From assembly GCA_021739765.1 (NCBI GenBank), contig JAIPBD010000015.1, forward strand, positions 1 to 64,000: 64,000 bases of DNA, in the 5' to 3' direction. Of this stretch, positions 1 through 64,000 are shown piece by piece; position 1 is the first letter of the stretch, and every line of letters begins with the position of its first letter. Source of the stretch: Melioribacteraceae bacterium. GTDB lineage: Bacteria > Bacteroidota > Ignavibacteria > Ignavibacteriales > Melioribacteraceae. Under the pieces are notes generated by a model. That model had not been told where the DNA came from and ran no database searches. It saw only the letters and a list, made by a program, of their open reading frames with translations. A program made the position numbers and the translations under genes.

Positions 1-2
1 AA

Positions 3-275
3 GCCGAAGTGGGAAGTTTCAAATTAGGAAATCCGTATCCGAATCCATTCAACCCCACAACAAACATTCAATTCAAAATACCACAGACAAGCAATGTAAC
101 AATTTCAGTTTACAATTCACTTGGCGAAGCTGTGGAATTACTCCATTCGGGAACAACTCACACCGGAGTTCATAATATTTATTGGAACGCAAGTTTCTAC
201 AGTTCCGGTAATTATTTTATTCAAATGAGAACGGAGAATTATTCCGAAACGAAGAAGGTTTGTTTAGTGAAGTAA
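3..275 (+). CDS. C-terminal end of a T9SS-secreted protein (5' end outside window)
   Basis: The reading frame is open from the left edge, so this is the last 90 or so residues of a longer gene. It carries NPYPNPFNPTT followed by an alternating beta-strand pattern (IQFKIP, VTISVYNSLG, GNYFIQM) and ends in KKVCLVK. This is the Por/T9SS type A sorting domain, which directs a protein across the outer membrane and is normally cleaved off there. The catalytic or binding part lies outside the window, so the cargo function cannot be stated. A GTG at position 9 is in frame but is not a likely start, because the sorting domain begins immediately after it. Confidence 0.85.
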   Translation, partial: AEVGSFKLGNPYPNPFNPTTNIQFKIPQTSNVTISVYNSLGEAVELLHSGTTHTGVHNIYWNASFYSSGNYFIQMRTENYSETKKVCLVK

Positions 276-394
276 ATATCGCATTATCGTAGAGAGTAGC
301 TCGCTACGTCTCAACAACTATACAAATCAAGAGTCTTTTGTTAGATCAATCTGGTCTAGCCACTCCCAAAGCGACACAAGTTTTTGGAATCACG

Positions 395-478
395 TTGGCT
401 GAGCCTCCCGCAAAACGGGACAAGTTGTCGAAGCCAAACAAGTTCTGATACAGCGTTGGCTGAGCTTGTCGAAGCCAA
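395..478. repeat. Two copies of a palindromic intergenic repeat, one interrupted by a small hairpin
   Basis: Copy 2 (456-478) starts with TTGGCT and ends with AGCCAA, giving an imperfect palindrome around GAGCTTGTCGA. Copy 1 (395-437) has the same two ends, but about 20 extra bases sit in the middle and include the hairpin CCCG-CAAAA-CGGG (about 408-420). The shorter form resembles the dispersed 'GGCTTCGACAAGCTCAGCC' type of repeat seen in intergenic DNA of many Bacteroidota. No ORF spans the region. It may be a mobile or nucleoid-structure repeat; its function is unknown. Confidence 0.6.
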
Positions 479-524
479 CTTTGGTGCGAACACTCCCCCA
501 CATTTCGACAAGCTCAATGCTCAA

Positions 525-740
525 GCATTTCTAAAACTCAGTGCAGCGCATTTCTAAAACTCAATGTAGCGCATTTCAAAACTGAGTGCAGCGCATTTCT
601 AAAACTCAATGTAGCGCATCTCTGAAACTGAATGCAACGCATTTCAAAAGTTCAATGCTCAATCATCTCTAAAGCTAAATGCAAATGCTTTTCTAGAGCC
701 AAACACACACGCATTTCTGAAACACAAAACTCAATTACGC
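525..740. repeat. Degenerate 23-bp tandem repeat array
   Basis: Five adjacent units are well conserved: 525-547, 548-570, 571-592, 593-615 and 616-638. Each starts with GCATTTC(T)AAAACT and ends with either GTGCAGC or ATGTAGC. The two endings alternate (units 1 and 3 versus 2 and 4), so the array probably grew as a 45-46 bp dimer. From 639 to about 740 at least three more units can be followed with increasing divergence (GCATTTCAAAAGTTC, CATCTCTAAAGC, GCATTTCTGAAAC). The units touch each other without spacers, so this is not a CRISPR array. The array lies just beyond the 3' end of the minus-strand TPR gene. Confidence 0.75.
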
Positions 741-752
741 TGCCTCTACAAT

Positions 753-2051
753 TCATTTCATAAAATGAACAGCTTCTTTTAATTGTTCAATTCTTTCTTG
801 GGCGTAATTTGTCATGATCGGGTTTTGGTTGTTTGTCTTTGTGAGATAGATTTGATAATACATCAACGGAACGGATTTGTCTTTGTACCATTTATCATAA
901 ACCGAACCGAGATAAAAATAAAGATTCGATTTTTCGTCGTTGTATTTCAGCGCGTTCTGATATGATGATATCGAGTTCGGATAATCTACAAGCAGTTCGT
1001 AACTAATTCCGAGATGAGTGTAAATATCAGAAATATAATCCGGAATCGCTTTCTTTTGAGAAAGTTCAAGAAACTCGATTGCTTTTTCTAAACTATCCAA
1101 CTCCTTGTATGAAAGTCCAAGGTACAAATACGACAGCGCGTTATCTTCATCTTTTTCTATTGAAGCTTTAAGCGCATCAATGGCAGAATTTAATTTCAGA
1201 TTTATTACTTCATCACTTTTTAGATTGCCGGAAGTGGAAAGGAAATAATAACTAAGTCCAAGCTTTTGATAAATTGTCGCGGATGTATCTCCGGCAAGTG
1301 TTGTATTCAAATAATATTTGATTGAAGAAACATAATTTTTCTGATTGAAATTTATATCCGCAATTGCCCTGTTAATTCTTAAATCGCCACGTGAGATTTG
1401 AATTCCTTTTTCAAGAAAGACCAAAGCTGAGTCGGGTAGTTTTAATTTTACTAACAAGTTCGAAAGAGTTGTAATTATCGATAAGTCATTTTCGTTGAGT
1501 TTGTGCGCTTCGAGCAAATTAACTCGGGCGCTGTCGAAAAGTCCGAGTCGCAAATCACAAATCGCAAGCATTTTTCTGAAATATGAATTCCCCGGTTTCT
1601 GTTCAACCAATGTTTGATAAATGATTTGAGCTTTTTGAGTTTGACCTAAATCGAGATAAATTTTGCCCGCGTTTGTCAAAGCTGAAAAATTTGACGAGTC
1701 TTCGCGCAATACAATTTCATATTGTTCGAGCGCTTTCGGATCATTGCTTTGTTGAAGATAATTATAACCAAGTGTTAAACGATAATTGATATTTGCTGAA
1801 TCCAGAACGGTTGAGTTTATCAAATATGTTTCAGCCGATTTAAAATCAAATTCGTTCAGATAAATTTTTCCAAGCAGAAAATTCGCTTCTGCCGATTCAT
1901 TATTCATCAAGTAATTATGCAACTCCACCTTTGCAGTTTCCACATCCCCAGTTGATATTAAATTTTTAATTTCAGCAAGCGGATCGGAAGAGATTTGTGC
2001 AAAAGAACAAATGGCAGAAAGAGAAAAAATTATCATTCCTAAAAACTTCAT
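753..2051 (-). CDS. Exported tetratricopeptide repeat (TPR) protein
   Basis: A 432-residue protein with an N-terminal signal peptide (hydrophobic core LGMIIFSLSAICSFA followed by Q). The rest is built of about ten TPR-like helical pairs, recognisable from recurring A..Y...L..D..N and G..Y......A patterns (for example LGLSYKELDSLEKAIEFLE and LGISYELLVDYPNSISSYQ). TPR arrays serve as protein-binding scaffolds, here presumably in the periplasm. No enzymatic domain is visible. It is transcribed alone, with the repeat block downstream and the divergent HEPN/MNT pair upstream. The partner and pathway cannot be deduced. Confidence 0.8.
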   Translation of the reverse strand: MKFLGMIIFSLSAICSFAQISSDPLAEIKNLISTGDVETAKVELHNYLMNNESAEANFLLGKIYLNEFDFKSAETYLINSTVLDSANINYRLTLGYNYLQQSNDPKALEQYEIVLREDSSNFSALTNAGKIYLDLGQTQKAQIIYQTLVEQKPGNSYFRKMLAICDLRLGLFDSARVNLLEAHKLNENDLSIITTLSNLLVKLKLPDSALVFLEKGIQISRGDLRINRAIADINFNQKNYVSSIKYYLNTTLAGDTSATIYQKLGLSYYFLSTSGNLKSDEVINLKLNSAIDALKASIEKDEDNALSYLYLGLSYKELDSLEKAIEFLELSQKKAIPDYISDIYTHLGISYELLVDYPNSISSYQNALKYNDEKSNLYFYLGSVYDKWYKDKSVPLMYYQIYLTKTNNQNPIMTNYAQERIEQLKEAVHFMK

Positions 2052-2178
2052 TGTAATCCTTCTATAATTCGGAAAAGTAAAATAGCCCCAACACTTAAAG
2101 ATGCTTTAAAACTGGAAATGTTGCCTGCGGTTTAATATTGCAAACCAATTATTTATTTTTAATTTTCGAGTAAAGAAA

Positions 2179-2568
2179 ATGAACAAGCAAGACCACATAA
2201 ACTATTGGGTGGAAACCTCGAAAAGAGATCTGTCATCCATGGAAATAAACTTCCAATTTGGAAAATATGATTGGGCTCTTTTTATAGGACATTTGGCTTT
2301 AGAAAAAATTTTAAAAGCTTTGTGGGTTAAGAATAATGAAAATAACATTCCACCAAAAATTCACAACTTGAACAAATTGGCTGAGGCTGGAAAATTGAAA
2401 TTAAGTGATCAACAAGAAGAGCTATTATTCGATATTACCAGTTTTCAGATTGAAACTCGATATCCGGATTACAAATCAAATTTCTACAAAAAATGTACTA
2501 AAGAGTTCTCCTCACTTTACATAAAAAAAATATCGGAATTATATAAATGTATTCTAGAAATGATTTAA
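2179..2568 (+). CDS. HEPN domain protein (toxin-type partner of MNT)
   Basis: A 129-residue all-helical protein starting MNKQDHINYWVETSKRDL. The pattern WALFIGHLALEKILKALWV and the ETRYPDY segment near residues 95-101 match small HEPN proteins (PF05168). These pair with a minimal nucleotidyltransferase (MNT) in HEPN/MNT toxin-antitoxin modules, where HEPN is a ribonuclease and MNT inactivates it by nucleotide transfer. The classical R-x4-6-H catalytic motif is not clear here, so activity is uncertain. The gene overlaps the next one by 22 bp, as expected for a co-translated pair. It could equally be a non-toxic HEPN/NTase pair. Confidence 0.8.
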   Translation: MNKQDHINYWVETSKRDLSSMEINFQFGKYDWALFIGHLALEKILKALWVKNNENNIPPKIHNLNKLAEAGKLKLSDQQEELLFDITSFQIETRYPDYKSNFYKKCTKEFSSLYIKKISELYKCILEMI

Positions 2569-2867
2569 ATAAGCTTATTGAGAAATTTATAAACCGTATT
2601 TCGAAAGATTATACTATCGATGCCGCCTATCTGTTTGGTTCATACGCCAATGGAACCGCCAAAGAATATAGCGATATTGATTTGGCAATTGTTTCAAATA
2701 TGTTTGAAGGAAGCCGGTTTTTTGATAGGCAAAAACTCGCAAAATATGTTTTGGAAACTTCTGTCGATTTAGAAATTCACCCTTACAAAACTGAAGAGTT
2801 TACGGAAGATGATCCATTTGTTAAAGAAATAATTAAAACCGGAAGGAAAATAAACTTTAACTCCTAA
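2547..2867 (+). CDS. Minimal nucleotidyltransferase (MNT) antitoxin-type protein
   Basis: A 106-residue protein of the DNA-polymerase-beta superfamily. The motif GSYANGTAKEYSDIDLAIV (around residues 31-49) has the GS...D-x-D signature that binds Mg2+ and a nucleotide. It follows and overlaps the HEPN gene, which supports a HEPN/MNT module in which MNT modifies a Tyr of HEPN. The Asp pair is intact. A third acidic position may be DLEIHPY near residue 75. The start at 2547 lies inside the HEPN gene, and no better start exists downstream before the GSYANG motif. Confidence 0.85.
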   Translation: MYSRNDLNKLIEKFINRISKDYTIDAAYLFGSYANGTAKEYSDIDLAIVSNMFEGSRFFDRQKLAKYVLETSVDLEIHPYKTEEFTEDDPFVKEIIKTGRKINFNS

Positions 2868-2942
2868 CCAATCCAATTTATCCTCTGTTGATTTAATTGC
2901 CTTGAATATACATATTGATGCAAAACATTTTGTTTGTCGACA

Positions 2943-3008
2943 ATGAGGACAACGATAAATATTAGCGAAGAATTGATCAAACTCTTGTCTAAGCCGCCGC
3001 TAAATTAA
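2943..3008 (+). pseudogene. Possible truncated VapB-type antitoxin remnant
   Basis: A 21-codon frame from ATG 2943 to TAA 3006-3008 reads MRTTINISEELIKLLSK. This resembles the N-terminal DNA-binding strand and helix of VapB/type II antitoxins (consensus like MRTTLNIDDELL). It stops after a few more residues and has no following toxin gene. It sits 75 bp after the MNT gene, so the locus may once have carried a second toxin-antitoxin pair. The assignment rests only on this short similarity. Confidence 0.35.
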
Positions 3009-3035
3009 ACTTTAGCTACAATTAAAGGGATATTA

Positions 3036-3371
3036 ATGACAATCCAAATTTTCGGAACAAAGAAATGCAGCGATACTAAAAAAGCAGAAAGATTTTTCAA
3101 AGAAAGAGGTATAAAACCACACTTCCGCGATCTAAATGAAAAAGGAATTGCTCCGGGGGAATTGAAAAACATTTCAGCCAAAATCGACTTGGAAGATTTA
3201 ATCGACCGTGAGGGAAAACAATTTAAAAAACGTGGAATGCAATATATGGTTTTTGATCCGGAAGAGGAGCTGCTCTCCGATCCCCTTTTGCTGAAAACTC
3301 CAATAGTACGAAACGGCCAAAATGCTACAATCGGTTACGAACCGGATGTTTGGAAATCATGGTTAGAGTAA
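3036..3371 (+). CDS. ArsC/Spx-family thioredoxin-fold protein
   Basis: A 111-residue protein of the ArsC/YffB/Spx family. The N-terminal strand is followed by GTKKCSDTKKA with a single Cys at residue 11, the position of the catalytic Cys in ArsC. The second half has the KTPIVRNG segment with a cis-Pro-like TP, which is characteristic of the family. True glutaredoxin-coupled ArsC enzymes have Arg residues that bind arsenate, and these cannot be assigned securely here. A general thiol reductase or Spx-like role is as likely as arsenate reduction. No ars genes are nearby. It converges with the next gene with only a base between the stops. Confidence 0.75.
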   Translation: MTIQIFGTKKCSDTKKAERFFKERGIKPHFRDLNEKGIAPGELKNISAKIDLEDLIDREGKQFKKRGMQYMVFDPEEELLSDPLLLKTPIVRNGQNATIGYEPDVWKSWLE

Positions 3372-3372
3372 G

Positions 3373-4701
3373 CTAAATTGATCCATCAGAGTATAACGAA
3401 TCCGTTAACTTTTGCGCCAGAATTTCTAAATCAATTCCCATTTTGGTTTTGTTTGTTTCAAGAACGGTTTTAACCAAATCCTTCGGCAACTTATTAAATC
3501 CGTGATAAGCCCCCAGAATTGATCCCGCAACAGCGGCCGCAGTATCATTGTCTCTACCGTAGTTTGTGATAAATTCCATCGTTTTTCTAAAGTCAAAATC
3601 ACAGAACATCATTGCGGTAATTGATATCATTAAAATCTCCTTCGCATGCGGAGAGTACTCTTGTTTTTTGGAATCGAGTTGATTAAAAGCTTTTTGCATT
3701 TGTGCCGCAAATAATGGATCGTAATTCCCAAAATCCATTTTTAATTTTATCTGATCCGGAGAGGAAATTGCCTTGGCTTGTTCGGAAAAATAGTAGGAGT
3801 CTTTGTAAGCCTGATAAGTTAAGCGTCCGAAAATTCTACGACTAAAATATTCATTCGGGTCAACATCACGAAAAACAGACATAACCGATTCTGGAGTTGC
3901 TTTTAAATCCATCGCAGCAGCCTGCATTGCTGAAGTAAGCGCCGTAACATCCTTTGCATATCCCTGATCAAAAATCGCAAGACGAAAGGAAGATTCATAA
4001 GCTTTGAGCGGATTCCCGGGATACGGTAATCCAACCATCGGAGCGTAGAGCATTCCGGCGCAAAGTATATCACCACCATAAAATTTTGATAACTCATAAT
4101 TATACTTTTCAATATCTTTTGTTTCAAATGCGTTTGCAACTAAAGCCCATTCTTGAAGCCAAGCAATTCTCTTTAAATTCAACTCATAATTTTTGGTGTC
4201 GTATTCGTCGGTGGATTTTAGATTCTTCATCTCTTCTTCATACGATTCCGTGACGTATTCGGCAAAAAGGAACGGATCGGCAGGGAGAGTTCCATAAAAA
4301 TCATTCGCTTTTTTAATCATGTATTTTCCCATAAAAACCTTCCAACGAGTGTCATCCGTAGTGGCTCCTTTGGGAAGGTTAAAGTCCCAGACTCCCTCGG
4401 CAGATGGAGTTATGGAGACCGGATCTAAAGAATCGACGAATCCATATTCGATTTGACGGTTATATCGTTGCCACATTTCTGTCGGTGCGCCCATTGCGTC
4501 ACCGATTGCCGAACCGACGAGTGCGCCGAGAATTTTGTCGTGATAAACTTCCTTTGTCATTTTAATCGTAAATTTGGAATCCGAATTTGAGACGGAGGTG
4601 ATATCCATATTTCCAATTTTGTCGGTGCTATCATCTTGTTGACAACCGAACAAAACGAGAGTAAAAACAATTGTGAAGAATAATCGAATAGACCTTTTCA
4701 T
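3373..4701 (-). CDS. ADP-ribosylglycohydrolase-family lipoprotein
   Basis: The protein is about 442 residues, counted from ATG 4701. A Shine-Dalgarno GAGG sits 7 nt upstream, inside the last codons of the previous gene, so the TTG further upstream is a poor start. The N-terminus is a lipoprotein signal (FTLVLFGCQQ). The ADP-ribosylglycohydrolase fold follows: GALVGSAIGDAMGAP near the start, TDDTRW as the first metal-binding motif, and GRDNDTAAAVAGSILGAYHG near the C-terminus as the second (D-x-D-T). Family members cleave N- or O-glycosidic bonds of ADP-ribose with a dinuclear Mg2+ site. The lipobox predicts a membrane-anchored periplasmic enzyme, which is unusual for this family. It is translationally coupled to the kinase gene upstream (stop TAA, one base, then ATG). 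Confidence 0.85.
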   Translation of the reverse strand: MKRSIRLFFTIVFTLVLFGCQQDDSTDKIGNMDITSVSNSDSKFTIKMTKEVYHDKILGALVGSAIGDAMGAPTEMWQRYNRQIEYGFVDSLDPVSITPSAEGVWDFNLPKGATTDDTRWKVFMGKYMIKKANDFYGTLPADPFLFAEYVTESYEEEMKNLKSTDEYDTKNYELNLKRIAWLQEWALVANAFETKDIEKYNYELSKFYGGDILCAGMLYAPMVGLPYPGNPLKAYESSFRLAIFDQGYAKDVTALTSAMQAAAMDLKATPESVMSVFRDVDPNEYFSRRIFGRLTYQAYKDSYYFSEQAKAISSPDQIKLKMDFGNYDPLFAAQMQKAFNQLDSKKQEYSPHAKEILMISITAMMFCDFDFRKTMEFITNYGRDNDTAAAVAGSILGAYHGFNKLPKDLVKTVLETNKTKMGIDLEILAQKLTDSLYSDGSI

Positions 4702-4702
4702 T

Positions 4703-5776
4703 TTATACCTCAATTTTCTGATTCTTTATCATACTGATAGCTCGATCGATCAAAACGGATTTTTCTTCCAGGCTTAATTCGAGGGGCAGTTGGGCAAGTC
4801 CAATTAGTCTGCGTAATATTTCCGCGCCAACGAATCCGGCAAAAATAGAATCATTAAAAAGATCTAATTTAGAAAAATTGACGAGCGCAAAATTAATGAG
4901 ATCGGTTTCACATTGTGCCATAAAAAGATGGGCGACAAAGATTGCAATATCCCACTCTTCAGGCCCGAAAAAACCGAATTCGGCATCAATCACCTTTACC
5001 CCATCCTTGGTTTTTAATAAACTTCCCGGATAGTAATCGCCATGAACCAAAATTTTGCCCGGAGAAAGATAAATTTCTCCGAGTTCGGCGATTTTTTCTT
5101 TTAACAAATTGTCAGATTTACACAGCAAAGACAAGCTTTGTAATCCCGGTTGGATTGAATCCAGGTCAAATCCATTGTTTATCAGAAACGGAAGATGAAA
5201 AATATGCTGATGATTTAGTTTCCGCATTTCAAGATTATTTGGAAAAGGTTTGTCAGAATCTATCTTTTTCAATTCATTAAGGTAAGCGATAATTTCAGAA
5301 ATTTCTGAATCAGAAAAAGCATTTCCTTTTTGATAAATAAAGCTGAAGTCGGATGTCTCGCCGAGATCTTCAATAGCCATAATGAAATTCTCGGAATCAA
5401 AATCGATTAAGGATGGTGTGTATTGAGACAGTTTTTTTGAATTGTTTGCCAAGTTATAATATTCTGCTTCAACATTAATCCGATCTGACGGAGCGTTTAT
5501 TTGAGGATATTTTTCAACCCACGGTCTGGATTGTTTAAGAATAAAGCTCCTTTGCAGATTCGTGCGAACTCTCAAAACATAATTCATATTTCCCTCGCCC
5601 GGTTTTTCGAGAAGGGAAATTGTTTCGTTTTCCAACAACCAAGCTTTGGTTTTTAAGTATCGGGAAAGCGCGGCGATATCAGAATCGTCCAAAAAGAATT
5701 TATTTGGAAAATATTCGAGAAATCTTTTTTCTAATGAGTCCATTAATTTTTTTGTCTGTTGAAGTATGTTTTCCAA
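4703..5776 (-). CDS. Methylthioribose-kinase-like phosphotransferase
   Basis: A 357-residue protein-kinase-fold phosphotransferase. The catalytic loop is HGDYYPGS and the metal-binding loop is DAEFGFFGPEEWD. In ordinary APH enzymes the loop ends in Asn. In 5-methylthioribose kinase it is HGDLHTGS followed by DPEFAFYGP, so this protein is closest to the MtnK type. The N-terminal lobe has GEGNMNYVLRV (nucleotide loop) and FILKQ (the ATP Lys). It would phosphorylate a ribose-like sugar or related metabolite. The following gene encodes an ADP-ribosylglycohydrolase-family protein, which suggests handling of a ribosyl compound. No methionine-salvage gene is near, so the name mtnK is not assigned. 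Confidence 0.75.
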   Translation of the reverse strand: MENILQQTKKLMDSLEKRFLEYFPNKFFLDDSDIAALSRYLKTKAWLLENETISLLEKPGEGNMNYVLRVRTNLQRSFILKQSRPWVEKYPQINAPSDRINVEAEYYNLANNSKKLSQYTPSLIDFDSENFIMAIEDLGETSDFSFIYQKGNAFSDSEISEIIAYLNELKKIDSDKPFPNNLEMRKLNHQHIFHLPFLINNGFDLDSIQPGLQSLSLLCKSDNLLKEKIAELGEIYLSPGKILVHGDYYPGSLLKTKDGVKVIDAEFGFFGPEEWDIAIFVAHLFMAQCETDLINFALVNFSKLDLFNDSIFAGFVGAEILRRLIGLAQLPLELSLEEKSVLIDRAISMIKNQKIEV

Positions 5777-5988
5777 AGTTAATCAGACAATCAATCAACT
5801 ACAAAATGTTATAAAAAAATGTCTTTAACCATAAAAAGGGAACGGGTTTGTTGGATTTTTCCAATGAATTCAACGTGACATTTTACATATTGAATGCTAA
5901 CGAGTTTTACATGGCGTGCTTTTCTTTTGGGTGAAATATTGAACGAATATTGTTTCTGATTGGTTATCAACTAAAAAGAGATATAAAA

Positions 5989-6609
5989 ATGAAAAGAGTT
6001 TTATTTACAATTATTTCAACCACCTTTTTTGCCGGATGCAGTGTTTTCGGAATCAGAACAACAGAAGAACCGAATTTTACAATAATCGAAGAAGATGGGG
6101 ATTTTCAAGTTCGGCAGTATGAAGATTATATAATTGCTTATGTGACAGTTGATGGCGATTACGATGAATCTACTTCAAAAGGATTTAGGAAATTAGCCGA
6201 TTATATTTTCGGTAAAAACCAAAAAGACGCGGATATCGCAATGACGGCTCCGGTTTTTCAAGAAGAAAATAGCGAAAAAATGGCGATGACCGCTCCGGTT
6301 TATCAGGAAGAAAAAGAGGGAGAATGGAGGATGTCGTTCGTAATGCCGCTTAAATACTCAATGGAAACTTTACCGCAACCGATTGATGGAGATGTAAAAA
6401 TCGAAAAAGTTAAAGGAAAGAAAACCGTGGTAATTGAGTATTCCGGCTATTTGAGTGAAGGAAACATCCGCGAAAATACTACCGAACTCCTAAAATGGGT
6501 GGAAAACAACGGATATAAAATTGTTTCGGCTCCGAGATCGGCAGGATATGATCCTCCGTGGGCAATTCCGTTTTTAAGAAGAAATGAAGTTTTAATTGAT
6601 GTTAACTAA
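5989..6609 (+). CDS. SOUL heme-binding family lipoprotein
   Basis: The protein has about 206 residues from ATG 5989, chosen because a lipoprotein signal follows at once (MKRVLFTIIS...FAGCS) and an AAAAAGAG ribosome site lies just upstream. The upstream in-frame codon at 5950 would bury the signal. The SOUL/HBP family is recognised from FQVRQYEDYIIAYV, GFRKLADYIFG, two MTAPV repeats and the end segment GYDPPWAIPFLRRNEV. Eukaryotic members bind heme; bacterial ones are poorly characterised. The signal predicts attachment to the inner or outer membrane. It is transcribed alone. Confidence 0.85.
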   Translation: MKRVLFTIISTTFFAGCSVFGIRTTEEPNFTIIEEDGDFQVRQYEDYIIAYVTVDGDYDESTSKGFRKLADYIFGKNQKDADIAMTAPVFQEENSEKMAMTAPVYQEEKEGEWRMSFVMPLKYSMETLPQPIDGDVKIEKVKGKKTVVIEYSGYLSEGNIRENTTELLKWVENNGYKIVSAPRSAGYDPPWAIPFLRRNEVLIDVN

Positions 6610-6791
6610 TAAAATTCATGATTTGAGGATTTTGATTTTTGAGTGTTCTTGCGAATTCTTTTTTCGGCAGGAATTATAAATTCAACTTTTTTTGAAAGCA
6701 CGCAGCCGGTTCTTCCGGGCACACAATCTTTTTCAATCCGGCTGCATAAATTTGTTTTGAGATTTAAATGCGGGCAAGAAAATGAACTCAT
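6606..6791 (-). CDS. Small Cys-rich protein coupled to RsgA
   Basis: A 61-residue protein with four Cys in its first half (residues 6, 16, 23 and 30, in CPHLNLKTNLC and DCVPGRTGC), then a basic tail. The spacing suggests one metal site. The ATG follows the rsgA stop codon without a spare base, so translation is probably coupled to rsgA. The function is unknown. The regular Cys spacing and tight junction argue that it is a real gene and not a chance ORF. Its end overlaps the end of the SOUL gene by 4 bp. Confidence 0.6.
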   Translation of the reverse strand: MSSFSCPHLNLKTNLCSRIEKDCVPGRTGCVLSKKVEFIIPAEKRIRKNTQKSKSSNHEFY

Positions 6792-7865
6792 TTAATTTCC
6801 CTTTTTGCCTTTAAAATATTTTCGATACGATTGCTTAATTTCCATCCACTTTTTCTTTTCTTCCATTCGGGCGTTATAATCAATTTTGGTTTCGAGATAT
6901 CGAAGCTCTTTGCGAAGTTTTAGATAGTTTTCATACCTGCTTTCAGGAATCGAACCTTCCTCAACAGCTTCTATAACAGCACAACCGGTTTCGTGGGTGT
7001 GAGTACAATCCGTAAATCTACATTTTTCAGCAATCTCTTCAAATTCGTCAAATGTTTTTTCGATTCCACCGTTCGCCGACCAAAGCTGCAAACCCCTCAT
7101 TCCGGGTGTATCGATCAGCATTCCCTTTCCCGGCAAAACGATCAGTTCACGTTTAGTGGTTGTATGTTTCCCTTTACCGTCAGAGATTCGAACATCGCCC
7201 GTTTTAATCTTATCTTCATCAAACAATTTGTTTATAAGAGTTGATTTCCCAACTCCGGATGATCCGAGGAACACGTGAGATTTTCCTGCTTCCAGAAAGC
7301 CCTCTAGTTTATCAATTCCGGTTTCGGTTATTGAGCTTGTTGTAACAACGGCAACTTTGGGATATGCGCGTTGAATTTCCTCTACTTTAGAATCAACTGA
7401 ATCGCATAAATCCGATTTGCTCAAGACGATAATCGGTTCGGCGCCGCTTTCGAATACCGTTACAAGGTATCGTTCCAAACGGTTAAAATTGTAGTTAGAA
7501 TCTAAACTTTGAACAATAAAAACAAAATCAATATTTGTTACCAGAACTTGCTCACTATAATTTTTATCGGCAACCTTTCTTGAAAGCTTTGTTTTTCGCT
7601 CAAGTACTTCGTGAATAATTGCGTTTGAACCATCAAACTTTTGGATTGCAACCCAATCGCCAACTTTGGGTAAAGCAGAGGGATCGTCCGACATAAATAT
7701 TAATCTTCCCGAATTTTCGGCCAGCGTTTCTCCACCTTCGAAATAAACAAGGTAATTGTTTTTATTCTCCACCGCGATACGCCCGGGCAAAAACCCATTT
7801 GAGAGATGTGTTGAAAATTTTTCTTCCCACAACTTTCCCCAGCCGAGTTCTTCTAATTTGTACAT
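6792..7865 (-). CDS. rsgA: Ribosome small-subunit-dependent GTPase A
   Basis: A 357-residue circularly permuted GTPase that checks late maturation of the 30S subunit. Motifs occur in the permuted order: an N-terminal OB-fold (PKVGDWVAIQ), the G4 motif LSKSDL, then the P-loop GSSGVGKSTLINKL, the G3 motif DTPGMRGLQLW, and the C-terminal zinc site CRFTDCTHTHETGC. Length and order agree with RsgA (YjeQ). A Lys-rich C-terminal helix follows, which in the family contacts rRNA. The Cys-rich small gene is coupled downstream. Confidence 0.95.
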   Translation of the reverse strand: MYKLEELGWGKLWEEKFSTHLSNGFLPGRIAVENKNNYLVYFEGGETLAENSGRLIFMSDDPSALPKVGDWVAIQKFDGSNAIIHEVLERKTKLSRKVADKNYSEQVLVTNIDFVFIVQSLDSNYNFNRLERYLVTVFESGAEPIIVLSKSDLCDSVDSKVEEIQRAYPKVAVVTTSSITETGIDKLEGFLEAGKSHVFLGSSGVGKSTLINKLFDEDKIKTGDVRISDGKGKHTTTKRELIVLPGKGMLIDTPGMRGLQLWSANGGIEKTFDEFEEIAEKCRFTDCTHTHETGCAVIEAVEEGSIPESRYENYLKLRKELRYLETKIDYNARMEEKKKWMEIKQSYRKYFKGKKGN

Positions 7866-8012
7866 TTTTTATTCGATTGAATTCGTAAATTTTTAATAAT
7901 GAGAAACATATAGAAATTATATTTACGAAATCATCCTTAAATTCGGATACCAAATTTCAAAAAAAGCAAATTTGGATTTAATCTCAAAGCGCAAAAAGAA
8001 AGAGGGGTTAAT

Positions 8013-8465
8013 GTGAAAAACATCTTAAATAAAAAAGATCAAGAATTGATTTTTGATCGGCTCAACAAATTATCGAAAGACCAAAAAGCCCATTGGGGAA
8101 AAATGAACGTTCAAGAAGCTGTTTGTCACATGGCTGATCAAATACGATTAGGCGTGGGGGAAATTAAAACCGCAGATGAAAAAGTGCTCCCCGCTATTGT
8201 TAAGCATCTCGTTTTGCTTGGCGTTCCGGCACCGAAAGGAAAGGTTGAAACATTCCCGGAATTGAAACAAGGTGTTAAAGGAACGGAACCAACCGGCTTA
8301 AACGAAGATATAAAAACATTGATTTCGCTCATCGAAAATTTTGATTCTTCTTTCGGAAATGCTGCTTCAAGAAAGCATGCCGCATTTGGGGACTTATCAA
8401 AATCACAATGGGGGCGGCTTTGTTACATTCACCTAGACCATCATTTAAAGCAGTTTGGCGGATAA
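8013..8465 (+). CDS. DUF1569 (DinB-like fold) protein
   Basis: A 150-residue protein with the GTG start at 8013 preceded by AGAGGGG. The N-terminal WGKMNVQEAVCHMADQ and the C-terminal HAAFGDLSKSQWGRLCYIHLDHHLKQFG are hallmarks of DUF1569, a branch of the DinB four-helix superfamily. Its conserved His residues could bind a metal. Members are small stress-associated proteins without an established reaction. The downstream gene begins about 65 bp after the stop. Confidence 0.85.
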   Translation: MKNILNKKDQELIFDRLNKLSKDQKAHWGKMNVQEAVCHMADQIRLGVGEIKTADEKVLPAIVKHLVLLGVPAPKGKVETFPELKQGVKGTEPTGLNEDIKTLISLIENFDSSFGNAASRKHAAFGDLSKSQWGRLCYIHLDHHLKQFGG

Positions 8466-8530
8466 AAACAAATCGTTCCAAATCAAACCTTCTGTCCGGT
8501 TTTGCGTCAAAAGTTAAAAGTGGATTTCAA

Positions 8531-9397
8531 ATGAAGCACCCCTTCCTTTTATTTATATGTGGCATTCTTCTTAGTTCTTGTCATTACAGACTGTCAAAAC
8601 TCGATTATTATCCGATAGATTCAGAAATCGTCTTGGAAGATAATTTCCGAACGATGACAGAACACGACGAATTTATGGGAGATAAAAACTGGCCGTACGT
8701 TTTGGAAATTAACACAAGCGACGGTGCATTGCATTATTATGGATCATACCATGTAAACGATCCGGAAAATTTTCAAATTGAAGACATAAAACATCGCTGG
8801 CTCAATTTTAACCCAACTGTGGCCGTGACGGAAAACAGACTTGGGATTGTGTTCGGTTCGGAAGATTCCGACATAGAAAATTATTCTGAATTTGCCCTCG
8901 CTTATATTCTTGGTAATCGTGATAATATTCCGGTTTATACATTAGAACCAACCTGGGATGACGAAGTGCGTGAAATGAAATCCCAATTTCCTATTGAAGA
9001 AATAACGCTGTTTTATACTATGCGTGTATTTTTGAATGAACGACGACCGGAAATGACCAATTCAGAAATCGAAGATTTAGCCGAACAACTGCTGAGTAAA
9101 CGTGGTTCAAGATCAGGTTTGGAAGGGAGTTTAAATTCGCTTCAAGAATTAGATAATCTTTGGCAGAAGAATTTTTCGGATCTTGGGGATTGGCGCACCA
9201 TCAAAAAATTCGCATGTGACCCAAGTACAAATCCAACAAGACTTTCCGCAATGGGAAATTTTGTAAACGAAGTTCGCGATAGGCATGCTGTAAAAGTTAT
9301 TTTAGATTTAATGAAAAAAGGAAACCGTGTGTTCGCATTTGCCGGCGGTAGTCATGTCGTGAAACAGGAACCGGTTTTAAAAGCCGCGTTGAATTAA
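8531..9397 (+). CDS. TraB/GumN-like lipoprotein (putative)
   Basis: The protein has about 288 residues from ATG 8531, where a lipoprotein signal begins (MKHPFLLFICGILLSSC). An in-frame codon at 8408 lies inside the previous gene and is unlikely to be used. An early GSYH segment (YYGSYHVNDPE) and a late GGSH segment (FAFAGGSHVVKQEP) resemble the paired GxxH motifs of the TraB/GumN/Tiki metallohydrolase fold. The fold assignment is tentative because the middle has no other recognisable motif. A membrane-anchored periplasmic location is predicted. Confidence 0.6.
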   Translation: MKHPFLLFICGILLSSCHYRLSKLDYYPIDSEIVLEDNFRTMTEHDEFMGDKNWPYVLEINTSDGALHYYGSYHVNDPENFQIEDIKHRWLNFNPTVAVTENRLGIVFGSEDSDIENYSEFALAYILGNRDNIPVYTLEPTWDDEVREMKSQFPIEEITLFYTMRVFLNERRPEMTNSEIEDLAEQLLSKRGSRSGLEGSLNSLQELDNLWQKNFSDLGDWRTIKKFACDPSTNPTRLSAMGNFVNEVRDRHAVKVILDLMKKGNRVFAFAGGSHVVKQEPVLKAALN

Positions 9398-9523
9398 ATA
9401 AAAATGGCCTGAAAATTTAAACGTCTGCTTCGAACGATATTATTTTGTGTTACAATATCGCTTCAAACTTTTCGGTATAGAAATTCATTACTATATATTT
9501 ACGAATAAAAATTTAAGGTAAGT

Positions 9524-10033
9524 GTGAAATCTTTAATAATAATGGGTACATCGCGAGGCGATGGGAATACAAAGCTGATTACCAAAAAGCTCGGGAAATT
9601 AATAGCTTCGGAAATTATTGAATTGAACGAACTCGACATATCGTATTACGATTATCTTCATGAAAACAAAAACGATGATTTTATTCCCCTCGCGGAAAAA
9701 ATAATTCAGCAAGATATAATAATTCTTTCTACTCCTGTTTATTGGTACACCATGAGCGCGCAGCTAAAAACGTTTTTAGATCGAACTTCGGATTTAATCA
9801 CAATTCGCAAGGATTTAGGAAGACAACTGAATGGAAAAAAGATGTTCGTTTTATCGTCAGGAAGTCAGCCCGTTTTACCACCGCATTTTGATGAACCGAT
9901 CAGATTAACGGCAAATTATTTTGGGATGGATTTTCTGGGAAGCGAATATTTTTTCTTTGATAAAGATGGAGTCATTGCACCAAATCACGAAGAAAAATTG
10001 AATAAAATTTCAAAGGAATTCCTTCAAGTGTAG
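9524..10033 (+). CDS. NAD(P)H-dependent FMN oxidoreductase (flavodoxin-like)
   Basis: A 169-residue flavodoxin-fold protein with a GTG start. GTSRGDGNTKLI near the N-terminus binds the FMN phosphate. STPVYWYTMSAQLKTFLDR (around residues 70-88) is the flavin-ring and dimer loop typical of the NADPH-dependent FMN reductase and iron-sulfur flavoprotein-like group. It would reduce quinones, nitro compounds or free flavin in the cytoplasm; the substrate cannot be predicted. No Cys cluster for an Fe-S centre is present. Confidence 0.8.
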   Translation: MKSLIIMGTSRGDGNTKLITKKLGKLIASEIIELNELDISYYDYLHENKNDDFIPLAEKIIQQDIIILSTPVYWYTMSAQLKTFLDRTSDLITIRKDLGRQLNGKKMFVLSSGSQPVLPPHFDEPIRLTANYFGMDFLGSEYFFFDKDGVIAPNHEEKLNKISKEFLQV

Positions 10034-10059
10034 TCAATTCCTTTTGGTTATTGAAGGAA
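10019..10059 (+). terminator. Possible weak terminator (inverted repeat)
   Basis: A perfect 9-bp inverted repeat, TTCCTTCAA (10019-10027) and TTGAAGGAA (10051-10059), flanks the stop of the flavin reductase gene with a 23-nt loop. The AT-rich sequence ACATTTTATT follows. The long loop and the lack of a T-run make this only a weak candidate. Confidence 0.25.
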
Positions 10060-10103
10060 ACATTTTATTAAATTCATCTTTCGAATAAAAACTCAAAGGA
10101 AAA

Positions 10104-10562
10104 ATGGAAAAAATTATTATTACGAATCATAACGATCTTTTAGAGATGGTCGGCAAAGAAATCGGACCATCTGAATATGTTCAAATCACTCAAGAACAGA
10201 TAAATAAATTTGCGGAAGCCACCGGAGATTATCAGTGGATTCACACAGATCCCGAGCGGGCGAAAACCGAATCCCCTTTCAAAAAAACAATCGCGCATGG
10301 ATATTTAACAGTATCATTAATTCCCGTTTTAATTTTCAAAATTATTGAAGTTCAAAACTGTAAAATGCAAGTGAATTATTCAATTGATAAGATGAGATTC
10401 GGGGCACCGGTTGTTGTTGATAGTTCTGTTAGAATTGTTTTAAATTTTACCGAAGCAAAAAAATTACGTGATATAATAAAACTTACACTCAGCCTAAAAA
10501 TTGAAATAAAAGACGAGAAAAAACCAGCCCTGACGGGCGAAATAGTTTTACTTTATAGTTAA
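10104..10562 (+). CDS. MaoC-like (R)-specific enoyl-CoA hydratase
   Basis: A 152-residue hot-dog-fold protein. FAEATGDYQWIHTDPERA contains the catalytic Asp and His of (R)-hydratases (D-x4-H), and FKKTIAHGYLTVSLIP is the conserved hydratase-2 segment. It hydrates trans-2-enoyl-CoA or a related thioester in the cytoplasm, for fatty acid or short-chain acid metabolism. It lies between a flavin reductase and a DinB protein, and no PHA or beta-oxidation genes are adjacent. The substrate is unknown. Confidence 0.9.
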   Translation: MEKIIITNHNDLLEMVGKEIGPSEYVQITQEQINKFAEATGDYQWIHTDPERAKTESPFKKTIAHGYLTVSLIPVLIFKIIEVQNCKMQVNYSIDKMRFGAPVVVDSSVRIVLNFTEAKKLRDIIKLTLSLKIEIKDEKKPALTGEIVLLYS

Positions 10563-10580
10563 TAAGACTTGAGGTCTCAA

Positions 10581-11081
10581 ATGATAATAGAAGAGTATAG
10601 AAAAAAAATAACCCATATGAATTGGGCGGATAAAAGAATTTGGCAGCAGGTTTTAAAAAGCAAAGATTGTGAGAATGACGATTACATCAGAAAGATGCTT
10701 CATCATATTCACTCGGTACAGAATTCGTTTCTGCAAGTATTTTCAAACCAGCCGGTTAAGTTCACAAAACTCGAAAACTTTGATTCACTTCAAGAAATAA
10801 AAATATGGTGCGAAAAAATTTATCAAGAGTATCTCATTCTTCTCGATACTTTAACCGAAGAGAAATTGTCCGAAGAAATTACAATTCCTTGGGCGAAATA
10901 TTTTTCACGTTATTCGGGGGTTGAAGCCGCAACAACACAATTTTCGGATGCCTTTGAACAGGTTGTTTATCATTCAACTTATCACCGCGCTCAGGTTAAT
11001 AAAAGAATCCGCGAACTGAATGGTGAGCCGATCGCAGTTGATTATATTGCATGGATTTGGTTTGGAAAACCGAATCCATAG
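10581..11081 (+). CDS. DinB family protein
   Basis: The protein has 166 residues from ATG 10581, which has GAGG 6 nt upstream; the in-frame TTG at 10569 would place this site inside the gene. MNWADKRIWQQV, MLHHIHSVQ and HSTYHRAQVNKRIRE form the DinB/YfiT four-helix bundle with its three metal-ligand His positions. DinB proteins are metal-dependent and some act as thiol transferases (bacillithiol or mycothiol type). The true role here is unknown. It follows the MaoC gene by 18 bp and may be in the same transcript. Confidence 0.8.
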   Translation: MIIEEYRKKITHMNWADKRIWQQVLKSKDCENDDYIRKMLHHIHSVQNSFLQVFSNQPVKFTKLENFDSLQEIKIWCEKIYQEYLILLDTLTEEKLSEEITIPWAKYFSRYSGVEAATTQFSDAFEQVVYHSTYHRAQVNKRIRELNGEPIAVDYIAWIWFGKPNP

Positions 11082-11322
11082 GTTGATTCGCTATTTCGAT
11101 TGTTTCGCCGGTTCTAATAGTTTTGCGGATAATGCTCCTTCAATAAAAAACGAATACCTTTAAACCAATATTGATAACGATTAAATGTCGTTGATCTTTC
11201 CGAGCATTAATGCTCAAATAAGACTTCTTTACGTTGAGTTTTCGAGTTTCTTTTTATATCCTTGCTCTTCGTTTTTTTATGATTGAAGTCCCTTCTCGTC
11301 AGCCGTTAATTAAGAGTAAATA

Positions 11323-12447
11323 TTGAAAAAAGTTGCTTTTCTGTTTTTGTTTGGTTTTTCCGCCATTATCGCACAATCAAATTCTCCAATAAAACAAGAC
11401 TCTCTAATCTCCAGTTTTGAAGTTCATCTCGATTCATCAATTTCGAACGGCGGAGGAGCCGGTTTAGCAATCGCAATTGTAAAGGAAAAAGACATAATTT
11501 TTAGAAAGGCCTACGGATACAGAAGTTTGCAGGACAGCACTCTTATCGATTTTGAAACATCGTTTCGTATTGCTTCGCTTTCAAAAGGATTCGCAGGAAT
11601 TTTAGCCGGAATGTTGACTAAAGACAGTCTATTTAACTTGAATGATAAAGTGGCAAAATATTTACCAAATCTTAGGTTGAAAGACTCATCATCAACAGCG
11701 GAATTAAACATTCGACATCTTTTAAGTCATACAACAGGCGTTGTGCCTCATGCATACGATAATCTTATCGAGCACAATATTCCATTCGATAGAATATTGC
11801 CTCAATTGGAAAAAGCCAAAATAATTTGTGCTCCCGGTGAATGTTATGGCTATCAAAATGTATTGTTTAGTTTAATCGCGAATATTGTTGATACAGCGGC
11901 CGGAAAATCGTATCAGCAGCTTTTGTATGAAAAAATAATCTATCCGCTTGGTATGATTAATGTTTCGGTTGATAAAGATGAATTTTTTGCCACTGATAAT
12001 TATGCTTTGCCGCATGTAAGTGTTGATTCGGTGTGGACAGAAGTTAAAATGCGGGATACTTATTACTCTATGACGCCGGCATCGGGAATTAACGCTTCAT
12101 TAAACGATATGATAAAATGGACGTTTGCGCTTCTGGGAAACCAACCCAAGGTTATTGATCCAAAAGTTTTGGAAGAAGTCTTTACACCAATTATTGAGAC
12201 TCCTTACGAGCGGCGAAGATTTGATTGGAACGGAAAACTGACCAGAACTTCTTATGGTTTGGGGTGGAGAATATTTGAATATTCTGGCAAAAAAATGATT
12301 TACCACAGCGGCGGATTAAGAGGTTATCGTTCAAAAATTGCTTTAATTCCGGAGGAGAAGCTTGGAATTGTAATCCTACAAAATTCTTCGTTTGAGCAAG
12401 ATTTTATCCATGAGTTTTTAGATCTGTATTTGGAAAATCAAGAATAA
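11323..12447 (+). CDS. Beta-lactamase-family serine hydrolase (class C-like, exported)
   Basis: A 374-residue protein with a TTG start and an N-terminal signal peptide (VAFLFLFGFSAIIA). The penicillin-binding fold has its three active-site elements: S85-L-S-K88 (SxxK), Y177-Q-N179 (YxN) and H328-S-G-G (HSGG, in place of KTG). HSGG is typical of the beta-lactamase/esterase family (PF00144), which includes D-aminopeptidases, esterases and peptidoglycan-related hydrolases. Antibiotic hydrolysis is not implied. It is a periplasmic, single-gene unit. Confidence 0.85.
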   Translation: MKKVAFLFLFGFSAIIAQSNSPIKQDSLISSFEVHLDSSISNGGGAGLAIAIVKEKDIIFRKAYGYRSLQDSTLIDFETSFRIASLSKGFAGILAGMLTKDSLFNLNDKVAKYLPNLRLKDSSSTAELNIRHLLSHTTGVVPHAYDNLIEHNIPFDRILPQLEKAKIICAPGECYGYQNVLFSLIANIVDTAAGKSYQQLLYEKIIYPLGMINVSVDKDEFFATDNYALPHVSVDSVWTEVKMRDTYYSMTPASGINASLNDMIKWTFALLGNQPKVIDPKVLEEVFTPIIETPYERRRFDWNGKLTRTSYGLGWRIFEYSGKKMIYHSGGLRGYRSKIALIPEEKLGIVILQNSSFEQDFIHEFLDLYLENQE

Positions 12448-12471
12448 AGAGCATCGATTAAAACTACCCTT

Positions 12472-13287
12472 CTATGAACGATTTATTTTTGGCGTTCCGA
12501 TTATATAGTAACCCAAATTTTTACCATTCGCTTTTTTGGCGTCACCAATTTTCCATTCATAGGTTTTAATTTCGTTGTTTTTCAACAGTTTTTTCACATC
12601 TTCAAACGTATATGTTCTCATCAAAGAGGCTTGCCCGTCCCAAGCATAAACAATTGGGATTATCGGAATAATATATGTGAATAGGAATTGTGAAAATGTA
12701 AATGGCCTCACAAATGGCGTCATAAACCAAGACATTAGCATCAAGAACAATAAAGAAATTGGGAGTAACAGTAACCAGACAATAAACGGAATGTTGTTTT
12801 TGGCAACTTCATAAATTAATATTGGTTCGTTATTCTCCTCGCTGGAGCGTAGAATTCTTTCAGCGGTTTTAGGATTCATGTGGTGAAAACTTGCAATCAT
12901 TGTTTTTAAACCTTTGGGAGCATTTCCAAGATCAATCGCGTTGACGGGTTGTTCATAATAAGAGATATTATCGAGAGATCTTTTGTTTGTTTCGTTAACA
13001 ATGTCCTTGCTTGGATGTAAATCGGATAATAACAATTTAGTTGGTTGCTGTGGATTTTTTGCGTTTACAATCTTAATAACTTCGGGCATTGCGCCCCCCG
13101 ATCCCGATCCCAAATCTATTATTCGCGAGAATTTGTGACTCTTTTTCAAATCTAAAATTAAATCTGCAATTATAACGGGGGTTCCCATTATTTTGTGGAA
13201 AACTACTATAAGATTAGTAATTCCCGCTCTGATTGTTTTGGGGAGCCGGGGGAAATCCTCAAATTCAAACAATTCTTTTCTTTTCAT
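12472..13287 (-). CDS. SAM-dependent methyltransferase with C-terminal membrane segments
   Basis: The protein has about 271 residues from ATG 13287; the GTG three codons upstream is an alternative. IDLGSGSGGAMPEV is the SAM-binding motif I of class I methyltransferases, and ASFHHMNPKTAERIL is the post-motif helix. After residue 165 come two hydrophobic stretches (IPFIVWLLLLPISLLFLMLM and LFTYIIPIIPIVYAW), so the enzyme is likely membrane-attached. The last segment (RTYTFEDVKKLLKN...YEWKIGDA) is the usual end of these enzymes. The substrate is unknown; the membrane segments suggest a lipid. Confidence 0.8.
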   Translation of the reverse strand: MKRKELFEFEDFPRLPKTIRAGITNLIVVFHKIMGTPVIIADLILDLKKSHKFSRIIDLGSGSGGAMPEVIKIVNAKNPQQPTKLLLSDLHPSKDIVNETNKRSLDNISYYEQPVNAIDLGNAPKGLKTMIASFHHMNPKTAERILRSSEENNEPILIYEVAKNNIPFIVWLLLLPISLLFLMLMSWFMTPFVRPFTFSQFLFTYIIPIIPIVYAWDGQASLMRTYTFEDVKKLLKNNEIKTYEWKIGDAKKANGKNLGYYIIGTPKINRS

Positions 13288-13372
13288 AACACACAATCCT
13301 GATAATCAATATAATTAAACGGAATAATACGCATTGTCCGAAAAAGATAATAAGTAAAAAGGAGGTTGAGCG

Positions 13373-14938
13373 TTATTGTGAAGAATAATACTTTTTCCAA
13401 AGCAGCATTTTGGATTTGGTTGGTAGATTTTTTGATTCGACGACTTCATCAAATAAAATCACTTTTTCATCTTTTAGATTAAAACCTTCCCATCGGGGTA
13501 AATTCCCGCCATTTGGGTTTCCGGTTGAAGCAAAATTTACCCAATAATCAGACATTTGGTCCGCAAGCTGTTGATCTATTTCGGTCCAAGGACGATTTAA
13601 TTTGTGCAAATTATTGTAGGCGTAAACAATCTCACCGGAGTGAAACGCGCCAAAGGCTGTTTCGGACGAATAAACCGGCAATCCCCGATTAAAATTATAA
13701 ACAAAAACATTTGCGTTTCCGGTTTGTGTATGCAATTTTGCCCAAGTGTAAGTTTGAAATCCGAAGTACTCATCTCGAATCATGAAAGCCAGAGATTTAG
13801 TTGCTTCGTCATCTGAAATAGCCGGATATTCAGCCAAGAATTCACCGGACAATTTGCCAAATCGATTGTTTATGTTTGTTTGAAAATCACTTTTGGAAAT
13901 AAATCCACCTTCCAAATCGTCTTTATTCCAACCAATTAATAATGGGACGTCGTGTTGTTTACCCGATTTGTAATTTTCTAAATTTGTAGACGTAACCAAA
14001 TAGCCGTCTACAATTGGCGAGCTAAAATCATTGTTAAATTCTAGAAGTTCTTCTGCTGATTTTGTGCGTAAATCAGAGATTGTATTACAATTGATTGATT
14101 TTGTTAACTCCAATCCGCGTTTTTCAGCCGATTCCAACTTCGAAGATTTTTCCCAAGCACTGTTAGAATAAAAGGTTGCGCCGCTTTCTGCAATTGCTTT
14201 ATGGAACAATCCTTTCGCCAACTGTGACGATGTAAGATAATTTACAGCAACCGCTCCGGCAGATTGACCGGCGATAGTTACATTGTTTGGGTCTCCGCCG
14301 AAAACGGAAATGTTTTTTTGAATCCAGCGTAATGCTTCAATCATATCCAGCAATGCATAATTCCCTGATGAATTATATTCCGCTTCCTCTGAAAGTTCGG
14401 GATGAGCGAAAAATCCAAAGATTCCCAAACGATAATTAAAAGTGACGAACACAACGCCCTTTTCTGCCATTGCTTCGCCATCATAAATCGGGCAAGCGCT
14501 GCCGCCGTGTTTAAATGCACCACCATAGATGTAAACCAAAACGGGTCGTTTTTCTTCGATTTTTTCCGCACCCGTCCAGATATTTAAGTAAAGACAATCC
14601 TCGCTGATAGGTTCTTTTGGAATTAAAAATTCTTCCGACCAGCATCGGAATGGTTCCGGACTAACCTGCATCGGACTCGGGCTATACGCAGTGCAATTTA
14701 GTGTGTCTTTCCAAGGTTGAACAGGTTGTGGCGCTTTCCAGCGCAGTTCTCCAAGTGGAGGCGCGGCGAATGGAATTCCTTTAAAAATATTGATTTCACC
14801 GGATTCGTTTTCCGTTCCTTTAACTATTCCGGTTTCTATTTTTACGGTTGTTTTCATTTTTTTGTCTGAACGAAATCCAAAGGAAATCACCAAAACGATT
14901 GTAATTGCAACAACGGGATAAATAATTTGCTTTCTCAT
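13373..14938 (-). CDS. Carboxylesterase type B
   Basis: The protein has about 521 residues from ATG 14938, with an ATG at 14947 as alternative. The N-terminus is a signal anchor (IIYPVVAITIVLVISFGF). The alpha/beta-hydrolase has FKGIPFAAPPLGELRW, an early family motif; YIYGGAFKHGG, the oxyanion hole; GQSAGA with nucleophile Ser near residue 226; and GAFHSGEIVYAY with the catalytic His near the end. Length and motifs match bacterial type B carboxylesterases of the para-nitrobenzyl esterase kind, which cleave carboxylic esters outside the cytoplasm. The mutarotase-like gene lies just upstream on the same strand with a 27-bp gap. Confidence 0.9.
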   Translation of the reverse strand: MRKQIIYPVVAITIVLVISFGFRSDKKMKTTVKIETGIVKGTENESGEINIFKGIPFAAPPLGELRWKAPQPVQPWKDTLNCTAYSPSPMQVSPEPFRCWSEEFLIPKEPISEDCLYLNIWTGAEKIEEKRPVLVYIYGGAFKHGGSACPIYDGEAMAEKGVVFVTFNYRLGIFGFFAHPELSEEAEYNSSGNYALLDMIEALRWIQKNISVFGGDPNNVTIAGQSAGAVAVNYLTSSQLAKGLFHKAIAESGATFYSNSAWEKSSKLESAEKRGLELTKSINCNTISDLRTKSAEELLEFNNDFSSPIVDGYLVTSTNLENYKSGKQHDVPLLIGWNKDDLEGGFISKSDFQTNINNRFGKLSGEFLAEYPAISDDEATKSLAFMIRDEYFGFQTYTWAKLHTQTGNANVFVYNFNRGLPVYSSETAFGAFHSGEIVYAYNNLHKLNRPWTEIDQQLADQMSDYWVNFASTGNPNGGNLPRWEGFNLKDEKVILFDEVVESKNLPTKSKMLLWKKYYSSQ

Positions 14939-14965
14939 ACGACACATCAACCAATCAACATATTG

Positions 14966-15847
14966 CTAAATTTTATAAAAACTATATTCCCTTTGCCATT
15001 CGACAGATTGATTTGGTTGAACCGAAATATCATAAAACAACTCCGGACTGATGACATGTTTCCAACCCCAAAGATTAACTTTATTGGTTTGAAAACTTGC
15101 CGTCTCGCTCATCCCAATTTGGCTTTTAACGTTGGTCAATTTCCATTTGGCTTCAACAGTCTTTTTGCCATTTAGGTAACTGATAAAAAATTGTTCTTTG
15201 GGAGAGCCGTTGAAACCAATCTCTTTTCCCCCGATCTCCAATTTGTTTTCCGGATTAACAAAATCCCCAAATAAATTTTGATCTAAGTGGAACGGGAATT
15301 CTAATTTGTAATTGCCGCCAACCAAATCGTTGTTAATAGCTGTAAAGTTGTGGACGTACTCGTTAGTTTTAATTTCTTTCTCACCGGTATTTTTCAGAAA
15401 ATATTTGATCGTAAAGCCGCTGTCAATTAATTCAACTTCCTTTCTCAACAAATATGAATATCCGTTTACACTGTCAGAGCAGCATGTAATTATAATTCTA
15501 TCTGTTTCAGAGATAACATCAAAATCTGCGGCTTTGATCGCATAATTTTTGAAAAATTGATATTGAGAATCGTCTTTTTTTAATAAACCGATTCCAATTT
15601 TATGAAACCATCCGCCGATCTCCGCTTCATCAAAACCCAAAGCGGTATCAATCCCGAATTCGTTATAAAATCCTTTTCCAAAAATATTCTCATTTTCGCC
15701 ATCCGGTTTTTCAGTAGTTGTAACCGGAGTATTTTGAAATTTTACTTCACTAATTTTCCCGGTCCGGTCAAAACGTGCGGATTGATAATTTTCTGATGGT
15801 GAATCAATGTGGATTTCGAGGTTGTGGTTTTTAAGAATGTGCGGCAT
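14966..15847 (-). CDS. Galactose-mutarotase-fold protein (aldose epimerase-like)
   Basis: A 293-residue beta-sandwich protein. Strand patterns such as ARFDRTGKISEVKF, KYFLKNTGEKEIKTNEYVHNF, and the end WGWKHVISPELFYDISVQPNQSVEWQREY resemble the large mutarotase-like superfamily (lyase and epimerase domains). The exact catalytic His/Glu pair of true aldose-1-epimerases is not clear, although H-N-F at residue ~165 occupies a plausible site. No signal peptide is seen. It may act on a sugar released by nearby hydrolases, but this is inference. Confidence 0.6.
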   Translation of the reverse strand: MPHILKNHNLEIHIDSPSENYQSARFDRTGKISEVKFQNTPVTTTEKPDGENENIFGKGFYNEFGIDTALGFDEAEIGGWFHKIGIGLLKKDDSQYQFFKNYAIKAADFDVISETDRIIITCCSDSVNGYSYLLRKEVELIDSGFTIKYFLKNTGEKEIKTNEYVHNFTAINNDLVGGNYKLEFPFHLDQNLFGDFVNPENKLEIGGKEIGFNGSPKEQFFISYLNGKKTVEAKWKLTNVKSQIGMSETASFQTNKVNLWGWKHVISPELFYDISVQPNQSVEWQREYSFYKI

Positions 15848-15870
15848 ATCGTTCGATTTGAAAATGATGA

Positions 15871-16146
15871 TTAATTAATTTTAATTCCTGTTCTTAGGAC
15901 CTCATCCAGAAAACCCGATGGATCGTTTCCTTTTTCAAATAAGCGAGGTTCAATTTTATAGTCAATTTTATATGAAATTCTGTATAATTTACGAACCAGG
16001 CTTAAATAATCACCATCAATTTTATCAACAATTACGGCAACATCAATATCGCTATGCTCATTAAAATTTAATCCTGTTCTTGAGCCAAACAAAAGAACGT
16101 CCGCAACTCCAAATTCAGAGTTTACAGCTTTGCCGTATTCTCGCAC
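15871..16146 (-). CDS. Orphan minimal nucleotidyltransferase, N-terminus uncertain
   Basis: The readable part gives 91 residues from a GTG at 16146. GSRTGLNFNEHSDIDVAVI is the MNT nucleotidyltransferase signature (GS...D-x-D), as in the MNT gene near 2.5 kb. The same frame is open upstream to a TGA at about 16216-16218 and encodes a normal-looking first helix (EETILNRVREYGKAV), but no ATG, GTG or TTG occurs in that part. An ATG at 16226 is in another frame. So the start is either an unusual codon or the 5' end is damaged. No HEPN gene accompanies it. Confidence 0.55.
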   Translation of the reverse strand: MREYGKAVNSEFGVADVLLFGSRTGLNFNEHSDIDVAVIVDKIDGDYLSLVRKLYRISYKIDYKIEPRLFEKGNDPSGFLDEVLRTGIKIN

Positions 16147-16367
16147 TCTATTTAAAATTGTTTCTTCAACAAATTGGTAAAATCCACTGTTTTGCTTAAC
16201 AAGTTGCCGCTGTTCTCAAAATTCATAGACTCAGCTAATAGATTTTTGTAGCTCGGAATCGACTTTCAACATTTTACTTTATCTTCCATTGTTTGTTTAT
16301 TCTTGTTAATATTTACAACGTATTATAAGTTCGGAGAAAGACAAATATTTTATTAGAATTTCGCACT

Positions 16368-18050
16368 TCACTCCTTCACCAAACTCCTATACTTAATCCG
16401 ATGCGGTTGATCCGCTGCGATTCCTAATCGTTCTTTTCGTTTTTCTTCGTATTCGGAATAATTTCCTTCAAACCAATGGACTTTACTTTCCCCTTCGAAA
16501 GCGAGAATGTGGGTCGCGATTCTATCCAAAAACCATCTGTCATGGGAAATAATAACGGCGCATCCACCGAAGTTTTCCAACGCTTCTTCCAATGCGCGCA
16601 TTGTGTTTACGTCGAGATCGTTTGTCGGTTCATCCAAAAGAATAACATTCGCGCCGCTTTTCAACATCATCGCCAAATGAACACGGTTTCTTTCTCCACC
16701 CGAGAGCATTCCGACTTTTTTCTGTTGATCGCCTCCGGTAAAATTAAACTGTCCGACATAAGCCCGAGAGTTTATTTCCCTTTTGCCGAGCATCATAATA
16801 TCGCTTCCGCCTGAGATCGACTCCCAAATTGATTTCTCTGGATCGAGAGATTCGCGGCTTTGATCGAGATAAGCGAGTTTAACCGTATCGCCGATTTTAA
16901 AACTTCCCGAATCCGGTTTTTCCTCTCCGGTAATCATTCTGAACAAGGTGGTTTTACCCGCGCCATTAGGACCGATAATTCCAACAATTCCTCCTGGAGG
17001 AAGTGAAAAATTCATATCGTCATAAAGTAATTTGTCACCGTATCCCTTTTTGACATTTTGCGCTTCAATCACAACGTTTCCGAGTCTTTCGCCCGGCGGG
17101 ATGTAAATCTGTAAATCCTTTTCTCTTTTGTCTGATTCTTCTTTCAACAGATTTTCGTAAGAACTGATTCTCGCTTTCGATTTTGCGTGACGCGCTTTCG
17201 GCGCCATTCTGATCCATTCAAGTTCACGTTCCAAAGTTTTCTGTTTTTTGCTTTCGGTTTTTTCTTCTTGAGCTAAACGGTTTTGTTTTTGTTCCAACCA
17301 CGAAGAATAATTCCCTTTCCAAGGAATTCCCTTCCCTTGATCGAGTTCTAAAATCCATCCCGCGACATTATCCAAAAAGTATCTGTCATGAGTAACCGCG
17401 ATTACCGTTCCTTTGTATTTTTGCAAATGCTGCTCAAGCCACGCAACGGATTCAGCGTCGAGGTGGTTTGTCGGTTCATCAAGAAGTAAAATATCCGGTT
17501 TTTGAAGCAATAATCTGCAAAGAGCAACGCGCCGTTTTTCACCGCCGCTTATTACCCCAATTTTGGTGTCTCCGGGCGGACAACGTAAAGCGTCCATCGC
17601 CCGATCCAATTTTGAGTCAATTTCCCATCCATCAACGTGATCAATCTTTTCTTGAATTGTGCCTTGTTTTTCGAGCAAGTCGGTCATTTCATCATCGCTC
17701 ATCGGTTCAGCAAATTTTTCGCTGATTGTGTTAAACTCATTTAACAAATCAAGTACATCCTTTGCGGCTTCTTCAACAATTTCTTTTACGGTTTTATCGT
17801 CATCCAACATAGGCTCTTGTTCCAAATAACCGATTGTAAATCCGGGCGAAATGGAAATTTCACCGTTATAATCTGCGTCAACGCCAGCCATAATTTTCAG
17901 CAAAGTACTTTTTCCGGCACCGTTTAAACCCAGAACACCAATTTTTGCACCGTAGTAATAGGAAAGCGAAATATCCTTGATTACCGGTTTGTTATTGTAA
18001 TACTTCGCGACCTTGTACATCGAATAAATTATCTTTTTATCATCAGCCAT
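16368..18050 (-). CDS. ettA: Energy-dependent translational throttle protein EttA (ABC-F)
   Basis: A 560-residue ABC-F ATPase with two ABC domains and no membrane segments. The first Walker A is GLNGAGKST and the first signature is SGGEKRRVAL. The second pair is GPNGAGKTT and SGGERNRVHL. Both D-loops follow LLLDEPTNHLD and ILLDEPTNDLD. The linker of about 80 residues with LERELEWIRMAPKARHAKSKARI is the P-site tRNA interaction motif characteristic of EttA. It binds the ribosomal E site and couples initiation or early elongation to the ATP/ADP ratio. Length and start (MADDKKIIYSMYKV) agree with the family. Confidence 0.93.
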   Translation of the reverse strand: MADDKKIIYSMYKVAKYYNNKPVIKDISLSYYYGAKIGVLGLNGAGKSTLLKIMAGVDADYNGEISISPGFTIGYLEQEPMLDDDKTVKEIVEEAAKDVLDLLNEFNTISEKFAEPMSDDEMTDLLEKQGTIQEKIDHVDGWEIDSKLDRAMDALRCPPGDTKIGVISGGEKRRVALCRLLLQKPDILLLDEPTNHLDAESVAWLEQHLQKYKGTVIAVTHDRYFLDNVAGWILELDQGKGIPWKGNYSSWLEQKQNRLAQEEKTESKKQKTLERELEWIRMAPKARHAKSKARISSYENLLKEESDKREKDLQIYIPPGERLGNVVIEAQNVKKGYGDKLLYDDMNFSLPPGGIVGIIGPNGAGKTTLFRMITGEEKPDSGSFKIGDTVKLAYLDQSRESLDPEKSIWESISGGSDIMMLGKREINSRAYVGQFNFTGGDQQKKVGMLSGGERNRVHLAMMLKSGANVILLDEPTNDLDVNTMRALEEALENFGGCAVIISHDRWFLDRIATHILAFEGESKVHWFEGNYSEYEEKRKERLGIAADQPHRIKYRSLVKE

Positions 18051-18487
18051 TTAAATTTTCCGTTCTTTTTGTTGAATTCTAAATACAAATGTAAATCAAA
18101 ATGATACAAAAGGTTACTAATAATATTGAACAAACCGGATGGTCGAACAAGAAGAAACAGCGTCGAGACAATTAACCCGACAATGGAGCTGATCTTTGTA
18201 CGCATTTTCTTCATTCAATCCATCAGATTCAGAATATACATAATGCTATTAGAAGGCACTTTATTAACTCACGAGTAAATTAGAAGGTTGGGTCTGCTTT
18301 TTAATTCATACGCAAAAAGAGACGGGAATTATCATAGAAACTGCTACAAATAAATAATATTTTGAATTTATCGTAAAAAGAGCAATACTCGTTTTTATAC
18401 TCTAATTAGAATAAATAAGAAAAGCTTGATATAAATAATCTGTTTTAATTAGATCAGAAGATTAAATCCTAAATAGTGGAGTTTGAC
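18051..18487. other. Gene-free region between ettA and the 18.5-kb lipoprotein gene
   Basis: This 437-bp AT-rich stretch separates divergent genes and should hold both promoters. A 61-codon minus-strand frame (18029-18214) overlaps the start of ettA but has no family features. No repeat, RNA gene or clear terminator was recognised. Confidence 0.5.
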
Positions 18488-19018
18488 ATGATAAAATATT
18501 TGATGGCTGTTTTTGTCGCCCTTCTTCTATTCCAGAGTTGTGAATCGGCGACCGAATCGTATTTTGAAAAAAACGAGTTCATGCCTTTAAAAGTTGGAAA
18601 CAAATGGTATTGGAATCATTGGATAAAAGACACAACGTCCGTAGATGAAATTTGGGAAGTGGTTGGATGGCAAAAAGTTAACTGTCATTATTACTTTAAA
18701 GTTGCGAGATACAACGGCCCCGGGGATACAACTATTTCATATTTATATTTCAGAATTGATAACAACACTTTGTTTAGAAAATGGCCTGGTAGGGACGAAA
18801 CTATTTTAGCTGACTTCTCTTTGAACTTAAATGAGGAAGCTTATTGGAGTGAAGACTTGTTTGTTACCAAGAAAGATGAATCAACTATCGTCTTCCAGAA
18901 AACAATAGGTCTTGATCTACCTCAGTTAGAATTTAAAAAAGGGATAGGTTTAACGAGAGATGAAAATTTTGGAGTGTTCCATTATAGACACAAGTTAGTT
19001 GGATATGAGATTAAATAG
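18488..19018 (+). CDS. Small lipoprotein of unknown function
   Basis: The protein has about 176 residues from ATG 18488, where the lipoprotein signal starts (MIKYLMAVFVALLLFQSC). A GTG 12 bp upstream is a less likely start. After the lipobox the protein is rich in Trp and Tyr (FMPLKVGNKWYWNHW and similar), suggesting a beta-rich barrel or sandwich. The segment FMPLKVGNKW resembles small Bacteroidota lipoproteins of the 'PLxvGnxWvY' type, which have no known function. It may be co-transcribed with the following GH5 gene, but the 250-bp gap argues against it. Confidence 0.7.
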   Translation: MIKYLMAVFVALLLFQSCESATESYFEKNEFMPLKVGNKWYWNHWIKDTTSVDEIWEVVGWQKVNCHYYFKVARYNGPGDTTISYLYFRIDNNTLFRKWPGRDETILADFSLNLNEEAYWSEDLFVTKKDESTIVFQKTIGLDLPQLEFKKGIGLTRDENFGVFHYRHKLVGYEIK

Positions 19019-19270
19019 CTAGAATCCGCCCCAAGTTAACTTATAAATGGAGTCAGTATTCGGTGCCCGATATTATAAAAGAGCTTAACTCTCCTATTCA
19101 AAATTCCTGTAAATTTTTAAGTTCGCAAACGAACAGAATGATAATACAGCCCTTTTAATTTTTAGAACCGCACTCAAAAACAGACCGTCTTTAATAATTT
19201 ATATCGCAAAAAAGCGAAATCAGAAAATCTTTGTATTTTTGAGCATTGCAAAAATTCTTTTGAGGAAATC

Positions 19271-20902
19271 ATGCTCAACAAACACATCAAATTTATAGTT
19301 CTGATTTTATTTCTTGGATCATTTTGGGGATGCGAAAACGAAATTCCAACTGAAAAATTTCTCCGCGTCCAAGATCAAAACTTCGTTGACGGAAACGGAA
19401 AGAAGGTTTTTCTTAAAAGTGTCGGATTGGGAAACTGGCTTCTTCCCGAAGGTTATATGTGGAAGTTCGGGAACCTCGCGGACAGACCTCGAAAAATTGA
19501 GGCGTTAACCGTTGATTTGCTCGGAAAAGAAAACGCGGATCAATTTTGGCAAGACTTCAGAAAATTCTACATCACGGAAGCGGATATTAAAAGAATAGCT
19601 GAATTGGGCTTTAATTGTGTTCGTCCGGCAATGAACTCCCGTCTGTTTTTGACCGAGGGAGAAAATCCACAGTTCATAGAAGAAAACTTCAAATTGTTAG
19701 ATGATTTGATGGAATGGTGCAAAAAATACGATGTTTATGTTGTACTTGATATGCACGGCGCACCCGGAGGACAAACGGGTGAGAATATTGACGACAGCCC
19801 GAATGACGAACCGGAATTGTTTATGTATGAAAAGAATCAAGATTTGCTTGTTGATTTATGGGTGAATTTAGCGGATCGATACAAAGATAATCCGACATTA
19901 ATCGCATACGATTTATTGAACGAACCACTTCCCGCGCGCGACGGATCTGCTGAAAAATACGGGCATCTCGTCGAACCGCTTTATAAACGCATCACGGATG
20001 AAATCCGCAAAGTCGATTCTTTACACATGATTACGCTCGAAGGAGTCGATTGGTCAAATGATTGGTCAATCTTTACCGAAGTTTTCGACGACAACACATT
20101 TTATCAATTCCATTATTACTGCTGGAATCGTCCCGATCATTTGAATTCTGTTCAATATTTTATTGATGAACGTGAGCGGTTAAATACACCGGTTTGGGTT
20201 GGCGAAACCGGGGAAAAAAACAACAAAATTTATTGGGGAACAACTCAATATTTTGAAGCGAACGATATTCATTGGTCGTTTTGGCCCTGGAAAAAAATGG
20301 ATACAAAAAACACACCGTATTCGATTAATCGACCTGATAATTGGGATCTTGTTCTCGATTACTTGAAAGGTGGTGAAAAACCGAGTGTTGCTGAATCCCA
20401 AAAGATTTTTAATGAAGTAATCGAAAATATAAAACTCGAAAATTGTGTCTTTTTTGAAGATGTAACCAATTCGATTTTTCGTCGAGTTCCGGTAACAATT
20501 GAAGCTGAAAATTACGGTCACGATGGATTTGAACGTTCGTATTTTGTTTTCGAAAGAAAAGAGTTTTCGGAATATTATCGAACTTCGGAACCGGTCCAAA
20601 TAAAAATGTTAGAGGATGGCAACGACTCCGAGCAATATGTGGTTTTGGAAAGAGCTGAGTGGACGGCTTACGAAGTGGGAAGCGATTCTTTGTCGAATCG
20701 GAAGGTTACAATAAAAGCCAGAGGCGAAGGCGAAACCCCAAAGCTGAAATTTGATTTTAACGGAAACAAATATGAATTTGACCTGACCGATTCGTGGCAA
20801 GAGTACGAATTAAATGGTGTTGAAATTATGAAGGGAAACAACAAAATTAAAACCGAAGTTTTATTCGGGATTGCAAATCTCGATTGGATAAAAATAGAGT
20901 AA
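19271..20902 (+). CDS. Lipoprotein glycoside hydrolase family 5 (cellulase-like) with C-terminal CBM-like domain
   Basis: A 543-residue protein with a lipoprotein signal (IKFIVLILFLGSFWGC). The GH5 TIM barrel covers about residues 40-365: FNCVRPAMNSR, VVLDMHGAPGGQTG, then the acid/base E218 in LLNEP and the nucleophile E312 in WVGETGE. The C-terminal part from about residue 405 starts VTIEAENYGHDG and resembles CBM6/35-type beta-sandwiches. It would cleave a beta-glucan or beta-mannan at the cell surface or in the periplasm. A 127-residue lipoprotein gene follows 3 bp after the stop and a second GH5 comes shortly after. Confidence 0.88.
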   Translation: MLNKHIKFIVLILFLGSFWGCENEIPTEKFLRVQDQNFVDGNGKKVFLKSVGLGNWLLPEGYMWKFGNLADRPRKIEALTVDLLGKENADQFWQDFRKFYITEADIKRIAELGFNCVRPAMNSRLFLTEGENPQFIEENFKLLDDLMEWCKKYDVYVVLDMHGAPGGQTGENIDDSPNDEPELFMYEKNQDLLVDLWVNLADRYKDNPTLIAYDLLNEPLPARDGSAEKYGHLVEPLYKRITDEIRKVDSLHMITLEGVDWSNDWSIFTEVFDDNTFYQFHYYCWNRPDHLNSVQYFIDERERLNTPVWVGETGEKNNKIYWGTTQYFEANDIHWSFWPWKKMDTKNTPYSINRPDNWDLVLDYLKGGEKPSVAESQKIFNEVIENIKLENCVFFEDVTNSIFRRVPVTIEAENYGHDGFERSYFVFERKEFSEYYRTSEPVQIKMLEDGNDSEQYVVLERAEWTAYEVGSDSLSNRKVTIKARGEGETPKLKFDFNGNKYEFDLTDSWQEYELNGVEIMKGNNKIKTEVLFGIANLDWIKIE

Positions 20903-20905
20903 AAA

Positions 20906-21289
20906 ATGAAAACAATATTTTTGTTTTTGAGCTTGGTTCTTCTTTCAGGATGTGGTGATTCATTAACCGAATTTGAATTGGATGAAGAGTTTAAAATCAA
21001 ATATGGAGAAAAAGTCCGAATAAACGGGGCGCCTTTTGAGATCGAATTTATTGATGTTGCGGAGGATTCCCGTTGTCCGAGAAATTTAGTCTGCGTCTGG
21101 GCAGGCAACGCCGAAATTGTTCTTGCTGTTGCAGATGAACGAAGGTCGCTTAACACAACTCTCGATCCCAAATCCTTTGATCTTTATGGTTATAAAGTTG
21201 ATTTGATTCGTATTGAACCTTATCCCGAGGATGAAAACGAAATACCGAAGGAAATTTACGAAGCGACTCTTTCTGTCGGGAAACTCTGA
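20906..21289 (+). CDS. Small lipoprotein with SRCP/CVWAG motif
   Basis: A 127-residue lipoprotein (signal LFLSLVLLSGC). FEIEFIDVAEDSRCPRNLVCVWAGNAEIVL is a conserved segment seen in many small bacterial proteins of unknown role; its Cys pair may form a disulfide. The start lies 3 bp after the GH5 stop, so it is in one operon with it. It may be an accessory surface protein, but no reaction can be assigned. Confidence 0.75.
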   Translation: MKTIFLFLSLVLLSGCGDSLTEFELDEEFKIKYGEKVRINGAPFEIEFIDVAEDSRCPRNLVCVWAGNAEIVLAVADERRSLNTTLDPKSFDLYGYKVDLIRIEPYPEDENEIPKEIYEATLSVGKL

Positions 21290-21391
21290 TAAATCGGGTG
21301 TGAAGAATTGAATCGTGCAATAAAATAAATAAAGCGCTCAAGATGAGTCTCTTTTGAAAATACCGTTACAATAAATAATATTGGTGGAAAA

Positions 21392-23329
21392 ATGCGAAAA
21401 TTGTTATTGATGTTCTTGGCGATTAACCTCTCTTTGTCCGCGCAGGAATTACCCTTCACAAAAGGATTTAATCTTTCCGGGTGGTTCCAAACTTCCAGCG
21501 CGACACAAATTCAACTTTCCAAATTTTCGAAAGAAAAGTTTGCGAAAATACAAGCAATGGGAATCGACCATTTCCGTCTTCCGATAAACCTTCACGCGAT
21601 GACAGATGGTTCTCCAAATTATAACATCGATCCGTTGTTTTTTAATTTGCTTCACGAAGTAATAAATTGGACGGAAGAGCTTGGACTGCATCTAATTCTC
21701 GATAACCACACTTTCGATCCGGCTGTTTCCACAACCACCGATATAGAAGAACCGCTCGTTAAAGTCTGGAAACAAATGGCTGCCGAATTCAAAAACCGCT
21801 CTAATCTAATTTATTACGAAATATTAAACGAACCGCACGGAATTGGCGACAACGAATGGAATACTATTCAAAAGAATGTGATTGACAGCATTAGAACAAT
21901 TGATGATTTTCACACTATTATTGTCGGTCCGGCGGGATGGAACAGCTACAACAATCTTAAATTTATGCCCGAGTATGCCGACACAAACTTGATTTATACT
22001 TTTCACTTTTACGATCCGTTTTTGTTTACCCATCAAGGCGCGAGTTGGACTGACCCTTCGCTCGTCAATTTATCCGGAGTTCCGTTCCCATACAAAGCGA
22101 GCGAAATGCCTCAAGTTCCTGCCGATTTACAAGGAACCTGGGTTCAGGGGAGTTTGAACAGCAGTTATCAAAATGACGGGACAATTCAAGCTGTGAGAAA
22201 TTTGTTAGATATCGCGGCAAATTTTAAAAACGAAAGAAACGTGCCGATATTTTGCGGTGAATTCGGAGTTTATATTAGAAACGCCGAGAAAGATGACCGA
22301 ACACTTTGGCACAGTATCGTTCGATCGTATCTGGAAAGTTTGGGAATCGGATGGTCTCTTTGGGAGTATGATTCTGGATTCGGTGTTTTTGAAGAAGGTT
22401 CAAACAAAATGATAGATCACGACTTAAATGTGTTTTTAACTAACGCGCTTGGACTAACCGCTCCCCCTCAAAGTGAATTTATTATTAAACCCGATACGGT
22501 TGGATTTCATTTGTACGATGATTTTATTGGCGAGAATGTATTTGAATCAAGTTCTGCGGGGAGTGGAATAATTAACTTTTATTCCGAAGACGCCGGAAGT
22601 GGAATTTATTCAATTCATTGTGCGAATCTTGGTCAATATAATAACGTTGGGTTTGATTTTAGTCCGAATAAGGATTTGTCATATATGGCTGCAAACGGAT
22701 TCAATTTTGAGATGAAAGTAAAGGGTGATTCCCCCGGCGCTTTGTTTGATATTCGTGTTATCGATACAAAAGTTGACGCGGATGATCATCCCTGGAGAAT
22801 GAAAGTTACAATTGATGAAAATATGGTGATTTGGGATGGAAGTTGGCAAACTCTTAGAATTCCGTTAACCACTTTTACAGAAGGCGGATCGTGGGACGAT
22901 GCATGGTTCGAACCAATCGGTGAATTTGATTGGACAGCTGTTGATAGATTTGAAATCGTTGCCGAACATCATTCGTTTGCAGGAAAACAATTTTGGTTTG
23001 ATGATATAAAAATTGTAAATCCTTTTGCTGTCGGAATTGAGGAAAACAAAAATCAGCCCAATTCAATTAAGCTTTATCAAAACTATCCGAATCCTTTTAA
23101 TCCGGCAACAAAAATTCGTTATTCTGTCCCGGAAAACTTCGAGTCTAACATAACTCTAAAGATATATGATGCACTCGGGAACGAAATTAAAACCTTAGTA
23201 AATGAACCTCAATCGAGAGGAGAACACGAAATCATGTTTGACGCGTCAGAATTGACAGCCGGAATTTATTTCTTTAAATTATCCGCAAATAATTTCTACG
23301 AAGTCAGAAAAATGACCTTTTTAAAGTAA
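21392..23329 (+). CDS. T9SS-secreted glycoside hydrolase family 5 with CBM-like middle domain
   Basis: A 645-residue protein with a signal peptide (LLLMFLAINLSLSA-Q). The GH5 barrel spans about 20-350: GFNLSGWFQ, HFRLPINLHAM, LILDNHTFDP, acid/base E147 in EILNEPHG and nucleophile E290 in FCGEFGVY. Residues about 370-550 form a beta-sandwich (LYDDFIGENVF...FWFDDIKIV) similar to CBM11-type or related modules. The end is the type IX sorting domain with YQNYPNPFNPATKIRYSVP. It is thus exported to the cell surface or medium, while the neighbouring GH5 is a lipoprotein. Together they suggest beta-glucan or mannan breakdown. Confidence 0.9.
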   Translation: MRKLLLMFLAINLSLSAQELPFTKGFNLSGWFQTSSATQIQLSKFSKEKFAKIQAMGIDHFRLPINLHAMTDGSPNYNIDPLFFNLLHEVINWTEELGLHLILDNHTFDPAVSTTTDIEEPLVKVWKQMAAEFKNRSNLIYYEILNEPHGIGDNEWNTIQKNVIDSIRTIDDFHTIIVGPAGWNSYNNLKFMPEYADTNLIYTFHFYDPFLFTHQGASWTDPSLVNLSGVPFPYKASEMPQVPADLQGTWVQGSLNSSYQNDGTIQAVRNLLDIAANFKNERNVPIFCGEFGVYIRNAEKDDRTLWHSIVRSYLESLGIGWSLWEYDSGFGVFEEGSNKMIDHDLNVFLTNALGLTAPPQSEFIIKPDTVGFHLYDDFIGENVFESSSAGSGIINFYSEDAGSGIYSIHCANLGQYNNVGFDFSPNKDLSYMAANGFNFEMKVKGDSPGALFDIRVIDTKVDADDHPWRMKVTIDENMVIWDGSWQTLRIPLTTFTEGGSWDDAWFEPIGEFDWTAVDRFEIVAEHHSFAGKQFWFDDIKIVNPFAVGIEENKNQPNSIKLYQNYPNPFNPATKIRYSVPENFESNITLKIYDALGNEIKTLVNEPQSRGEHEIMFDASELTAGIYFFKLSANNFYEVRKMTFLK

Positions 23330-23344
23330 CGGAAGCAGATTTAA

Positions 23345-23773
23345 ATGCGATTTGAATCATCAAAAAGTTCGTTCATTTTGGGCATAATTTATTTCTCATG
23401 TGCCGTAAGTTTGGGCACAATTTATCTTATAATAATAGATGATGTCTCGCTCCTCTTTAAAATCTTTATGATTTCGGTGATGCTTTCAGCTACTGTAGTT
23501 CCGCTTTGGGTGGTTTTTGCGACTTATTATATTATTGATGGGGAAAATCTATTTATAAAATCGGCATTTATGACCTGGAGTATCGAGGTCAAAAATATCG
23601 TAAAAATAAAGAAAACCGGTGACGCTTTATCTGGACCCGCGCTCTCTTTCGATAGAATTGAAGTAACCTACCTGAGTGAAAAAAATAAGAAAAAGAAGGT
23701 TTTAATCTCACCCGAAGATCGTGACAAATTTCTGCACAACATCGAAAAAGCGCAACAAAAATTGGCCGCGTAA
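23345..23773 (+). CDS. Membrane protein with bacterial PH-like domain
   Basis: A 142-residue protein with two N-terminal membrane helices (residues ~10-28 and 36-60: FILGIIYFSCAVSLGTIYLI and IFMISVMLSATVVPLWVVFA). A short bacterial PH-type domain follows (YYIIDGENLFIKSAFMTWSIEVKNIVKIKKT, then ALSFDRIEVTYL). The LSFDRIEV segment is typical of bPH/DUF1200-like proteins. It has no known enzymatic role. It starts 15 bp after the GH5 stop but has no obvious functional link to it. Confidence 0.75.
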   Translation: MRFESSKSSFILGIIYFSCAVSLGTIYLIIIDDVSLLFKIFMISVMLSATVVPLWVVFATYYIIDGENLFIKSAFMTWSIEVKNIVKIKKTGDALSGPALSFDRIEVTYLSEKNKKKKVLISPEDRDKFLHNIEKAQQKLAA

Positions 23774-23830
23774 CTATCAAACGAACTCAGCTGTCAGAAT
23801 AGCGTTTATAATCGAAAGGTGCTTTCTAAA

Positions 23831-23866
23831 ATCATACTATTTCACACGGAAATGGTATGATTACTT
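23831..23866. terminator. 12-bp stem hairpin, possible bidirectional terminator
   Basis: ATCATACTATTT (23831-23842) pairs with AAATGGTATGAT (23850-23861), with one G-T wobble and a 7-base loop. The sequence after it is rich in T (TACTTTTAT). It lies between the end of the PH-domain gene and a degraded minus-strand gene, where a terminator is expected for both. The T-run is imperfect. Confidence 0.45.
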
Positions 23867-23870
23867 TTAT

Positions 23871-24023
23871 TCAAATCATTGTTTTATCATTTGCGCTTGC
23901 GGCTGAAGAATAAAGACCCTTTAATTGTACGCCGGCATTTGAACGGTTGGTTTCAGCCGCGTCTAATATACTTTTCCATTCTTCAAAGTTTTTAATTTCA
24001 TGTTGAATGATTATTGTTGTCAT
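23871..24023 (-). pseudogene. Truncated antibiotic-biosynthesis-monooxygenase-like gene remnant
   Basis: A 50-codon frame starts with MTTIIIQHEIKNFEEWKSIL and continues DAAETNRSNAGV. This is the typical beginning of small ferredoxin-like-fold proteins (ABM/cyclase family), where a strand is followed by a [D/N]-[F/Y]-x-x-W-K helix. A TGA interrupts after TMI, where a third strand such as FEW would be expected. A one-base deletion could explain the stop, since a TTTGAA reading lies in the adjoining frame. It is about half the length of functional members, so it is probably a decaying gene. Confidence 0.45.
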
Positions 24024-24360
24024 TTATTTGCCAAACATTTAGGTATTATGTTTTACAAATCTTAACAAAGTAATTTTTTAGAATTTCACAAACAAGCCAT
24101 TATGTCTTATTAACTTTCTCTTTTGTAATTGGAAGGTCAGCATTTAAACACATTTTGAAGGATCATAGAGCGTTTGGGAGATGATGATAACTCCCGGTTT
24201 GTGGTAGAATTTTCAATTCACGGGAAATTAGAGCACGATCATAAAAACGATCGCGATCAAAAACTTTGAAGTAATTTATTATCATAATTAGTCACAATCA
24301 TTTAATCTAAATATTCCATCCGGTATCTTTGTCTAATTACAAAACAAATGGATTAATCAA
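24024..24360. other. Gene-free region before the DUF2721 gene
   Basis: This 337-bp stretch contains no convincing gene. A 31-codon frame (24174-24269, reading GDDDNSRFVVEFSIHG) has a protein-like composition but no good start or recognised family. The end holds the probable promoter of the DUF2721 gene. Confidence 0.45.
24301..24331 (+). promoter_or_regulatory. Bacteroidota-type promoter candidate for the DUF2721 gene
   Basis: TATCTTTG at 24324-24331 matches the TAnnTTTG -7 element of Bacteroidota primary sigma factor promoters. TTTA at 24301-24304 stands 19 bases before it, with one mismatch to the -33 TTTG element. The start codon is 29 bp downstream. This is supported by position and consensus only. 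Confidence 0.4.
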
Positions 24361-24849
24361 ATGGAAATTTTAGCGGATAATTTTTCAGCGTCGCAGGTAA
24401 TTCAGTTAATGCTTGCACCTGCAGTGATGATAAGCGCGTGTGGTTTGTTGCTTCTCGGAATCAACAACAAATATTCGCTCGTTGTTAACAGAATAAGATT
24501 GCTAAACGGCGAACGGAGAGAGAAAAAAGCGCTTGTTGCAAAGGATAAAAACACTACAGAAGATAACGTACGGCAAGAGAGTGTGAATATACAAATCGAA
24601 CTTCTATTACATCGAGTTAAACTCGTTCGTAACGCGGTTTTGTCGTATGCAATCGCGGTAGCAATGTTTGTAATTACTTCATTTCTTCTCGGTTTGGCAT
24701 TTTTTAGCGGAAGTAGCGGATTTCACTTAATTATAGTAATAACTTTTCTGATCGGGATGATTTTTGTGCTTTCGGGAGTAATTTTTACGGGATTTGAAAC
24801 CTACGAAGGTTATAAAATAGTAAACTATGAAGTAGCGGTCGACGAATAA
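24361..24849 (+). CDS. DUF2721 family membrane protein
   Basis: A 162-residue protein with a short N-terminal helix (residues 10-32: QVIQLMLAPAVMISACGLLLL), a basic cytoplasmic loop with N-R-I-R-L-L-N-G-E-R-R-E-K-K, and two C-terminal membrane helices (105-125 and 130-150). The start APAVMISACGLLLLGINNKYS...NRIR matches DUF2721. Members are widespread and uncharacterised. It lies 86 bp before the large P-loop gene on the same strand, so it may belong to that unit. Confidence 0.85.
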   Translation: MEILADNFSASQVIQLMLAPAVMISACGLLLLGINNKYSLVVNRIRLLNGERREKKALVAKDKNTTEDNVRQESVNIQIELLLHRVKLVRNAVLSYAIAVAMFVITSFLLGLAFFSGSSGFHLIIVITFLIGMIFVLSGVIFTGFETYEGYKIVNYEVAVDE

Positions 24850-24935
24850 TATTTTTAGTGACAATGTGAAGGATTGTTTATACTTTATTCACGATCAATA
24901 CTTTTGTTTATTTTTTATGTAAAAGGGGAAATTAA

Positions 24936-27900
24936 ATGCCGGAGCATGGCGAAGGTGAAAATCAAGCCCAAGTATTCAACATTAAACCAATACTTGAAGA
25001 TTTAAATAAGTCGTCAAAGCAAATTTTATCCGGTTTTAGCGATGAACTAAAAAAGTTTCATCTCGAAAAACTCAGTTCGATCCCAAGCATCCAACACAAG
25101 GTTTTTGAGCCAGTTCAAAAATTGAACGAAAAGAATTTTGATTCGAAAATCATTTCGCAAAGTGTTTTAAAGTACTGTCGTGATTTGCATATCTGGATCA
25201 AGTCTGTGCAATATGTTGATCAAAAGTTGTTCTCAATTGAAAAGATCAATTCCCTTTCCGAAGAAATCCGAATTACGATTGAATCGCAAAATGAAACGGA
25301 AACCGTTATTCAAAATGATGAATATTGGCGATTGGAAAAAAGCGATTCATTAAGAGTCAGATTTTGGAAAAATAACACAAAAGCAAAGTTATTCTTAAAA
25401 GAATCGTCCCTTTCCGTAAAAAATTACATTCGAAAAAAGAGAAACCGCGAAGAACAATTTTTAACGCCGAATACAAGAGTTTTTAACCTTCGCGAATTCT
25501 TAATCTTCTATTATGATTCAGCATTTCAAAATCTTCTTCTAAAAATTTGGATCGAATATCTGAACGACGCTGTTCAGAAAATTCAAAAACTTCATCTGGC
25601 TATAGAATCGATTATCGACAAACTGCAATTTTTAGATCAGTTTCAAGATGTTTATAAGGAAGAAAATGTTGAGTCGGTACTCTCGATTTGTGCTCAATTA
25701 AAAACTGAATATGACGAGCTTTTTTTAGATCTCGAAAATTTTTCTAGTTTGAAGGAAGTTGTCGCCGCCTCCTTCGAAAATTTCAAAAATGATATAAATC
25801 TTTCTATTAATAAAAAAATTAAGTTCGCAGGAACAAAAATTCTCCCAACTTCAAAGTTTGATTTATTCGCCAAAGAAAAATTAAATGAAAGGCTTAACGA
25901 ACAATTTATCACCGCATCTCAAGTTTGGGGACGTTACTTCAAAGGTGAAATTGATGATTGGAGCAAGGATCTCGAGATTTCGATTCTTCAGGCAAATTGC
26001 GTAAAAAATTACCTGGCGGCAATCGCGAAATTTGAATTTGCGACGAACGAAAAGATCATTCCTTCAGTAAATGAAATCGAAGCGATTATTGTTTCCCGAC
26101 TTAATCTGTTAGAACAAACAAAGCATACAACTCTTACAAAACTTAGATCAGATGTAATAAAGGCAAACAAAGACGTTCTAAATGTTTTAAGAGATGAAAA
26201 AATTCCACTGGCGCATGACACAATTATTAATGTCGATCCGCTTTTAATTCTAAATTCATATCTGATCTCGATCAAAAGGGATATTGATAAACTATCAGAA
26301 ATTTACCGGATATTTAAAGCGAAAAAAGTCAGCAAGGGAATTCCGCAACTCGAGTTCGTTGAAATTCCTTTAAAAGATGTAGTTACCGATGAGTTTTACC
26401 TTGATCTAAGAAAACTTTTCCTGGTGTTTCATGATAATGTGGATGCCAAAATTCAGAAAATTATTCGAACAATCTCTGAAATAGATCAGGTTGTTGAATT
26501 CAACTTCGCGGCGGCACTTGAATTATTGCAAAATAAATCGAATGAAGTTCCCCTGGAGGAGATAAAACAAACTGTTGTTGATGGACTTATTCGCGCAAAG
26601 GGACAGGTAAATACTTTATCAAAATCCCTCGCTGAAATTGAAATATTGGCATCGGAAAAACTGCTCGATTTCACTCTCGATTTTGCTGCACAATTACAAC
26701 GTTTGGGCGATAACGAAAATGTAATCGCTTTACAAGTAAGGTTGGCAAAAACAAAAGCTGAAGAAAGAGTTAAAGAGTATCGCAGAAATTTAATAGCGAA
26801 AGTAAAATCGGCTGTTCCTCTTTTTGTTAACTTCGTTAAAGATTCATATCGAACCGCTGAAGAGAAGTACCTCAAAGTAAAAAGCTTTACCGGAATCGGA
26901 AAAGTTGAATCAGACGAAGCCCAAAAACTTGCTATTTACATCTCGGAAACGAAAGATAAGCTAAACTCGATTCCATTTGTTTACCGCCGACTTTTCAGAT
27001 TTGAACCGCTTGAAGACATCAGATTTTTTATTGGACGACAAAATGAATCTGAATATATCAGAGAAAAATGGGATTTGTGGAAAAAGGGGAAATATGCCGT
27101 AACCGCGCTTATTGGAGACAATGGAACCGGAAGAACTTCGCTCTTGAATTATTGCAAATCTCAAATATTCAGCAGTGAACGAATTATCGAGATAACACTT
27201 GATACGACGGTATCAGATCGGGAGAAACTATTCAAGTCTCTAATTAAACTTCATCCCGATAAAGAAGCGACAACACTTTTAGAATTAGAGGAGTTGATTT
27301 TAAGCAGTGATAAAAAGGTGATCTGTATATTGGAGAATTTTCACAATCTTTTCCTTCGTAATGTAAATGGATTTGAAGCGCTTGAAGAATTCTTGTTGTT
27401 TATAGGCAAAACTCACTTAAAAATTTACTGGTTGGTAACATCCGGTATTTATGGTTGGAACTATCTCGATAGGGTATTAGAAGTTTCGCGATCATTTCAG
27501 TATGTGCTGCATCTCAAAAATTTTGATTCAGAAAACATTAGAAAAATTATTTTAAAACGGCATAAGATGAGCGGTTATACGCTTAAATATAATGAGCCAA
27601 AAAACATTACCGAAAACAGAAAATATAAAAAACTTTCCAACGAAGAAGAAAAGCAGAATTATATAGAAAACTACTTTTTCGAGGAACTCACAGAGAATAG
27701 CTCCGGCAATCTGACTATCGCGATTCTATATTGGTTAAAATCGATAGCGGAAATTAAAAATGAACAGATTACAATTTCCACCGCACCGGTTCCGGATTCT
27801 TCGCTTTTTCAGCACTTCACAAATGAAGAATTATTCACTTTTGCCGCATTTTTACAACATCAAACTTTATCTCCCGAAGAGTTATCGTTCATTTTTAATA

Positions 27901-28043
27901 CTTCAATTGAGAAGAGCCGCTTAATATTAAACAGGCTGACGAATCGTGGTTTATTAATTGAAATGAAACGCGGATACCAAATCCACTACGTTATTTATCT
28001 TCAATTGATAAAATCGTTAAAGTTAAAAAACATTTTAAATTAG
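24936..28043 (+). CDS. Large helical protein with atypical P-loop domain and C-terminal winged helix
   Basis: A 1035-residue protein that I do not recognise. Residues 1-680 are almost wholly helical and charged, with probable coiled coils and no membrane segment. A P-loop-type domain follows: GDNGTGRTS at 727-735, where the Walker A Lys is replaced by Arg, and the Walker B-like strand VICILEN at 795-801, in which the usual D-E is E-N. WLVTSGIYGWNYL (sensor-like) and LHLKNFDSENIRKII resemble the STAND/ORC-like AAA clan. The last ~90 residues (FTNEELFTFAAFLQH...LSPEELSFIF...RLTNRGLLIEMKRGYQIHY) form a winged-helix pattern. It may bind but hydrolyse nucleotide poorly. It precedes an MscS channel gene by 9 bp, so the two are likely co-expressed. 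Confidence 0.75.
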   Translation: MPEHGEGENQAQVFNIKPILEDLNKSSKQILSGFSDELKKFHLEKLSSIPSIQHKVFEPVQKLNEKNFDSKIISQSVLKYCRDLHIWIKSVQYVDQKLFSIEKINSLSEEIRITIESQNETETVIQNDEYWRLEKSDSLRVRFWKNNTKAKLFLKESSLSVKNYIRKKRNREEQFLTPNTRVFNLREFLIFYYDSAFQNLLLKIWIEYLNDAVQKIQKLHLAIESIIDKLQFLDQFQDVYKEENVESVLSICAQLKTEYDELFLDLENFSSLKEVVAASFENFKNDINLSINKKIKFAGTKILPTSKFDLFAKEKLNERLNEQFITASQVWGRYFKGEIDDWSKDLEISILQANCVKNYLAAIAKFEFATNEKIIPSVNEIEAIIVSRLNLLEQTKHTTLTKLRSDVIKANKDVLNVLRDEKIPLAHDTIINVDPLLILNSYLISIKRDIDKLSEIYRIFKAKKVSKGIPQLEFVEIPLKDVVTDEFYLDLRKLFLVFHDNVDAKIQKIIRTISEIDQVVEFNFAAALELLQNKSNEVPLEEIKQTVVDGLIRAKGQVNTLSKSLAEIEILASEKLLDFTLDFAAQLQRLGDNENVIALQVRLAKTKAEERVKEYRRNLIAKVKSAVPLFVNFVKDSYRTAEEKYLKVKSFTGIGKVESDEAQKLAIYISETKDKLNSIPFVYRRLFRFEPLEDIRFFIGRQNESEYIREKWDLWKKGKYAVTALIGDNGTGRTSLLNYCKSQIFSSERIIEITLDTTVSDREKLFKSLIKLHPDKEATTLLELEELILSSDKKVICILENFHNLFLRNVNGFEALEEFLLFIGKTHLKIYWLVTSGIYGWNYLDRVLEVSRSFQYVLHLKNFDSENIRKIILKRHKMSGYTLKYNEPKNITENRKYKKLSNEEEKQNYIENYFFEELTENSSGNLTIAILYWLKSIAEIKNEQITISTAPVPDSSLFQHFTNEELFTFAAFLQHQTLSPEELSFIFNTSIEKSRLILNRLTNRGLLIEMKRGYQIHYVIYLQLIKSLKLKNILN

Positions 28044-28052
28044 AGTATTTCA

Positions 28053-29033
28053 ATGAAAAAAGGATTTCTGATAACTACACTTTTGCTCTTCATTTTTAGT
28101 GTGAATTCCGCGCAAATGATTCCCGAAATAACACAGAAAGATTCAACCCGAATAGAATCTGCCAAAACCGATTCAACGAGCGGTTCAATTTTATCCACAG
28201 AAACAATCGGCAAAGAATTAGCGCAAGAACAGCCCGAATGGAGCGTCGGGTTCGCCAAAATATTCTGGTCTTTGGTCGTTTTTATAATTGGAATGATTGT
28301 AATAAAGTACTCCTCCCTTTTAATTGAAAGCATAAGCGAAAAGTGGATTCGTTTTCGTTTAACGATAAAAGGATTTATCCCGATTTTCAGAATCCTTAGC
28401 TGGACTTTAGTCGGATACATTATAATCGGCGATATTCTCGCTCCACCGATCGCAACAGTGGTTGCTATTACCGCATCCGCCGGAATCGCGGTAGGGTTTG
28501 CCTCTCAGGATATTCTTAAAAACATCTTTGGCGGAATTATGATTTTATTCGATAGACCATTTCAAGTCGGCGATAAAATCGAAATTGGAAATTATTACGG
28601 AGAAGTTGTAAGCATCGGACTTAGAACTGTTCGAATTGTAACCCCGGATGATTCACTTGTCGCTATTCCCAATAGTGAAATCGTCAATCAATCCGTCTCT
28701 AATTCAAACGCCGGTGAATCCAATTGTCAGGTCGTTTCCGAATTTTACCTTCCCGCTCATATAAATATAAACGAGGCAAAAAAACTCGCTTATCGAGCGG
28801 CGGCGGTTTCACGTTATGTTTATCTCGAAAAACCTATTGTGGTAATTATCAAAAACGAAATTCACCAGGGAAGGTCACTTCTAAAAATGAGATTAAAAGC
28901 ATACGTTTCGGATATCCGTTTCGAATTCGCGTTCGCGAGTGAAATGACGGAAACAGTTATCAAGGAATTTTTGCATCACAACATCGTAACAGCCCGCGAA
29001 CTTTCACTATTGGATAAAGAACAAGTTTTGTAG
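28053..29033 (+). CDS. MscS-type mechanosensitive ion channel
   Basis: A 326-residue protein. It has an N-terminal signal-like segment (LITTLLLFIFSVNSAQM), then membrane helices at about 70-92, 105-130 and 135-160. The pore helix contains ASAGIAVGFASQDILKNIFGGIMILFDRPFQVGDKIEIG, the MscS TM3/beta-domain hallmark, and SLRTVRI-like VSIGLRTVRIV follows. IPNSEIVNQSVSN is the family's next motif. MscS channels open under membrane tension and release osmolytes. The gene begins 9 bp after the large P-loop gene, which is an unusual partner. Confidence 0.93.
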   Translation: MKKGFLITTLLLFIFSVNSAQMIPEITQKDSTRIESAKTDSTSGSILSTETIGKELAQEQPEWSVGFAKIFWSLVVFIIGMIVIKYSSLLIESISEKWIRFRLTIKGFIPIFRILSWTLVGYIIIGDILAPPIATVVAITASAGIAVGFASQDILKNIFGGIMILFDRPFQVGDKIEIGNYYGEVVSIGLRTVRIVTPDDSLVAIPNSEIVNQSVSNSNAGESNCQVVSEFYLPAHININEAKKLAYRAAAVSRYVYLEKPIVVIIKNEIHQGRSLLKMRLKAYVSDIRFEFAFASEMTETVIKEFLHHNIVTARELSLLDKEQVL

Positions 29034-29217
29034 TTGTAATCACCGGAAAGTTTAAAATTATTATCAAGGTGATAATCCGAACTTATCAGGTTAATAATTT
29101 CATTGACCAAAAACCTCAATCTTCATCCGGAATCAAACAAAATTACTTGGTGCAATTATTGAGTATTTTGCACGGTAAATTTTCTCAAGTTCTTACAAAT
29201 TATAATTAGGTGGATTA

Positions 29218-30678
29218 ATGAAAAAGAGTATCAAATATTTATTGATGGTTTTGGTAATTGCCGGTTGTGCACAACAAGAAAAACAACAACCCGCAAAAGA
29301 AGTTTTTTCAGTTGAAGGAAAAGAAGTTGTGGTTTATACAACTGCTAAGGATACTGAACTTCGATTATCGGAAACAGGAAAAAGCTCCTTTGAACCGGCG
29401 GATCAACCGCTCGAATCAGAAGTCTCCGTATTTGTAAATCCCAATAAAACCTTCCAAACCTTTTGGGGAATCGGCGGGGCAATTACCGACGCTTCGGCAG
29501 AAGTTTTCGCGAAGCTATCCAAAGAAAACCAAGACGAATTTTTGAAAGCATATTATGATAAAAATGAAGGGATCGGTTATACTTTGGCAAGAACTCCGAT
29601 TCACAGTTGTGATTTCAGCAGCGCAAGTTTCACTTACATCGAAGAAGGTGATGACGAACTAAAAACCTTCAACATCGATCACGACAAACAATATCGAATT
29701 CCATTGATCAAAAAAGCAATCGAGGCTGCCGGTGGCGAACTTCCGCTTTATGCGAGTCCTTGGAGCCCTCCCGCTTTTATGAAAACTAACAACAACATGC
29801 TTCGCGGCGGAAAATTACTTCCGGAGTATGCGGAAACATGGGCGCTTTATTACACAAAATTTATTAAAGCATATGAAAAAGAAGGAATGCCGATTTGGGG
29901 AATTACAATTCAAAATGAACCGATGGCAACCCAACGCTGGGAGTCTTGCATTTATACTGCGGTTGAAGAACGCGATTTCTTGAAAAATCATCTCGGACCC
30001 GTGATGGAAAGAGAAGGGCTCGGCGATAAAAATATTGTGGTTTGGGATCATAACAGAGATTTAATAACAAATCGCGCGAATACAATATTTGATGACCCCG
30101 AAGCTTCAAAATATGCTTGGGGAATTGGATTTCATTGGTATGAAGTTTGGGCCGGCGGAGAATATATGTATGAAAATCTCGCGCGAATCAAAGAATCATA
30201 CCCTGATAAAAAATTACTTTTTACCGAAGGTTGTGTTGAAAGCTTCGATCCGGCGAAATATCAACACTGGCCGAATGGCGAACGCTACGGTCAATCGATG
30301 ATTAATGATTTTAACCAAGGAACTGTCGGTTGGACTGATTGGAATATTTTGTTGGATGAAACGGGCGGACCGAATCATGTTCAAAATTTGTGTTTTGCTC
30401 CGATTCACGCGGATACGAGAACTGGTGAATTAATTTACACTCCATCCTATTATTACATCGGCCATTTTTCGAAATTTATTCGTCCTGATGCAAAAAGAGT
30501 AAGCACGGTAAGCAGCAGAAGTCATTTGTTAACAACATCTTTTATAAACACAGATGGAAAAATGGTTACGGTTGTGATGAATCAGAGTGAATTAGAAATC
30601 GAATACAAACTATACATTGGCCAAAATGCGGTAAAAGAAACAATTTTACCCCACGCGATTCAAACCATAGTCTATTAA
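29218..30678 (+). CDS. Lipoprotein glycoside hydrolase family 30 (glucosylceramidase-like)
   Basis: A 486-residue protein with lipoprotein signal (KYLLMVLVIAGC). The GH30 barrel starts QTFWGIGGAITDASAEVF and continues ARTPIHSCDFS, YASPWSPPAFMKTN, the acid/base E234 in IQNEPMATQRW and the nucleophile E337 in LFTEGCVES. A short beta-sandwich closes the protein (SSRSHLLTTSFINTDGKMVTVVMN). Bacterial members of this subgroup cleave beta-1,6-glucan, beta-glucosides or beta-xylosides; the substrate here is not determined. It is a surface or periplasmic enzyme, probably part of the same polysaccharide theme as the two GH5 genes. Confidence 0.9.
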   Translation: MKKSIKYLLMVLVIAGCAQQEKQQPAKEVFSVEGKEVVVYTTAKDTELRLSETGKSSFEPADQPLESEVSVFVNPNKTFQTFWGIGGAITDASAEVFAKLSKENQDEFLKAYYDKNEGIGYTLARTPIHSCDFSSASFTYIEEGDDELKTFNIDHDKQYRIPLIKKAIEAAGGELPLYASPWSPPAFMKTNNNMLRGGKLLPEYAETWALYYTKFIKAYEKEGMPIWGITIQNEPMATQRWESCIYTAVEERDFLKNHLGPVMEREGLGDKNIVVWDHNRDLITNRANTIFDDPEASKYAWGIGFHWYEVWAGGEYMYENLARIKESYPDKKLLFTEGCVESFDPAKYQHWPNGERYGQSMINDFNQGTVGWTDWNILLDETGGPNHVQNLCFAPIHADTRTGELIYTPSYYYIGHFSKFIRPDAKRVSTVSSRSHLLTTSFINTDGKMVTVVMNQSELEIEYKLYIGQNAVKETILPHAIQTIVY

Positions 30679-30716
30679 GTGACAAAATGTAATTACATTT
30701 TTGGGCGGATTTCCGG

Positions 30717-31877
30717 ATGACTCCGCCCGAATATTTGACCTCAAAAAGGATTCCATTAGTTGACGCGCTTCGCGGACTGGCGCTAATGGGATTGTTTATG
30801 GTTCACATGGTCGAGTATTTTGAACTCTACTGGTACAATCCCGAAGCAAGTATTTATAACGATATAACCTTTTTTCTGTTTGGCGGAAAGGCTTACGCTG
30901 TTTTCGCATTTCTGTTCGGCTTGAGTTTTTTCCTCATTATGGATGGCCAAAAGAAACGCGGAGTTGATTTCCGTTTAAGGTTCGCGTGGAGACTGACGCT
31001 TTTGTTGATCGCCGGCGTTCTTCATGGGGTAATTTACGGCGGCGATATTTTGCAGATTTTGGCAATAACCGGATTTTTTCTGATCCCGATCTACAATACG
31101 AAAAACACTGTTCTCATTTTTTTATCAGTTTTCTTCTTACTTCAGATTCCTGCGATAATTTATTCCGGCTTTTTAGTAACTCCTGATGTATTAAAACAAC
31201 CTGCTCATTACGCTTTATTTGGTCCGGTTTTTCAAACCTATGCAAACGGAAGTTTTTCGGAATTAATTTCCATTACGATCTGGGATGCTCAAATAGCAAA
31301 GTGGATGTTTATGCTTGAAAGCGGTCGTCTTTCAACGATTATGGGGATGTCAATATTGGGATTTTTGATCGGCAAAATCGAATTTTTCCGGAAAGCTGAT
31401 TTTTATAAGAAAGAAATCCGAATCGCATTCCTCCTCCTTTTGAGCTTTAGCGTTCTCCTTGAATTGACTCGATCCGATATCGGTTCGTTAATCCACTCAA
31501 ATAACAATTGGATAAATGGAGCAATACAAAATAGCATCTCGGATTTGGTTTTTACCTTAACGGGAATGTTAGGATTTGTGCTATTGTATCAAACAAAACA
31601 CGGTGAAAACATTCTTCAATTTTTAGCACCTGCCGGAAGAATGAGTTTAACGATTTACGTTTTTCAATCTTTGGTTTTTGTCCCGGTTTTCTATGGATTT
31701 GGAATGGGCGCTTATGCCTTTATTGGTCAGACAACAAGTTTTTATCTCGGGTTACTCTTTTGGGTGATTCAGCTTAAATTGGCAAAAATTTGGATGACCA
31801 AATATTATTTTGGACCGTTGGAGTGGATTTGGAGAGCGGCAACTTATGGTAGTTTTTCCATCAAATTTAAGCGATAA
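30717..31877 (+). CDS. DUF418 family polytopic membrane protein
   Basis: A 386-residue protein with about eight to ten hydrophobic segments. The start RIPLVDALRGLALMGLFMVHMVEYFELY and the later AGRMSLTIYVFQSLVF are hallmarks of DUF418/YeiB-like proteins, distant relatives of acyltransferase-3. The N-terminal D-x-L-R-G motif is conserved. Function is unknown; acyl transfer across the membrane is possible. It follows the GH30 gene after 38 bp and may be co-transcribed. Confidence 0.85.
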   Translation: MTPPEYLTSKRIPLVDALRGLALMGLFMVHMVEYFELYWYNPEASIYNDITFFLFGGKAYAVFAFLFGLSFFLIMDGQKKRGVDFRLRFAWRLTLLLIAGVLHGVIYGGDILQILAITGFFLIPIYNTKNTVLIFLSVFFLLQIPAIIYSGFLVTPDVLKQPAHYALFGPVFQTYANGSFSELISITIWDAQIAKWMFMLESGRLSTIMGMSILGFLIGKIEFFRKADFYKKEIRIAFLLLLSFSVLLELTRSDIGSLIHSNNNWINGAIQNSISDLVFTLTGMLGFVLLYQTKHGENILQFLAPAGRMSLTIYVFQSLVFVPVFYGFGMGAYAFIGQTTSFYLGLLFWVIQLKLAKIWMTKYYFGPLEWIWRAATYGSFSIKFKR

Positions 31878-32002
31878 AGTCCTGGTCTCTTCTCTACAAC
31901 ACTTTCAAAAATCTCATATTGTGAACTTGGTATCTTAGCAAGATACTCGTTAAATTCATTTTTAAGATTTTCCAGATCAATATAATATACACAGTATGCT
32001 AA
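31844..32002 (-). other. Open minus-strand frame, possible gene remnant
   Basis: A 52-codon open frame without a start codon runs on the minus strand between the DUF418 gene and the propeller gene, overlapping the DUF418 3' end. It reads YIDLENLKNEFNEYLAKIP and then SSQYEIFESVVEKRPGLYR, a protein-like amphipathic composition. It could be the tail of a decayed gene or chance. I cannot name the family. Confidence 0.2.
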
Positions 32003-32902
32003 ATGTTAAGTAAAGCTTTCATTTTATTGTTTATAATTTTTCAAAACTACGCGATTGCTCACCCTGCATGGGGAATTGTAGTTGATAGTAAAGGAAATAT
32101 TTTTTTCTCCGATTTGATGCATAATGGAAACGGTACAATCTGGAAGCTCGATCGAAACGGAAAACTCACCTCAATACTTGAAAACTTTCATTCGCACAAT
32201 TTGATTATCGATTCAGACGATACGCTTTGGGCAGCTGAAAATAAAAACATATACAAATATGGAATCGAAGAATGGGAGCAGCGGCTGGTTAGGATTTCAC
32301 CCGACGGAAAAATTGATACTCTCCTCGAAACAAAAAATCTAAATCAATTCAACGCATCAACGTTTTCGATGGACGAATCGAAAAACATTTATTTCTTCAA
32401 TGATAATACGTTTTACAAAAGGACAATTGATGGAGAGCCCGAAATAATTTCAACTAAAAGTTTTGGACAGGTAATCGGTTCATATTTTGATTCCGAGAAT
32501 AATCTGTGGTGGACGGATTCTAAAAATAAGAATGGTGTTCTTTACAAAACGATTGTCGGCAATAAAGTTTATGAATACGCGAGAAATTTGATTGCTCTAA
32601 ATCCGGAAAATCCTCCTTACCGAGAAGTAAGATTTCATCTTTTGTATGGAATTACGACTGACGAGAATGGATTTGTCTATGTGGCCGAATCTGCCGATCG
32701 AAGAATCTTAAAGATAGGAAACAACAAAAAATATTCGGTTATTTACACTTCGGAATCACCGTGGTTTCCAGTCGGAATTTATTGGAGCAAAGGTGACTTG
32801 ATAATTAAAGAAAGCGGTTTCAACGGAACACACACCGGACCGAGAATAATCAAAATTGACAAATCAAATAATAGAAAGATACTTTACGAGTTTAAAAATT
32901 AA
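32003..32902 (+). CDS. Secreted beta-propeller (NHL/SMP-30-like) protein
   Basis: A 299-residue protein with a signal peptide (KAFILLFIIFQNYAIA) and about five repeats of the type GxxVDSKGNIFFSDL / IWKLDRNGKL / ISPDGKIDTLL. This is the pattern of NHL/SMP-30 propellers that bind ligands or hydrolyse lactones. The Asp-Gly-Asn turns are clear (DSKGN, DENG). No specific substrate can be read from the sequence. Its stop overlaps the start of the patatin gene (TAATG), so translation is coupled. Confidence 0.7.
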   Translation: MLSKAFILLFIIFQNYAIAHPAWGIVVDSKGNIFFSDLMHNGNGTIWKLDRNGKLTSILENFHSHNLIIDSDDTLWAAENKNIYKYGIEEWEQRLVRISPDGKIDTLLETKNLNQFNASTFSMDESKNIYFFNDNTFYKRTIDGEPEIISTKSFGQVIGSYFDSENNLWWTDSKNKNGVLYKTIVGNKVYEYARNLIALNPENPPYREVRFHLLYGITTDENGFVYVAESADRRILKIGNNKKYSVIYTSESPWFPVGIYWSKGDLIIKESGFNGTHTGPRIIKIDKSNNRKILYEFKN

Positions 32903-33696
32903 TGACAGCTAAAACGATTCTGAGGAAAAATATTGGTCTCGCCCTTGGCGGCGGTTCGGTTTTAGGAAGCGCGCACATCGGCGTGCTTAAAGCATTTGAC
33001 GAATTTAATCTAAAACCAAAGGGAATTTCCGGAACAAGTATTGGCGCGCTGGTCGCTACAATGTACGCCTTCGGTAAGACCTGGAAGGAAATGGAAAAGG
33101 TTGCTCTTGAGCTGAATTGGCTCGATGTTTCAAGTATGTCTTTATCGAAATACGGATTACTTTCAAATGAAAAACTAGGTAAACTTATCAATAAACAACT
33201 CGGCGATGTTAATATTGAAGACGCAAACATTCCGCTTGCTATTGTCGCCGCAGATGTTGCAAGAGGTGAAAAGGTTGTTTTCCGGAGCGGAAGTGTCGCA
33301 AAGGCGGTAATGGCGAGTTCGTGCATCCCGGGTGTTTATATTCCGATCGAAATAAATAATATGCTTCTTGTCGATGGCGGAATAGTTGAAAATGTTCCCG
33401 TATCATCACTATCGGATATGAATATGGATGTTACAATCGGTGTGGATTTAACCTCGGAACACCAAAAGAAAAAGCCGGAAAACATTATTGACGTTTTGGT
33501 AAACTCTTTTCACATTACATTAAAAAATGCCCGAAAGCAGCAATCACAAAAAGCGGATATTCGAATTGCTCCGAACCTTTCAAAATTTAACATTCGGGAT
33601 ACTGATCAAATCCAAGAACTGATAAAAGCCGGTTATTCTGAGGCAAAAAATGTGTTGGAAAAACAATTCTTATCGGAAGAAATAACAGTTAATTAA
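32902..33696 (+). CDS. Patatin-like phospholipase
   Basis: A 264-residue protein with all patatin motifs: the oxyanion loop GLALGGGSVLGSAHIGVL, the nucleophile S46 in GTSIG and the catalytic Asp158 in DGGIVENVPV. It has no signal peptide, so it is a cytoplasmic or inner-membrane-associated lipase or acyl hydrolase, related to the bacterial YlbK/RssA-type proteins. Its ATG overlaps the stop of the propeller gene. The pair may be functionally linked. Confidence 0.9.
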   Translation: MTAKTILRKNIGLALGGGSVLGSAHIGVLKAFDEFNLKPKGISGTSIGALVATMYAFGKTWKEMEKVALELNWLDVSSMSLSKYGLLSNEKLGKLINKQLGDVNIEDANIPLAIVAADVARGEKVVFRSGSVAKAVMASSCIPGVYIPIEINNMLLVDGGIVENVPVSSLSDMNMDVTIGVDLTSEHQKKKPENIIDVLVNSFHITLKNARKQQSQKADIRIAPNLSKFNIRDTDQIQELIKAGYSEAKNVLEKQFLSEEITVN

Positions 33697-33772
33697 GTTA
33701 GAAAGTGCTCTTGCTTTCATTATAAAATGATCGCGAAACATCTCAAATCAAAATAACGGACATAGAGGTATC

Positions 33773-34987
33773 ATGAATTCAAACGAACTAACAGCATTTG
33801 AAACATTTTCCTCTTATTTAAAAAGTTATTTCTTTGAACGGGATCTTAAGAAAACAGTAAAATTCCTCGGCGATATTTCGGGTTTTGGAACAGGCGTTGA
33901 CGAGGTTGTCCCGCCGGCGGATATGCGAGAGCTGTTTAAACGCGATATCGAACAATCACCAAGTAAAATTATTGTAAAGAATGACAAATTCAGCCACAGA
34001 TTAATTTCCGATGATGTGGTAATCGTCTGGGGTACGCTTGATATTTCTTCAGAAATAGACGGATTTCCGTATGAAATTAATAATCTTAGATTATCAATTT
34101 TACTATTACGACGGAATGACAGCTGGAAAATCGAGCATAAACATATTTCCCTTCCATTCATCGAACAAGAGGAAGACGAAGCCTACCCCTTAAAAAAATT
34201 AGAAGAGCAAAACGCGGTTCTTTCCGAATTGGTTGAAATTCGGACATCTGAGTTAAAACATAAAAATGAGGAATTAAGAATCGCCAATGCCGAAAAAGAT
34301 AAATTGATGTCGATTGTAGCGCATGATTTAAGAAGTCCTTTTAACGCCATACTCGGATACAGCCAAATTTTAAACGAGGAGCTGGCGCAATCCGGAAAAG
34401 AGGAATGGGCCGAATACGCTGAAAACTTGGATAAAACCGCGCGTGACACATACTCGTTGCTTGAAAATTTGCTAAGCTGGTCGAGGTCTCACATCTCGGG
34501 ATACGAACCGGCAAAAGAGATTGTAGATTTTCCACAAATCGCTAAAATCACAATAGATCTTGCTTCGCAACTTGCTCAAAGAAAAAACATCAAAATAGAA
34601 AACAGATTACCGGATAAATTGTCCTTGAATTGTGACCCGTTTATGATTAGAACAGTATTGAGAAATCTGCTTTCCAACGCGATTAAATTTACCGAGCCGG
34701 GAGGTAAAGTTATTCTCGAATCTGAACAAGTTGAAAATGGCGGTGTAGTTTTTACAATATCTGACGATGGTGTTGGAATTCCCGAAGAAAAGTTGGACAC
34801 ACTTTTTGTCATCGATGCGAAAAAGTCATCGAAGGGAACGCTTGGTGAAGAAGGAACCGGACTTGGTCTATCATTATGTAATGAGTTTGTTTCTAAACAT
34901 GGCGGGGGAATTTGGGTTGAAAGTACGGTTGGTAAAGGAAGCACGTTCAAATTTTCACTATCAAATCAAGACGTGTTATCGCAATAA
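33773..34987 (+). CDS. Histidine kinase with N-terminal NTF2/SnoaL-like domain
   Basis: A 404-residue soluble sensor kinase without membrane helices. Residues 1-125 form an alpha+beta barrel of the NTF2/SnoaL_3 type (FETFSSYLKSYFFERDLKKTVKFL, then VIVWGTLDIS and LLLRRNDSWKIEHKHISLPF). A coiled coil links it to the HisKA domain with phospho-acceptor H184 (IVAHDLRSP). The ATPase domain has the N box (LLSNAIKFTEPGG), DDGVGIPEEKL and GTGLGLSLC. No response regulator gene lies next to it. The sensor domain would bind a small molecule in the cytoplasm. Confidence 0.88.
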   Translation: MNSNELTAFETFSSYLKSYFFERDLKKTVKFLGDISGFGTGVDEVVPPADMRELFKRDIEQSPSKIIVKNDKFSHRLISDDVVIVWGTLDISSEIDGFPYEINNLRLSILLLRRNDSWKIEHKHISLPFIEQEEDEAYPLKKLEEQNAVLSELVEIRTSELKHKNEELRIANAEKDKLMSIVAHDLRSPFNAILGYSQILNEELAQSGKEEWAEYAENLDKTARDTYSLLENLLSWSRSHISGYEPAKEIVDFPQIAKITIDLASQLAQRKNIKIENRLPDKLSLNCDPFMIRTVLRNLLSNAIKFTEPGGKVILESEQVENGGVVFTISDDGVGIPEEKLDTLFVIDAKKSSKGTLGEEGTGLGLSLCNEFVSKHGGGIWVESTVGKGSTFKFSLSNQDVLSQ

Positions 34988-34988
34988 A

Positions 34989-36149
34989 TCACAAATCAAT
35001 TTTTTTCGAAACAAACTCTGGGTTTAAACCAAGCTCCAAAGCCTTTTTGATTACATCTTCGGCTTCCGGTTTGCTTTTTGTCAAATTGCCAAGTTTTGAT
35101 TTTTTCACCTTAACTTCTCCGAATTCAGAATCGACCTTAGCAACCACTCTTTTCATCTCAATTCTGTTTGTTTTATAATAACGCAATCCGATCGCGGAAG
35201 TATAAGAAATCAAAAACTGTGAAATTCTTTCGAAACTTTCATTTTTACAAAGAACGGAAACAACAACTCCCGGTCTACCCTTTTTCATAATCACTTGCGT
35301 AAAATAGAAATCGAGCGCCCCTTTTTTGAATAATTCATTCTGGAATTCTATTCCTAAAAATTCGGGATTAAAATCATCCAGATTTGTTTCGATAACATAG
35401 ACCTCATTTCTATCCGGGTTAACGATCTCAGTCTCTTCAACCAAAGATAACCTGAGAACATTCGGCGTTTCAAAATTTTTCTCACCGGCTCCGTATGCGG
35501 ACTTTATGTCCGAAAGCGGCGGCATCTCGAATTCCGGTTCCAAATATTTAATAATTGCCGCACCGGTTGGAGTTAGTTTTTCGCCGTCTTCGTTTCCGTA
35601 AATTGTCGGCATCCCTTCAAGAATAATTTTGGTTGCCGGACATGGAACGGGAAGCATTCCATGAGCTGTTTTTACAAATCCCTTTCCGGTTGTTAGCGGT
35701 GTAGAAAATGTTTTTTCGATTTGAAGAATGTCGAGTAAATATGCTGCTCCCGCGACATCAATAATTGAATCGACAGCGCCGACTTCGTGGAAATGAATTT
35801 TTTCCAAAGGGATTCCGTGAACTTTGGATTCCGCTTTACCGATTATGTTGAATATTTCCAACGCAATCAATTTCGCGTTTGTGCTCAATCCGGATTCGTT
35901 AATTATTTTGTTGATATGGGAAAGATGGCGGTGAACGTGTTCGTGAATTTTATCAACAACTTTAATTTGTTTAGTTACAATGCCGTTTTTGGAAGTTTCG
36001 GAAATTACAATTTCGGCGTTGTTTTCAAAATTTAATAATTCCGGTAAATTTATAAGATCATTATACCGATCCGTTAATCCTGCGAGTGCGCCTAGAAACA
36101 TATCGCCGCATGCACCGGAAAAGGCTTCAATTTTAAGAATATTTGTCAT
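34989..36149 (-). CDS. larC: Nickel pincer cofactor biosynthesis protein LarC
   Basis: The protein has about 386 residues from ATG 36149; a GTG at 36155 that overlaps the larB stop is an alternative. The start IEAFSGACGDMFLGAL and the segment KIHFHEVGAVDSIIDVAGAAYLL define LarC, the CTP-dependent nickel insertase. It adds Ni to pyridinium-3,5-bisthiocarboxylate mononucleotide to make the cofactor of lactate racemase LarA and relatives. Length agrees with the family and no frameshift is seen (some species encode it as two parts). It is the last gene of the larE-larB-larC operon. Confidence 0.93.
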   Translation of the reverse strand: MTNILKIEAFSGACGDMFLGALAGLTDRYNDLINLPELLNFENNAEIVISETSKNGIVTKQIKVVDKIHEHVHRHLSHINKIINESGLSTNAKLIALEIFNIIGKAESKVHGIPLEKIHFHEVGAVDSIIDVAGAAYLLDILQIEKTFSTPLTTGKGFVKTAHGMLPVPCPATKIILEGMPTIYGNEDGEKLTPTGAAIIKYLEPEFEMPPLSDIKSAYGAGEKNFETPNVLRLSLVEETEIVNPDRNEVYVIETNLDDFNPEFLGIEFQNELFKKGALDFYFTQVIMKKGRPGVVVSVLCKNESFERISQFLISYTSAIGLRYYKTNRIEMKRVVAKVDSEFGEVKVKKSKLGNLTKSKPEAEDVIKKALELGLNPEFVSKKIDL

Positions 36150-36151
36150 TT

Positions 36152-36808
36152 TCACTTTTTGTTAATATTTAGAATTCGGTAGGCGGCAATCGCGGCGCCG
36201 TATCCGTTATCGATGTTTGTAACGGTTAATCCGTTAGCACAGCTTGAAAGCATCGCGTTTAATGCCGCTTTCCCACCTTTTGCAACTCCATAACCTACAC
36301 TTACCGGAACGGCAATTATCGGTTGGGGAAACAAACCTCCGACTACGGTTGGCAAAGCTCCTTCAAATCCGGCGCAAACAATTAACACCTTTGCCGTTTT
36401 GATTTGCTCCGTTTTTTCGGTCAGACGGTGAACTCCGGCCGCGCCGACATCAATATACCGTTTTGCTTTTATGCCAAGAAATGAGAGAGTATAAAAGGCT
36501 TCGTTCACCACAAATTCATCCGATGTTCCACCTGAAAGAATCCCAACTTCTTCTTTCTTTTTTCTAATTGTTGGGAGTTTCCCGATTATCATTATTCCGG
36601 AAGGCAAATCATAGAATGTATCCCGGAATTCGTTTTTGAGGATCTCGTATTTTTCCGGCTGAAGCTTGGTTATCAGCACTTTCGAGTTTTTTTCCAGGAC
36701 ATGATTGATAATGTTTTTTAGTGTGTTAATATCTTTACTCGCACCGAAAACAATTTCCGGAAATCCGATTCTTCCTTCTCTTTGATGATCAATATTAAAA
36801 TTGCTCAT
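36152..36808 (-). CDS. larB: Pyridinium-3,5-biscarboxylic acid mononucleotide synthase LarB
   Basis: A 218-residue protein with the PurE-like fold. VGILSGGTSDEFVVNEA and IDVGAAGVHRL, then AGFEGALPTVVGGLFPQPIIAVPVSVGYG, and NGYGAA at the end are the LarB hallmarks. It carboxylates and hydrolyses nicotinate adenine dinucleotide to make the first intermediate of the nickel pincer cofactor. The ATG overlaps the stop of larE (ATGA), so the genes are coupled. Confidence 0.93.
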   Translation of the reverse strand: MSNFNIDHQREGRIGFPEIVFGASKDINTLKNIINHVLEKNSKVLITKLQPEKYEILKNEFRDTFYDLPSGIMIIGKLPTIRKKKEEVGILSGGTSDEFVVNEAFYTLSFLGIKAKRYIDVGAAGVHRLTEKTEQIKTAKVLIVCAGFEGALPTVVGGLFPQPIIAVPVSVGYGVAKGGKAALNAMLSSCANGLTVTNIDNGYGAAIAAYRILNINKK

Positions 36809-37656
36809 ATTGCCCTATTCATTTTACCGGAAACAAATCCTTCGTTGTCAATTTCACACGTATCATAACCAACCGCAATCAGTTTAGTTTGAATCAAATT
36901 GAATTTTTCATTCAAGGCGGGAATCTTCTCTGTCGGTACTTCGATTCGTGCAATATTGCCGAAACTTCTCACTCTGACTTCTTCAAAACCGAACTCGTTT
37001 AGAATATTCTCAGCGGCCTCAACTCGTTTTAGCTTTTCTGCCGAAATGGTTTCCCCATAAGGAAAACGGCTGCTTAAACACGGGCTTGCGGGTTTATCCC
37101 AAACCGGTAACTCAAAATATTTTGCGATTGATCGAATATCATCTTTTGTGATTTGACAATTGATAAAAGGACTATTTGCGTTTCGTTCTTTCGAGGCTGA
37201 TAATCCCGGCCGATAATCCCCCAGATCGCTGTAATTATTTCCGTTGATGATTTTGAAGTCACGGAATTTAGACTCGACAAGATCGTTAAGATTTATATAA
37301 AGTTCGGTTTTGCAAAAATAACAGCGGTTGGTTGGATTAGCCGAATAATCCGGATTTGATAATTCTTCGGTATAAATCACTTCGTAGTCAATATCAAAAT
37401 TTTTACAAAAATCTGCGGCGATTTCAAAATCCTTTTGTTTCAGACTTTCGGAATTAGATATTACCGCAACACAATTTTCTTTTCCTAAAAACTTCCTTGC
37501 AAGAAATGCGGCAAGGCAGGAATCAACTCCTCCGGAAAGAGCAACCATCACTTTTGAATACTGCTCAAATTCAACTTTTAATTCTGCTAATTTATTCTGT
37601 ATTCCGATATAGGGATCATCAAAGGGTTTTGTAATATGTGCATCATATGTTTTCAT
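36805..37656 (-). CDS. larE: ATP-dependent sacrificial sulfur transferase LarE
   Basis: A 283-residue PP-loop ATPase: SGGVDSCLAAFLA near residue 42 is the pyrophosphate loop, TNRCYFCKTELY follows, and KPASPCLSSRFPYG has a Cys at about residue 193. In L. plantarum LarE this Cys gives up its sulfur and is turned into dehydroalanine. It is the first gene of a larEBC operon, each overlapping the next. No larA lies in the window, so the target enzyme is elsewhere in the genome. Confidence 0.93.
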   Translation of the reverse strand: MKTYDAHITKPFDDPYIGIQNKLAELKVEFEQYSKVMVALSGGVDSCLAAFLARKFLGKENCVAVISNSESLKQKDFEIAADFCKNFDIDYEVIYTEELSNPDYSANPTNRCYFCKTELYINLNDLVESKFRDFKIINGNNYSDLGDYRPGLSASKERNANSPFINCQITKDDIRSIAKYFELPVWDKPASPCLSSRFPYGETISAEKLKRVEAAENILNEFGFEEVRVRSFGNIARIEVPTEKIPALNEKFNLIQTKLIAVGYDTCEIDNEGFVSGKMNRAI

Positions 37657-37767
37657 TTAATTCAAAATATACTAATATGTCATTTAGATTGCCCGAGCGG
37701 AAGCGGTTTTTTATTTAGATAATTGGTATTGCTAAATTGATCTATTCTTATATTAAGTGACAAAAAA

Positions 37768-38493
37768 ATGGAACGAAATCAACAAAAAATGAAAAGAACT
37801 CTCCCTAATATCAAAGTTATCAGTTTTGACGCTGATGATACACTCTGGGTGAACGAACCGTATTTCCGTGAAGCTGAAGTGGAAATTTGCGCGATATTGA
37901 ACGAATATGGATCACCGGAAGAAATCACAAGAAAAATTCTACGAACTGAATCCAGAAATTTACCCTTTTATGGTTACGGGATAAAAGGGTTTATTCTTTC
38001 TGTTATAGAGACCGCGATTGAAGTTACCGAACGAAAAATTCATGCTGATGATATAGCAAAAATTATAAAGTTCGGACATGAGTTAATGCAAAAACCGGTA
38101 ATCTTGCTTGATGACGTTGAAACTGTTTTACAAACTTTAACAAAGAGAAATTTCAAATTGATCGTTGCAACAAAAGGCGATTTGATGGATCAAGAACGCA
38201 AATTGAGAAAATCGGGCTTGGCGAAATACTTTCATCATATAGAAATTATGAGCAATAAAAAAGAATCTGATTATAGAGCGCTTTTAAGTCATCTCGAAAT
38301 TAAACCGGAAAATTTTTTGATGATTGGAAATTCATTAAAATCAGACATCCTCCCGGTTTTGGCAATTGGAGGAAAAGCGTTCCATATTCCGTTTCACACA
38401 ACTTGGGAGCACGAGGAAGTTCGCCCGGAAGAAATCGAAAATTTAGATATTGTACAATTTGAAAACTTGTCTCAAATTCTTGAGTCTATTTGA
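37768..38493 (+). CDS. HAD-superfamily hydrolase
   Basis: A 241-residue protein. Motif I is SFDADDTLW (D-x-D-D-T), motif II is VATKGD, the Lys lies in KLRKSGLAKYFHHIEIMSNKKES, and motif IV is MIGNSLKSDILPV. The cap insertion after motif I is helical (type C1). This is a cytoplasmic phosphatase with an unknown substrate. MERNQQK at the N-terminus may be an extension; ATG 37789 (second Met) is an alternative start. It is divergent from larE. Confidence 0.85.
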   Translation: MERNQQKMKRTLPNIKVISFDADDTLWVNEPYFREAEVEICAILNEYGSPEEITRKILRTESRNLPFYGYGIKGFILSVIETAIEVTERKIHADDIAKIIKFGHELMQKPVILLDDVETVLQTLTKRNFKLIVATKGDLMDQERKLRKSGLAKYFHHIEIMSNKKESDYRALLSHLEIKPENFLMIGNSLKSDILPVLAIGGKAFHIPFHTTWEHEEVRPEEIENLDIVQFENLSQILESI

Positions 38494-38602
38494 TCGAGTT
38501 TGTGAGTTTGGCCACCCGGCAAAATAAAATTCAGCTTCAGCACAAATAAACACCTAATTATTTCATAAGTTTTGGGTTTCATTTACAAAAGAGTTTGAAT
38601 TT

Positions 38603-40291
38603 ATGATCAAGCAATCACACCTGTTTTTAACATTACTTTTTACACTTTGTAGTTTTACGCTACTTGCGCAAATTTCAATTTCAGATACTTTGGTGAATTT
38701 TGGAAATGTACAGAGCGGAAGTAACTCAACCCGAACAATTCTTCTGACAAACACAACAACCGAAGAGATTGAAATAATTGCATTCCACTTTGAAGAAAAT
38801 ATATTTCAAACAAATCTACAGCTAATCACTCTTACACCCGATAGAGAGTTCGAATTTGAAGTTGAATTTAAACCGAAACACAACATCGATTACACCGACT
38901 TTTTGTTTATTGCGTTCAAAGATGTAAACGAGATTATATCAATTGAATTGACGGGAACGGGAGTTTATGAAGGAAGTTATTATTCGTCAACACGAAATCT
39001 TTGGGGTGAAGAGCTTAAATCGGAATTGAGAGATATTATCGATAATCACACCGTGCTTGGATATAATACCGCACGAGATAGAATGTATGGCTCAATCGAT
39101 AATAAAAACGGCTCTGTCGAATGTGTTTATACCGGAAGGAAAGCAACATTTAATACTCGATCCGGAGCCAATAGCAGCAGTTTTAATTGTGAACATACCT
39201 GGCCGCAAAGTTTTTTTAACGAAAACGATCCGATGAAATCAGACATTTTTCATCTATATCCGACTGATGTAAACGCAAACGGAAGAAGAAGTAATTATGA
39301 TTTTGGAATTGTGACGAGCGGAGTCACCTGGGAAGAAGGCGGTTCAAAATTGGGCAAAGACTCTCAAAACCGAACCGTTTTTGAACCGAGAGATGTGCAT
39401 AAAGGAAATGTCGCCAGGACTCATTTTTATTTTACGGTGAGATATAATGGAAATTATAACAATTACCAAAACTCACAAATAATGGAAGAAATTTTTCGTG
39501 ATTGGCATTTAAGCGATGAAGTTGACCAAAATGAGGAAGATCGAAACGAAGCGATTTATTCATATCAGAAGAACAGAAATCCATTCATTGATCACCCTGA
39601 ATTTGCTGAACGAATTCCAAAATTTTTCGGAACGGCGAATTATAATTTCGAACCGGAAATTTCTGTTCCGTTAAGTACAATTAATTTTGATACGACCTTC
39701 CAATCCGAAGCAACCACATTTAAGTTTGATATTGCCAACACAGGAATGGAAACTCTGGTTGTTAATGACATTTACACATCCGACGCAAACTTCAGTGTAA
39801 GTTATAATTCGGATTTTATTACAGCGGAATCAAAAATGGAGGTTCGAATTACCTTCGCAGGTGAAGCCTCCGTTGGTGAATATAACTCTGTATTAACAAT
39901 TGAATCGGATGATGGTGATGAATCCGAACTCAAAATTCCTTTAAGTATTTATGTTGATCAGGTTACATCTGTAAGTAAAAATGAAAATCTGTTAACGGAA
40001 TTCAAACTCTCTCAAAATTATCCGAATCCATTTAACCCTAGCACCACAATCAAATATTCGATTCCAGTATTGGACGCGTTCTTACCCGCAAATAATGCGG
40101 TCGAAACAAGGGCGGTGTTAAAAGTTTACGATTTACTCGGAAATGAAATTGCAACGCTTATTAACGAACATAAATCCGCCGGAAACTATGAAGTAACTTT
40201 TGATGCTTCTTCGATTACTTCAGGGGTTTACTACTATCGATTAAGCGCAGGCGATTTTGTTGAAACTAAAAAAATGCTGCTCGTGAAGTGA
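38603..40291 (+). CDS. T9SS-secreted endonuclease I with ASH-like domains
   Basis: A 562-residue protein. It has a signal peptide (FLTLLFTLCSFTLLAQ), then an ASPM-SPD2-Hydin-like beta-sandwich (residues ~25-125, DTLVNFGNVQSGSNSTRTI). The EndA/NucM endonuclease I domain (~130-345) contains the active-site segment NCEHTWPQSF with DPMKSDIFHLYPTD and ANGRRSNYDFG. A second sandwich (~355-455) and a C-terminal sorting domain (YPNPFNPSTTIKYSIP) follow. The enzyme cleaves nucleic acid unspecifically outside the cell, probably for nutrient recovery or biofilm DNA. The domain order is common in Ignavibacteria-like proteins. Confidence 0.9.
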   Translation: MIKQSHLFLTLLFTLCSFTLLAQISISDTLVNFGNVQSGSNSTRTILLTNTTTEEIEIIAFHFEENIFQTNLQLITLTPDREFEFEVEFKPKHNIDYTDFLFIAFKDVNEIISIELTGTGVYEGSYYSSTRNLWGEELKSELRDIIDNHTVLGYNTARDRMYGSIDNKNGSVECVYTGRKATFNTRSGANSSSFNCEHTWPQSFFNENDPMKSDIFHLYPTDVNANGRRSNYDFGIVTSGVTWEEGGSKLGKDSQNRTVFEPRDVHKGNVARTHFYFTVRYNGNYNNYQNSQIMEEIFRDWHLSDEVDQNEEDRNEAIYSYQKNRNPFIDHPEFAERIPKFFGTANYNFEPEISVPLSTINFDTTFQSEATTFKFDIANTGMETLVVNDIYTSDANFSVSYNSDFITAESKMEVRITFAGEASVGEYNSVLTIESDDGDESELKIPLSIYVDQVTSVSKNENLLTEFKLSQNYPNPFNPSTTIKYSIPVLDAFLPANNAVETRAVLKVYDLLGNEIATLINEHKSAGNYEVTFDASSITSGVYYYRLSAGDFVETKKMLLVK

Positions 40292-40468
40292 TGTTCAGTC
40301 TATAACTTGCGAGCTTTGTATGAAGTCTTTAATTTCCCGTACAATAAAATTCTTCCGGAAAATGACAAAGCGAAATGAGCGACGCTGTAAGTATCAACCA
40401 AAGCTCGAAGGATATCTCGTTTTGTATTAATGTATAATTAAATAAAACAAATCCATGTTCGATATAAA

Positions 40469-41335
40469 ATGACAGAAACCGAAAAACAAGATTCAACAGA
40501 ACGGCAAGTAGAAAGAGATGAAGAGGAGAAAAGTTTTCATTCGGTAATTCTAAAACGAACGGATGAGTATGCGCGTCATCCCGACGATGTGCTCGAATTC
40601 GCGATCCGAGAAGGTGAAGAACAAATAAAAAGACCGTTTTTGTCGCTCCTGCTTTCGGCAATTGCAGCGGGATTAATTTTAGGATTTACGGCGATGGCTG
40701 TTGCCGTTGTCTCCGAAGCCTCGACGAATATTGATAATTATTACTTTAAACGCATACTGCTCGCGTTGGTTTATCCCCTCGGATTTGTAATCTGCGTTAT
40801 GAGCGGGGCCGAGCTTTTTACCGAACATACCGCAACGGCTGTTTATCCCGTTCTTGATAAAAGATCATCTTTTTTACTTTTATTTCGATTATGGGGAATT
40901 GTGCTTTTGGGAAATCTAATCGGCGCAATCGCAAGTTCGGGGCTGCTTGTTTCCGCTGAGGAGGTAATCGGCGCGAAAAACGGTTACATTGAGATTGGCA
41001 AACACCTGGTTGGATACAGTTTTTGGCCCTTGATCGCGAGTTCGCTTCTTGCTGGCTGGTTAATGGCTTTGGGAAGTTGGCTGCTTTTTGCGACGCCGCT
41101 CGGCATTAGTCAAGTGATAACAATCTACATTGTAACTTTTTTGATCGGAATCGGACAGCTTCACCATTCAATCGCCGGCTCTGTTGAAATGTTTACCGCT
41201 TATTTTATTTCCGATCAGTTTACATTTCCGCAATTGCTTTCATTTATATCAACCGCAGCTCTTGGAAATTTAATCGGCGGAAGTATATTTGTTGCCTTGC
41301 TGAATTATTCACACATTCGACATCTAAGAAGTTAG
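40469..41335 (+). CDS. Formate/nitrite transporter (FNT) family protein
   Basis: A 288-residue protein with a charged cytoplasmic N-terminus of about 55 residues, then six membrane helices (for example LLLSAIAAGLILGFTAMAVA, ALVYPLGFVICVMSGAELFT, WLMALGSWLLFATP). SGAELFTEHTATAV resembles the second conserved loop of FNT channels, with Glu in place of the usual Asn. Such channels conduct formate, nitrite, hydrosulfide or similar small anions. The long N-terminus is like the YfdC subgroup, whose substrate is unknown. It starts with MTETEKQDS. Confidence 0.85.
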   Translation: MTETEKQDSTERQVERDEEEKSFHSVILKRTDEYARHPDDVLEFAIREGEEQIKRPFLSLLLSAIAAGLILGFTAMAVAVVSEASTNIDNYYFKRILLALVYPLGFVICVMSGAELFTEHTATAVYPVLDKRSSFLLLFRLWGIVLLGNLIGAIASSGLLVSAEEVIGAKNGYIEIGKHLVGYSFWPLIASSLLAGWLMALGSWLLFATPLGISQVITIYIVTFLIGIGQLHHSIAGSVEMFTAYFISDQFTFPQLLSFISTAALGNLIGGSIFVALLNYSHIRHLRS

Positions 41336-41376
41336 ATTGTAACATTATCAATTAATACTTGAGCCGGTGGACGAAA

Positions 41377-42027
41377 ATGAACGAATCTACCGGAAGATTA
41401 TTTATTCATGCCTTTATTGTGCTCGCGGTTATTTTTACTGGAGTAAAAGGTGTAAGTGCTCAATCAGTTTCGGGAATACCACACGCCTTAATTGAAGAAA
41501 ATGTTAAATCTCCGGTTGTCTATTCAGAAAACAGTCTAATTCTATCAGCCGCTAAAGGAACTGATCTTTACATCAGCCCGAACGGAAAAATTAAAATTGA
41601 CAATCTCCCCAAAGTACATTTTCAACCCAAATCTGATTTTGTTTTGATCGCGAAAATCGGGGGACAATTTCAAAATGTTTACGACGGCGGAGCGCTTATT
41701 GTTTACGTGGATTCGGCGAATTGGGCAAAGATGCTTTTCGAACAGTTCGCTTCGGGAGTAAATGGTGTTGGTACTCTTGTCGCTAAATTAGTTGGCGATG
41801 ACTCACACCACTTCGAATACCCGGGTCATGAAATCTATTTTAAAATAGAAAGGAAAGAGACGGTTTTTACATTTTATTGGCCGGCTGATGGAGAAAGTTG
41901 GGGATTTTTAAGATCGTTTGGAATGTCACCTCCACACTCTCAATCTTTAAAAGTTGGATTCGCGGCTCAATCCCCTTCAAGCGAAAAAGTAGAAGTTTTG
42001 TTCTCAGATATTCGTTTTAATGAATGA
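41377..42027 (+). CDS. Secreted DUF1349 (concanavalin-like) protein
   Basis: The protein has about 216 residues from ATG 41377, followed by a signal peptide (AFIVLAVIFTGVKGVSA). A codon 18 bp upstream is possible but lacks a good ribosome site. The jelly-roll DUF1349 fold is seen from SLILSAAKGTDLYISPNG, FVLIAKIGGQFQNVYDGGALIVY and GFAAQSPSSEKVEVLFSDIRF. DUF1349 proteins bind or act on carbohydrates but are mostly uncharacterised. It lies 41 bp after the FNT gene. Confidence 0.7.
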   Translation: MNESTGRLFIHAFIVLAVIFTGVKGVSAQSVSGIPHALIEENVKSPVVYSENSLILSAAKGTDLYISPNGKIKIDNLPKVHFQPKSDFVLIAKIGGQFQNVYDGGALIVYVDSANWAKMLFEQFASGVNGVGTLVAKLVGDDSHHFEYPGHEIYFKIERKETVFTFYWPADGESWGFLRSFGMSPPHSQSLKVGFAAQSPSSEKVEVLFSDIRFNE

Positions 42028-42234
42028 CTTTTTCGCTCTTACTTGACACATCATTTTCGCACAATTAATCAATTGGGACTGATTTGCTGAAATTTGATTC
42101 CGGGTAGATGAAATTTTATTCAATCAAAAAATTCGTTTAAAGTAAATTCAACCAAAACTCCAATTATTTGATAATAATTGCTTGCCATTGTTTATTATAT
42201 TCAAAGTAAGTTTTTAATAATATTGGAGAAACTA

Positions 42235-42846
42235 ATGTCATTCCCCCAAACGTTTTACCGCTGGCGCCCACATCCTTGGCATGGACTTGAGGTCGGAATT
42301 AATCCGCCCGAAATTGTAAACGGATTTATTGAAATGACTCCGTTTGACCTCGTAAAATACGAAGTTGACAAACAAACGGGTTATATTCACGTAGATCGCC
42401 CTCAAAGGAGTTCTTCACAATCTCCTGCGTTGTACGGATTTATTCCGAGAACATATTGTGGAGATAATGTCGGTAAACTGAATCCAAAAGCAAAAAAAGG
42501 CGACGGCGACCCGCTTGATATTTGTGTAATCAGCGAACGTCCGATTACCCGCGGTGAAATTATTGTCCGGGCCAGAGTAGTTGGTGGAATTCAAGGAACA
42601 GATCACGGCGAAGCTGATGATAAAATAGTTGCCGTTTTAAGAAACGATAATGTTTATGGAAAAATCAATGAAATCTCCCAACTTCCGGAAGTTTTGGTTG
42701 AAAGAATTACTCATTACTTCACAACCTACAAGTTGGTGCCGGGAGAAGAGAATAAATTTACCATCGAAAAAACGTATGGAAAAGAACAAGCGTTTGAGGT
42801 AATCAACGCGGCAATTGAAGATTACGAGCTTGTATACGGCGGATAA
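42235..42846 (+). CDS. ppa: Inorganic pyrophosphatase (soluble, family I)
   Basis: The protein has about 203 residues from ATG 42235, which has GGAG 6 nt upstream; the codon at 42178 would give an unlikely hydrophobic extension. Family I PPase motifs are [12 protein letters not shown] and [12 protein letters not shown] (three Asp of the metal site), then [18 protein letters not shown]. It hydrolyses pyrophosphate from biosynthesis. It begins [12 protein letters not shown], a form common in this phylum. The NmrA-like gene starts 42 bp later. Confidence 0.92.
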
Positions 42847-42888
42847 AATTTGAAGAGAATTTGTAAAGAACCCGAAGGGAGAGCTAAA

Positions 42889-43729
42889 ATGAAAATAGGC
42901 GTTACTTCAGTAACCGGTCAATTGGGAAATTCGATTGTACGGCAGCTGTTAAAGACGGTTGACCCAAAATCGATAATTGGATTCGCGAGAACCCCGTCTA
43001 AAGCTCAGGATCTTGGATTTGAAGTCTTTCCCGGGGATTATAACAATAAGCAGCACTTCCTGGCGAACTTGTCCGGTGTTGATGCTTTGTTGTTAGTTTC
43101 CGGAATGGATGCCCCCGGAAAAAAGAGTTAATCAGCATCTAAATGTAATCGAAGCCGCGTATGAATCCGGAGTTCGGAAAATTGTTTACACTTCAATAGT
43201 TGGCGAAACGGAAGGAATGGCTTTTTCCCCGGTTGTAATCAGTAATCGCCAAACTGAGGAGATTGTTAAATCAATCGGAATGGAATGGGCAATCGGGCGG
43301 AACGGACTTTATATTGAACCGGATGTTGAATATATCGAAAATTATAAAGCACTTGGAAAAGTTACCAATTGCGCCGGCAACGGAAAGTGTGGTTACACTA
43401 CAAGGGATGAGTTGGCGTTTGCGTATTCAAAATTGCTGACGGAAAATGAACATAACGGCAATGTTTATAACCTTCTTGGCGAAACGATCACCCAATATGA
43501 ATTGACCGAGTTATTAAATAAAAAGTTCAATCTGAATTTGATTTATGATCCGATTTCGATTGATGAATACAAAAAAGATCGAAAAGCTGAACTAGGTGAG
43601 TTTATGGGAAATATCATTGCCGGAATTTATGAAGGTATCAGCAAAGGGTTTTTTGATAAAACCTCAGATTTTAGTAAAGCTGCGGGGAGAGAACATATCG
43701 GTTGGAGTGAATATTTTAGCAAAGAATAA
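42889..43729 (+). pseudogene. NmrA-like NAD(P)-binding protein, frameshifted at a C5 run
   Basis: The first part (MKIGVTSVTGQLGNSIVRQLL...VDALLLVSGMDAP) starts at ATG 42889 and hits a TAA shortly after position 43120. The rest (EKRVNQHLNVIEAAYESGVRKIVYTSIVG...) is in the next frame up to 43729. Removal of one C from the run at 43112-43116 gives SGMDAPEKRVNQHLNVIEAA, a normal NmrA/quinone-reductase-like protein of about 280 residues. The family reduces quinones or senses NADP. Either a recent mutation or a sequencing error explains it. A LysE gene follows after 11 bp. Confidence 0.8.
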
Positions 43730-43740
43730 TCAATTTTAGC

Positions 43741-44358
43741 GTGTTATATTATTTGTCATCCGCTTTAATTCTTGGCCTTGCGGCGGGCTTCGGCCCGGGT
43801 CCGTTAACGGCACTTATAATCTCAGAATCGTTAAAGTTCGATTTTCGTGCCGGATTAAAAGTTGCCCTTGCGCCGTTGTTAACCGATCTGCCGATTATAC
43901 TGATTTCATTCTATTTTTTGAATGAATTCAAAGATTCCAATTTATTTCTTGGAATAATTTCCCTCGTTGGCGGAATCTTTGTTTTGTATATCGGCTATTC
44001 AACATTTAAAACGAAATCTATTTCTCTATCTGATAAGCCGGAAATCCCTCGTTCGATGTTAAAAGGAGTTCTCGTAAATGTTTTAAGTCCACACCCTTAT
44101 CTTTTTTGGTTTAGTATTGGCGGACCAATTTTTATAAAAGGAATGCAAGAAAATATATTAGGCGGGATTCTGTTTATTTCACTCTTTTATTTTTTGTTGA
44201 TTGGTGCTAAAATTACCATTGCTCTAATCGCGGTAAAATCAAAAAGATATTTGCATGGCAAGGCTTACTTCATTACGATGAAAGTTCTCGCAATTTTACT
44301 CTTCGTTTTCGGATTATATTTAATCAAAGATGGATTAACTCTTGCGGGATGGGGCTAA
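43741..44358 (+). CDS. LysE family transporter
   Basis: A 205-residue protein with five or six membrane helices and a GTG start. LILGLAAGFGPGPLTALIISESLKFDFRAGL is the LysE/RhtB signature (GPGP), and LLTDLPIILI follows. These proteins export amino acids or related compounds. The substrate cannot be predicted. It begins 11 bp after the broken NmrA-like gene, so it was probably co-transcribed with it. Confidence 0.88.
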   Translation: MLYYLSSALILGLAAGFGPGPLTALIISESLKFDFRAGLKVALAPLLTDLPIILISFYFLNEFKDSNLFLGIISLVGGIFVLYIGYSTFKTKSISLSDKPEIPRSMLKGVLVNVLSPHPYLFWFSIGGPIFIKGMQENILGGILFISLFYFLLIGAKITIALIAVKSKRYLHGKAYFITMKVLAILLFVFGLYLIKDGLTLAGWG

Positions 44359-44445
44359 ATTATTGTCCGTTGGAATTACGCGACGAACTTTATTATCTTC
44401 AAATTATGACAAATAAAATCGTAGGATTGAGAATCGGAGGTCAAA

Positions 44446-45699
44446 TTGACTAAATTTTTACGAACAGTCATTTTCTTTTTTATATCCTTCAGTCTTTACG
44501 CGCAACATACCGAATGTGACGGTAAAAGATATATTGAAAGAGTTTTCTCCGGAACGGTAAAAACCGCAGATGTAAAATATGGTGAGGCGACTTCCATTGC
44601 CGGCAATTTTAAAGAATTGCGAATGGACATCTATGAACCGGAAAATGATAGTATCGATGATAGGCCCGTTATTGTGCTGGCGCATGGTGGAAGTTTTATT
44701 CAGGGAGAAAGGAGTCAACTGGAAGAGCTTTGTATAGATTTTGCACGAAGAGGATATGTAACCGCAACGATCACTTACCGATTGTTTGATAAAAGCTTGT
44801 TTACGCTTGATTCTCTCGGAATCCAGGAAGAAGGCATAATGGCGATAATGGATATGAAAGCCGCCGTAAGATATTTTCGTGAAGATGCGGCAACCAATAA
44901 TCTGTACAAAATTGATCCAAATCTGATTTTTGCCGGAGGCGCCTCAGCCGGAGCAATTATGGCCGCAAACGCGGGTTTGATGGATTCAACAGATACAATT
45001 CCTCAGTTCTTATCAGATCTGATAAACAAACACGGCGGATGGGATGGAAATTCAAGTTCAAATCTTGAATACAGTTCGCATATTTCCGGAATTCTAAATT
45101 ACTCCGGAGCCGTATTTCGTAAAAGTGTGATTGATGCGGACGACGCACCGATTTATAGCGCACACGATGATAATGATCCCATTGTGCCTTACGGAACCAA
45201 AGCGCAAGAGGTTCAAAACAGCGGAATAAAAGTCTTTCTCGAAGGAAGCGGTTCAATCAAAACAAAAAGCGATGAAGTGGGGCTGAAGAATCAGCTTTTT
45301 ACAATTCCAAACAGTACCGGTCACGTAAGTTTTTTCGAAGAAAACATTTTGCTGTATGGCGATACGGTTGTTGCCCAATCTTCAAAGTTTCTTCACGATC
45401 TGTTTTGTACTTCGCCAACCGGTATCAGATCTAAGGATGAAACATCGGTACAACCAACGTTTTCGATTTACCCTAATCCTGCCCAAACGAATGTTAATTT
45501 TGTACTCCCATCTCATAACGAAGATTATAACATCGCAATTTATAATGTACTCGGTGAGAGAGTTTTTTATAAATCAAACGTAAAAAGTCAAATTAAAATT
45601 AACACCGTGAACTTATCAACTGGAATTTACTTTGCCAGAATCGGGAGTATTAATTCGGGAGTTAAACCTGTTACAAAAAAATTAATAATCAGAAAGTAG
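44446..45699 (+). CDS. Secreted alpha/beta-hydrolase (esterase-like) with T9SS sorting domain
   Basis: A 417-residue protein with a TTG start, preceded by GGAGG. The signal peptide is TVIFFFISFSLYAQ. The hydrolase has the oxyanion-hole segment VLAHGGSFIQGERS, nucleophile S167 in GGASAG, and a possible catalytic His in NSTGHVSFFEE near residue 305. The last 80 residues start FSIYPNPAQTNVNF and form the C-terminal T9SS sorting domain, here with YPNPAQ instead of YPNPFNP. It would cleave esters or polyhydroxyalkanoates outside the cell. The substrate is not clear. Confidence 0.85.
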   Translation: MTKFLRTVIFFFISFSLYAQHTECDGKRYIERVFSGTVKTADVKYGEATSIAGNFKELRMDIYEPENDSIDDRPVIVLAHGGSFIQGERSQLEELCIDFARRGYVTATITYRLFDKSLFTLDSLGIQEEGIMAIMDMKAAVRYFREDAATNNLYKIDPNLIFAGGASAGAIMAANAGLMDSTDTIPQFLSDLINKHGGWDGNSSSNLEYSSHISGILNYSGAVFRKSVIDADDAPIYSAHDDNDPIVPYGTKAQEVQNSGIKVFLEGSGSIKTKSDEVGLKNQLFTIPNSTGHVSFFEENILLYGDTVVAQSSKFLHDLFCTSPTGIRSKDETSVQPTFSIYPNPAQTNVNFVLPSHNEDYNIAIYNVLGERVFYKSNVKSQIKINTVNLSTGIYFARIGSINSGVKPVTKKLIIRK

Positions 45700-45789
45700 A
45701 ACATCGCGATAAGAATTTGCCGGGATTTGCATTCAATAAAAGGAAAACGAATTTATTATTATTTTAATACTTAACAAGTTGGAAAATTT

Positions 45790-46083
45790 ATGAAAAACCA
45801 CAAAACGCTTTTCATTTTTGTTTTATTACTTTTTCCTCTGATTTTGAGCAGTTGTATGCCCGGAGGAGGCTCCTCAACCACTGATGATCCCGCAGGATTT
45901 TTTATGGGAATCTGGCACGGATGGATTGCCCCCTTCTCTTTAGTGGCTGGATTTTTTGACCACAACATTAGAATTTATGAAGTATACAACCACGGTTGGT
46001 CTTATGATTTGGGATTCTATATCGCAATCCTCGGTGGATTTGGCGGATTCTCATTCTTCAGGAAGAAGAAGGATGACAGATAA
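45790..46083 (+). CDS. Small lipoprotein with membrane segments
   Basis: A 97-residue protein with a lipoprotein signal (LFIFVLLLFPLILSSC), GGGSSTTDDPAGFF, then two hydrophobic parts (GIWHGWIAPFSLVAGFF and GFYIAILGGFGGFSFF). This WHG...SL..G...IYE.YN.GW.YD.GF arrangement is found in small conserved membrane proteins of unknown function. It ends in the basic stretch RKKKDDR. A zinc-ribbon gene starts 23 bp later. Confidence 0.7.
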   Translation: MKNHKTLFIFVLLLFPLILSSCMPGGGSSTTDDPAGFFMGIWHGWIAPFSLVAGFFDHNIRIYEVYNHGWSYDLGFYIAILGGFGGFSFFRKKKDDR

Positions 46084-46106
46084 ATTAACTTTCAAAAGGA
46101 GCCAAA

Positions 46107-46286
46107 ATGGTTGAGTTAAAGAAAAAAGAAGATGTTTCCCCGGTATGCCCGCATTGTAACACAGATATTCGCGAAGTTTGGTTTAATGAATTACGAACGG
46201 ATTTTGGCAGACGGTATATTTACTTTTGTTCGAAATGCAAAAAGGTGCTGGGAGTAACTCATCGAAAAGGTTTTTGGATGGGGTAA
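46107..46286 (+). CDS. Small zinc-ribbon protein
   Basis: A 59-residue protein starting at ATG 46107, with AAAGGAG 5 nt before it. Two C-x2-C pairs, C14-P-H-C17 and C41-S-K-C44, are separated by 23 residues and form a single zinc ribbon. The rest (RTDFGRRYIYF, THRKGFWMG) resembles other small ribbon proteins. It may bind nucleic acid or protein; the exact role is unknown. The close position after the lipoprotein gene suggests one operon. Confidence 0.75.
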   Translation: MVELKKKEDVSPVCPHCNTDIREVWFNELRTDFGRRYIYFCSKCKKVLGVTHRKGFWMG

Positions 46287-46364
46287 AAAAATATACATTT
46301 CGTCCGGTTTGATTAATGATTTTATTCAGACTATTTTCAATCCCCAAATTAATCAGGTATTGTT

Positions 46365-46787
46365 TTGAAAAAAGCTCTTTTGGTAATATTCTTTTTTGCG
46401 GTTATCGTCGGTTGCTCAAGCTCCTCTACTTTTAGTGACAGCGCAAAAGTTTTACAGGTTGATAGCCCGTCAACATTTCATAAGCCGGTTTCAATGCGAG
46501 TTGCCTGGTATCCTTATGAAAACAAAAAACTTATCGAAACCGGAACAGACACTTACGAGCTTATCGCGGATTCAACAGGAGGCGGACTTACTCCTGTAAT
46601 CCTTTTGGAAACAAAGGACGGCGGGGAACCAATCAGATTAGATATGAACATCGACAACGAACTACTCGGTAAGCTTCTAAAGCACAGCTTAATGACAGAA
46701 GAACCGATAACTCGTCCGTTTAAAAATTATTTTGAAAATACGAAGTGTTCCACTTGTCATCCTTCCGCAATTGAAATCGATGAATGA
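46365..46787 (+). CDS. Lipoprotein with C-terminal heme-binding CxxCH motif
   Basis: A 140-residue protein with a TTG start and a lipoprotein signal (LLVIFFFAVIVGCSS). The main part has no recognised domain (VSMRVAWYPYENKKLIET and so on). Near the C-terminus, CSTCH (residues ~129-133) matches the covalent heme c motif, with only seven residues after it. Cytochromes usually have a helical domain after the motif, so this may be a short heme-attached protein, a truncated cytochrome or a metal site. A PadR gene follows. Confidence 0.65.
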   Translation: MKKALLVIFFFAVIVGCSSSSTFSDSAKVLQVDSPSTFHKPVSMRVAWYPYENKKLIETGTDTYELIADSTGGGLTPVILLETKDGGEPIRLDMNIDNELLGKLLKHSLMTEEPITRPFKNYFENTKCSTCHPSAIEIDE

Positions 46788-46810
46788 AGTTTAGATTCCG
46801 GAAAAAGAGC

Positions 46811-46842
46811 TTTTACTGTTAGGGTAAATTACTCTATATTTG
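46811..46842 (+). promoter_or_regulatory. Bacteroidota-type promoter candidate for the padR gene
   Basis: TATATTTG (46835-46842) fits the TAnnTTTG element. TTTT at 46811-46814 stands 20 bases upstream at the place of the -33 TTTG element, with one mismatch. The padR start codon is 32 bp downstream. Confidence 0.35.
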
Positions 46843-46874
46843 TAGTAGTCTAAAACAAAAATAATCTGATAAAA

Positions 46875-47456
46875 ATGCTTTCTAAACTCTCCTCCTTGGT
46901 TCTTGGAATTATTTCCGAAAATGAACGCTCTCCTTACGAAATAACTAAACTTGTTAAAGAGATGGAAATTGATAAGTGGTTTCCGATAGGCGATTCTACT
47001 GTTTACGCTACAATTAACAAACTCTCTAAAGAGAAATTGATTGTAGGCGAAAAATTTAAGACCGGTAACTTACCGGAAAAAACTGTTTATAAAATCACAG
47101 AAAAAGGCAGCGAGGAAATGCAAGAATCCATACTCGCATTCCTTGAAGACGTTGATACGGACGCCGGAAAATTTGATTTCGGAATTATTTTGATGAATCA
47201 AATTCGAGGGAAACAAATTCTTCCTCGTTTAAAAACAAAGCTCCAGGTTTTGGAAAGCAAAAGTCATGATATCAAAAAACAGATTATCGGATTTGAACTT
47301 TCGGGGAAAAAAGTTGCCTTCGGAAGTTTGGCTTTGGTTAAACACAGAAGACATTTAATTGAGGCTGAAATTAAAACCATAAAAGAGATGATTCGCGAAC
47401 TTAATATTTCGGGGATGCGCAAGGATTTAACCGCATTCGATTTTCGACTAAATTAA
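46875..47456 (+). CDS. PadR family transcriptional regulator
   Basis: A 193-residue protein. The winged helix is at the N-terminus (LVLGIISENERSPYEITKLV, then STVYATINKLSKEKLIVGE and the wing KTVYKITEKG). The C-terminal half is a helical dimerisation domain of about 100 residues (Vir_act_alpha_C-like). PadR proteins repress stress or efflux genes and often bind phenolics. The target is not clear; neighbouring genes are a heme-type lipoprotein and priA. It converges with priA and overlaps its stop by 4 bp. Confidence 0.88.
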   Translation: MLSKLSSLVLGIISENERSPYEITKLVKEMEIDKWFPIGDSTVYATINKLSKEKLIVGEKFKTGNLPEKTVYKITEKGSEEMQESILAFLEDVDTDAGKFDFGIILMNQIRGKQILPRLKTKLQVLESKSHDIKKQIIGFELSGKKVAFGSLALVKHRRHLIEAEIKTIKEMIRELNISGMRKDLTAFDFRLN

Positions 47457-49918
47457 ATTATACTTCCCGGATCAATATCTATAATTAATCTGACGCTTCG
47501 AAATCGACTTTTAGCGTTAAACTCTATATAACTATCCAATACAGCTTGTCTTAAGATTTTACCCGAAGGATCCGTAGCGCGCGAACTTTTGATCACCAAA
47601 TGAAAACGATAAAATCGTTTAAGTTTCGTTATTACGGCTTCGGTCGGCTCTTTAAATTGTAAATACCTTCCTCTTGATTTTAAGTACTTATGAAAATCCT
47701 TTAGCGCGTTTTGTGCCCGGCTTTCGTTTTCGTCTTTCGTTTCGATCAGACAAAGTTTTGTAAATGGGGGGTAACCGTTTTTTCGGCGGACATCCAACTC
47801 GCTTTCATAAAAACCCCGGTAATCATTATACAAGACTTTTTTAAGTACGAACCGGTCCTCTTTTTGGGTTTGAATCAAAACAAGCCCCTCCTTTTCACTC
47901 CTTCCGGCTCGACCGGCGACTTGGGTTAAAAGTTGAAACGTCCTTTCATCCGCGCGATAATCGGGGATCCATAAAGAAGTTTCGGCTGAGATTACTCCAA
48001 CCAAGGTTACATTAGAAAAATCAAGACCTTTGGAAACCATTTGAGTTCCAACCAAAATATCAATTTCACCTTTGGAAAAATCGTTAAGAGTTTTACTCAA
48101 TCGTCCTTTTCGGTTCATTGTATCGGAGTCAACCCGTTCGATTTTTGCTTCCGGGAAATAAAACGCGAGTTCGTCTTCAACTTTTTGTGTCCCCGTTCCA
48201 AAAAATTTCAAGTTTATCGAACCGCAAATTGTACAAGCTTTTGGAGCCGGTTGAGTAATTCCACAATAATGGCATTTTAGCACATTGTTTTTTATGTGGT
48301 GAACCATCGAAACGGTACAATCCGGACACATAACAATTTCGCCGCAGTCTTCACAGAAAATATTTGTTGCAAATCCTCTTCTGTTCTGAAGTAGAATTAC
48401 TCCTTCCTTTTTATTTAATCGATCGGCAACCATATCGAGAAATGACTTCGCAAAAATCGACTCAAGCCGTTTCTTTTTCTTTTCGATAGTTATGTTGATG
48501 TATTCAATTTTGGGAAGCTTCGCGTTATCCACTCTCTCATTCAGCCTTAGCAATTTGTATTTACCGTTTTCCGCATTTTGCATACTTTCGATCGAAGGAG
48601 TTGCCGAACCCAAAAGAACCGGACACGAAGATATCTGAGCTTTAATTACAGCGGAATCTCTCGCGTGGTATCGGGGTGTAATATCATGCTGCTTATAACT
48701 TTGGTCATGCTCTTCATCAACAATAATAATTCCCGTGTTTTTGAGAGGAGCAAAAAGTGCAGAACGCGGACCAATTACGATTGAATATTTTCCCGACGCG
48801 ATTCCCCGCCAAGAATCATATCGCTCACCGATTGACATTCTGCTATGAAGAACAGCAACTTTATCTCCGAAATTATTGAAGAAACGAGAGGTGATTTGCG
48901 GAGTGAGTGAAATTTCCGGAACGAGAATTAACGCGCTTTTGCCCGCGTCCATTACAAGTTTCACCAATTCGATATAAACTTGAGTTTTCCCGCTGCCAGT
49001 CACTCCGTGTAGCAAAAATGAAGCAAATTCAGAGTTCAAAATATTTTCACTCACAGAATCTATTACGATTTTTTGATCAGATGTAAGTTTGAAGTCGGAT
49101 TTTAGCTCGGAATACTTTTCAACGTATCTACGTTCGATTTCTTTTTCATTTACAGTAAGAATTCCTTTTTTTACAAGTGAAGTTATTGTTGAAGCCGATG
49201 TTTTGGTTTTCGCTAACAATTCGTTTTGAGGAAGTTCTTTTGTTTTAGAAGAGAGCAATTCCAACAAGACAACCACTTGTTTCGGCGCGGATTTTTCTAT
49301 TTCGGGGATAAAGGAATAAGCTTCGTCTAAGGAGATGTTGAGTTTCACGAATTTCTGAGTTTTAATTCCAACTTTTGCGCTTTCGATTGCGCTCACTAAT
49401 TGCACAACTCCGATCTTTTCAAGTGAATTTAAAGCACTGTAAATACTTTTTTTCTTCACCAATTTTTGCAACTGTCCGATTGAAAACAATTCGCGCTGCG
49501 AAAGCTCGTTTAATAATTTTGCTTTAAGGGTGGTTTTCTTCTTCTCCTGATTGAATAATTCCAAAGCCAACTCAGGATCGGATACAATTTTTTTCTTTGA
49601 TTCGACTTCTAATCCGTAAGGAACCGAGTTCTTAAGCGCTTCGCCGACCGAACATAAATAATAATCCGAAATCCACTTGTAAAATTTCAGACTCTCTTCG
49701 TTGAAAATCTGAAATGGATCAAGAATATCCCTTATCGGTTTGATCTTTTCCTTGATGTTTGTGTCCTCAGTTAATCCGACTACAAATCCGGTTAATGTCC
49801 GTTTGCCGAATGGAACAACTACTCTTTGTCCGATACTTATATTTTCCGCTAAAATATCCGGAACGGTATAGGTAAATTCATTCCTAAATGGGAGGGGAAA
49901 GACGACTTGAGCAAACAT
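47453..49918 (-). CDS. priA: Primosomal protein N' (replication restart helicase)
   Basis: An 821-residue superfamily 2 helicase. The N-terminal 3'-DNA-binding domain (VVFPLPFRNEFTYTVPD, GQRVVVPFGKR) is followed by Walker A GVTGSGKTQVYIEL, DEEHDQSYK and GSATPSIES. The zinc-binding Cys cluster comes next (CEDCGEIVMCPDCTVSMV, CHYCG, CTICG), and the second helicase half has GTQMVSKGLDF and QVAGRAGR. It restarts stalled replication forks. Length is usual for PriA. It is divergent from the DUF4920 gene. Confidence 0.95.
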   Translation of the reverse strand: MFAQVVFPLPFRNEFTYTVPDILAENISIGQRVVVPFGKRTLTGFVVGLTEDTNIKEKIKPIRDILDPFQIFNEESLKFYKWISDYYLCSVGEALKNSVPYGLEVESKKKIVSDPELALELFNQEKKKTTLKAKLLNELSQRELFSIGQLQKLVKKKSIYSALNSLEKIGVVQLVSAIESAKVGIKTQKFVKLNISLDEAYSFIPEIEKSAPKQVVVLLELLSSKTKELPQNELLAKTKTSASTITSLVKKGILTVNEKEIERRYVEKYSELKSDFKLTSDQKIVIDSVSENILNSEFASFLLHGVTGSGKTQVYIELVKLVMDAGKSALILVPEISLTPQITSRFFNNFGDKVAVLHSRMSIGERYDSWRGIASGKYSIVIGPRSALFAPLKNTGIIIVDEEHDQSYKQHDITPRYHARDSAVIKAQISSCPVLLGSATPSIESMQNAENGKYKLLRLNERVDNAKLPKIEYINITIEKKKKRLESIFAKSFLDMVADRLNKKEGVILLQNRRGFATNIFCEDCGEIVMCPDCTVSMVHHIKNNVLKCHYCGITQPAPKACTICGSINLKFFGTGTQKVEDELAFYFPEAKIERVDSDTMNRKGRLSKTLNDFSKGEIDILVGTQMVSKGLDFSNVTLVGVISAETSLWIPDYRADERTFQLLTQVAGRAGRSEKEGLVLIQTQKEDRFVLKKVLYNDYRGFYESELDVRRKNGYPPFTKLCLIETKDENESRAQNALKDFHKYLKSRGRYLQFKEPTEAVITKLKRFYRFHLVIKSSRATDPSGKILRQAVLDSYIEFNAKSRFRSVRLIIDIDPGSII

Positions 49919-50009
49919 ATGGATTAATTAGACCTAAATATCATTTGATTAACATGAAGTTAAAATTTATTTTAACATCATAAATATATAAGAAATTAAC
50001 ATGGAGTGA

Positions 50010-50465
50010 ATGATGAAGAAATATTTGTTTAGTTTTATTATTACGGTACTTATTTCAACTGTGCTTTTTGCCGGAGAAGGTAAAAAATTCGGAAAAGAAA
50101 TCTCAACTAAAGAATCAACTCAAATCTCTGAAATCCTAAATCAGCCCGATGAATTTTTAGGCAAAACGGTTTTGATTGAAGGAACTGTTCTAAACGTATG
50201 CAAGATGCGAGGTTGCTGGATGGAAATAGCAAGCGACAAAGAATTTGAGTCGATTGTTGTTAAAGTTGAAGATGGGGAAATAGTTTTTCCGATGGAAGCC
50301 AAAGGAAATAAAGCATCTGTGGAGGGAGTATTTTACGCGGTTGAAGTGGAAGAAGAGAACCACGAACATAAAGAAGGCGAAACTTGCGGTGAAGAGGGCG
50401 AGAGCTGTATTCACAAAACAAAGAAATACTTAATTAAAGGTCTTGGTGCCGAAATCCAAATGTAG
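50010..50465 (+). CDS. DUF4920 protein with metal-binding insert
   Basis: A 151-residue exported protein (signal YLFSFIITVLISTVLFAG; MMKK start, ATG 50010 or 50013). The body is DUF4920 (ISEILNQPDEFLGKTVLIEGTVLNVCKMRGCWMEI, an OB-like fold with a Cys pair). Near residues 115-135 an acidic insert has several His and Cys (ENHEHKEGETCGEEGESC), suggesting a metal site, possibly for copper or zinc. Its function is not known. A terminator follows its stop, and the PepSY-like gene begins right after. Confidence 0.8.
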   Translation: MMKKYLFSFIITVLISTVLFAGEGKKFGKEISTKESTQISEILNQPDEFLGKTVLIEGTVLNVCKMRGCWMEIASDKEFESIVVKVEDGEIVFPMEAKGNKASVEGVFYAVEVEEENHEHKEGETCGEEGESCIHKTKKYLIKGLGAEIQM

Positions 50466-50484
50466 TGTGTTATAATTTTAGGAT

Positions 50485-50521
50485 AAAGCCTTTGCTTATT
50501 AAATTAAGCAGAGGCTTTTTT
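50485..50521 (+). terminator. Strong rho-independent terminator after the DUF4920 gene
   Basis: AAAGCCTTTGCTT (50485-50497) pairs with AAGCAGAGGCTTT (50506-50518), with one G-T wobble over 13 bp, an 8-base loop and a T-run at the end (50516-50521). The PepSY-like start codon at 50529 is only 8 bp further on, so the transcript of that gene would begin inside or read through this hairpin. Confidence 0.85.
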
Positions 50522-50528
50522 ATTAACT

Positions 50529-51086
50529 ATGAAATGGCGAAAACTTAATAAAATTTTGCATCGTGATATCGGTTATGCGCTTGTTGCATTAACTATTATT
50601 TATTCAATTTCCGGGATTGCCGTAAATCATATTAACGATTGGAATCCGAATTATATCATTCGGAAAGACACAATCACATTTACTCCGCACAAAGAATTTA
50701 TCCCAAATAAAGAAAAAGCAATTAATTATCTGGTTTCGCAACTGGATTTAGGTGAAAAAATACGCGAGAGTTTCCGCCCGGATTCAGCAAGCGTACAACT
50801 TTTTCTTGAAGATCAAACAATCGTTGCCAACCTCGTGCAAGGAAGGGCAATCATTGAATCTGTAGAAAGTAGATCAGTTTTTAGAGAAACTAACTTTTTA
50901 CACCTGAACGCACCCAAAAAACTTTGGACTTACATCGCGGATATATTTGCATTCGGGTTGATTGTTTTGGCAATTACAGGATTGTTTATGCTGAAGGGAA
51001 AGCAGGGCTTTGGTGGTCGCGGAAAATGGTTTGTTCTCGGAGGTATATTAATACCAATAATCTTTTTATTACTTTATTTTCAATGA
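50529..51086 (+). CDS. PepSY-associated transmembrane protein
   Basis: A 185-residue protein with an N-terminal membrane helix (residues 12-32: IGYALVALTIIYSISGIAV), a periplasmic domain of about 100 residues and two C-terminal helices (138-158 and 167-185). KILHRDIGYALVALTIIYSISGIAVNHINDWNPNY matches the PepSY-associated TM family. Members are thought to regulate exported proteases or act in iron/metal reduction; the function is open. Its start overlaps no Shine-Dalgarno sequence but follows the terminator hairpin closely. The glycosyltransferase gene overlaps its stop (ATGA). Confidence 0.8.
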   Translation: MKWRKLNKILHRDIGYALVALTIIYSISGIAVNHINDWNPNYIIRKDTITFTPHKEFIPNKEKAINYLVSQLDLGEKIRESFRPDSASVQLFLEDQTIVANLVQGRAIIESVESRSVFRETNFLHLNAPKKLWTYIADIFAFGLIVLAITGLFMLKGKQGFGGRGKWFVLGGILIPIIFLLLYFQ

Positions 51087-52381
51087 TCGACAAGTATCTA
51101 TCAATAAAGAACATAATAGCTCTTCATTTATTAATCGGAGTTGTCCTCTTAATTATCGCGGTTCCGCAGCTTGAAAAAGTTGGCTTAAAAAGCGATAGCC
51201 CGCATTATCTTGAAATCGCGAAACATTTATACGAAGATGGTGAATTTGCTTTTGATTATGGCCCGACTGCATACCGTCAACCGGGATATCCATTTTTTAT
51301 TTACTTAGTGTACAAAACATTCGGAACAGAGTTCTACTTTATCCTCTTCGCGCAAAGTATGATTTCCTGCTTTAATCTTTTCCTTTTCTATAAAATAGCG
51401 CAGATTTACTTGGATGAACTTTTCTCGCTTCTTGCGGCTTCGATTTATGCGATAATGCCATTGGTTCACCTTTATAATGTTATGGTTATGTCCGAAACAC
51501 TTTTTCAGCTCATACTTTTTTTAACGTTCCTAACATTCTTAAAAAAGCAAAAGTACTGGGAAATTCTTTCAGGGTTTTTAATCGGGTTGTTAATGTTGAT
51601 TAAACCTTACTGGGGGATTGTATTTATCGCAATTGCTTTTGGTTTAAGCTATTCTACGAAAACCGAAAAAATTATTTCCGCAAGAAGGTTGGCGGTTGTT
51701 GCCGTTACAATTATTATTACAGTTTCGCCTTGGCTGCTCAGAAATTACTCGCAGTTTGGGATAGTCGGTTTATCTACAAATGGCGGAGTTAACTTCTGGA
51801 TTGGGAATAATGATGAAGCAAATGGAGGTTATCTATTCGAAGAAAAAAAGGATAATCCACTAATTCTAGACCAGAATGAAATTACAAGAAATAAAGCCGG
51901 ATGGAAACTTGGTATTGAGTTCGCCGGGAATAATCCGGAAAAATATCCTAAACTGATTACAAGAAAACTAAAACGATCTTTAACACTACCTTACAATGAA
52001 ATTTACTACTTTCATTTTCACCCCAAATATGAATTTCCTGTTCAGTATGTTTCATATATTCCAAAGGCCGAGGCTCTCATAACATTTTTGCCCTACATGT
52101 TTTTCTTTCTATTAGGGGTCTTTTCAATATTTCATTTTAAGCAACGTTATATAGAGTTACTGGTAATTTATATATCCCTTATCGGGGTACAGTTGATTTT
52201 CTTCGGGGCTGGGCGATTTATCTATCCGGTTTTTCCAATGCTGATTATCGCAAGCTTAAGTCTCTTCCAAATACGATATAAATTCAAACTCGACAAAAAA
52301 AATCTTTTACCTATCTTTGCGGTTATTATTGCCGCATCAGTTTGGATGCATGATATTATCAAAGCCATAATTTATTACTAA
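51083..52381 (+). CDS. GT-C glycosyltransferase (ArnT/PMT-like, family 39 type)
   Basis: The protein has 432 residues from ATG 51083, overlapping the previous stop as ATGA; an in-frame codon at 50924 lies inside the previous gene and is not used. It has about ten membrane helices. SDSPHYLEIAKHLYEDGEF (with the D-x-x-x-Y loop) and YGPTAYRQPGYPFFIYLVYK are the first luminal loop of GT39/ArnT-like enzymes that use polyprenyl-phosphate sugars. It would transfer a sugar to a lipid or protein in the periplasm. glgA starts 9 bp later. Confidence 0.8.
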   Translation: MIDKYLSIKNIIALHLLIGVVLLIIAVPQLEKVGLKSDSPHYLEIAKHLYEDGEFAFDYGPTAYRQPGYPFFIYLVYKTFGTEFYFILFAQSMISCFNLFLFYKIAQIYLDELFSLLAASIYAIMPLVHLYNVMVMSETLFQLILFLTFLTFLKKQKYWEILSGFLIGLLMLIKPYWGIVFIAIAFGLSYSTKTEKIISARRLAVVAVTIIITVSPWLLRNYSQFGIVGLSTNGGVNFWIGNNDEANGGYLFEEKKDNPLILDQNEITRNKAGWKLGIEFAGNNPEKYPKLITRKLKRSLTLPYNEIYYFHFHPKYEFPVQYVSYIPKAEALITFLPYMFFFLLGVFSIFHFKQRYIELLVIYISLIGVQLIFFGAGRFIYPVFPMLIIASLSLFQIRYKFKLDKKNLLPIFAVIIAASVWMHDIIKAIIYY

Positions 52382-52390
52382 GGACAAAAT

Positions 52391-53848
52391 ATGAAAATCG
52401 CCTTTGTCGCCAGTGAAGTTGTACCTTTCGCCAAAACGGGTGGACTCGCGGATGTATCCGGCTCCTTGCCTCCTGTAATTTCAAATCTGGGGAATGATGT
52501 AAAAGTTTTTATGCCGAAATATTTTTCAATCGACTCTAAAAAATATGATCTCAAAGAAAATAAATTGGTTGGCGTTTTCCCGGTTACAATAAACGGTTTT
52601 GAATATCTTGGTAAAGTTTTCAAAGGATTTCTTCCCGATACTGATGTAGAAGTATATTTTATCGATCAGCCATATTTTTTCCATCGCTCGCAACTCTATA
52701 CAAATGATCTCGACGAAGACGCAAGATTCGTTTTTTTTCAAAAAGCCGTGCTTATTACTATTCAAAGACTTGGTTGGAAGCCGGATATAATTCATTGTAA
52801 TGATTGGCAGACGGGTTTAATTCCGCTTTACATTAAAGACAATTTTAGCTGGGATAAACTGTTCGAGAAAACCGCGACGGTTTTTACAATTCATAATATC
52901 GGTTATCAAGGTAGGTTTGCCAAATCAGCCTTGTTTTCTGCCGAAATTGACGGGAAACACTTTTATCCGGCAGGACCGGCTGAATACTTTGATGATGTAA
53001 ACTTCCTAAAAGCAGCTCTCTGGTATTCCGATATGATAAATACAGTCAGTGAAAAATATGCCGAAGAATTACTGACCGAGGAATATGGTTCGGGAATGCA
53101 AGATACGCTAACCTCCCGAAAAGATGACTTTGTAGGAATTTTAAATGGTGTGGATTATGAAGATTGGAGCCCGGAAAAGGACAAATTGATTCCCCAGAAA
53201 TATACCCCAAGCACTCTGGAAAATAAGGCCGTAAACAAAAAGGCTCTTTGCGAAAAATTTGAATTAAAGGACGACCCGGAAATTCCTGTAATAGGAATTG
53301 TATCCCGTCTCGCGACTCAAAAGGGATTTGATCTAATTGAAAAAGCGATGAATGATCTTATTAAATTAAACTGCCAACTGGTTGTTTTGGGAAGCGGTGA
53401 AATTGAATACGAGGAAATGTTTACGGAATTTGCAGAAAAACACCCGGAAAAAATTGCAATTTGGATCGGATATAATATCGAACTTTCACATTTAATTGAA
53501 GCTGGTTCGGATATGTTTTTAATGCCATCACATTATGAGCCATGTGGATTAAATCAAATTTATTCTCTTCGATATGGAACGGTACCAATTGTTAGAGAAA
53601 CGGGAGGATTAGCGGACACGGTAATTAATTGGAACGATTCAAAATCGACTGGAACGGGATTCTCGTTTTCCGAATATACACCAGAAGCGATGATGGAAGC
53701 GATCCGGAACGCAATAAACCTTTTTACGCAAAAAGAAAAGTGGAAAAAAATTCAAGAAAATGGAATGAAATTGAATTTTTCCTGGACGGAATCGGCAAAG
53801 AAATATATAGAATTGTACCAGAAAGCGAAGAATAAAAGAAATTTATAA
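52391..53848 (+). CDS. glgA: Glycogen synthase
   Basis: A 485-residue GT-B enzyme. VVPFAKTGGLADVSGSLP contains the ADP-glucose binding K-T-G-G-L motif. HCNDWQTGLIP and TVFTIHNIGYQGRF follow, and MPSHYEPCGLNQIYSLRYGTVPIVRETGGLADT is the C-terminal catalytic loop. It extends alpha-1,4-glucan from ADP-glucose (GT5). Length is normal. It is in a run with the glycosyltransferase and PepSY genes; no other glg genes are in the window. Confidence 0.95.
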   Translation: MKIAFVASEVVPFAKTGGLADVSGSLPPVISNLGNDVKVFMPKYFSIDSKKYDLKENKLVGVFPVTINGFEYLGKVFKGFLPDTDVEVYFIDQPYFFHRSQLYTNDLDEDARFVFFQKAVLITIQRLGWKPDIIHCNDWQTGLIPLYIKDNFSWDKLFEKTATVFTIHNIGYQGRFAKSALFSAEIDGKHFYPAGPAEYFDDVNFLKAALWYSDMINTVSEKYAEELLTEEYGSGMQDTLTSRKDDFVGILNGVDYEDWSPEKDKLIPQKYTPSTLENKAVNKKALCEKFELKDDPEIPVIGIVSRLATQKGFDLIEKAMNDLIKLNCQLVVLGSGEIEYEEMFTEFAEKHPEKIAIWIGYNIELSHLIEAGSDMFLMPSHYEPCGLNQIYSLRYGTVPIVRETGGLADTVINWNDSKSTGTGFSFSEYTPEAMMEAIRNAINLFTQKEKWKKIQENGMKLNFSWTESAKKYIELYQKAKNKRNL

Positions 53849-53854
53849 ATAAAA

Positions 53855-54124
53855 TCAATAAGTAATCAGTTTTTTGATTTTTAGAAGCAGCTTTTTCCAC
53901 CTCGAATAAAACATATCGAATCGTCCAAACAGAAACGCAATTAGAAGCAAAAGGGATTGGTAAAGCGGAAAAATAAAAACAAGATATCCCAGAATATATT
54001 GAATAGTCCATGGTTCCGCGCCCAAAGCACTCATAATATAACCCGAAAGAAAAGCGGTCGCGCTCCCGGTTAAACCAAATATCAAAATGATGACTACGGC
54101 GTCAATTATTTTTTTGTTTTTCAC
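53855..54124 (-). CDS. Small DUF6787-like membrane protein
   Basis: An 89-residue protein with two membrane helices (residues 8-28 and 43-66) and a basic tail. LIFGLTGSATAFLSGYIMSALG and YLVFIFPLYQSLLLLIAFLFGRFDMFY resemble DUF6787, a family of small Bacteroidota membrane proteins. The role is unknown. It converges on glgA with a 6-bp gap. Confidence 0.65.
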   Translation of the reverse strand: MKNKKIIDAVVIILIFGLTGSATAFLSGYIMSALGAEPWTIQYILGYLVFIFPLYQSLLLLIAFLFGRFDMFYSRWKKLLLKIKKLITY

Positions 54125-54293
54125 GTACTAAATTCTTTTTGAAATGCTGAAAGACTCGATAACGGTTGAAGTAAAATACTAATCAGATTCGGAAAGAAAA
54201 ACTTTTTATAAATGAATTCTTTGATTAGAGATTTTGATCAAAAGTGGAGGATATCCAAAACAGTTAAACACATTTTTGAACACCTCCTAAAAT

Positions 54294-57137
54294 TTATTTG
54301 AGCAATATCATCTTCTTAGTTTCCGAAAAACTTCCGCTTGTCAGTTTGTAATAATAAATTCCCGAGGAAATTTTTGAAGCATCGAAATCAACTTCATAAC
54401 TCCCTGATGGTTTTGATTCGTTAACGAGAGTTGATATCTCGTTTCCCAGAACATCATACACCTTTAGCATAGTATTTACAATCTCAACATGCTCCGGAAT
54501 GCTAAACTTAATCGTCGTTTTAGGATTGAATGGATTCGGATAATTCTGGGATAATGAAAATTCAATTGGTTTGGTTGGAATTTCATTTCCTATCGACGTA
54601 ACAGTAGAATATTTTTGTCGCGCTGTTGAGATTGACGCGGCAAGGGAATTCTGATCATCACCGGCGGCAATTACAAAGGCGACTTTTACCCGGCTAAATG
54701 CACCAAAATTATAAGGACCCGAAGAAATTACCGAAGAAACATCATAAGGACCCGCCTGAGTTTTTGCAATTCCTCCGGAAAGAGCCTGCCATTTTTCAAC
54801 TTCTGTGAAACCGTCGTAAACACCAAATCCGCGATTATCGCCACCGTTATTTATCGCGTAATATCCGGTTTGAGTTCCCGTTAATTGCGTGGCGCCTGCG
54901 AATATTCCGGCGGCATCACCGGAATTTGAAGTAACAAATCCAAAATCACCTAAATCATCAAAACCGGCAATGTTATCACCGGCATCAGGGATGTCCCAAT
55001 CAAAATAAAGTCCGGCATAAAATCCTTCGATAATATTTTGAGATTTATTCACAAATGTATATTCGATAATTATGAAATTTTCTTCACCGGCTCCGCTGAA
55101 GCTATATGATCGAAGTTCGGTTTCAATAGAATAGGAATCACTCATCGCTTTGCTGTCATCAAAAACAGTATATCCTTCCTGATCAGCTCTTGTGCCCGGA
55201 ATAGAAACGGAAAACGGAGTAATTACTTCAAATTCTTCGTCTTGTATTTCGCCTGAATTGTCGCGTGCCGAGCTGACAATTTTATCCGCTTTGGTCCCGT
55301 ACATTAAAGCGCCTTCAAATAAAAAATTATCATAATCGTTGTAAATAAATCCGTCACCTTGAAGATTATTCGGGTAATCATTAAAACCGAGCGTTCCTTT
55401 GCTGGTGATTGTCATTTTTATCCCGCCATTTGTTTGGGTGATATATTCGGGATTGACGATTAGGTTGAACCCTTGAAAATCATTATACCCTGAGTCGGTG
55501 TATTTAAGTAGAAAATTTACTTCAACATTCTTCCCGACAGATGATCCAATTGAAAAAGCAAACCGATTTGACGAGTTATTAAAAGTTGAACCTGACCCAA
55601 CCGAACCAATATTTAATGATGGATTCGAAATAGTAATGCCACTAATATTTGTTGTAAGTTCTAAACTTAAGTTCGTGGTGGCGTTGAGTACATTGAGAAA
55701 ATCCAGCTCTATGAATCCACCTTCTCCATTTACAAATACACCATCACCGTTACCGTTTTCCGTTATATTGATGTTCGTTGAACGCACAGAAACCGCATTT
55801 GTTTTTGTGACTGCATTAAGCGCGTTGACTCTTCCATAACCTAAAAGATTGGGATAAGCCGGATTAAGGTTTTCGATATTATCGGAAGTTACCCTTACTT
55901 GCTCGCCCAATTCTAAAGGCGAAAAATCGGGAAAAACGCTAGCCACAAGTCCTGCAAGTCCTGCAACCAAAGGAGATGCCATAGAAGTTCCACCCGCGTA
56001 TTGATATGTGTTATTTTGATACGTGCTATAAATTGACGATCCGGGGGCCATTACATCCAGATTAATTCCATAATTGGAAAAAGACGATTTGCTGTCTGAA
56101 TTTGTTGAAGAACCAACAGAGAGAACACCATCATAAGCGGCCGGATAAATAATGTCTTCCAAATTATCATTTCCTGCAGCGGCAACTACAAGTGCGCCTT
56201 TGCTTATCGCGTAATCAATGTAACTTTTTGCGGTTGCGCTGTATCCAAAACCACCCCAGCTGCAATTAATTACTTTTGCCCCGTTATTTGCGGCATATTC
56301 AATGCCTTGATAACCATAGGCGATTAATATTTGTCCTTCGCTGCTTCTTATATTTTCTTGGGCAGTTTTTACAGGCATTATTTTAGTTTTGAAGCTTATT
56401 GAACTAATTCCGATACTATTATTAGTAACTGCCCCTGCAATTCCCGCAACGTGAGTTCCATGTTGTGAATTTATATCATCTTCGGTCGGGTTATTATCCG
56501 GAGTGCCGGTTAAACCCCCAAAATCCCAACCGCGAATATCATCAACAAATCCGTTGTTATCGTCATCAATTCCATTGTTTGGAATTTCGCCTCTATTTCG
56601 CCAAATATTTGCGCTGAGATCGGGGTGATCCCAATCAACCCCGGTATCTACAATTCCGATAACTACATTTGTGTCGCCGGTTGTAACATCCCACGCGGCG
56701 GAAGCCTTAATTAAATTCAAAGCATATTGGTTTCCCTTAAAGGGGTCGTTTGTTTCATAAGCCAACTCATACAAAAACCATGGTTCCGCATAATCAATTT
56801 CGGGCAAAGCCGAAAGTTTTGACGAAACATAAAAAGGGTCCATTGGCGAAGAGAATTTTGCCTCAGTAATCAAATCTAAATTTGACGAAGTGTTCGATTT
56901 TGAATAGTTTTTGCTAAACGGTTTTACATCATAAACGCCAAACGCAGCTATGCGTTTTGCGACTTTTTCGGAAAGGGTGATTTCACCAAAATTCGATTTA
57001 GCGTTGTTTCGATTAAATTTGATAATTAATCTATCTGCGAAGTAATAAACACCGTCTTTTTCAACAACTTGATTTTGAGCATTTGCAGTTGAAAACATAA
57101 AAATTAGTAAGAAAACATAAGCCAAGGTTAATTTCAT
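54294..57137 (-). CDS. T9SS-secreted subtilisin-family (S8) serine protease
   Basis: A 947-residue protein with a signal peptide (LAYVFLLIFMFSTANAQ) and a propeptide-like region up to about 120. The S8 domain has D164 (VDTGVDWDHPD), H226 (HGTHVAG) and S385 (GTSMASP), giving a complete catalytic triad. It is followed by about 400 residues of beta-sandwich modules (NGDGVFVNGEGGFIEL, GAGEENFIIIEY) and the C-terminal sorting domain with YPNPFNPKTTIKFSIP. It would degrade proteins outside the cell. It is divergent from the nqr operon. Confidence 0.93.
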   Translation of the reverse strand: MKLTLAYVFLLIFMFSTANAQNQVVEKDGVYYFADRLIIKFNRNNAKSNFGEITLSEKVAKRIAAFGVYDVKPFSKNYSKSNTSSNLDLITEAKFSSPMDPFYVSSKLSALPEIDYAEPWFLYELAYETNDPFKGNQYALNLIKASAAWDVTTGDTNVVIGIVDTGVDWDHPDLSANIWRNRGEIPNNGIDDDNNGFVDDIRGWDFGGLTGTPDNNPTEDDINSQHGTHVAGIAGAVTNNSIGISSISFKTKIMPVKTAQENIRSSEGQILIAYGYQGIEYAANNGAKVINCSWGGFGYSATAKSYIDYAISKGALVVAAAGNDNLEDIIYPAAYDGVLSVGSSTNSDSKSSFSNYGINLDVMAPGSSIYSTYQNNTYQYAGGTSMASPLVAGLAGLVASVFPDFSPLELGEQVRVTSDNIENLNPAYPNLLGYGRVNALNAVTKTNAVSVRSTNINITENGNGDGVFVNGEGGFIELDFLNVLNATTNLSLELTTNISGITISNPSLNIGSVGSGSTFNNSSNRFAFSIGSSVGKNVEVNFLLKYTDSGYNDFQGFNLIVNPEYITQTNGGIKMTITSKGTLGFNDYPNNLQGDGFIYNDYDNFLFEGALMYGTKADKIVSSARDNSGEIQDEEFEVITPFSVSIPGTRADQEGYTVFDDSKAMSDSYSIETELRSYSFSGAGEENFIIIEYTFVNKSQNIIEGFYAGLYFDWDIPDAGDNIAGFDDLGDFGFVTSNSGDAAGIFAGATQLTGTQTGYYAINNGGDNRGFGVYDGFTEVEKWQALSGGIAKTQAGPYDVSSVISSGPYNFGAFSRVKVAFVIAAGDDQNSLAASISTARQKYSTVTSIGNEIPTKPIEFSLSQNYPNPFNPKTTIKFSIPEHVEIVNTMLKVYDVLGNEISTLVNESKPSGSYEVDFDASKISSGIYYYKLTSGSFSETKKMILLK

Positions 57138-57363
57138 TTATCGCCACTTTCAGTTAGTTGATTCTAAAGATAAAAAAGATGCTTTGTTAATTACAATACA
57201 AAAACTAAATCTGGAGTGTATTTAAAGATTTTGCAACATAACTATAGGGATAAGCAAGAAAATATTTCGTATTGAATGATTTTTTGGTGCTTAAAACTTC
57301 TCTAACAGTTAGGAATTGGCTATTTTTGTCTCTTTTGTAATTAATGCTATTTACAGGAATAAT

Positions 57364-58713
57364 ATGGCAAGAATAAAACTCACTAAAGGACTAGACATTC
57401 CAATCAAAGGAAAACCTGTCCAGGAAATTTCCGATGCCCCGGTCGTGAAAAGGGTTGCAATTCTCGGGAATGACTATGTTGGAATGAAACCGACAATGTT
57501 GGTTCAAGAAGGCGATACGGTTAAACTGGGCCAGCCGGTTTTTATCGATAAAAAAACTCCTTCGGTTCAATACACTTCCCCCGGTAACGGAAAGGTGATT
57601 GAAATTAACAGGGGCGCAAAAAGAGTTTTTCTTTCGATGGTTATTGAATTAACAGGAAACGAGGAGCTTGAATTTACCTCTACTTCCGAAAGTGAATTGA
57701 AAAATTTGAATCGAGAAGAAGTAACGGCTCGTTTGATTGAATCGGGTGAATGGACGGCAATTAGAGTAAGGCCGTTCAGCAAAGTCGCTGACCCGGAAAC
57801 AACTCCGAGCGCTGTTTTTGTAACGGCCATGGACACAAACCCTTTTGCTCCATCTCTCGAAAAAATTATTTCACTTAACGAAAATCAATTTAAAAACGGT
57901 TTAACGGTTCTTTCCAAATTAACAGAAGGAAAAGTTTATGTGTGCAAATCTCCAAACGAAAAAGTGCCCGTGGTTGATTTGCCTCAAATTTCCGTAGAAG
58001 AGTTTGAAGGCCCTCACCCTTCCGGCAATGTCGGCACACATATTCACTTTTTAAATCCTGTTGGAAGAAAAAGATCTGTTTGGTACGTAAACGCCCAGGA
58101 TGTAATTGCAATCGGGCAATTGTTTACAACGGGTAAAATTAAAACGGATAGAATTATTTCACTTGCCGGCTCATCCGTAAAAAATCCTCGATTGGTTAAG
58201 ACAAGACGCGGAGCTTCAATTACCGAACTAATCAACAATGAAGTTAAAGATGAAAACTTTAGAGCGATCTCAGGCTCTGTTCTTTCCGGCAGAAGCGCGG
58301 TTGACACGGAGGCTTATCTCGGGAGATTTCATCAGCAAGTTTCGGTTATTCCAAATCCTGTAAAGCGAGATTTTTTGGGTTGGCTGAATCCGTTTGTAAA
58401 TAATTATTCAATGAAAAATATAGTTTTCTCGAAACTGGCTCCCTCTAAAGAATATGAATTCAATACTAACTTAAACGGCGGTAAAAGAGCAATTGTGCCG
58501 AGCGGAAATTTTGAAAAAGTCGTTCCGCTTGATATTCTTCCTACCTATTTGCTTAGAGCGATAGCCGTAAAAGATGTTGAAGAAGCCGAACAACTTGGCA
58601 TTCTGGAATTGGATGAAGAAGATTTGGCCCTTTGTACTTTTTCTTGTCCATCTAAATTGGAATATGGACCGATGTTGAGAGAAAATTTAACAATTATTGA
58701 AAAGGAAGGTTAA
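57364..58713 (+). CDS. nqrA: Na+-translocating NADH:quinone reductase subunit A
   Basis: The protein has 449 residues from ATG 57364 (MARIKLTKGLDIPIKGKP), the usual NqrA start; the codon at 57316 would add an unlikely hydrophobic extension. EGDTVKLGQPVFIDKKTPSVQYTSPGNGKV is the biotinyl-lipoyl-like domain, and LCTFSCPSKLEYGPMLRENL is the C-terminal motif of NqrA. It is the peripheral cytoplasmic subunit that binds quinone. The operon nqrABCDEF follows. TATTTTTG (57321-57328) lies upstream but has no matching -33 element. Confidence 0.93.
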   Translation: MARIKLTKGLDIPIKGKPVQEISDAPVVKRVAILGNDYVGMKPTMLVQEGDTVKLGQPVFIDKKTPSVQYTSPGNGKVIEINRGAKRVFLSMVIELTGNEELEFTSTSESELKNLNREEVTARLIESGEWTAIRVRPFSKVADPETTPSAVFVTAMDTNPFAPSLEKIISLNENQFKNGLTVLSKLTEGKVYVCKSPNEKVPVVDLPQISVEEFEGPHPSGNVGTHIHFLNPVGRKRSVWYVNAQDVIAIGQLFTTGKIKTDRIISLAGSSVKNPRLVKTRRGASITELINNEVKDENFRAISGSVLSGRSAVDTEAYLGRFHQQVSVIPNPVKRDFLGWLNPFVNNYSMKNIVFSKLAPSKEYEFNTNLNGGKRAIVPSGNFEKVVPLDILPTYLLRAIAVKDVEEAEQLGILELDEEDLALCTFSCPSKLEYGPMLRENLTIIEKEG

Positions 58714-58716
58714 TTA

Positions 58717-59916
58717 GTGAAGCTTTTAAGAAACTTATTAGATAAACAGGAAGAGAATTTTCTTGAAGGTGGAAAATTCGAAAAGCTGTATCCTTTGTAT
58801 GAGACAATCGATACTTTCCTTTATACGCCATCGTCTCCTACAAAATCAGCTTCGCATATCAGAGATGTGATGGACCTTAAGAGAATGATGATGACAGTTG
58901 TTATTGCTCTTATTCCAGCTGTTTTAATGGCGCTTTATAATACCGGATTACAAGCAAACCTGGGAATTCAAACAATTGGCGCAAGTTCAACGCACTGGCA
59001 AGCACAGGTAATTGATTGGCTTGGTTTGGGACATGATCCTTCAAGCCTTCTTGGTAACATGGTATTCGGAGCATTATACTTTTTGCCCGTTTACATGGTT
59101 ACCTTAGCGGTAGGCGGTTTCTGGGAAGTTCTTTTCGCGATTGTCCGAAAGCATGAAGTAAACGAAGGATTCCTGGTAACATCGCTATTATTTCCCTTAA
59201 TACTTCCGCCGAATATTCCATACTGGCAGGTTGCTCTGGGAATTTCATTCGGCGTTGTCATAGGTAAAGAAGTATTCGGCGGTGTTGGCATGAACATCCT
59301 TAACCCCGCTTTGGTTGCGAGAGCTTTTTTATTCTTCGCGTATCCCGCGCAAATTTCGGGCGATAAAGTTTGGGTCGCGATTGATGGTTTAAGCCAAGCT
59401 ACACCATTGGCGCAATTTGCGGATAAAACAATGGCGGTTTCATATTCGTGGATGGATTCGTTCCTCGGTTTCATTCCGGGTTCGATGGGAGAAACTTCGG
59501 CGCTTGCATGTTTGATAGGAGCCGTAATATTAATTAGCAGCAAAGTCGGTTCATGGAAAATAATGTTATCGGTTGTTGTCGGAACTGTTGTTACAACATT
59601 AGCATTAAACGCAATGGGCAGTTCAACAAATCCAATGTTCGATATGCCGTTCTACTGGCATTTTGTAATTGGCGGATTTGCTTTCGGCGCGGTGTTTATG
59701 GCAACGGATCCTGTAAGTGCAACAATGACGGAGACAGGGAAATATATTTATGGTTTCTTTATCGGATTTTTCGTGGTTCTGGTTAGAGTTGTTAATCCCG
59801 CATTCCCCGAAGGAATGATGCTCGCAATATTATTTATGAATGTCTTTGCCCCGATAATCGACCGGTATTTTATTAACAAAAACATTAAAAGGAGGCTAGC
59901 AAGAAATGTCGTCTGA
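58717..59916 (+). CDS. nqrB: Na+-translocating NADH:quinone reductase subunit B
   Basis: A 399-residue membrane subunit with a GTG start 3 bp after nqrA. About ten membrane helices are seen. [10 protein letters not shown] has T229 at the position where FMN is attached through a phosphoester in this family. [26 protein letters not shown] near the start and FMATDPVSA later are typical. NqrB forms a main part of the Na+ channel and binds riboflavin as well as FMN. Confidence 0.95.
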
Positions 59917-60712
59917 TAGCACAAAAAAAACCATAATGGTTGCTTTGGGAGTATGTCTTGTGTGCTCTATCCTGGTTTCATCAGCTGCGGTTTCCTTGAG
60001 TTCTATTCAAGCAGAAAACAAGCAGGTAGATAAAATAAAAAACATACTGGCAGCCGGTGGAATTGATTACGCAAATAATGATCCCCAGCAAATATATTTA
60101 AATAGAATTAAACCGGTAACTATTGAATTAGAATCCGGCGAAATTATTAACCCGGAAGAAAAATCGGATTTACTTAAACCGAAAAACTTCGATATAAATA
60201 AAGTCAGCAATGATCCGGAATTAGGCGAGGCCATTCCATCTTCCGAAGATCTTGCCGATATAAAAAGAAAGCCTTCGTACATGGTAATTTACGAAGTAAT
60301 GGATGCCGACGAAAATATTGAAAAATACATCTTTCCCGTTCACGGAAAAGGACTTTGGTCAACTTTATACGGATTTATTTCTTTAGATAGCCAGCTTAAA
60401 AAAGTAGAAGGAATTACATTTTACCAACACGGCGAAACACCCGGCCTCGGCGGTGAAGTTGATAACCCGGTTTGGAAAAACAGCTGGAAAGGAAAAATAG
60501 CGTTCAACGATAAAGGTGATTATATAATTGATGTCCTAAAAGGAAAAGTTGATCCGAGCAGCTCGGAGGCATATCGTCAAGTTGACGGCTTATCGGGCTC
60601 AACGTTAACAACTCGTGGTGTTGATAATTTGTTAAAATACTGGCTTGGTGAAAACGGATACAAACCGTTTCTGGAGAATGTAAAAGCGGAGGGTTCCGAT
60701 GAAAAAATATAA
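59906..60712 (+). CDS. nqrC: Na+-translocating NADH:quinone reductase subunit C
   Basis: A 268-residue protein with one N-terminal membrane helix ([21 protein letters not shown]-like) and a periplasmic FMN-binding domain. D227-G-L-S-G-S-T233 matches the flavinylation motif D-G-x-[ST]-G-[AS]-T, and T233 is the expected FMN site. [13 protein letters not shown] and [12 protein letters not shown] are further hallmarks. It overlaps nqrB by 11 bp. Attachment needs an ApbE enzyme, which is not visible in the window. Confidence 0.95.
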
Positions 60713-61319
60713 AGAGATTTTATTAGATCCGATATTTAATGAGAATCCGATTGCTCTGCAAATTCTTGGGATTTGTTCTGCACTCGCTGTTACTTCAAAA
60801 TTGGAAACTTCGATTGTGATGGCTCTTGCCGTAACTTTTGTATTAACACTTTCTAATTTTTCGGTCAGCTTAATTAGAAAACATATTCCGGGCAGCATCA
60901 GAATTCTGGTTGAAATGACAATCATTGCTTCGCTCGTAATTATTGCGGATCAAATTATCAAAGCATTTTTGTACGATATCAGCAAACAGCTTTCGGTTTA
61001 TGTCGGATTAATAATCACAAACTGTATAATTATGGGAAGAGCCGAAGCGTTCGCGCTTCAGAATTCACCTGGCAGAAGTGTTCTGGATGGTATCGGAAAC
61101 GGCCTCGGATATTCTTTTGTGTTACTGTTCGTTGGATTTTTCCGTGAACTTTTTGGTTCCGGCAAATTACTCGGTTTTACAATCTTCCCTCTGAATACCG
61201 AGGGTGGATGGTACAATCCCAACGGTTTATTCCTGTTAGCTCCCAGCGCATTTATCCTAATCGGATTGTTAATATGGGCAATACGCGCTTGGAAGCCAGA
61301 ACAAGTTGAGGAGGGTTAA
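60699..61319 (+). CDS. nqrD: Na+-translocating NADH:quinone reductase subunit D
   Basis: A 206-residue membrane protein with six helices, overlapping nqrC by 14 bp. [34 protein letters not shown] and [23 protein letters not shown] are NqrD/RnfE-type motifs. NqrD and NqrE are inverted homologues that form the central part with the intramembrane 2Fe-2S centre; the Cys in the two ICSAL/TNCI segments are ligands. Confidence 0.95.
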
Positions 61320-61321
61320 AA

Positions 61322-61933
61322 ATGATAGAACATTATTTGAGTTTATTCGTTAAATCGATTTTTATTGAGAATATGGCTCTCGCATTCTTTCTTGGGATGT
61401 GTACATTTCTTGCTGTATCAAAAAGAGTTGAAACCGCTGTTGGGCTTGGAATAGCAGTCGTAGTTGTTCAAGCCATAACCGTTCCTGTAAATAATTTGAT
61501 ATACAACTATGTATTACGTGAAGGCGCGCTCGCCGGAATAGGATTGGAAGGATTGGATTTAACATTTCTCGGCTTGATAACATACATAGGTGTTATTGCG
61601 GCAATGGTACAAATCCTGGAGATGGTTCTCGATAAATTCGTGCCCTCGCTTTATAACTCACTTGGAATTTTCTTGCCTCTTATTACCGTTAACTGCGCGA
61701 TTCTCGGCGGAACTCTTTTTATGGTAGAAAGAGATTACATTTTCGGAGAAAGCGTTGTTTTTGGTTTGGGTTCGGGAACTGGTTTTGCGATAGCAATTAT
61801 TGCGCTGGCCGGTGTTCGGGAAAAAATGAAATACAGCAACGTACCCGAAGGTTTAAGAGGTCTTGGTATAACTTTTATAACTGTTGGATTAATGGCAATT
61901 GCTTTTATGCTGTTTTCCGGAATTCAATTATAA
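61322..61933 (+). CDS. nqrE: Na+-translocating NADH:quinone reductase subunit E
   Basis: A 203-residue membrane protein with six helices. [28 protein letters not shown] and [18 protein letters not shown] are the family motifs, with the Cys of the intramembrane Fe-S centre in GMCTF and VNCAI. It follows nqrD by 2 bp and precedes nqrF by 6 bp. It resembles RnfA but the operon order shows NQR. Confidence 0.95.
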
Positions 61934-61939
61934 GGATTT

Positions 61940-63181
61940 ATGAATATGGATGGAATCAACATAATAATTATCGGCGTCGTAATGTTCACCCTAATTGTGT
62001 TGGTCTTGGTTGGATTAATTCTAGTAGCCAAATCAAAATTAGTCGCTTCGGGAAACGTAACTATTTCAATTAATGATGACGATGATAAATCTCTCACTGT
62101 GCCAATCGGTGGAAAACTGTTAAATGTTTTATCCGATAATAAAATATACCTCCCATCCGCATGCGGCGGCGGCGGTACATGCGGTGAGTGCAAATGTATT
62201 GTTCCCGATGGTGGCGGCGATGTTCTGCCAACCGAAAAGACAAAACTAAACAGAAAACAAGTCCGCGAACATTACAGACTTTCATGTCAAGTTCCTGTTA
62301 AAAGTGATATGAAGATCGAAGTCCCCGCGGAAGTATTTGATATTAAAAAATGGGAATGTACTGTCGTATCAAATCATAATGTTGCTACTTTTATTAAAGA
62401 ACTGCTTTTAGAATTGCCTGAGGGTGAAAACGTAGATTTTCGTGCCGGTGGTTATATCCAGATTGAAGCTCCCCCTCATGTAGTGGATTATAAAGATTTT
62501 GATGTGGAGGAAGAATTTAGAGAAGATTGGGATAACTACAAGGTGTGGCAATATAAATCTAAAGTGGGCGAAGATATTGTTAGAGCTTACTCGATGGCGA
62601 GTTTTCCTCTTGAAGTGGGAAAGATCATGCTTAACGTAAGAATCGCTACTCCTCCACCAAGGATGCCCGATGTTCCACCAGGACAAATGTCTTCATACAT
62701 TTTTAATTTAAAACCGGGTGATAAAGTAACTATTTCAGGTCCTTACGGAGAGTTTTTCGCGAAGGAGACGGATAACGAAATGGTATTCATCGGTGGCGGA
62801 GCGGGTATGGCTCCGATGCGCTCTCACATTTTTGATCAATTGATAAGGCTGAACTCTAACCGTAAAATATCTTTCTGGTACGGTGCGCGAAGTTTGAAAG
62901 AAATTTTCTATCAAGATCATTTCGATAAATTGGCGGCCGAACATGAAAATTTTGAATGGCATGTTGCTCTTTCCGAACCAAAGGAAGAAGATAATTGGAC
63001 TGGATTAACAGGATTTATTCATCAAGTGTTGTTGGAAGAGTATTTAAAAAATCATCCTGCGCCTGAAGACTGCGAATATTACATTTGCGGTCCGCCGATG
63101 ATGAATTCTGCCGTTACCCAAATGCTCGATAATTTGGGTGTTGAACCCGAAAATGTTATGATGGATGATTTCGGCGGGTAA
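61940..63181 (+). CDS. nqrF: Na+-translocating NADH:quinone reductase subunit F
   Basis: A 413-residue protein: an N-terminal membrane helix (residues ~8-32), a 2Fe-2S ferredoxin domain with C75, C81, C84 and C116 ([12 protein letters not shown] and LSCQV), then a FAD/NAD(P)-binding reductase with RAYSMASFP (FAD), [14 protein letters not shown] (NADH) and [12 protein letters not shown] near the end. It takes electrons from NADH into the complex. A terminator follows, so it is the last gene of the operon. Confidence 0.95.
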
Positions 63182-63194
63182 GAAAACTTATTGA

Positions 63195-63264
63195 TAATAC
63201 CAATATTTAGTATTACTTTTTAACAGTCTGGGCGTTTGATGAAACTTGGCCCAGACTCTTTTTT
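63195..63264 (+). terminator. Terminator after the nqr operon
   Basis: The main hairpin pairs AGTCTGGGC (63225-63233) with GCCCAGACT (63249-63257), a perfect 9-bp stem with a 15-base loop and a T-run at 63259-63264. An AT-only hairpin (TAATAC/GTATTA, 63195-63215) precedes it. Together they close the nqrA-F transcript. Confidence 0.85.
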
Positions 63265-63312
63265 ACGATTTATCCAAACCGTTATTTCAAAAATTAATTT
63301 TTGGGAGGTCAT

Positions 63313-63780
63313 CTGAAAACTGCAAGTAATTTACTCGATGAAAAGAAAAGCGGAGAACTGATTTTTGTTGATCCCGACTCTACAATATATGATGCCGTTC
63401 TCAAAATGAATGAGATGAAAATTGGCGCAATGTTGGTAAAAGAAAGTGACAAAATCGTAGGAATTTATACCGAACGCGATTTGTTGATAAATTCCGCCGA
63501 TCCGAAATTTGACGCTAAATCTTCGAAAATTTCAGATAAAATGTCGACGAAACTTATCAAAGTAGAGCATGACGCATCAATCTATAAAATGATGGATATT
63601 TTTCTCGGAAGGAGAATTCGTCATTTAATTGTTGAAAAAAACGGTGAATTTTTAGGCGTACTTTCTCAAGGCGACGTAGTGCGAGCGAACTTAAATGAAA
63701 AAACAAACGAGATAAATGAACTTAAAGGATTAGTGAGCTTCGAATATTATTCAAATTGGCATTGGGATAAGAAAAAATAA
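63313..63780 (+). CDS. CBS-domain protein with a non-standard start
   Basis: The protein has about 155 residues with two CBS domains: FVDPDSTIYDAVLKMNEMKIGAMLV and IKVEHDASIYKMMDIFLGRRIRHLIV, each ending in G-x-x-S or E-R-D motifs (YTERDLLI, LSQGDVV). CBS pairs bind adenosine nucleotides and regulate partners. The only strong Shine-Dalgarno, GGGAGGT, is at 63303-63309, so translation should begin just after it. The in-frame codon there is CTG at 63313 (M-K-T-A-S-N-L-L). The TTG at 63301 would place that site inside the gene. Start is therefore uncertain. Confidence 0.8.
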   Translation: MKTASNLLDEKKSGELIFVDPDSTIYDAVLKMNEMKIGAMLVKESDKIVGIYTERDLLINSADPKFDAKSSKISDKMSTKLIKVEHDASIYKMMDIFLGRRIRHLIVEKNGEFLGVLSQGDVVRANLNEKTNEINELKGLVSFEYYSNWHWDKKK

Positions 63781-63891
63781 TTCTGCCGTCAAAAACCAAA
63801 ATAATCTCGATCACCATTGATGCCGTGAGCAGCAGCGTGTCAAATTGGGGTTGTTTCTTCCCGGTAAAAACTTATAAGTCCAACACTTAAA

Positions 63892-64000
63892 ATGTTAAGA
63901 AAATATAAAATATACGCGTTAATGGTTTTTCTCCTTTCTTTCTTGATTTCTTGTTCCGGTGAGGACAAAACTTTTGACGGAAGATTAAATGTTCTCAGTG
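63892..64000 (+). CDS. Start of a lipoprotein gene (3' end outside window)
   Basis: ATG 63892 opens a frame to the right edge. It has a signal with a lipobox (IYALMVFLLSFLISC), then SGEDKTFDGRLNVLS. Only about 36 residues are visible. ApbE, the FMN transferase needed for NqrB and NqrC, is often a lipoprotein near nqr, but these residues do not show an ApbE motif. It cannot be named. Confidence 0.6.
   Translation, partial: MLRKYKIYALMVFLLSFLISCSGEDKTFDGRLNVLS

Follow-up and report, generated by a model that had tools for sequence, protein, structure and literature searches.

A P-loop protein encoded beside a distinct MscS-family channel and fused to ion transporters in its relatives: a candidate cytosolic regulatory subunit

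Why does the gene of an MscS-family channel follow so closely that of a large P-loop protein of 1035 aa? This arrangement was found in the window, the 64,000-nucleotide stretch of Melioribacteraceae DNA that was analysed (Table 1). The usual view of MscS channels is that they work as independent valves under the control of membrane tension. The order and spacing described in the earlier note were reproduced: the ORF of a DUF2721 membrane protein is followed after 86 bp by the ORF of the 1035-aa protein and after a further 9 bp by that of the MscS-family protein. The window genome contains five MscS places; at an assumed density of one gene per 1150 bp, the probability that any gene has an MscS neighbour on the same strand by chance can be roughly put at 0.1%. 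Promoter-like matches were at chance level (17 versus 18.2 in shuffled sequences), terminator-like matches numbered 7 versus 4.4 in shuffles (sd 2.3), and the terminator scan gave no such match on the forward strand within the unit.

Table 1. Position of genes, domains and motifs of the locus in the window
Feature	Position	Strand	Basis
DUF2721 membrane protein	24361..24849	+	ORF of 162 aa; PF11026, E 4e-24
1035-aa protein, proposed regulatory protein (helical arm, AAA+/STAND-like P-loop domain, winged helix)	24936..28043	+	ORF, model, fold search, homologues
Helical arm, approx. residues 17-651; common to antiporter-fused and SLC12-fused relatives	24984..26888	+	Model, profile comparisons
P-loop (AAA+/STAND-like) domain, approx. 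residues 690-953	27003..27794	+	
Degenerate Walker A GDNGTGRT, Arg in place of Lys; starts at residue 727	27114..27137	+	Sequence
Walker B-like strand VICILEN, end near residue 801	27318..27338	+	Sequence
C-terminal winged helix, approx. residues 963-1030	27822..28025	+	AlphaFold2 secondary structure; weak profile matches to HTH proteins
MscS-family channel, dedicated; TM3 signature GFASQDILKNIFGG	28053..29033	+	ORF of 326 aa; PF00924, E 1.5e-23; PDB matches, tree, co-occurrence

The 1035-aa protein had been called unrecognised, and it indeed stays below all Pfam cut-offs and matches nothing in NCBIfam or PADLOC. The sequence, the AlphaFold2 model and the fold matches bear out the architecture proposed for it, namely a helical N-terminal part, a Walker A motif with Arg, a Walker B-like strand ending in EN and a winged helix. 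Its predicted solubility agrees with the Kyte-Doolittle scan, in which no TM-like segment was found; it also gave no transporter hit, an N-terminal transporter domain being a property of relatives only. The AAA+ core fold is present, whereas the Walker A Lys of AAA+ ATPases is replaced by Arg and the Walker B strand ends in EN instead of following the hhhhDE pattern. In relatives the end of this strand is variable (EN, ED, ES, EG, DN, ND and others). Scores for STAND-related Pfam families stayed below their cut-offs (AAA_22, 18.9 against 27 bits; nSTAND1, 15.6 against 27.1; AAA_16, 13.3 against 32.6), while the plasmid-borne relative L110 exceeds those of AAA_16 and AAA_22. According to the model, residues 690-1030 have the order NBD, lid and winged helix; Orc/Cdc6 proteins share this order, so it does not decide STAND membership.

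A search of the PDB with the whole sequence gave a single match (E 0.92), and the profile of the P-loop/winged-helix head gave mainly generic P-loop matches, the best with an ABC-F protein (1e-6). As for the arm, its pLDDT in the window model is mostly below 65 before residue 350 and approximately 75-85 for residues 350 to 600; the arm of the orthologue L096 was modelled better (mostly 80-95 up to residue 530). Matches in the fold search were dominated by the head and barely covered the arm, and since the head filled these matches, the arm fold is not called new. Profile comparisons, run with one negative control, indicate that the arm is homologous across the soluble, antiporter-fused and SLC12-fused types, with scores that may be inflated because the profiles are helical.

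Relatives were listed by three overlapping profile searches (165, 295 and 395 genomes), which gave 108 places. Of these, 78 were read; the other 30, together with 20 weakly scoring places (E 3e-6 or worse) from the 165-genome search, were left out of the reading. At all 78 loci an MscS-family gene directly adjoins the gene of the relative on the same strand, including 12 loci in which the gene order is reversed. The same adjacency was found in 12 of 12 named Balneolaceae/Rhodothermia loci, six of which are contigs also among the 78, and in three of three alphaproteobacterial plasmid records. In L076, L080 and L082 the MscS gene was seen among unfiltered ORFs, longer spurious ORFs having masked it under the ORF filter, and seven overlapping gene pairs are entered in the gap list with a gap of 0. 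Among the 165 genomes of the window's order, the window-type MscS occurs in 15, and these are the same 15 that have the soluble form of the protein. The paired unit claimed from the window is thus widely conserved, and orthologues have not turned out to lie mostly apart from MscS genes. That the two genes adjoin by chance, or only locally, is hardly credible against the 78 adjacencies and the shared 15 genomes; the one observation in the direction of a local arrangement concerns DUF2721. This gene had been proposed as a member of the unit, but in a search with a one-sequence model it adjoins at one of the 78 loci, that of the window, and its absence at the other 77 removes it from the unit. 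DUF2721 was also found in two genomes (G057 and G076), both without a match to the 1035-aa protein. The distribution is uneven, which speaks against the subunit reading discussed below: 47 of the 92 genomes in the Balneolaceae-type family and 23 of 295 genomes of the class are positive, occurrence outside the phylum being assessed through plasmid records only.

The 326-aa partner is a clear member of the MscS family (PF00924; YnaI, MscM, MscS). Its MS_channel beta-domain scores 83.1 bits against a curated cut-off of 20.2, and its best PDB matches are MscM, YnaI and MscS (approximately 1e-14 to 1e-13). The pore helix TM3 is rich in Gly and Ala (window row GIAVGFASQDILKNIFGG). Compared with other MscS proteins, the linked partners form a lineage of their own that carries QD in TM3 and whose genes accompany that of the P-loop protein at all loci read. 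The QD motif was found in 54 of 56 linked proteins of the soluble types, the exceptions being the truncated L044 and one protein with QE, versus one of 24 unlinked proteins. In a tree of 120 MscS sequences, 34 other MscS paralogues lie on one side of a branch (support 99/95) and all 86 linked proteins on the other; the linked set need not be a single clade, because the tree is unrooted. The tree included at most two MscS per locus and 24 unlinked MscS hand-picked from nine genomes, and omitted seven duplicate or near-duplicate loci (L096, L098, L102, L105, L106, L107 and L111). The mean number of Gly and Ala residues in TM3 was 8.2 in the rows labelled linkA, 8.9 in unlinked paralogues and 4.5 in the partners of antiporter fusions. 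L044 was labelled linkA in both the tree and the TM3 comparison; its MscS groups with the antiporter-fusion partners, and TrkH/TrkA are present at this locus.

In 17 loci the arm and P-loop head are joined to a Na+/H+-type antiporter, and in 10 to an SLC12-type cotransporter; these labels come from small profiles built for this analysis and were checked with Pfam (PF00999 or PF00324) in one antiporter and two SLC12 loci. One further relative is fused to TM segments of another type. L051 has its SLC12 part in two separate frames, and L046 is truncated by its contig. TrkH and TrkA adjoin 13 of the 17 antiporter fusions, and CorA adjoins four of nine soluble loci of the window's family. The fusions to antiporters and cotransporters point to a role in ion and osmotic homeostasis. 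Fold-search likeness of the head to the DNA-binding AAA+ proteins Orc/Cdc6 and TnsC makes a role at DNA conceivable and counts against a regulatory subunit, and an Orc/Cdc6-type head with a winged helix would suit a transcription regulator of osmotic genes. In 27 loci, however, this head lies behind a transporter domain (two of these reading frames are shortened), and in STAND proteins winged helices serve as structural elements as well, which makes such a regulator very improbable.

Walker A counts differ sharply between groups. The Lys was found in one of 16 proteins of the window's group and in none of 12 in group D, versus 19 of 21 on the Balneolaceae side, 17 of 17 antiporter-fused proteins plus one truncated, 10 of 10 SLC12-fused proteins and the single relative with the other TM fusion. 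It is thus largely lost in two groups and mostly kept in three. A conserved Arg at this position, which the earlier note had suggested checking, is excluded by these counts. The head of the window lineage would probably be a pseudo-ATPase, serving for nucleotide binding or as a scaffold and not for hydrolysis.

An AAA+ fold, a long helical arm and closely spaced or overlapping genes would also be expected of an AAA+-type chaperone or tether that assembles, inserts or localises the MscS-like protein and the transporters without gating them. A permanent regulatory subunit accounts better than a cycling chaperone for the covalent transporter fusions and for the lost Walker Lys, and the assembly factor is considered unlikely.

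Somewhat less likely still is a defence unit acting by abortive infection, in which a STAND-like sensor would trigger an MscS-type pore effector. Weak sub-threshold matches to nSTAND and BrxC families, NLR and CED-4 chains among the Foldseek matches, BrxC chains in another fold search, the patchy presence and copies on three plasmids, one of them near conjugation genes, are in line with it. Against it, PADLOC gave no match up to E 1 for the three window proteins, so that they do not qualify as a known anti-phage defence system. Of four further homologues only L035 had PADLOC matches, two weak ones with CARF-HEPN (1e-4) in the arm and CARF-AAA-HTH (0.04) in the head. A tblastn search with the window protein, one divergent query of limited reach, found no match in 50,697 phage records, and plasmid matches to the same query were confined to the three alphaproteobacterial records; a phage or mobile origin was set aside on these grounds. 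Neighbours of similar size are kept in Balneolaceae-type loci (an amidase and an M49 peptidase in the one scanned). The transporter fusions, many of them in TrkH/TrkA operons, and the loss of the Walker Lys in two groups also speak against defence. The phage signals suggested as a trigger thus found no positive evidence in either search, whereas an NTPase-like switch tied to the channel is the leading reading.

The 1035-aa protein is therefore best read, with somewhat better than even confidence, as a cytosolic subunit that regulates a single, dedicated subfamily of MscS; in relatives its head and arm would control the fused ion transporters. In the scheme that we infer, which extends to physical docking, gating, the ions moved and a ligand, the most likely docking site of the head and arm would be the cytoplasmic face of the MscS assembly, where they would set the timing of ion exit. 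In the fused relatives they would control the antiporter or cotransporter to which they are joined, the MscS-like protein acting as a partner. The module would serve osmotic and cation (K+, Na+, Mg2+) homeostasis. The MscS-like partners of fused forms have lost much of the pore signature; in those clades the gating of an open channel therefore cannot fully explain how the module acts. A bolder version, possible but rated below even chance, is an AAA+/STAND-like gate of an undescribed class: a modular cytosolic switch by which an MscS-type tension valve, as well as the antiporters and cation-chloride-type cotransporters fused to the switch, would come under control from inside the cell, the MscS-like protein of fused forms being a non-pore sensor or docking ring. 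Titles and abstract openings of the literature, a scope outside which bioRxiv and most subscription papers lie, contained no description of such a pair.

Control of ion flow by a cytosolic module is also known from bCNG, an MscS relative with a cyclic-nucleotide domain, and from RCK/TrkA-regulated K+ systems; here, by analogy, a separate AAA+/STAND-like subunit would act, with neither a cyclic-nucleotide-binding nor an RCK domain. In the KATP channel a nucleotide-binding regulator (SUR) is likewise paired with a channel (Kir), an analogy without claim of homology, since the regulator here is soluble and AAA+-like and the channel MscS-like. From Orc1/Cdc6-type AAA+ proteins and STAND NTPases, the family differs in its degenerate Walker A in two groups, the sub-threshold Pfam scores of the window protein and its channel and transporter partners. 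If the regulatory-subunit reading is correct, the constant presence, at the loci read, of an old and dedicated partner would mean that some MscS proteins belong to a regulated complex, and its extension to antiporters and SLC12-type cotransporters would couple the sensing of tension to ion transport within a single module. Groups that have lost different parts, the Walker Lys or the pore signature, would be natural experiments on which part works. A first pattern scan of named genomes detected no relative; pairs are present in Fodinibius halophilus 2W32, Gracilimonas mengyeensis DSM 21985 and Novosphingobium pentaromativorans US6-1, all named isolates, which makes gating by the partner directly testable.

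One lineage of MscS proteins is tied to one AAA+/STAND-like protein at every locus read. An MscS-family gene directly adjoins, on the same strand, the gene for the head (the P-loop domain and winged helix of the window's 1035-aa protein) in all 78 loci; it is located downstream of the head gene in 66 and upstream in 12 (group D of the soluble types, L074–L085), so the pairing outlasts a swapped gene order. Intergenic gaps range from -59 to +59 bp, mostly from -16 to +13, in 93 loci (78 read, 12 named and three plasmid loci, six of the named repeating loci of the 78); in seven cases where unfiltered reading frames overlapped by more, the gap was entered as 0. The named loci include Fodinibius halophilus, Aliifodinibius salipaludis, Gracilimonas mengyeensis and a Balneola MAG. 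Since genomes hold 3 to 13 MscS places each (thirteen genomes checked), a gene of the window's genome would, by a rough estimate, adjoin an MscS gene by chance in about 0.1% of cases.

The loci read, window included, were taken from 108 distinct places found in order, class and phylum samples that overlap one another (34, 12 new and 62 new places, of which 34, 9 and 35 were read, respectively). With E 1e-3 or better as the limit, the head profile search shows relatives in 47 of 165 order genomes; at 1e-15, it shows them in 23 of 295 genomes of the class sample and 72 of 395 of the phylum sample. The 34 order places lie below 1e-40; the remaining 20, left out, are weak (E 3e-6 or worse). Beyond the phylum, where sampling is thin (three plasmid records), tblastn against plasmids gave matches in Novosphingobium sp. 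PP1Y, N. pentaromativorans US6-1 and Caulobacter sp. NIBR2454, with the MscS gene immediately after the head gene in all three. This plasmid carriage, together with weak STAND, BrxC and CARF-type resemblance, would favor a role of the head–MscS unit in defence, which we consider improbable. The US6-1 and NIBR2454 proteins carry no annotation beyond AAA family ATPase and ATP-binding protein. On the Caulobacter plasmid (L110), the pair and a second MscS gene lie a few genes ahead of a conjugation set (TrbC/VirB3/TrbE).

A search with the window MscS (E 1e-25) in the 165 order genomes found one place in each of 15 genomes. They are the same 15 that carry the soluble protein, its gene being interrupted by contig ends in two of them, and each match is the adjoining place (Fisher value 1e-21, relatedness among genomes ignored). 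In an arbitrarily rooted tree of 120 MscS proteins, one branch (support 99/95) separates 86 linked proteins from 34 other paralogues, of which 24 are unlinked and the remaining 10 are encoded nearby. In addition, QD in TM3 (GFAxQDxLKN) marks the linked MscS of soluble types, in 43 of 44 and, for group D, 11 of 12 sequences (the exceptions being truncated L044 and one QE), and occurs in 1 of 24 unlinked MscS. In L019 and L023, the pair is followed in the same direction by a gene for a CorA-type Mg2+ transporter and by additional MscS genes, the first of which groups with unlinked paralogues in both cases.

The same AAA+/STAND-like protein is modularly joined to cation transporters. In 17 loci it is a protein of ~1500 aa with an N-terminal antiporter domain, recognized by our own profile and, in the one fusion scanned, by Pfam (PF00999, E 1e-18). 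A second antiporter-like gene precedes the fusion in 16 of them, the contig ending there in the remaining one; Pfam found PF00999 in one of two such genes and nothing in the other. TrkH and TrkA follow MscS in 13 of the 17. One distant locus, L073, has both Trk genes, MscS and a gene for a head protein with TM segments, arranged differently. In 10 further loci, a protein of ~1390–1790 aa matches our SLC12-type profile (Pfam on two: AA_permease in both, SLC12 additionally in one) and a short MscS-like gene (242–267 aa) comes after it. Of 9 soluble loci in the window's family, 4 have CorA after MscS, one of these being checked with Pfam. These neighbors and fusions, Na+/H+-type antiporters included, point to osmotic and cation homeostasis. 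That the head is a winged-helix transcription regulator of osmotic genes is highly improbable.

Profile comparison of the helical arm gave 99.8% probability (E 3e-29) for the window group against the Balneolaceae group, 98.0% (E 3e-13) for the window group and 96.3% (E 2e-9) for the Balneolaceae group against antiporter-fused proteins, and 97.8% (E 8e-13) for antiporter-fused against SLC12-fused proteins; one unrelated control gave 0.1%. Judging by these profiles, the arm is common to soluble, antiporter-fused and SLC12-fused proteins, and the window protein thus looks like the soluble part of the transporter fusions. In Balneolaceae genus groups g196 and g202, the protein is shortened to ~380–470 aa, essentially the head without the arm. 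Its gene still stands directly before MscS in the four loci read (L064, L067, L069 and L070, with proteins of ~380–430 aa), which suggests head plus MscS as the minimal unit.

The Walker A Lys is found in 17/17 antiporter-fused, 10/10 SLC12-fused and 19/21 Balneolaceae-side proteins (two have Arg), but in only 1/16 of the window's group (where Ala, Thr, Ile, Asn, Ser, Val or Arg replaces it) and in 0/12 of group D (Arg in eight). It is also present in L073 and the truncated L044, the two loci outside these groups. The Gly/Ala-rich pore helix is kept by MscS of soluble types and much reduced in fused-type partners: mean Gly+Ala is 8.2 and 11.3 in soluble types, 8.9 in unlinked paralogues, 4.5 in antiporter-fused and 5.7 in SLC12-fused partners, with overlapping ranges. 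Compared group by group, decay has affected the pore signature or the ATP site, not the two together. In L027, L034 and the other fused-type partners, much of the Gly/Ala pattern is gone and linkage is kept at every locus read.

In the most likely mechanism, the head would dock onto the MscS assembly from the cytoplasm. The effector of the soluble types would be MscS, its opening set by the head-protein partner; in fused types, the transporter would be the effector, and the MscS-like partners may serve as sensors or docking rings that do not conduct. ATP hydrolysis is unlikely in the window's lineage, and its head is therefore proposed to bind nucleotide or to act purely as a scaffold. In group f43, taken as Balneolaceae, 47 of 92 genomes carry the head protein, which is common yet often missing there; patchy presence speaks against reading it as a regulatory subunit, as does a head fold that is frequent among DNA-binding proteins.

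Each component belongs to a known kind. Taken together, they correspond to none of the known systems tested, and the unit is thus regarded as categorically new, with the warning that it may be described outside the open-access literature searched, in which titles and abstract starts gave no description of the head–MscS pair.

Coordinates of the features in the window and in individual loci
Sequence	Feature	Position	Strand	Remark
Window	Presumed glycoside hydrolase gene	19271-23329		flanks the unit
Window	Small bacterial PH domain protein	23345-23773		bPH_4, E 2e-20; two genes upstream
Window	14-pair hairpin	23830-23862	+	intergenic, upstream of DUF2721; terminator-like in scan
Window	DUF2721 gene	24361-24849	+	
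Window	1035-aa protein	24936-28043	+	
Window	MscS, 326 aa	28053-29033	+	
Window	Presumed glycoside hydrolase gene	29218-30678		flanks the unit
L019	CorA-type and further MscS genes after the pair	1779-5917		
L023	CorA-type and further MscS genes after the pair	8767-11877		
L027	Fused-type MscS partner	6274-7308		
L034	Fused-type MscS partner	6255-6986		
L110	Pair and second MscS gene	4789-9211		Caulobacter plasmid

The genes flanking the unit in the window look, as far as we can presume from their sequence, like those of secreted glycoside hydrolases, and one of these proteins ends in what we take to be a type IX sorting-like tail.
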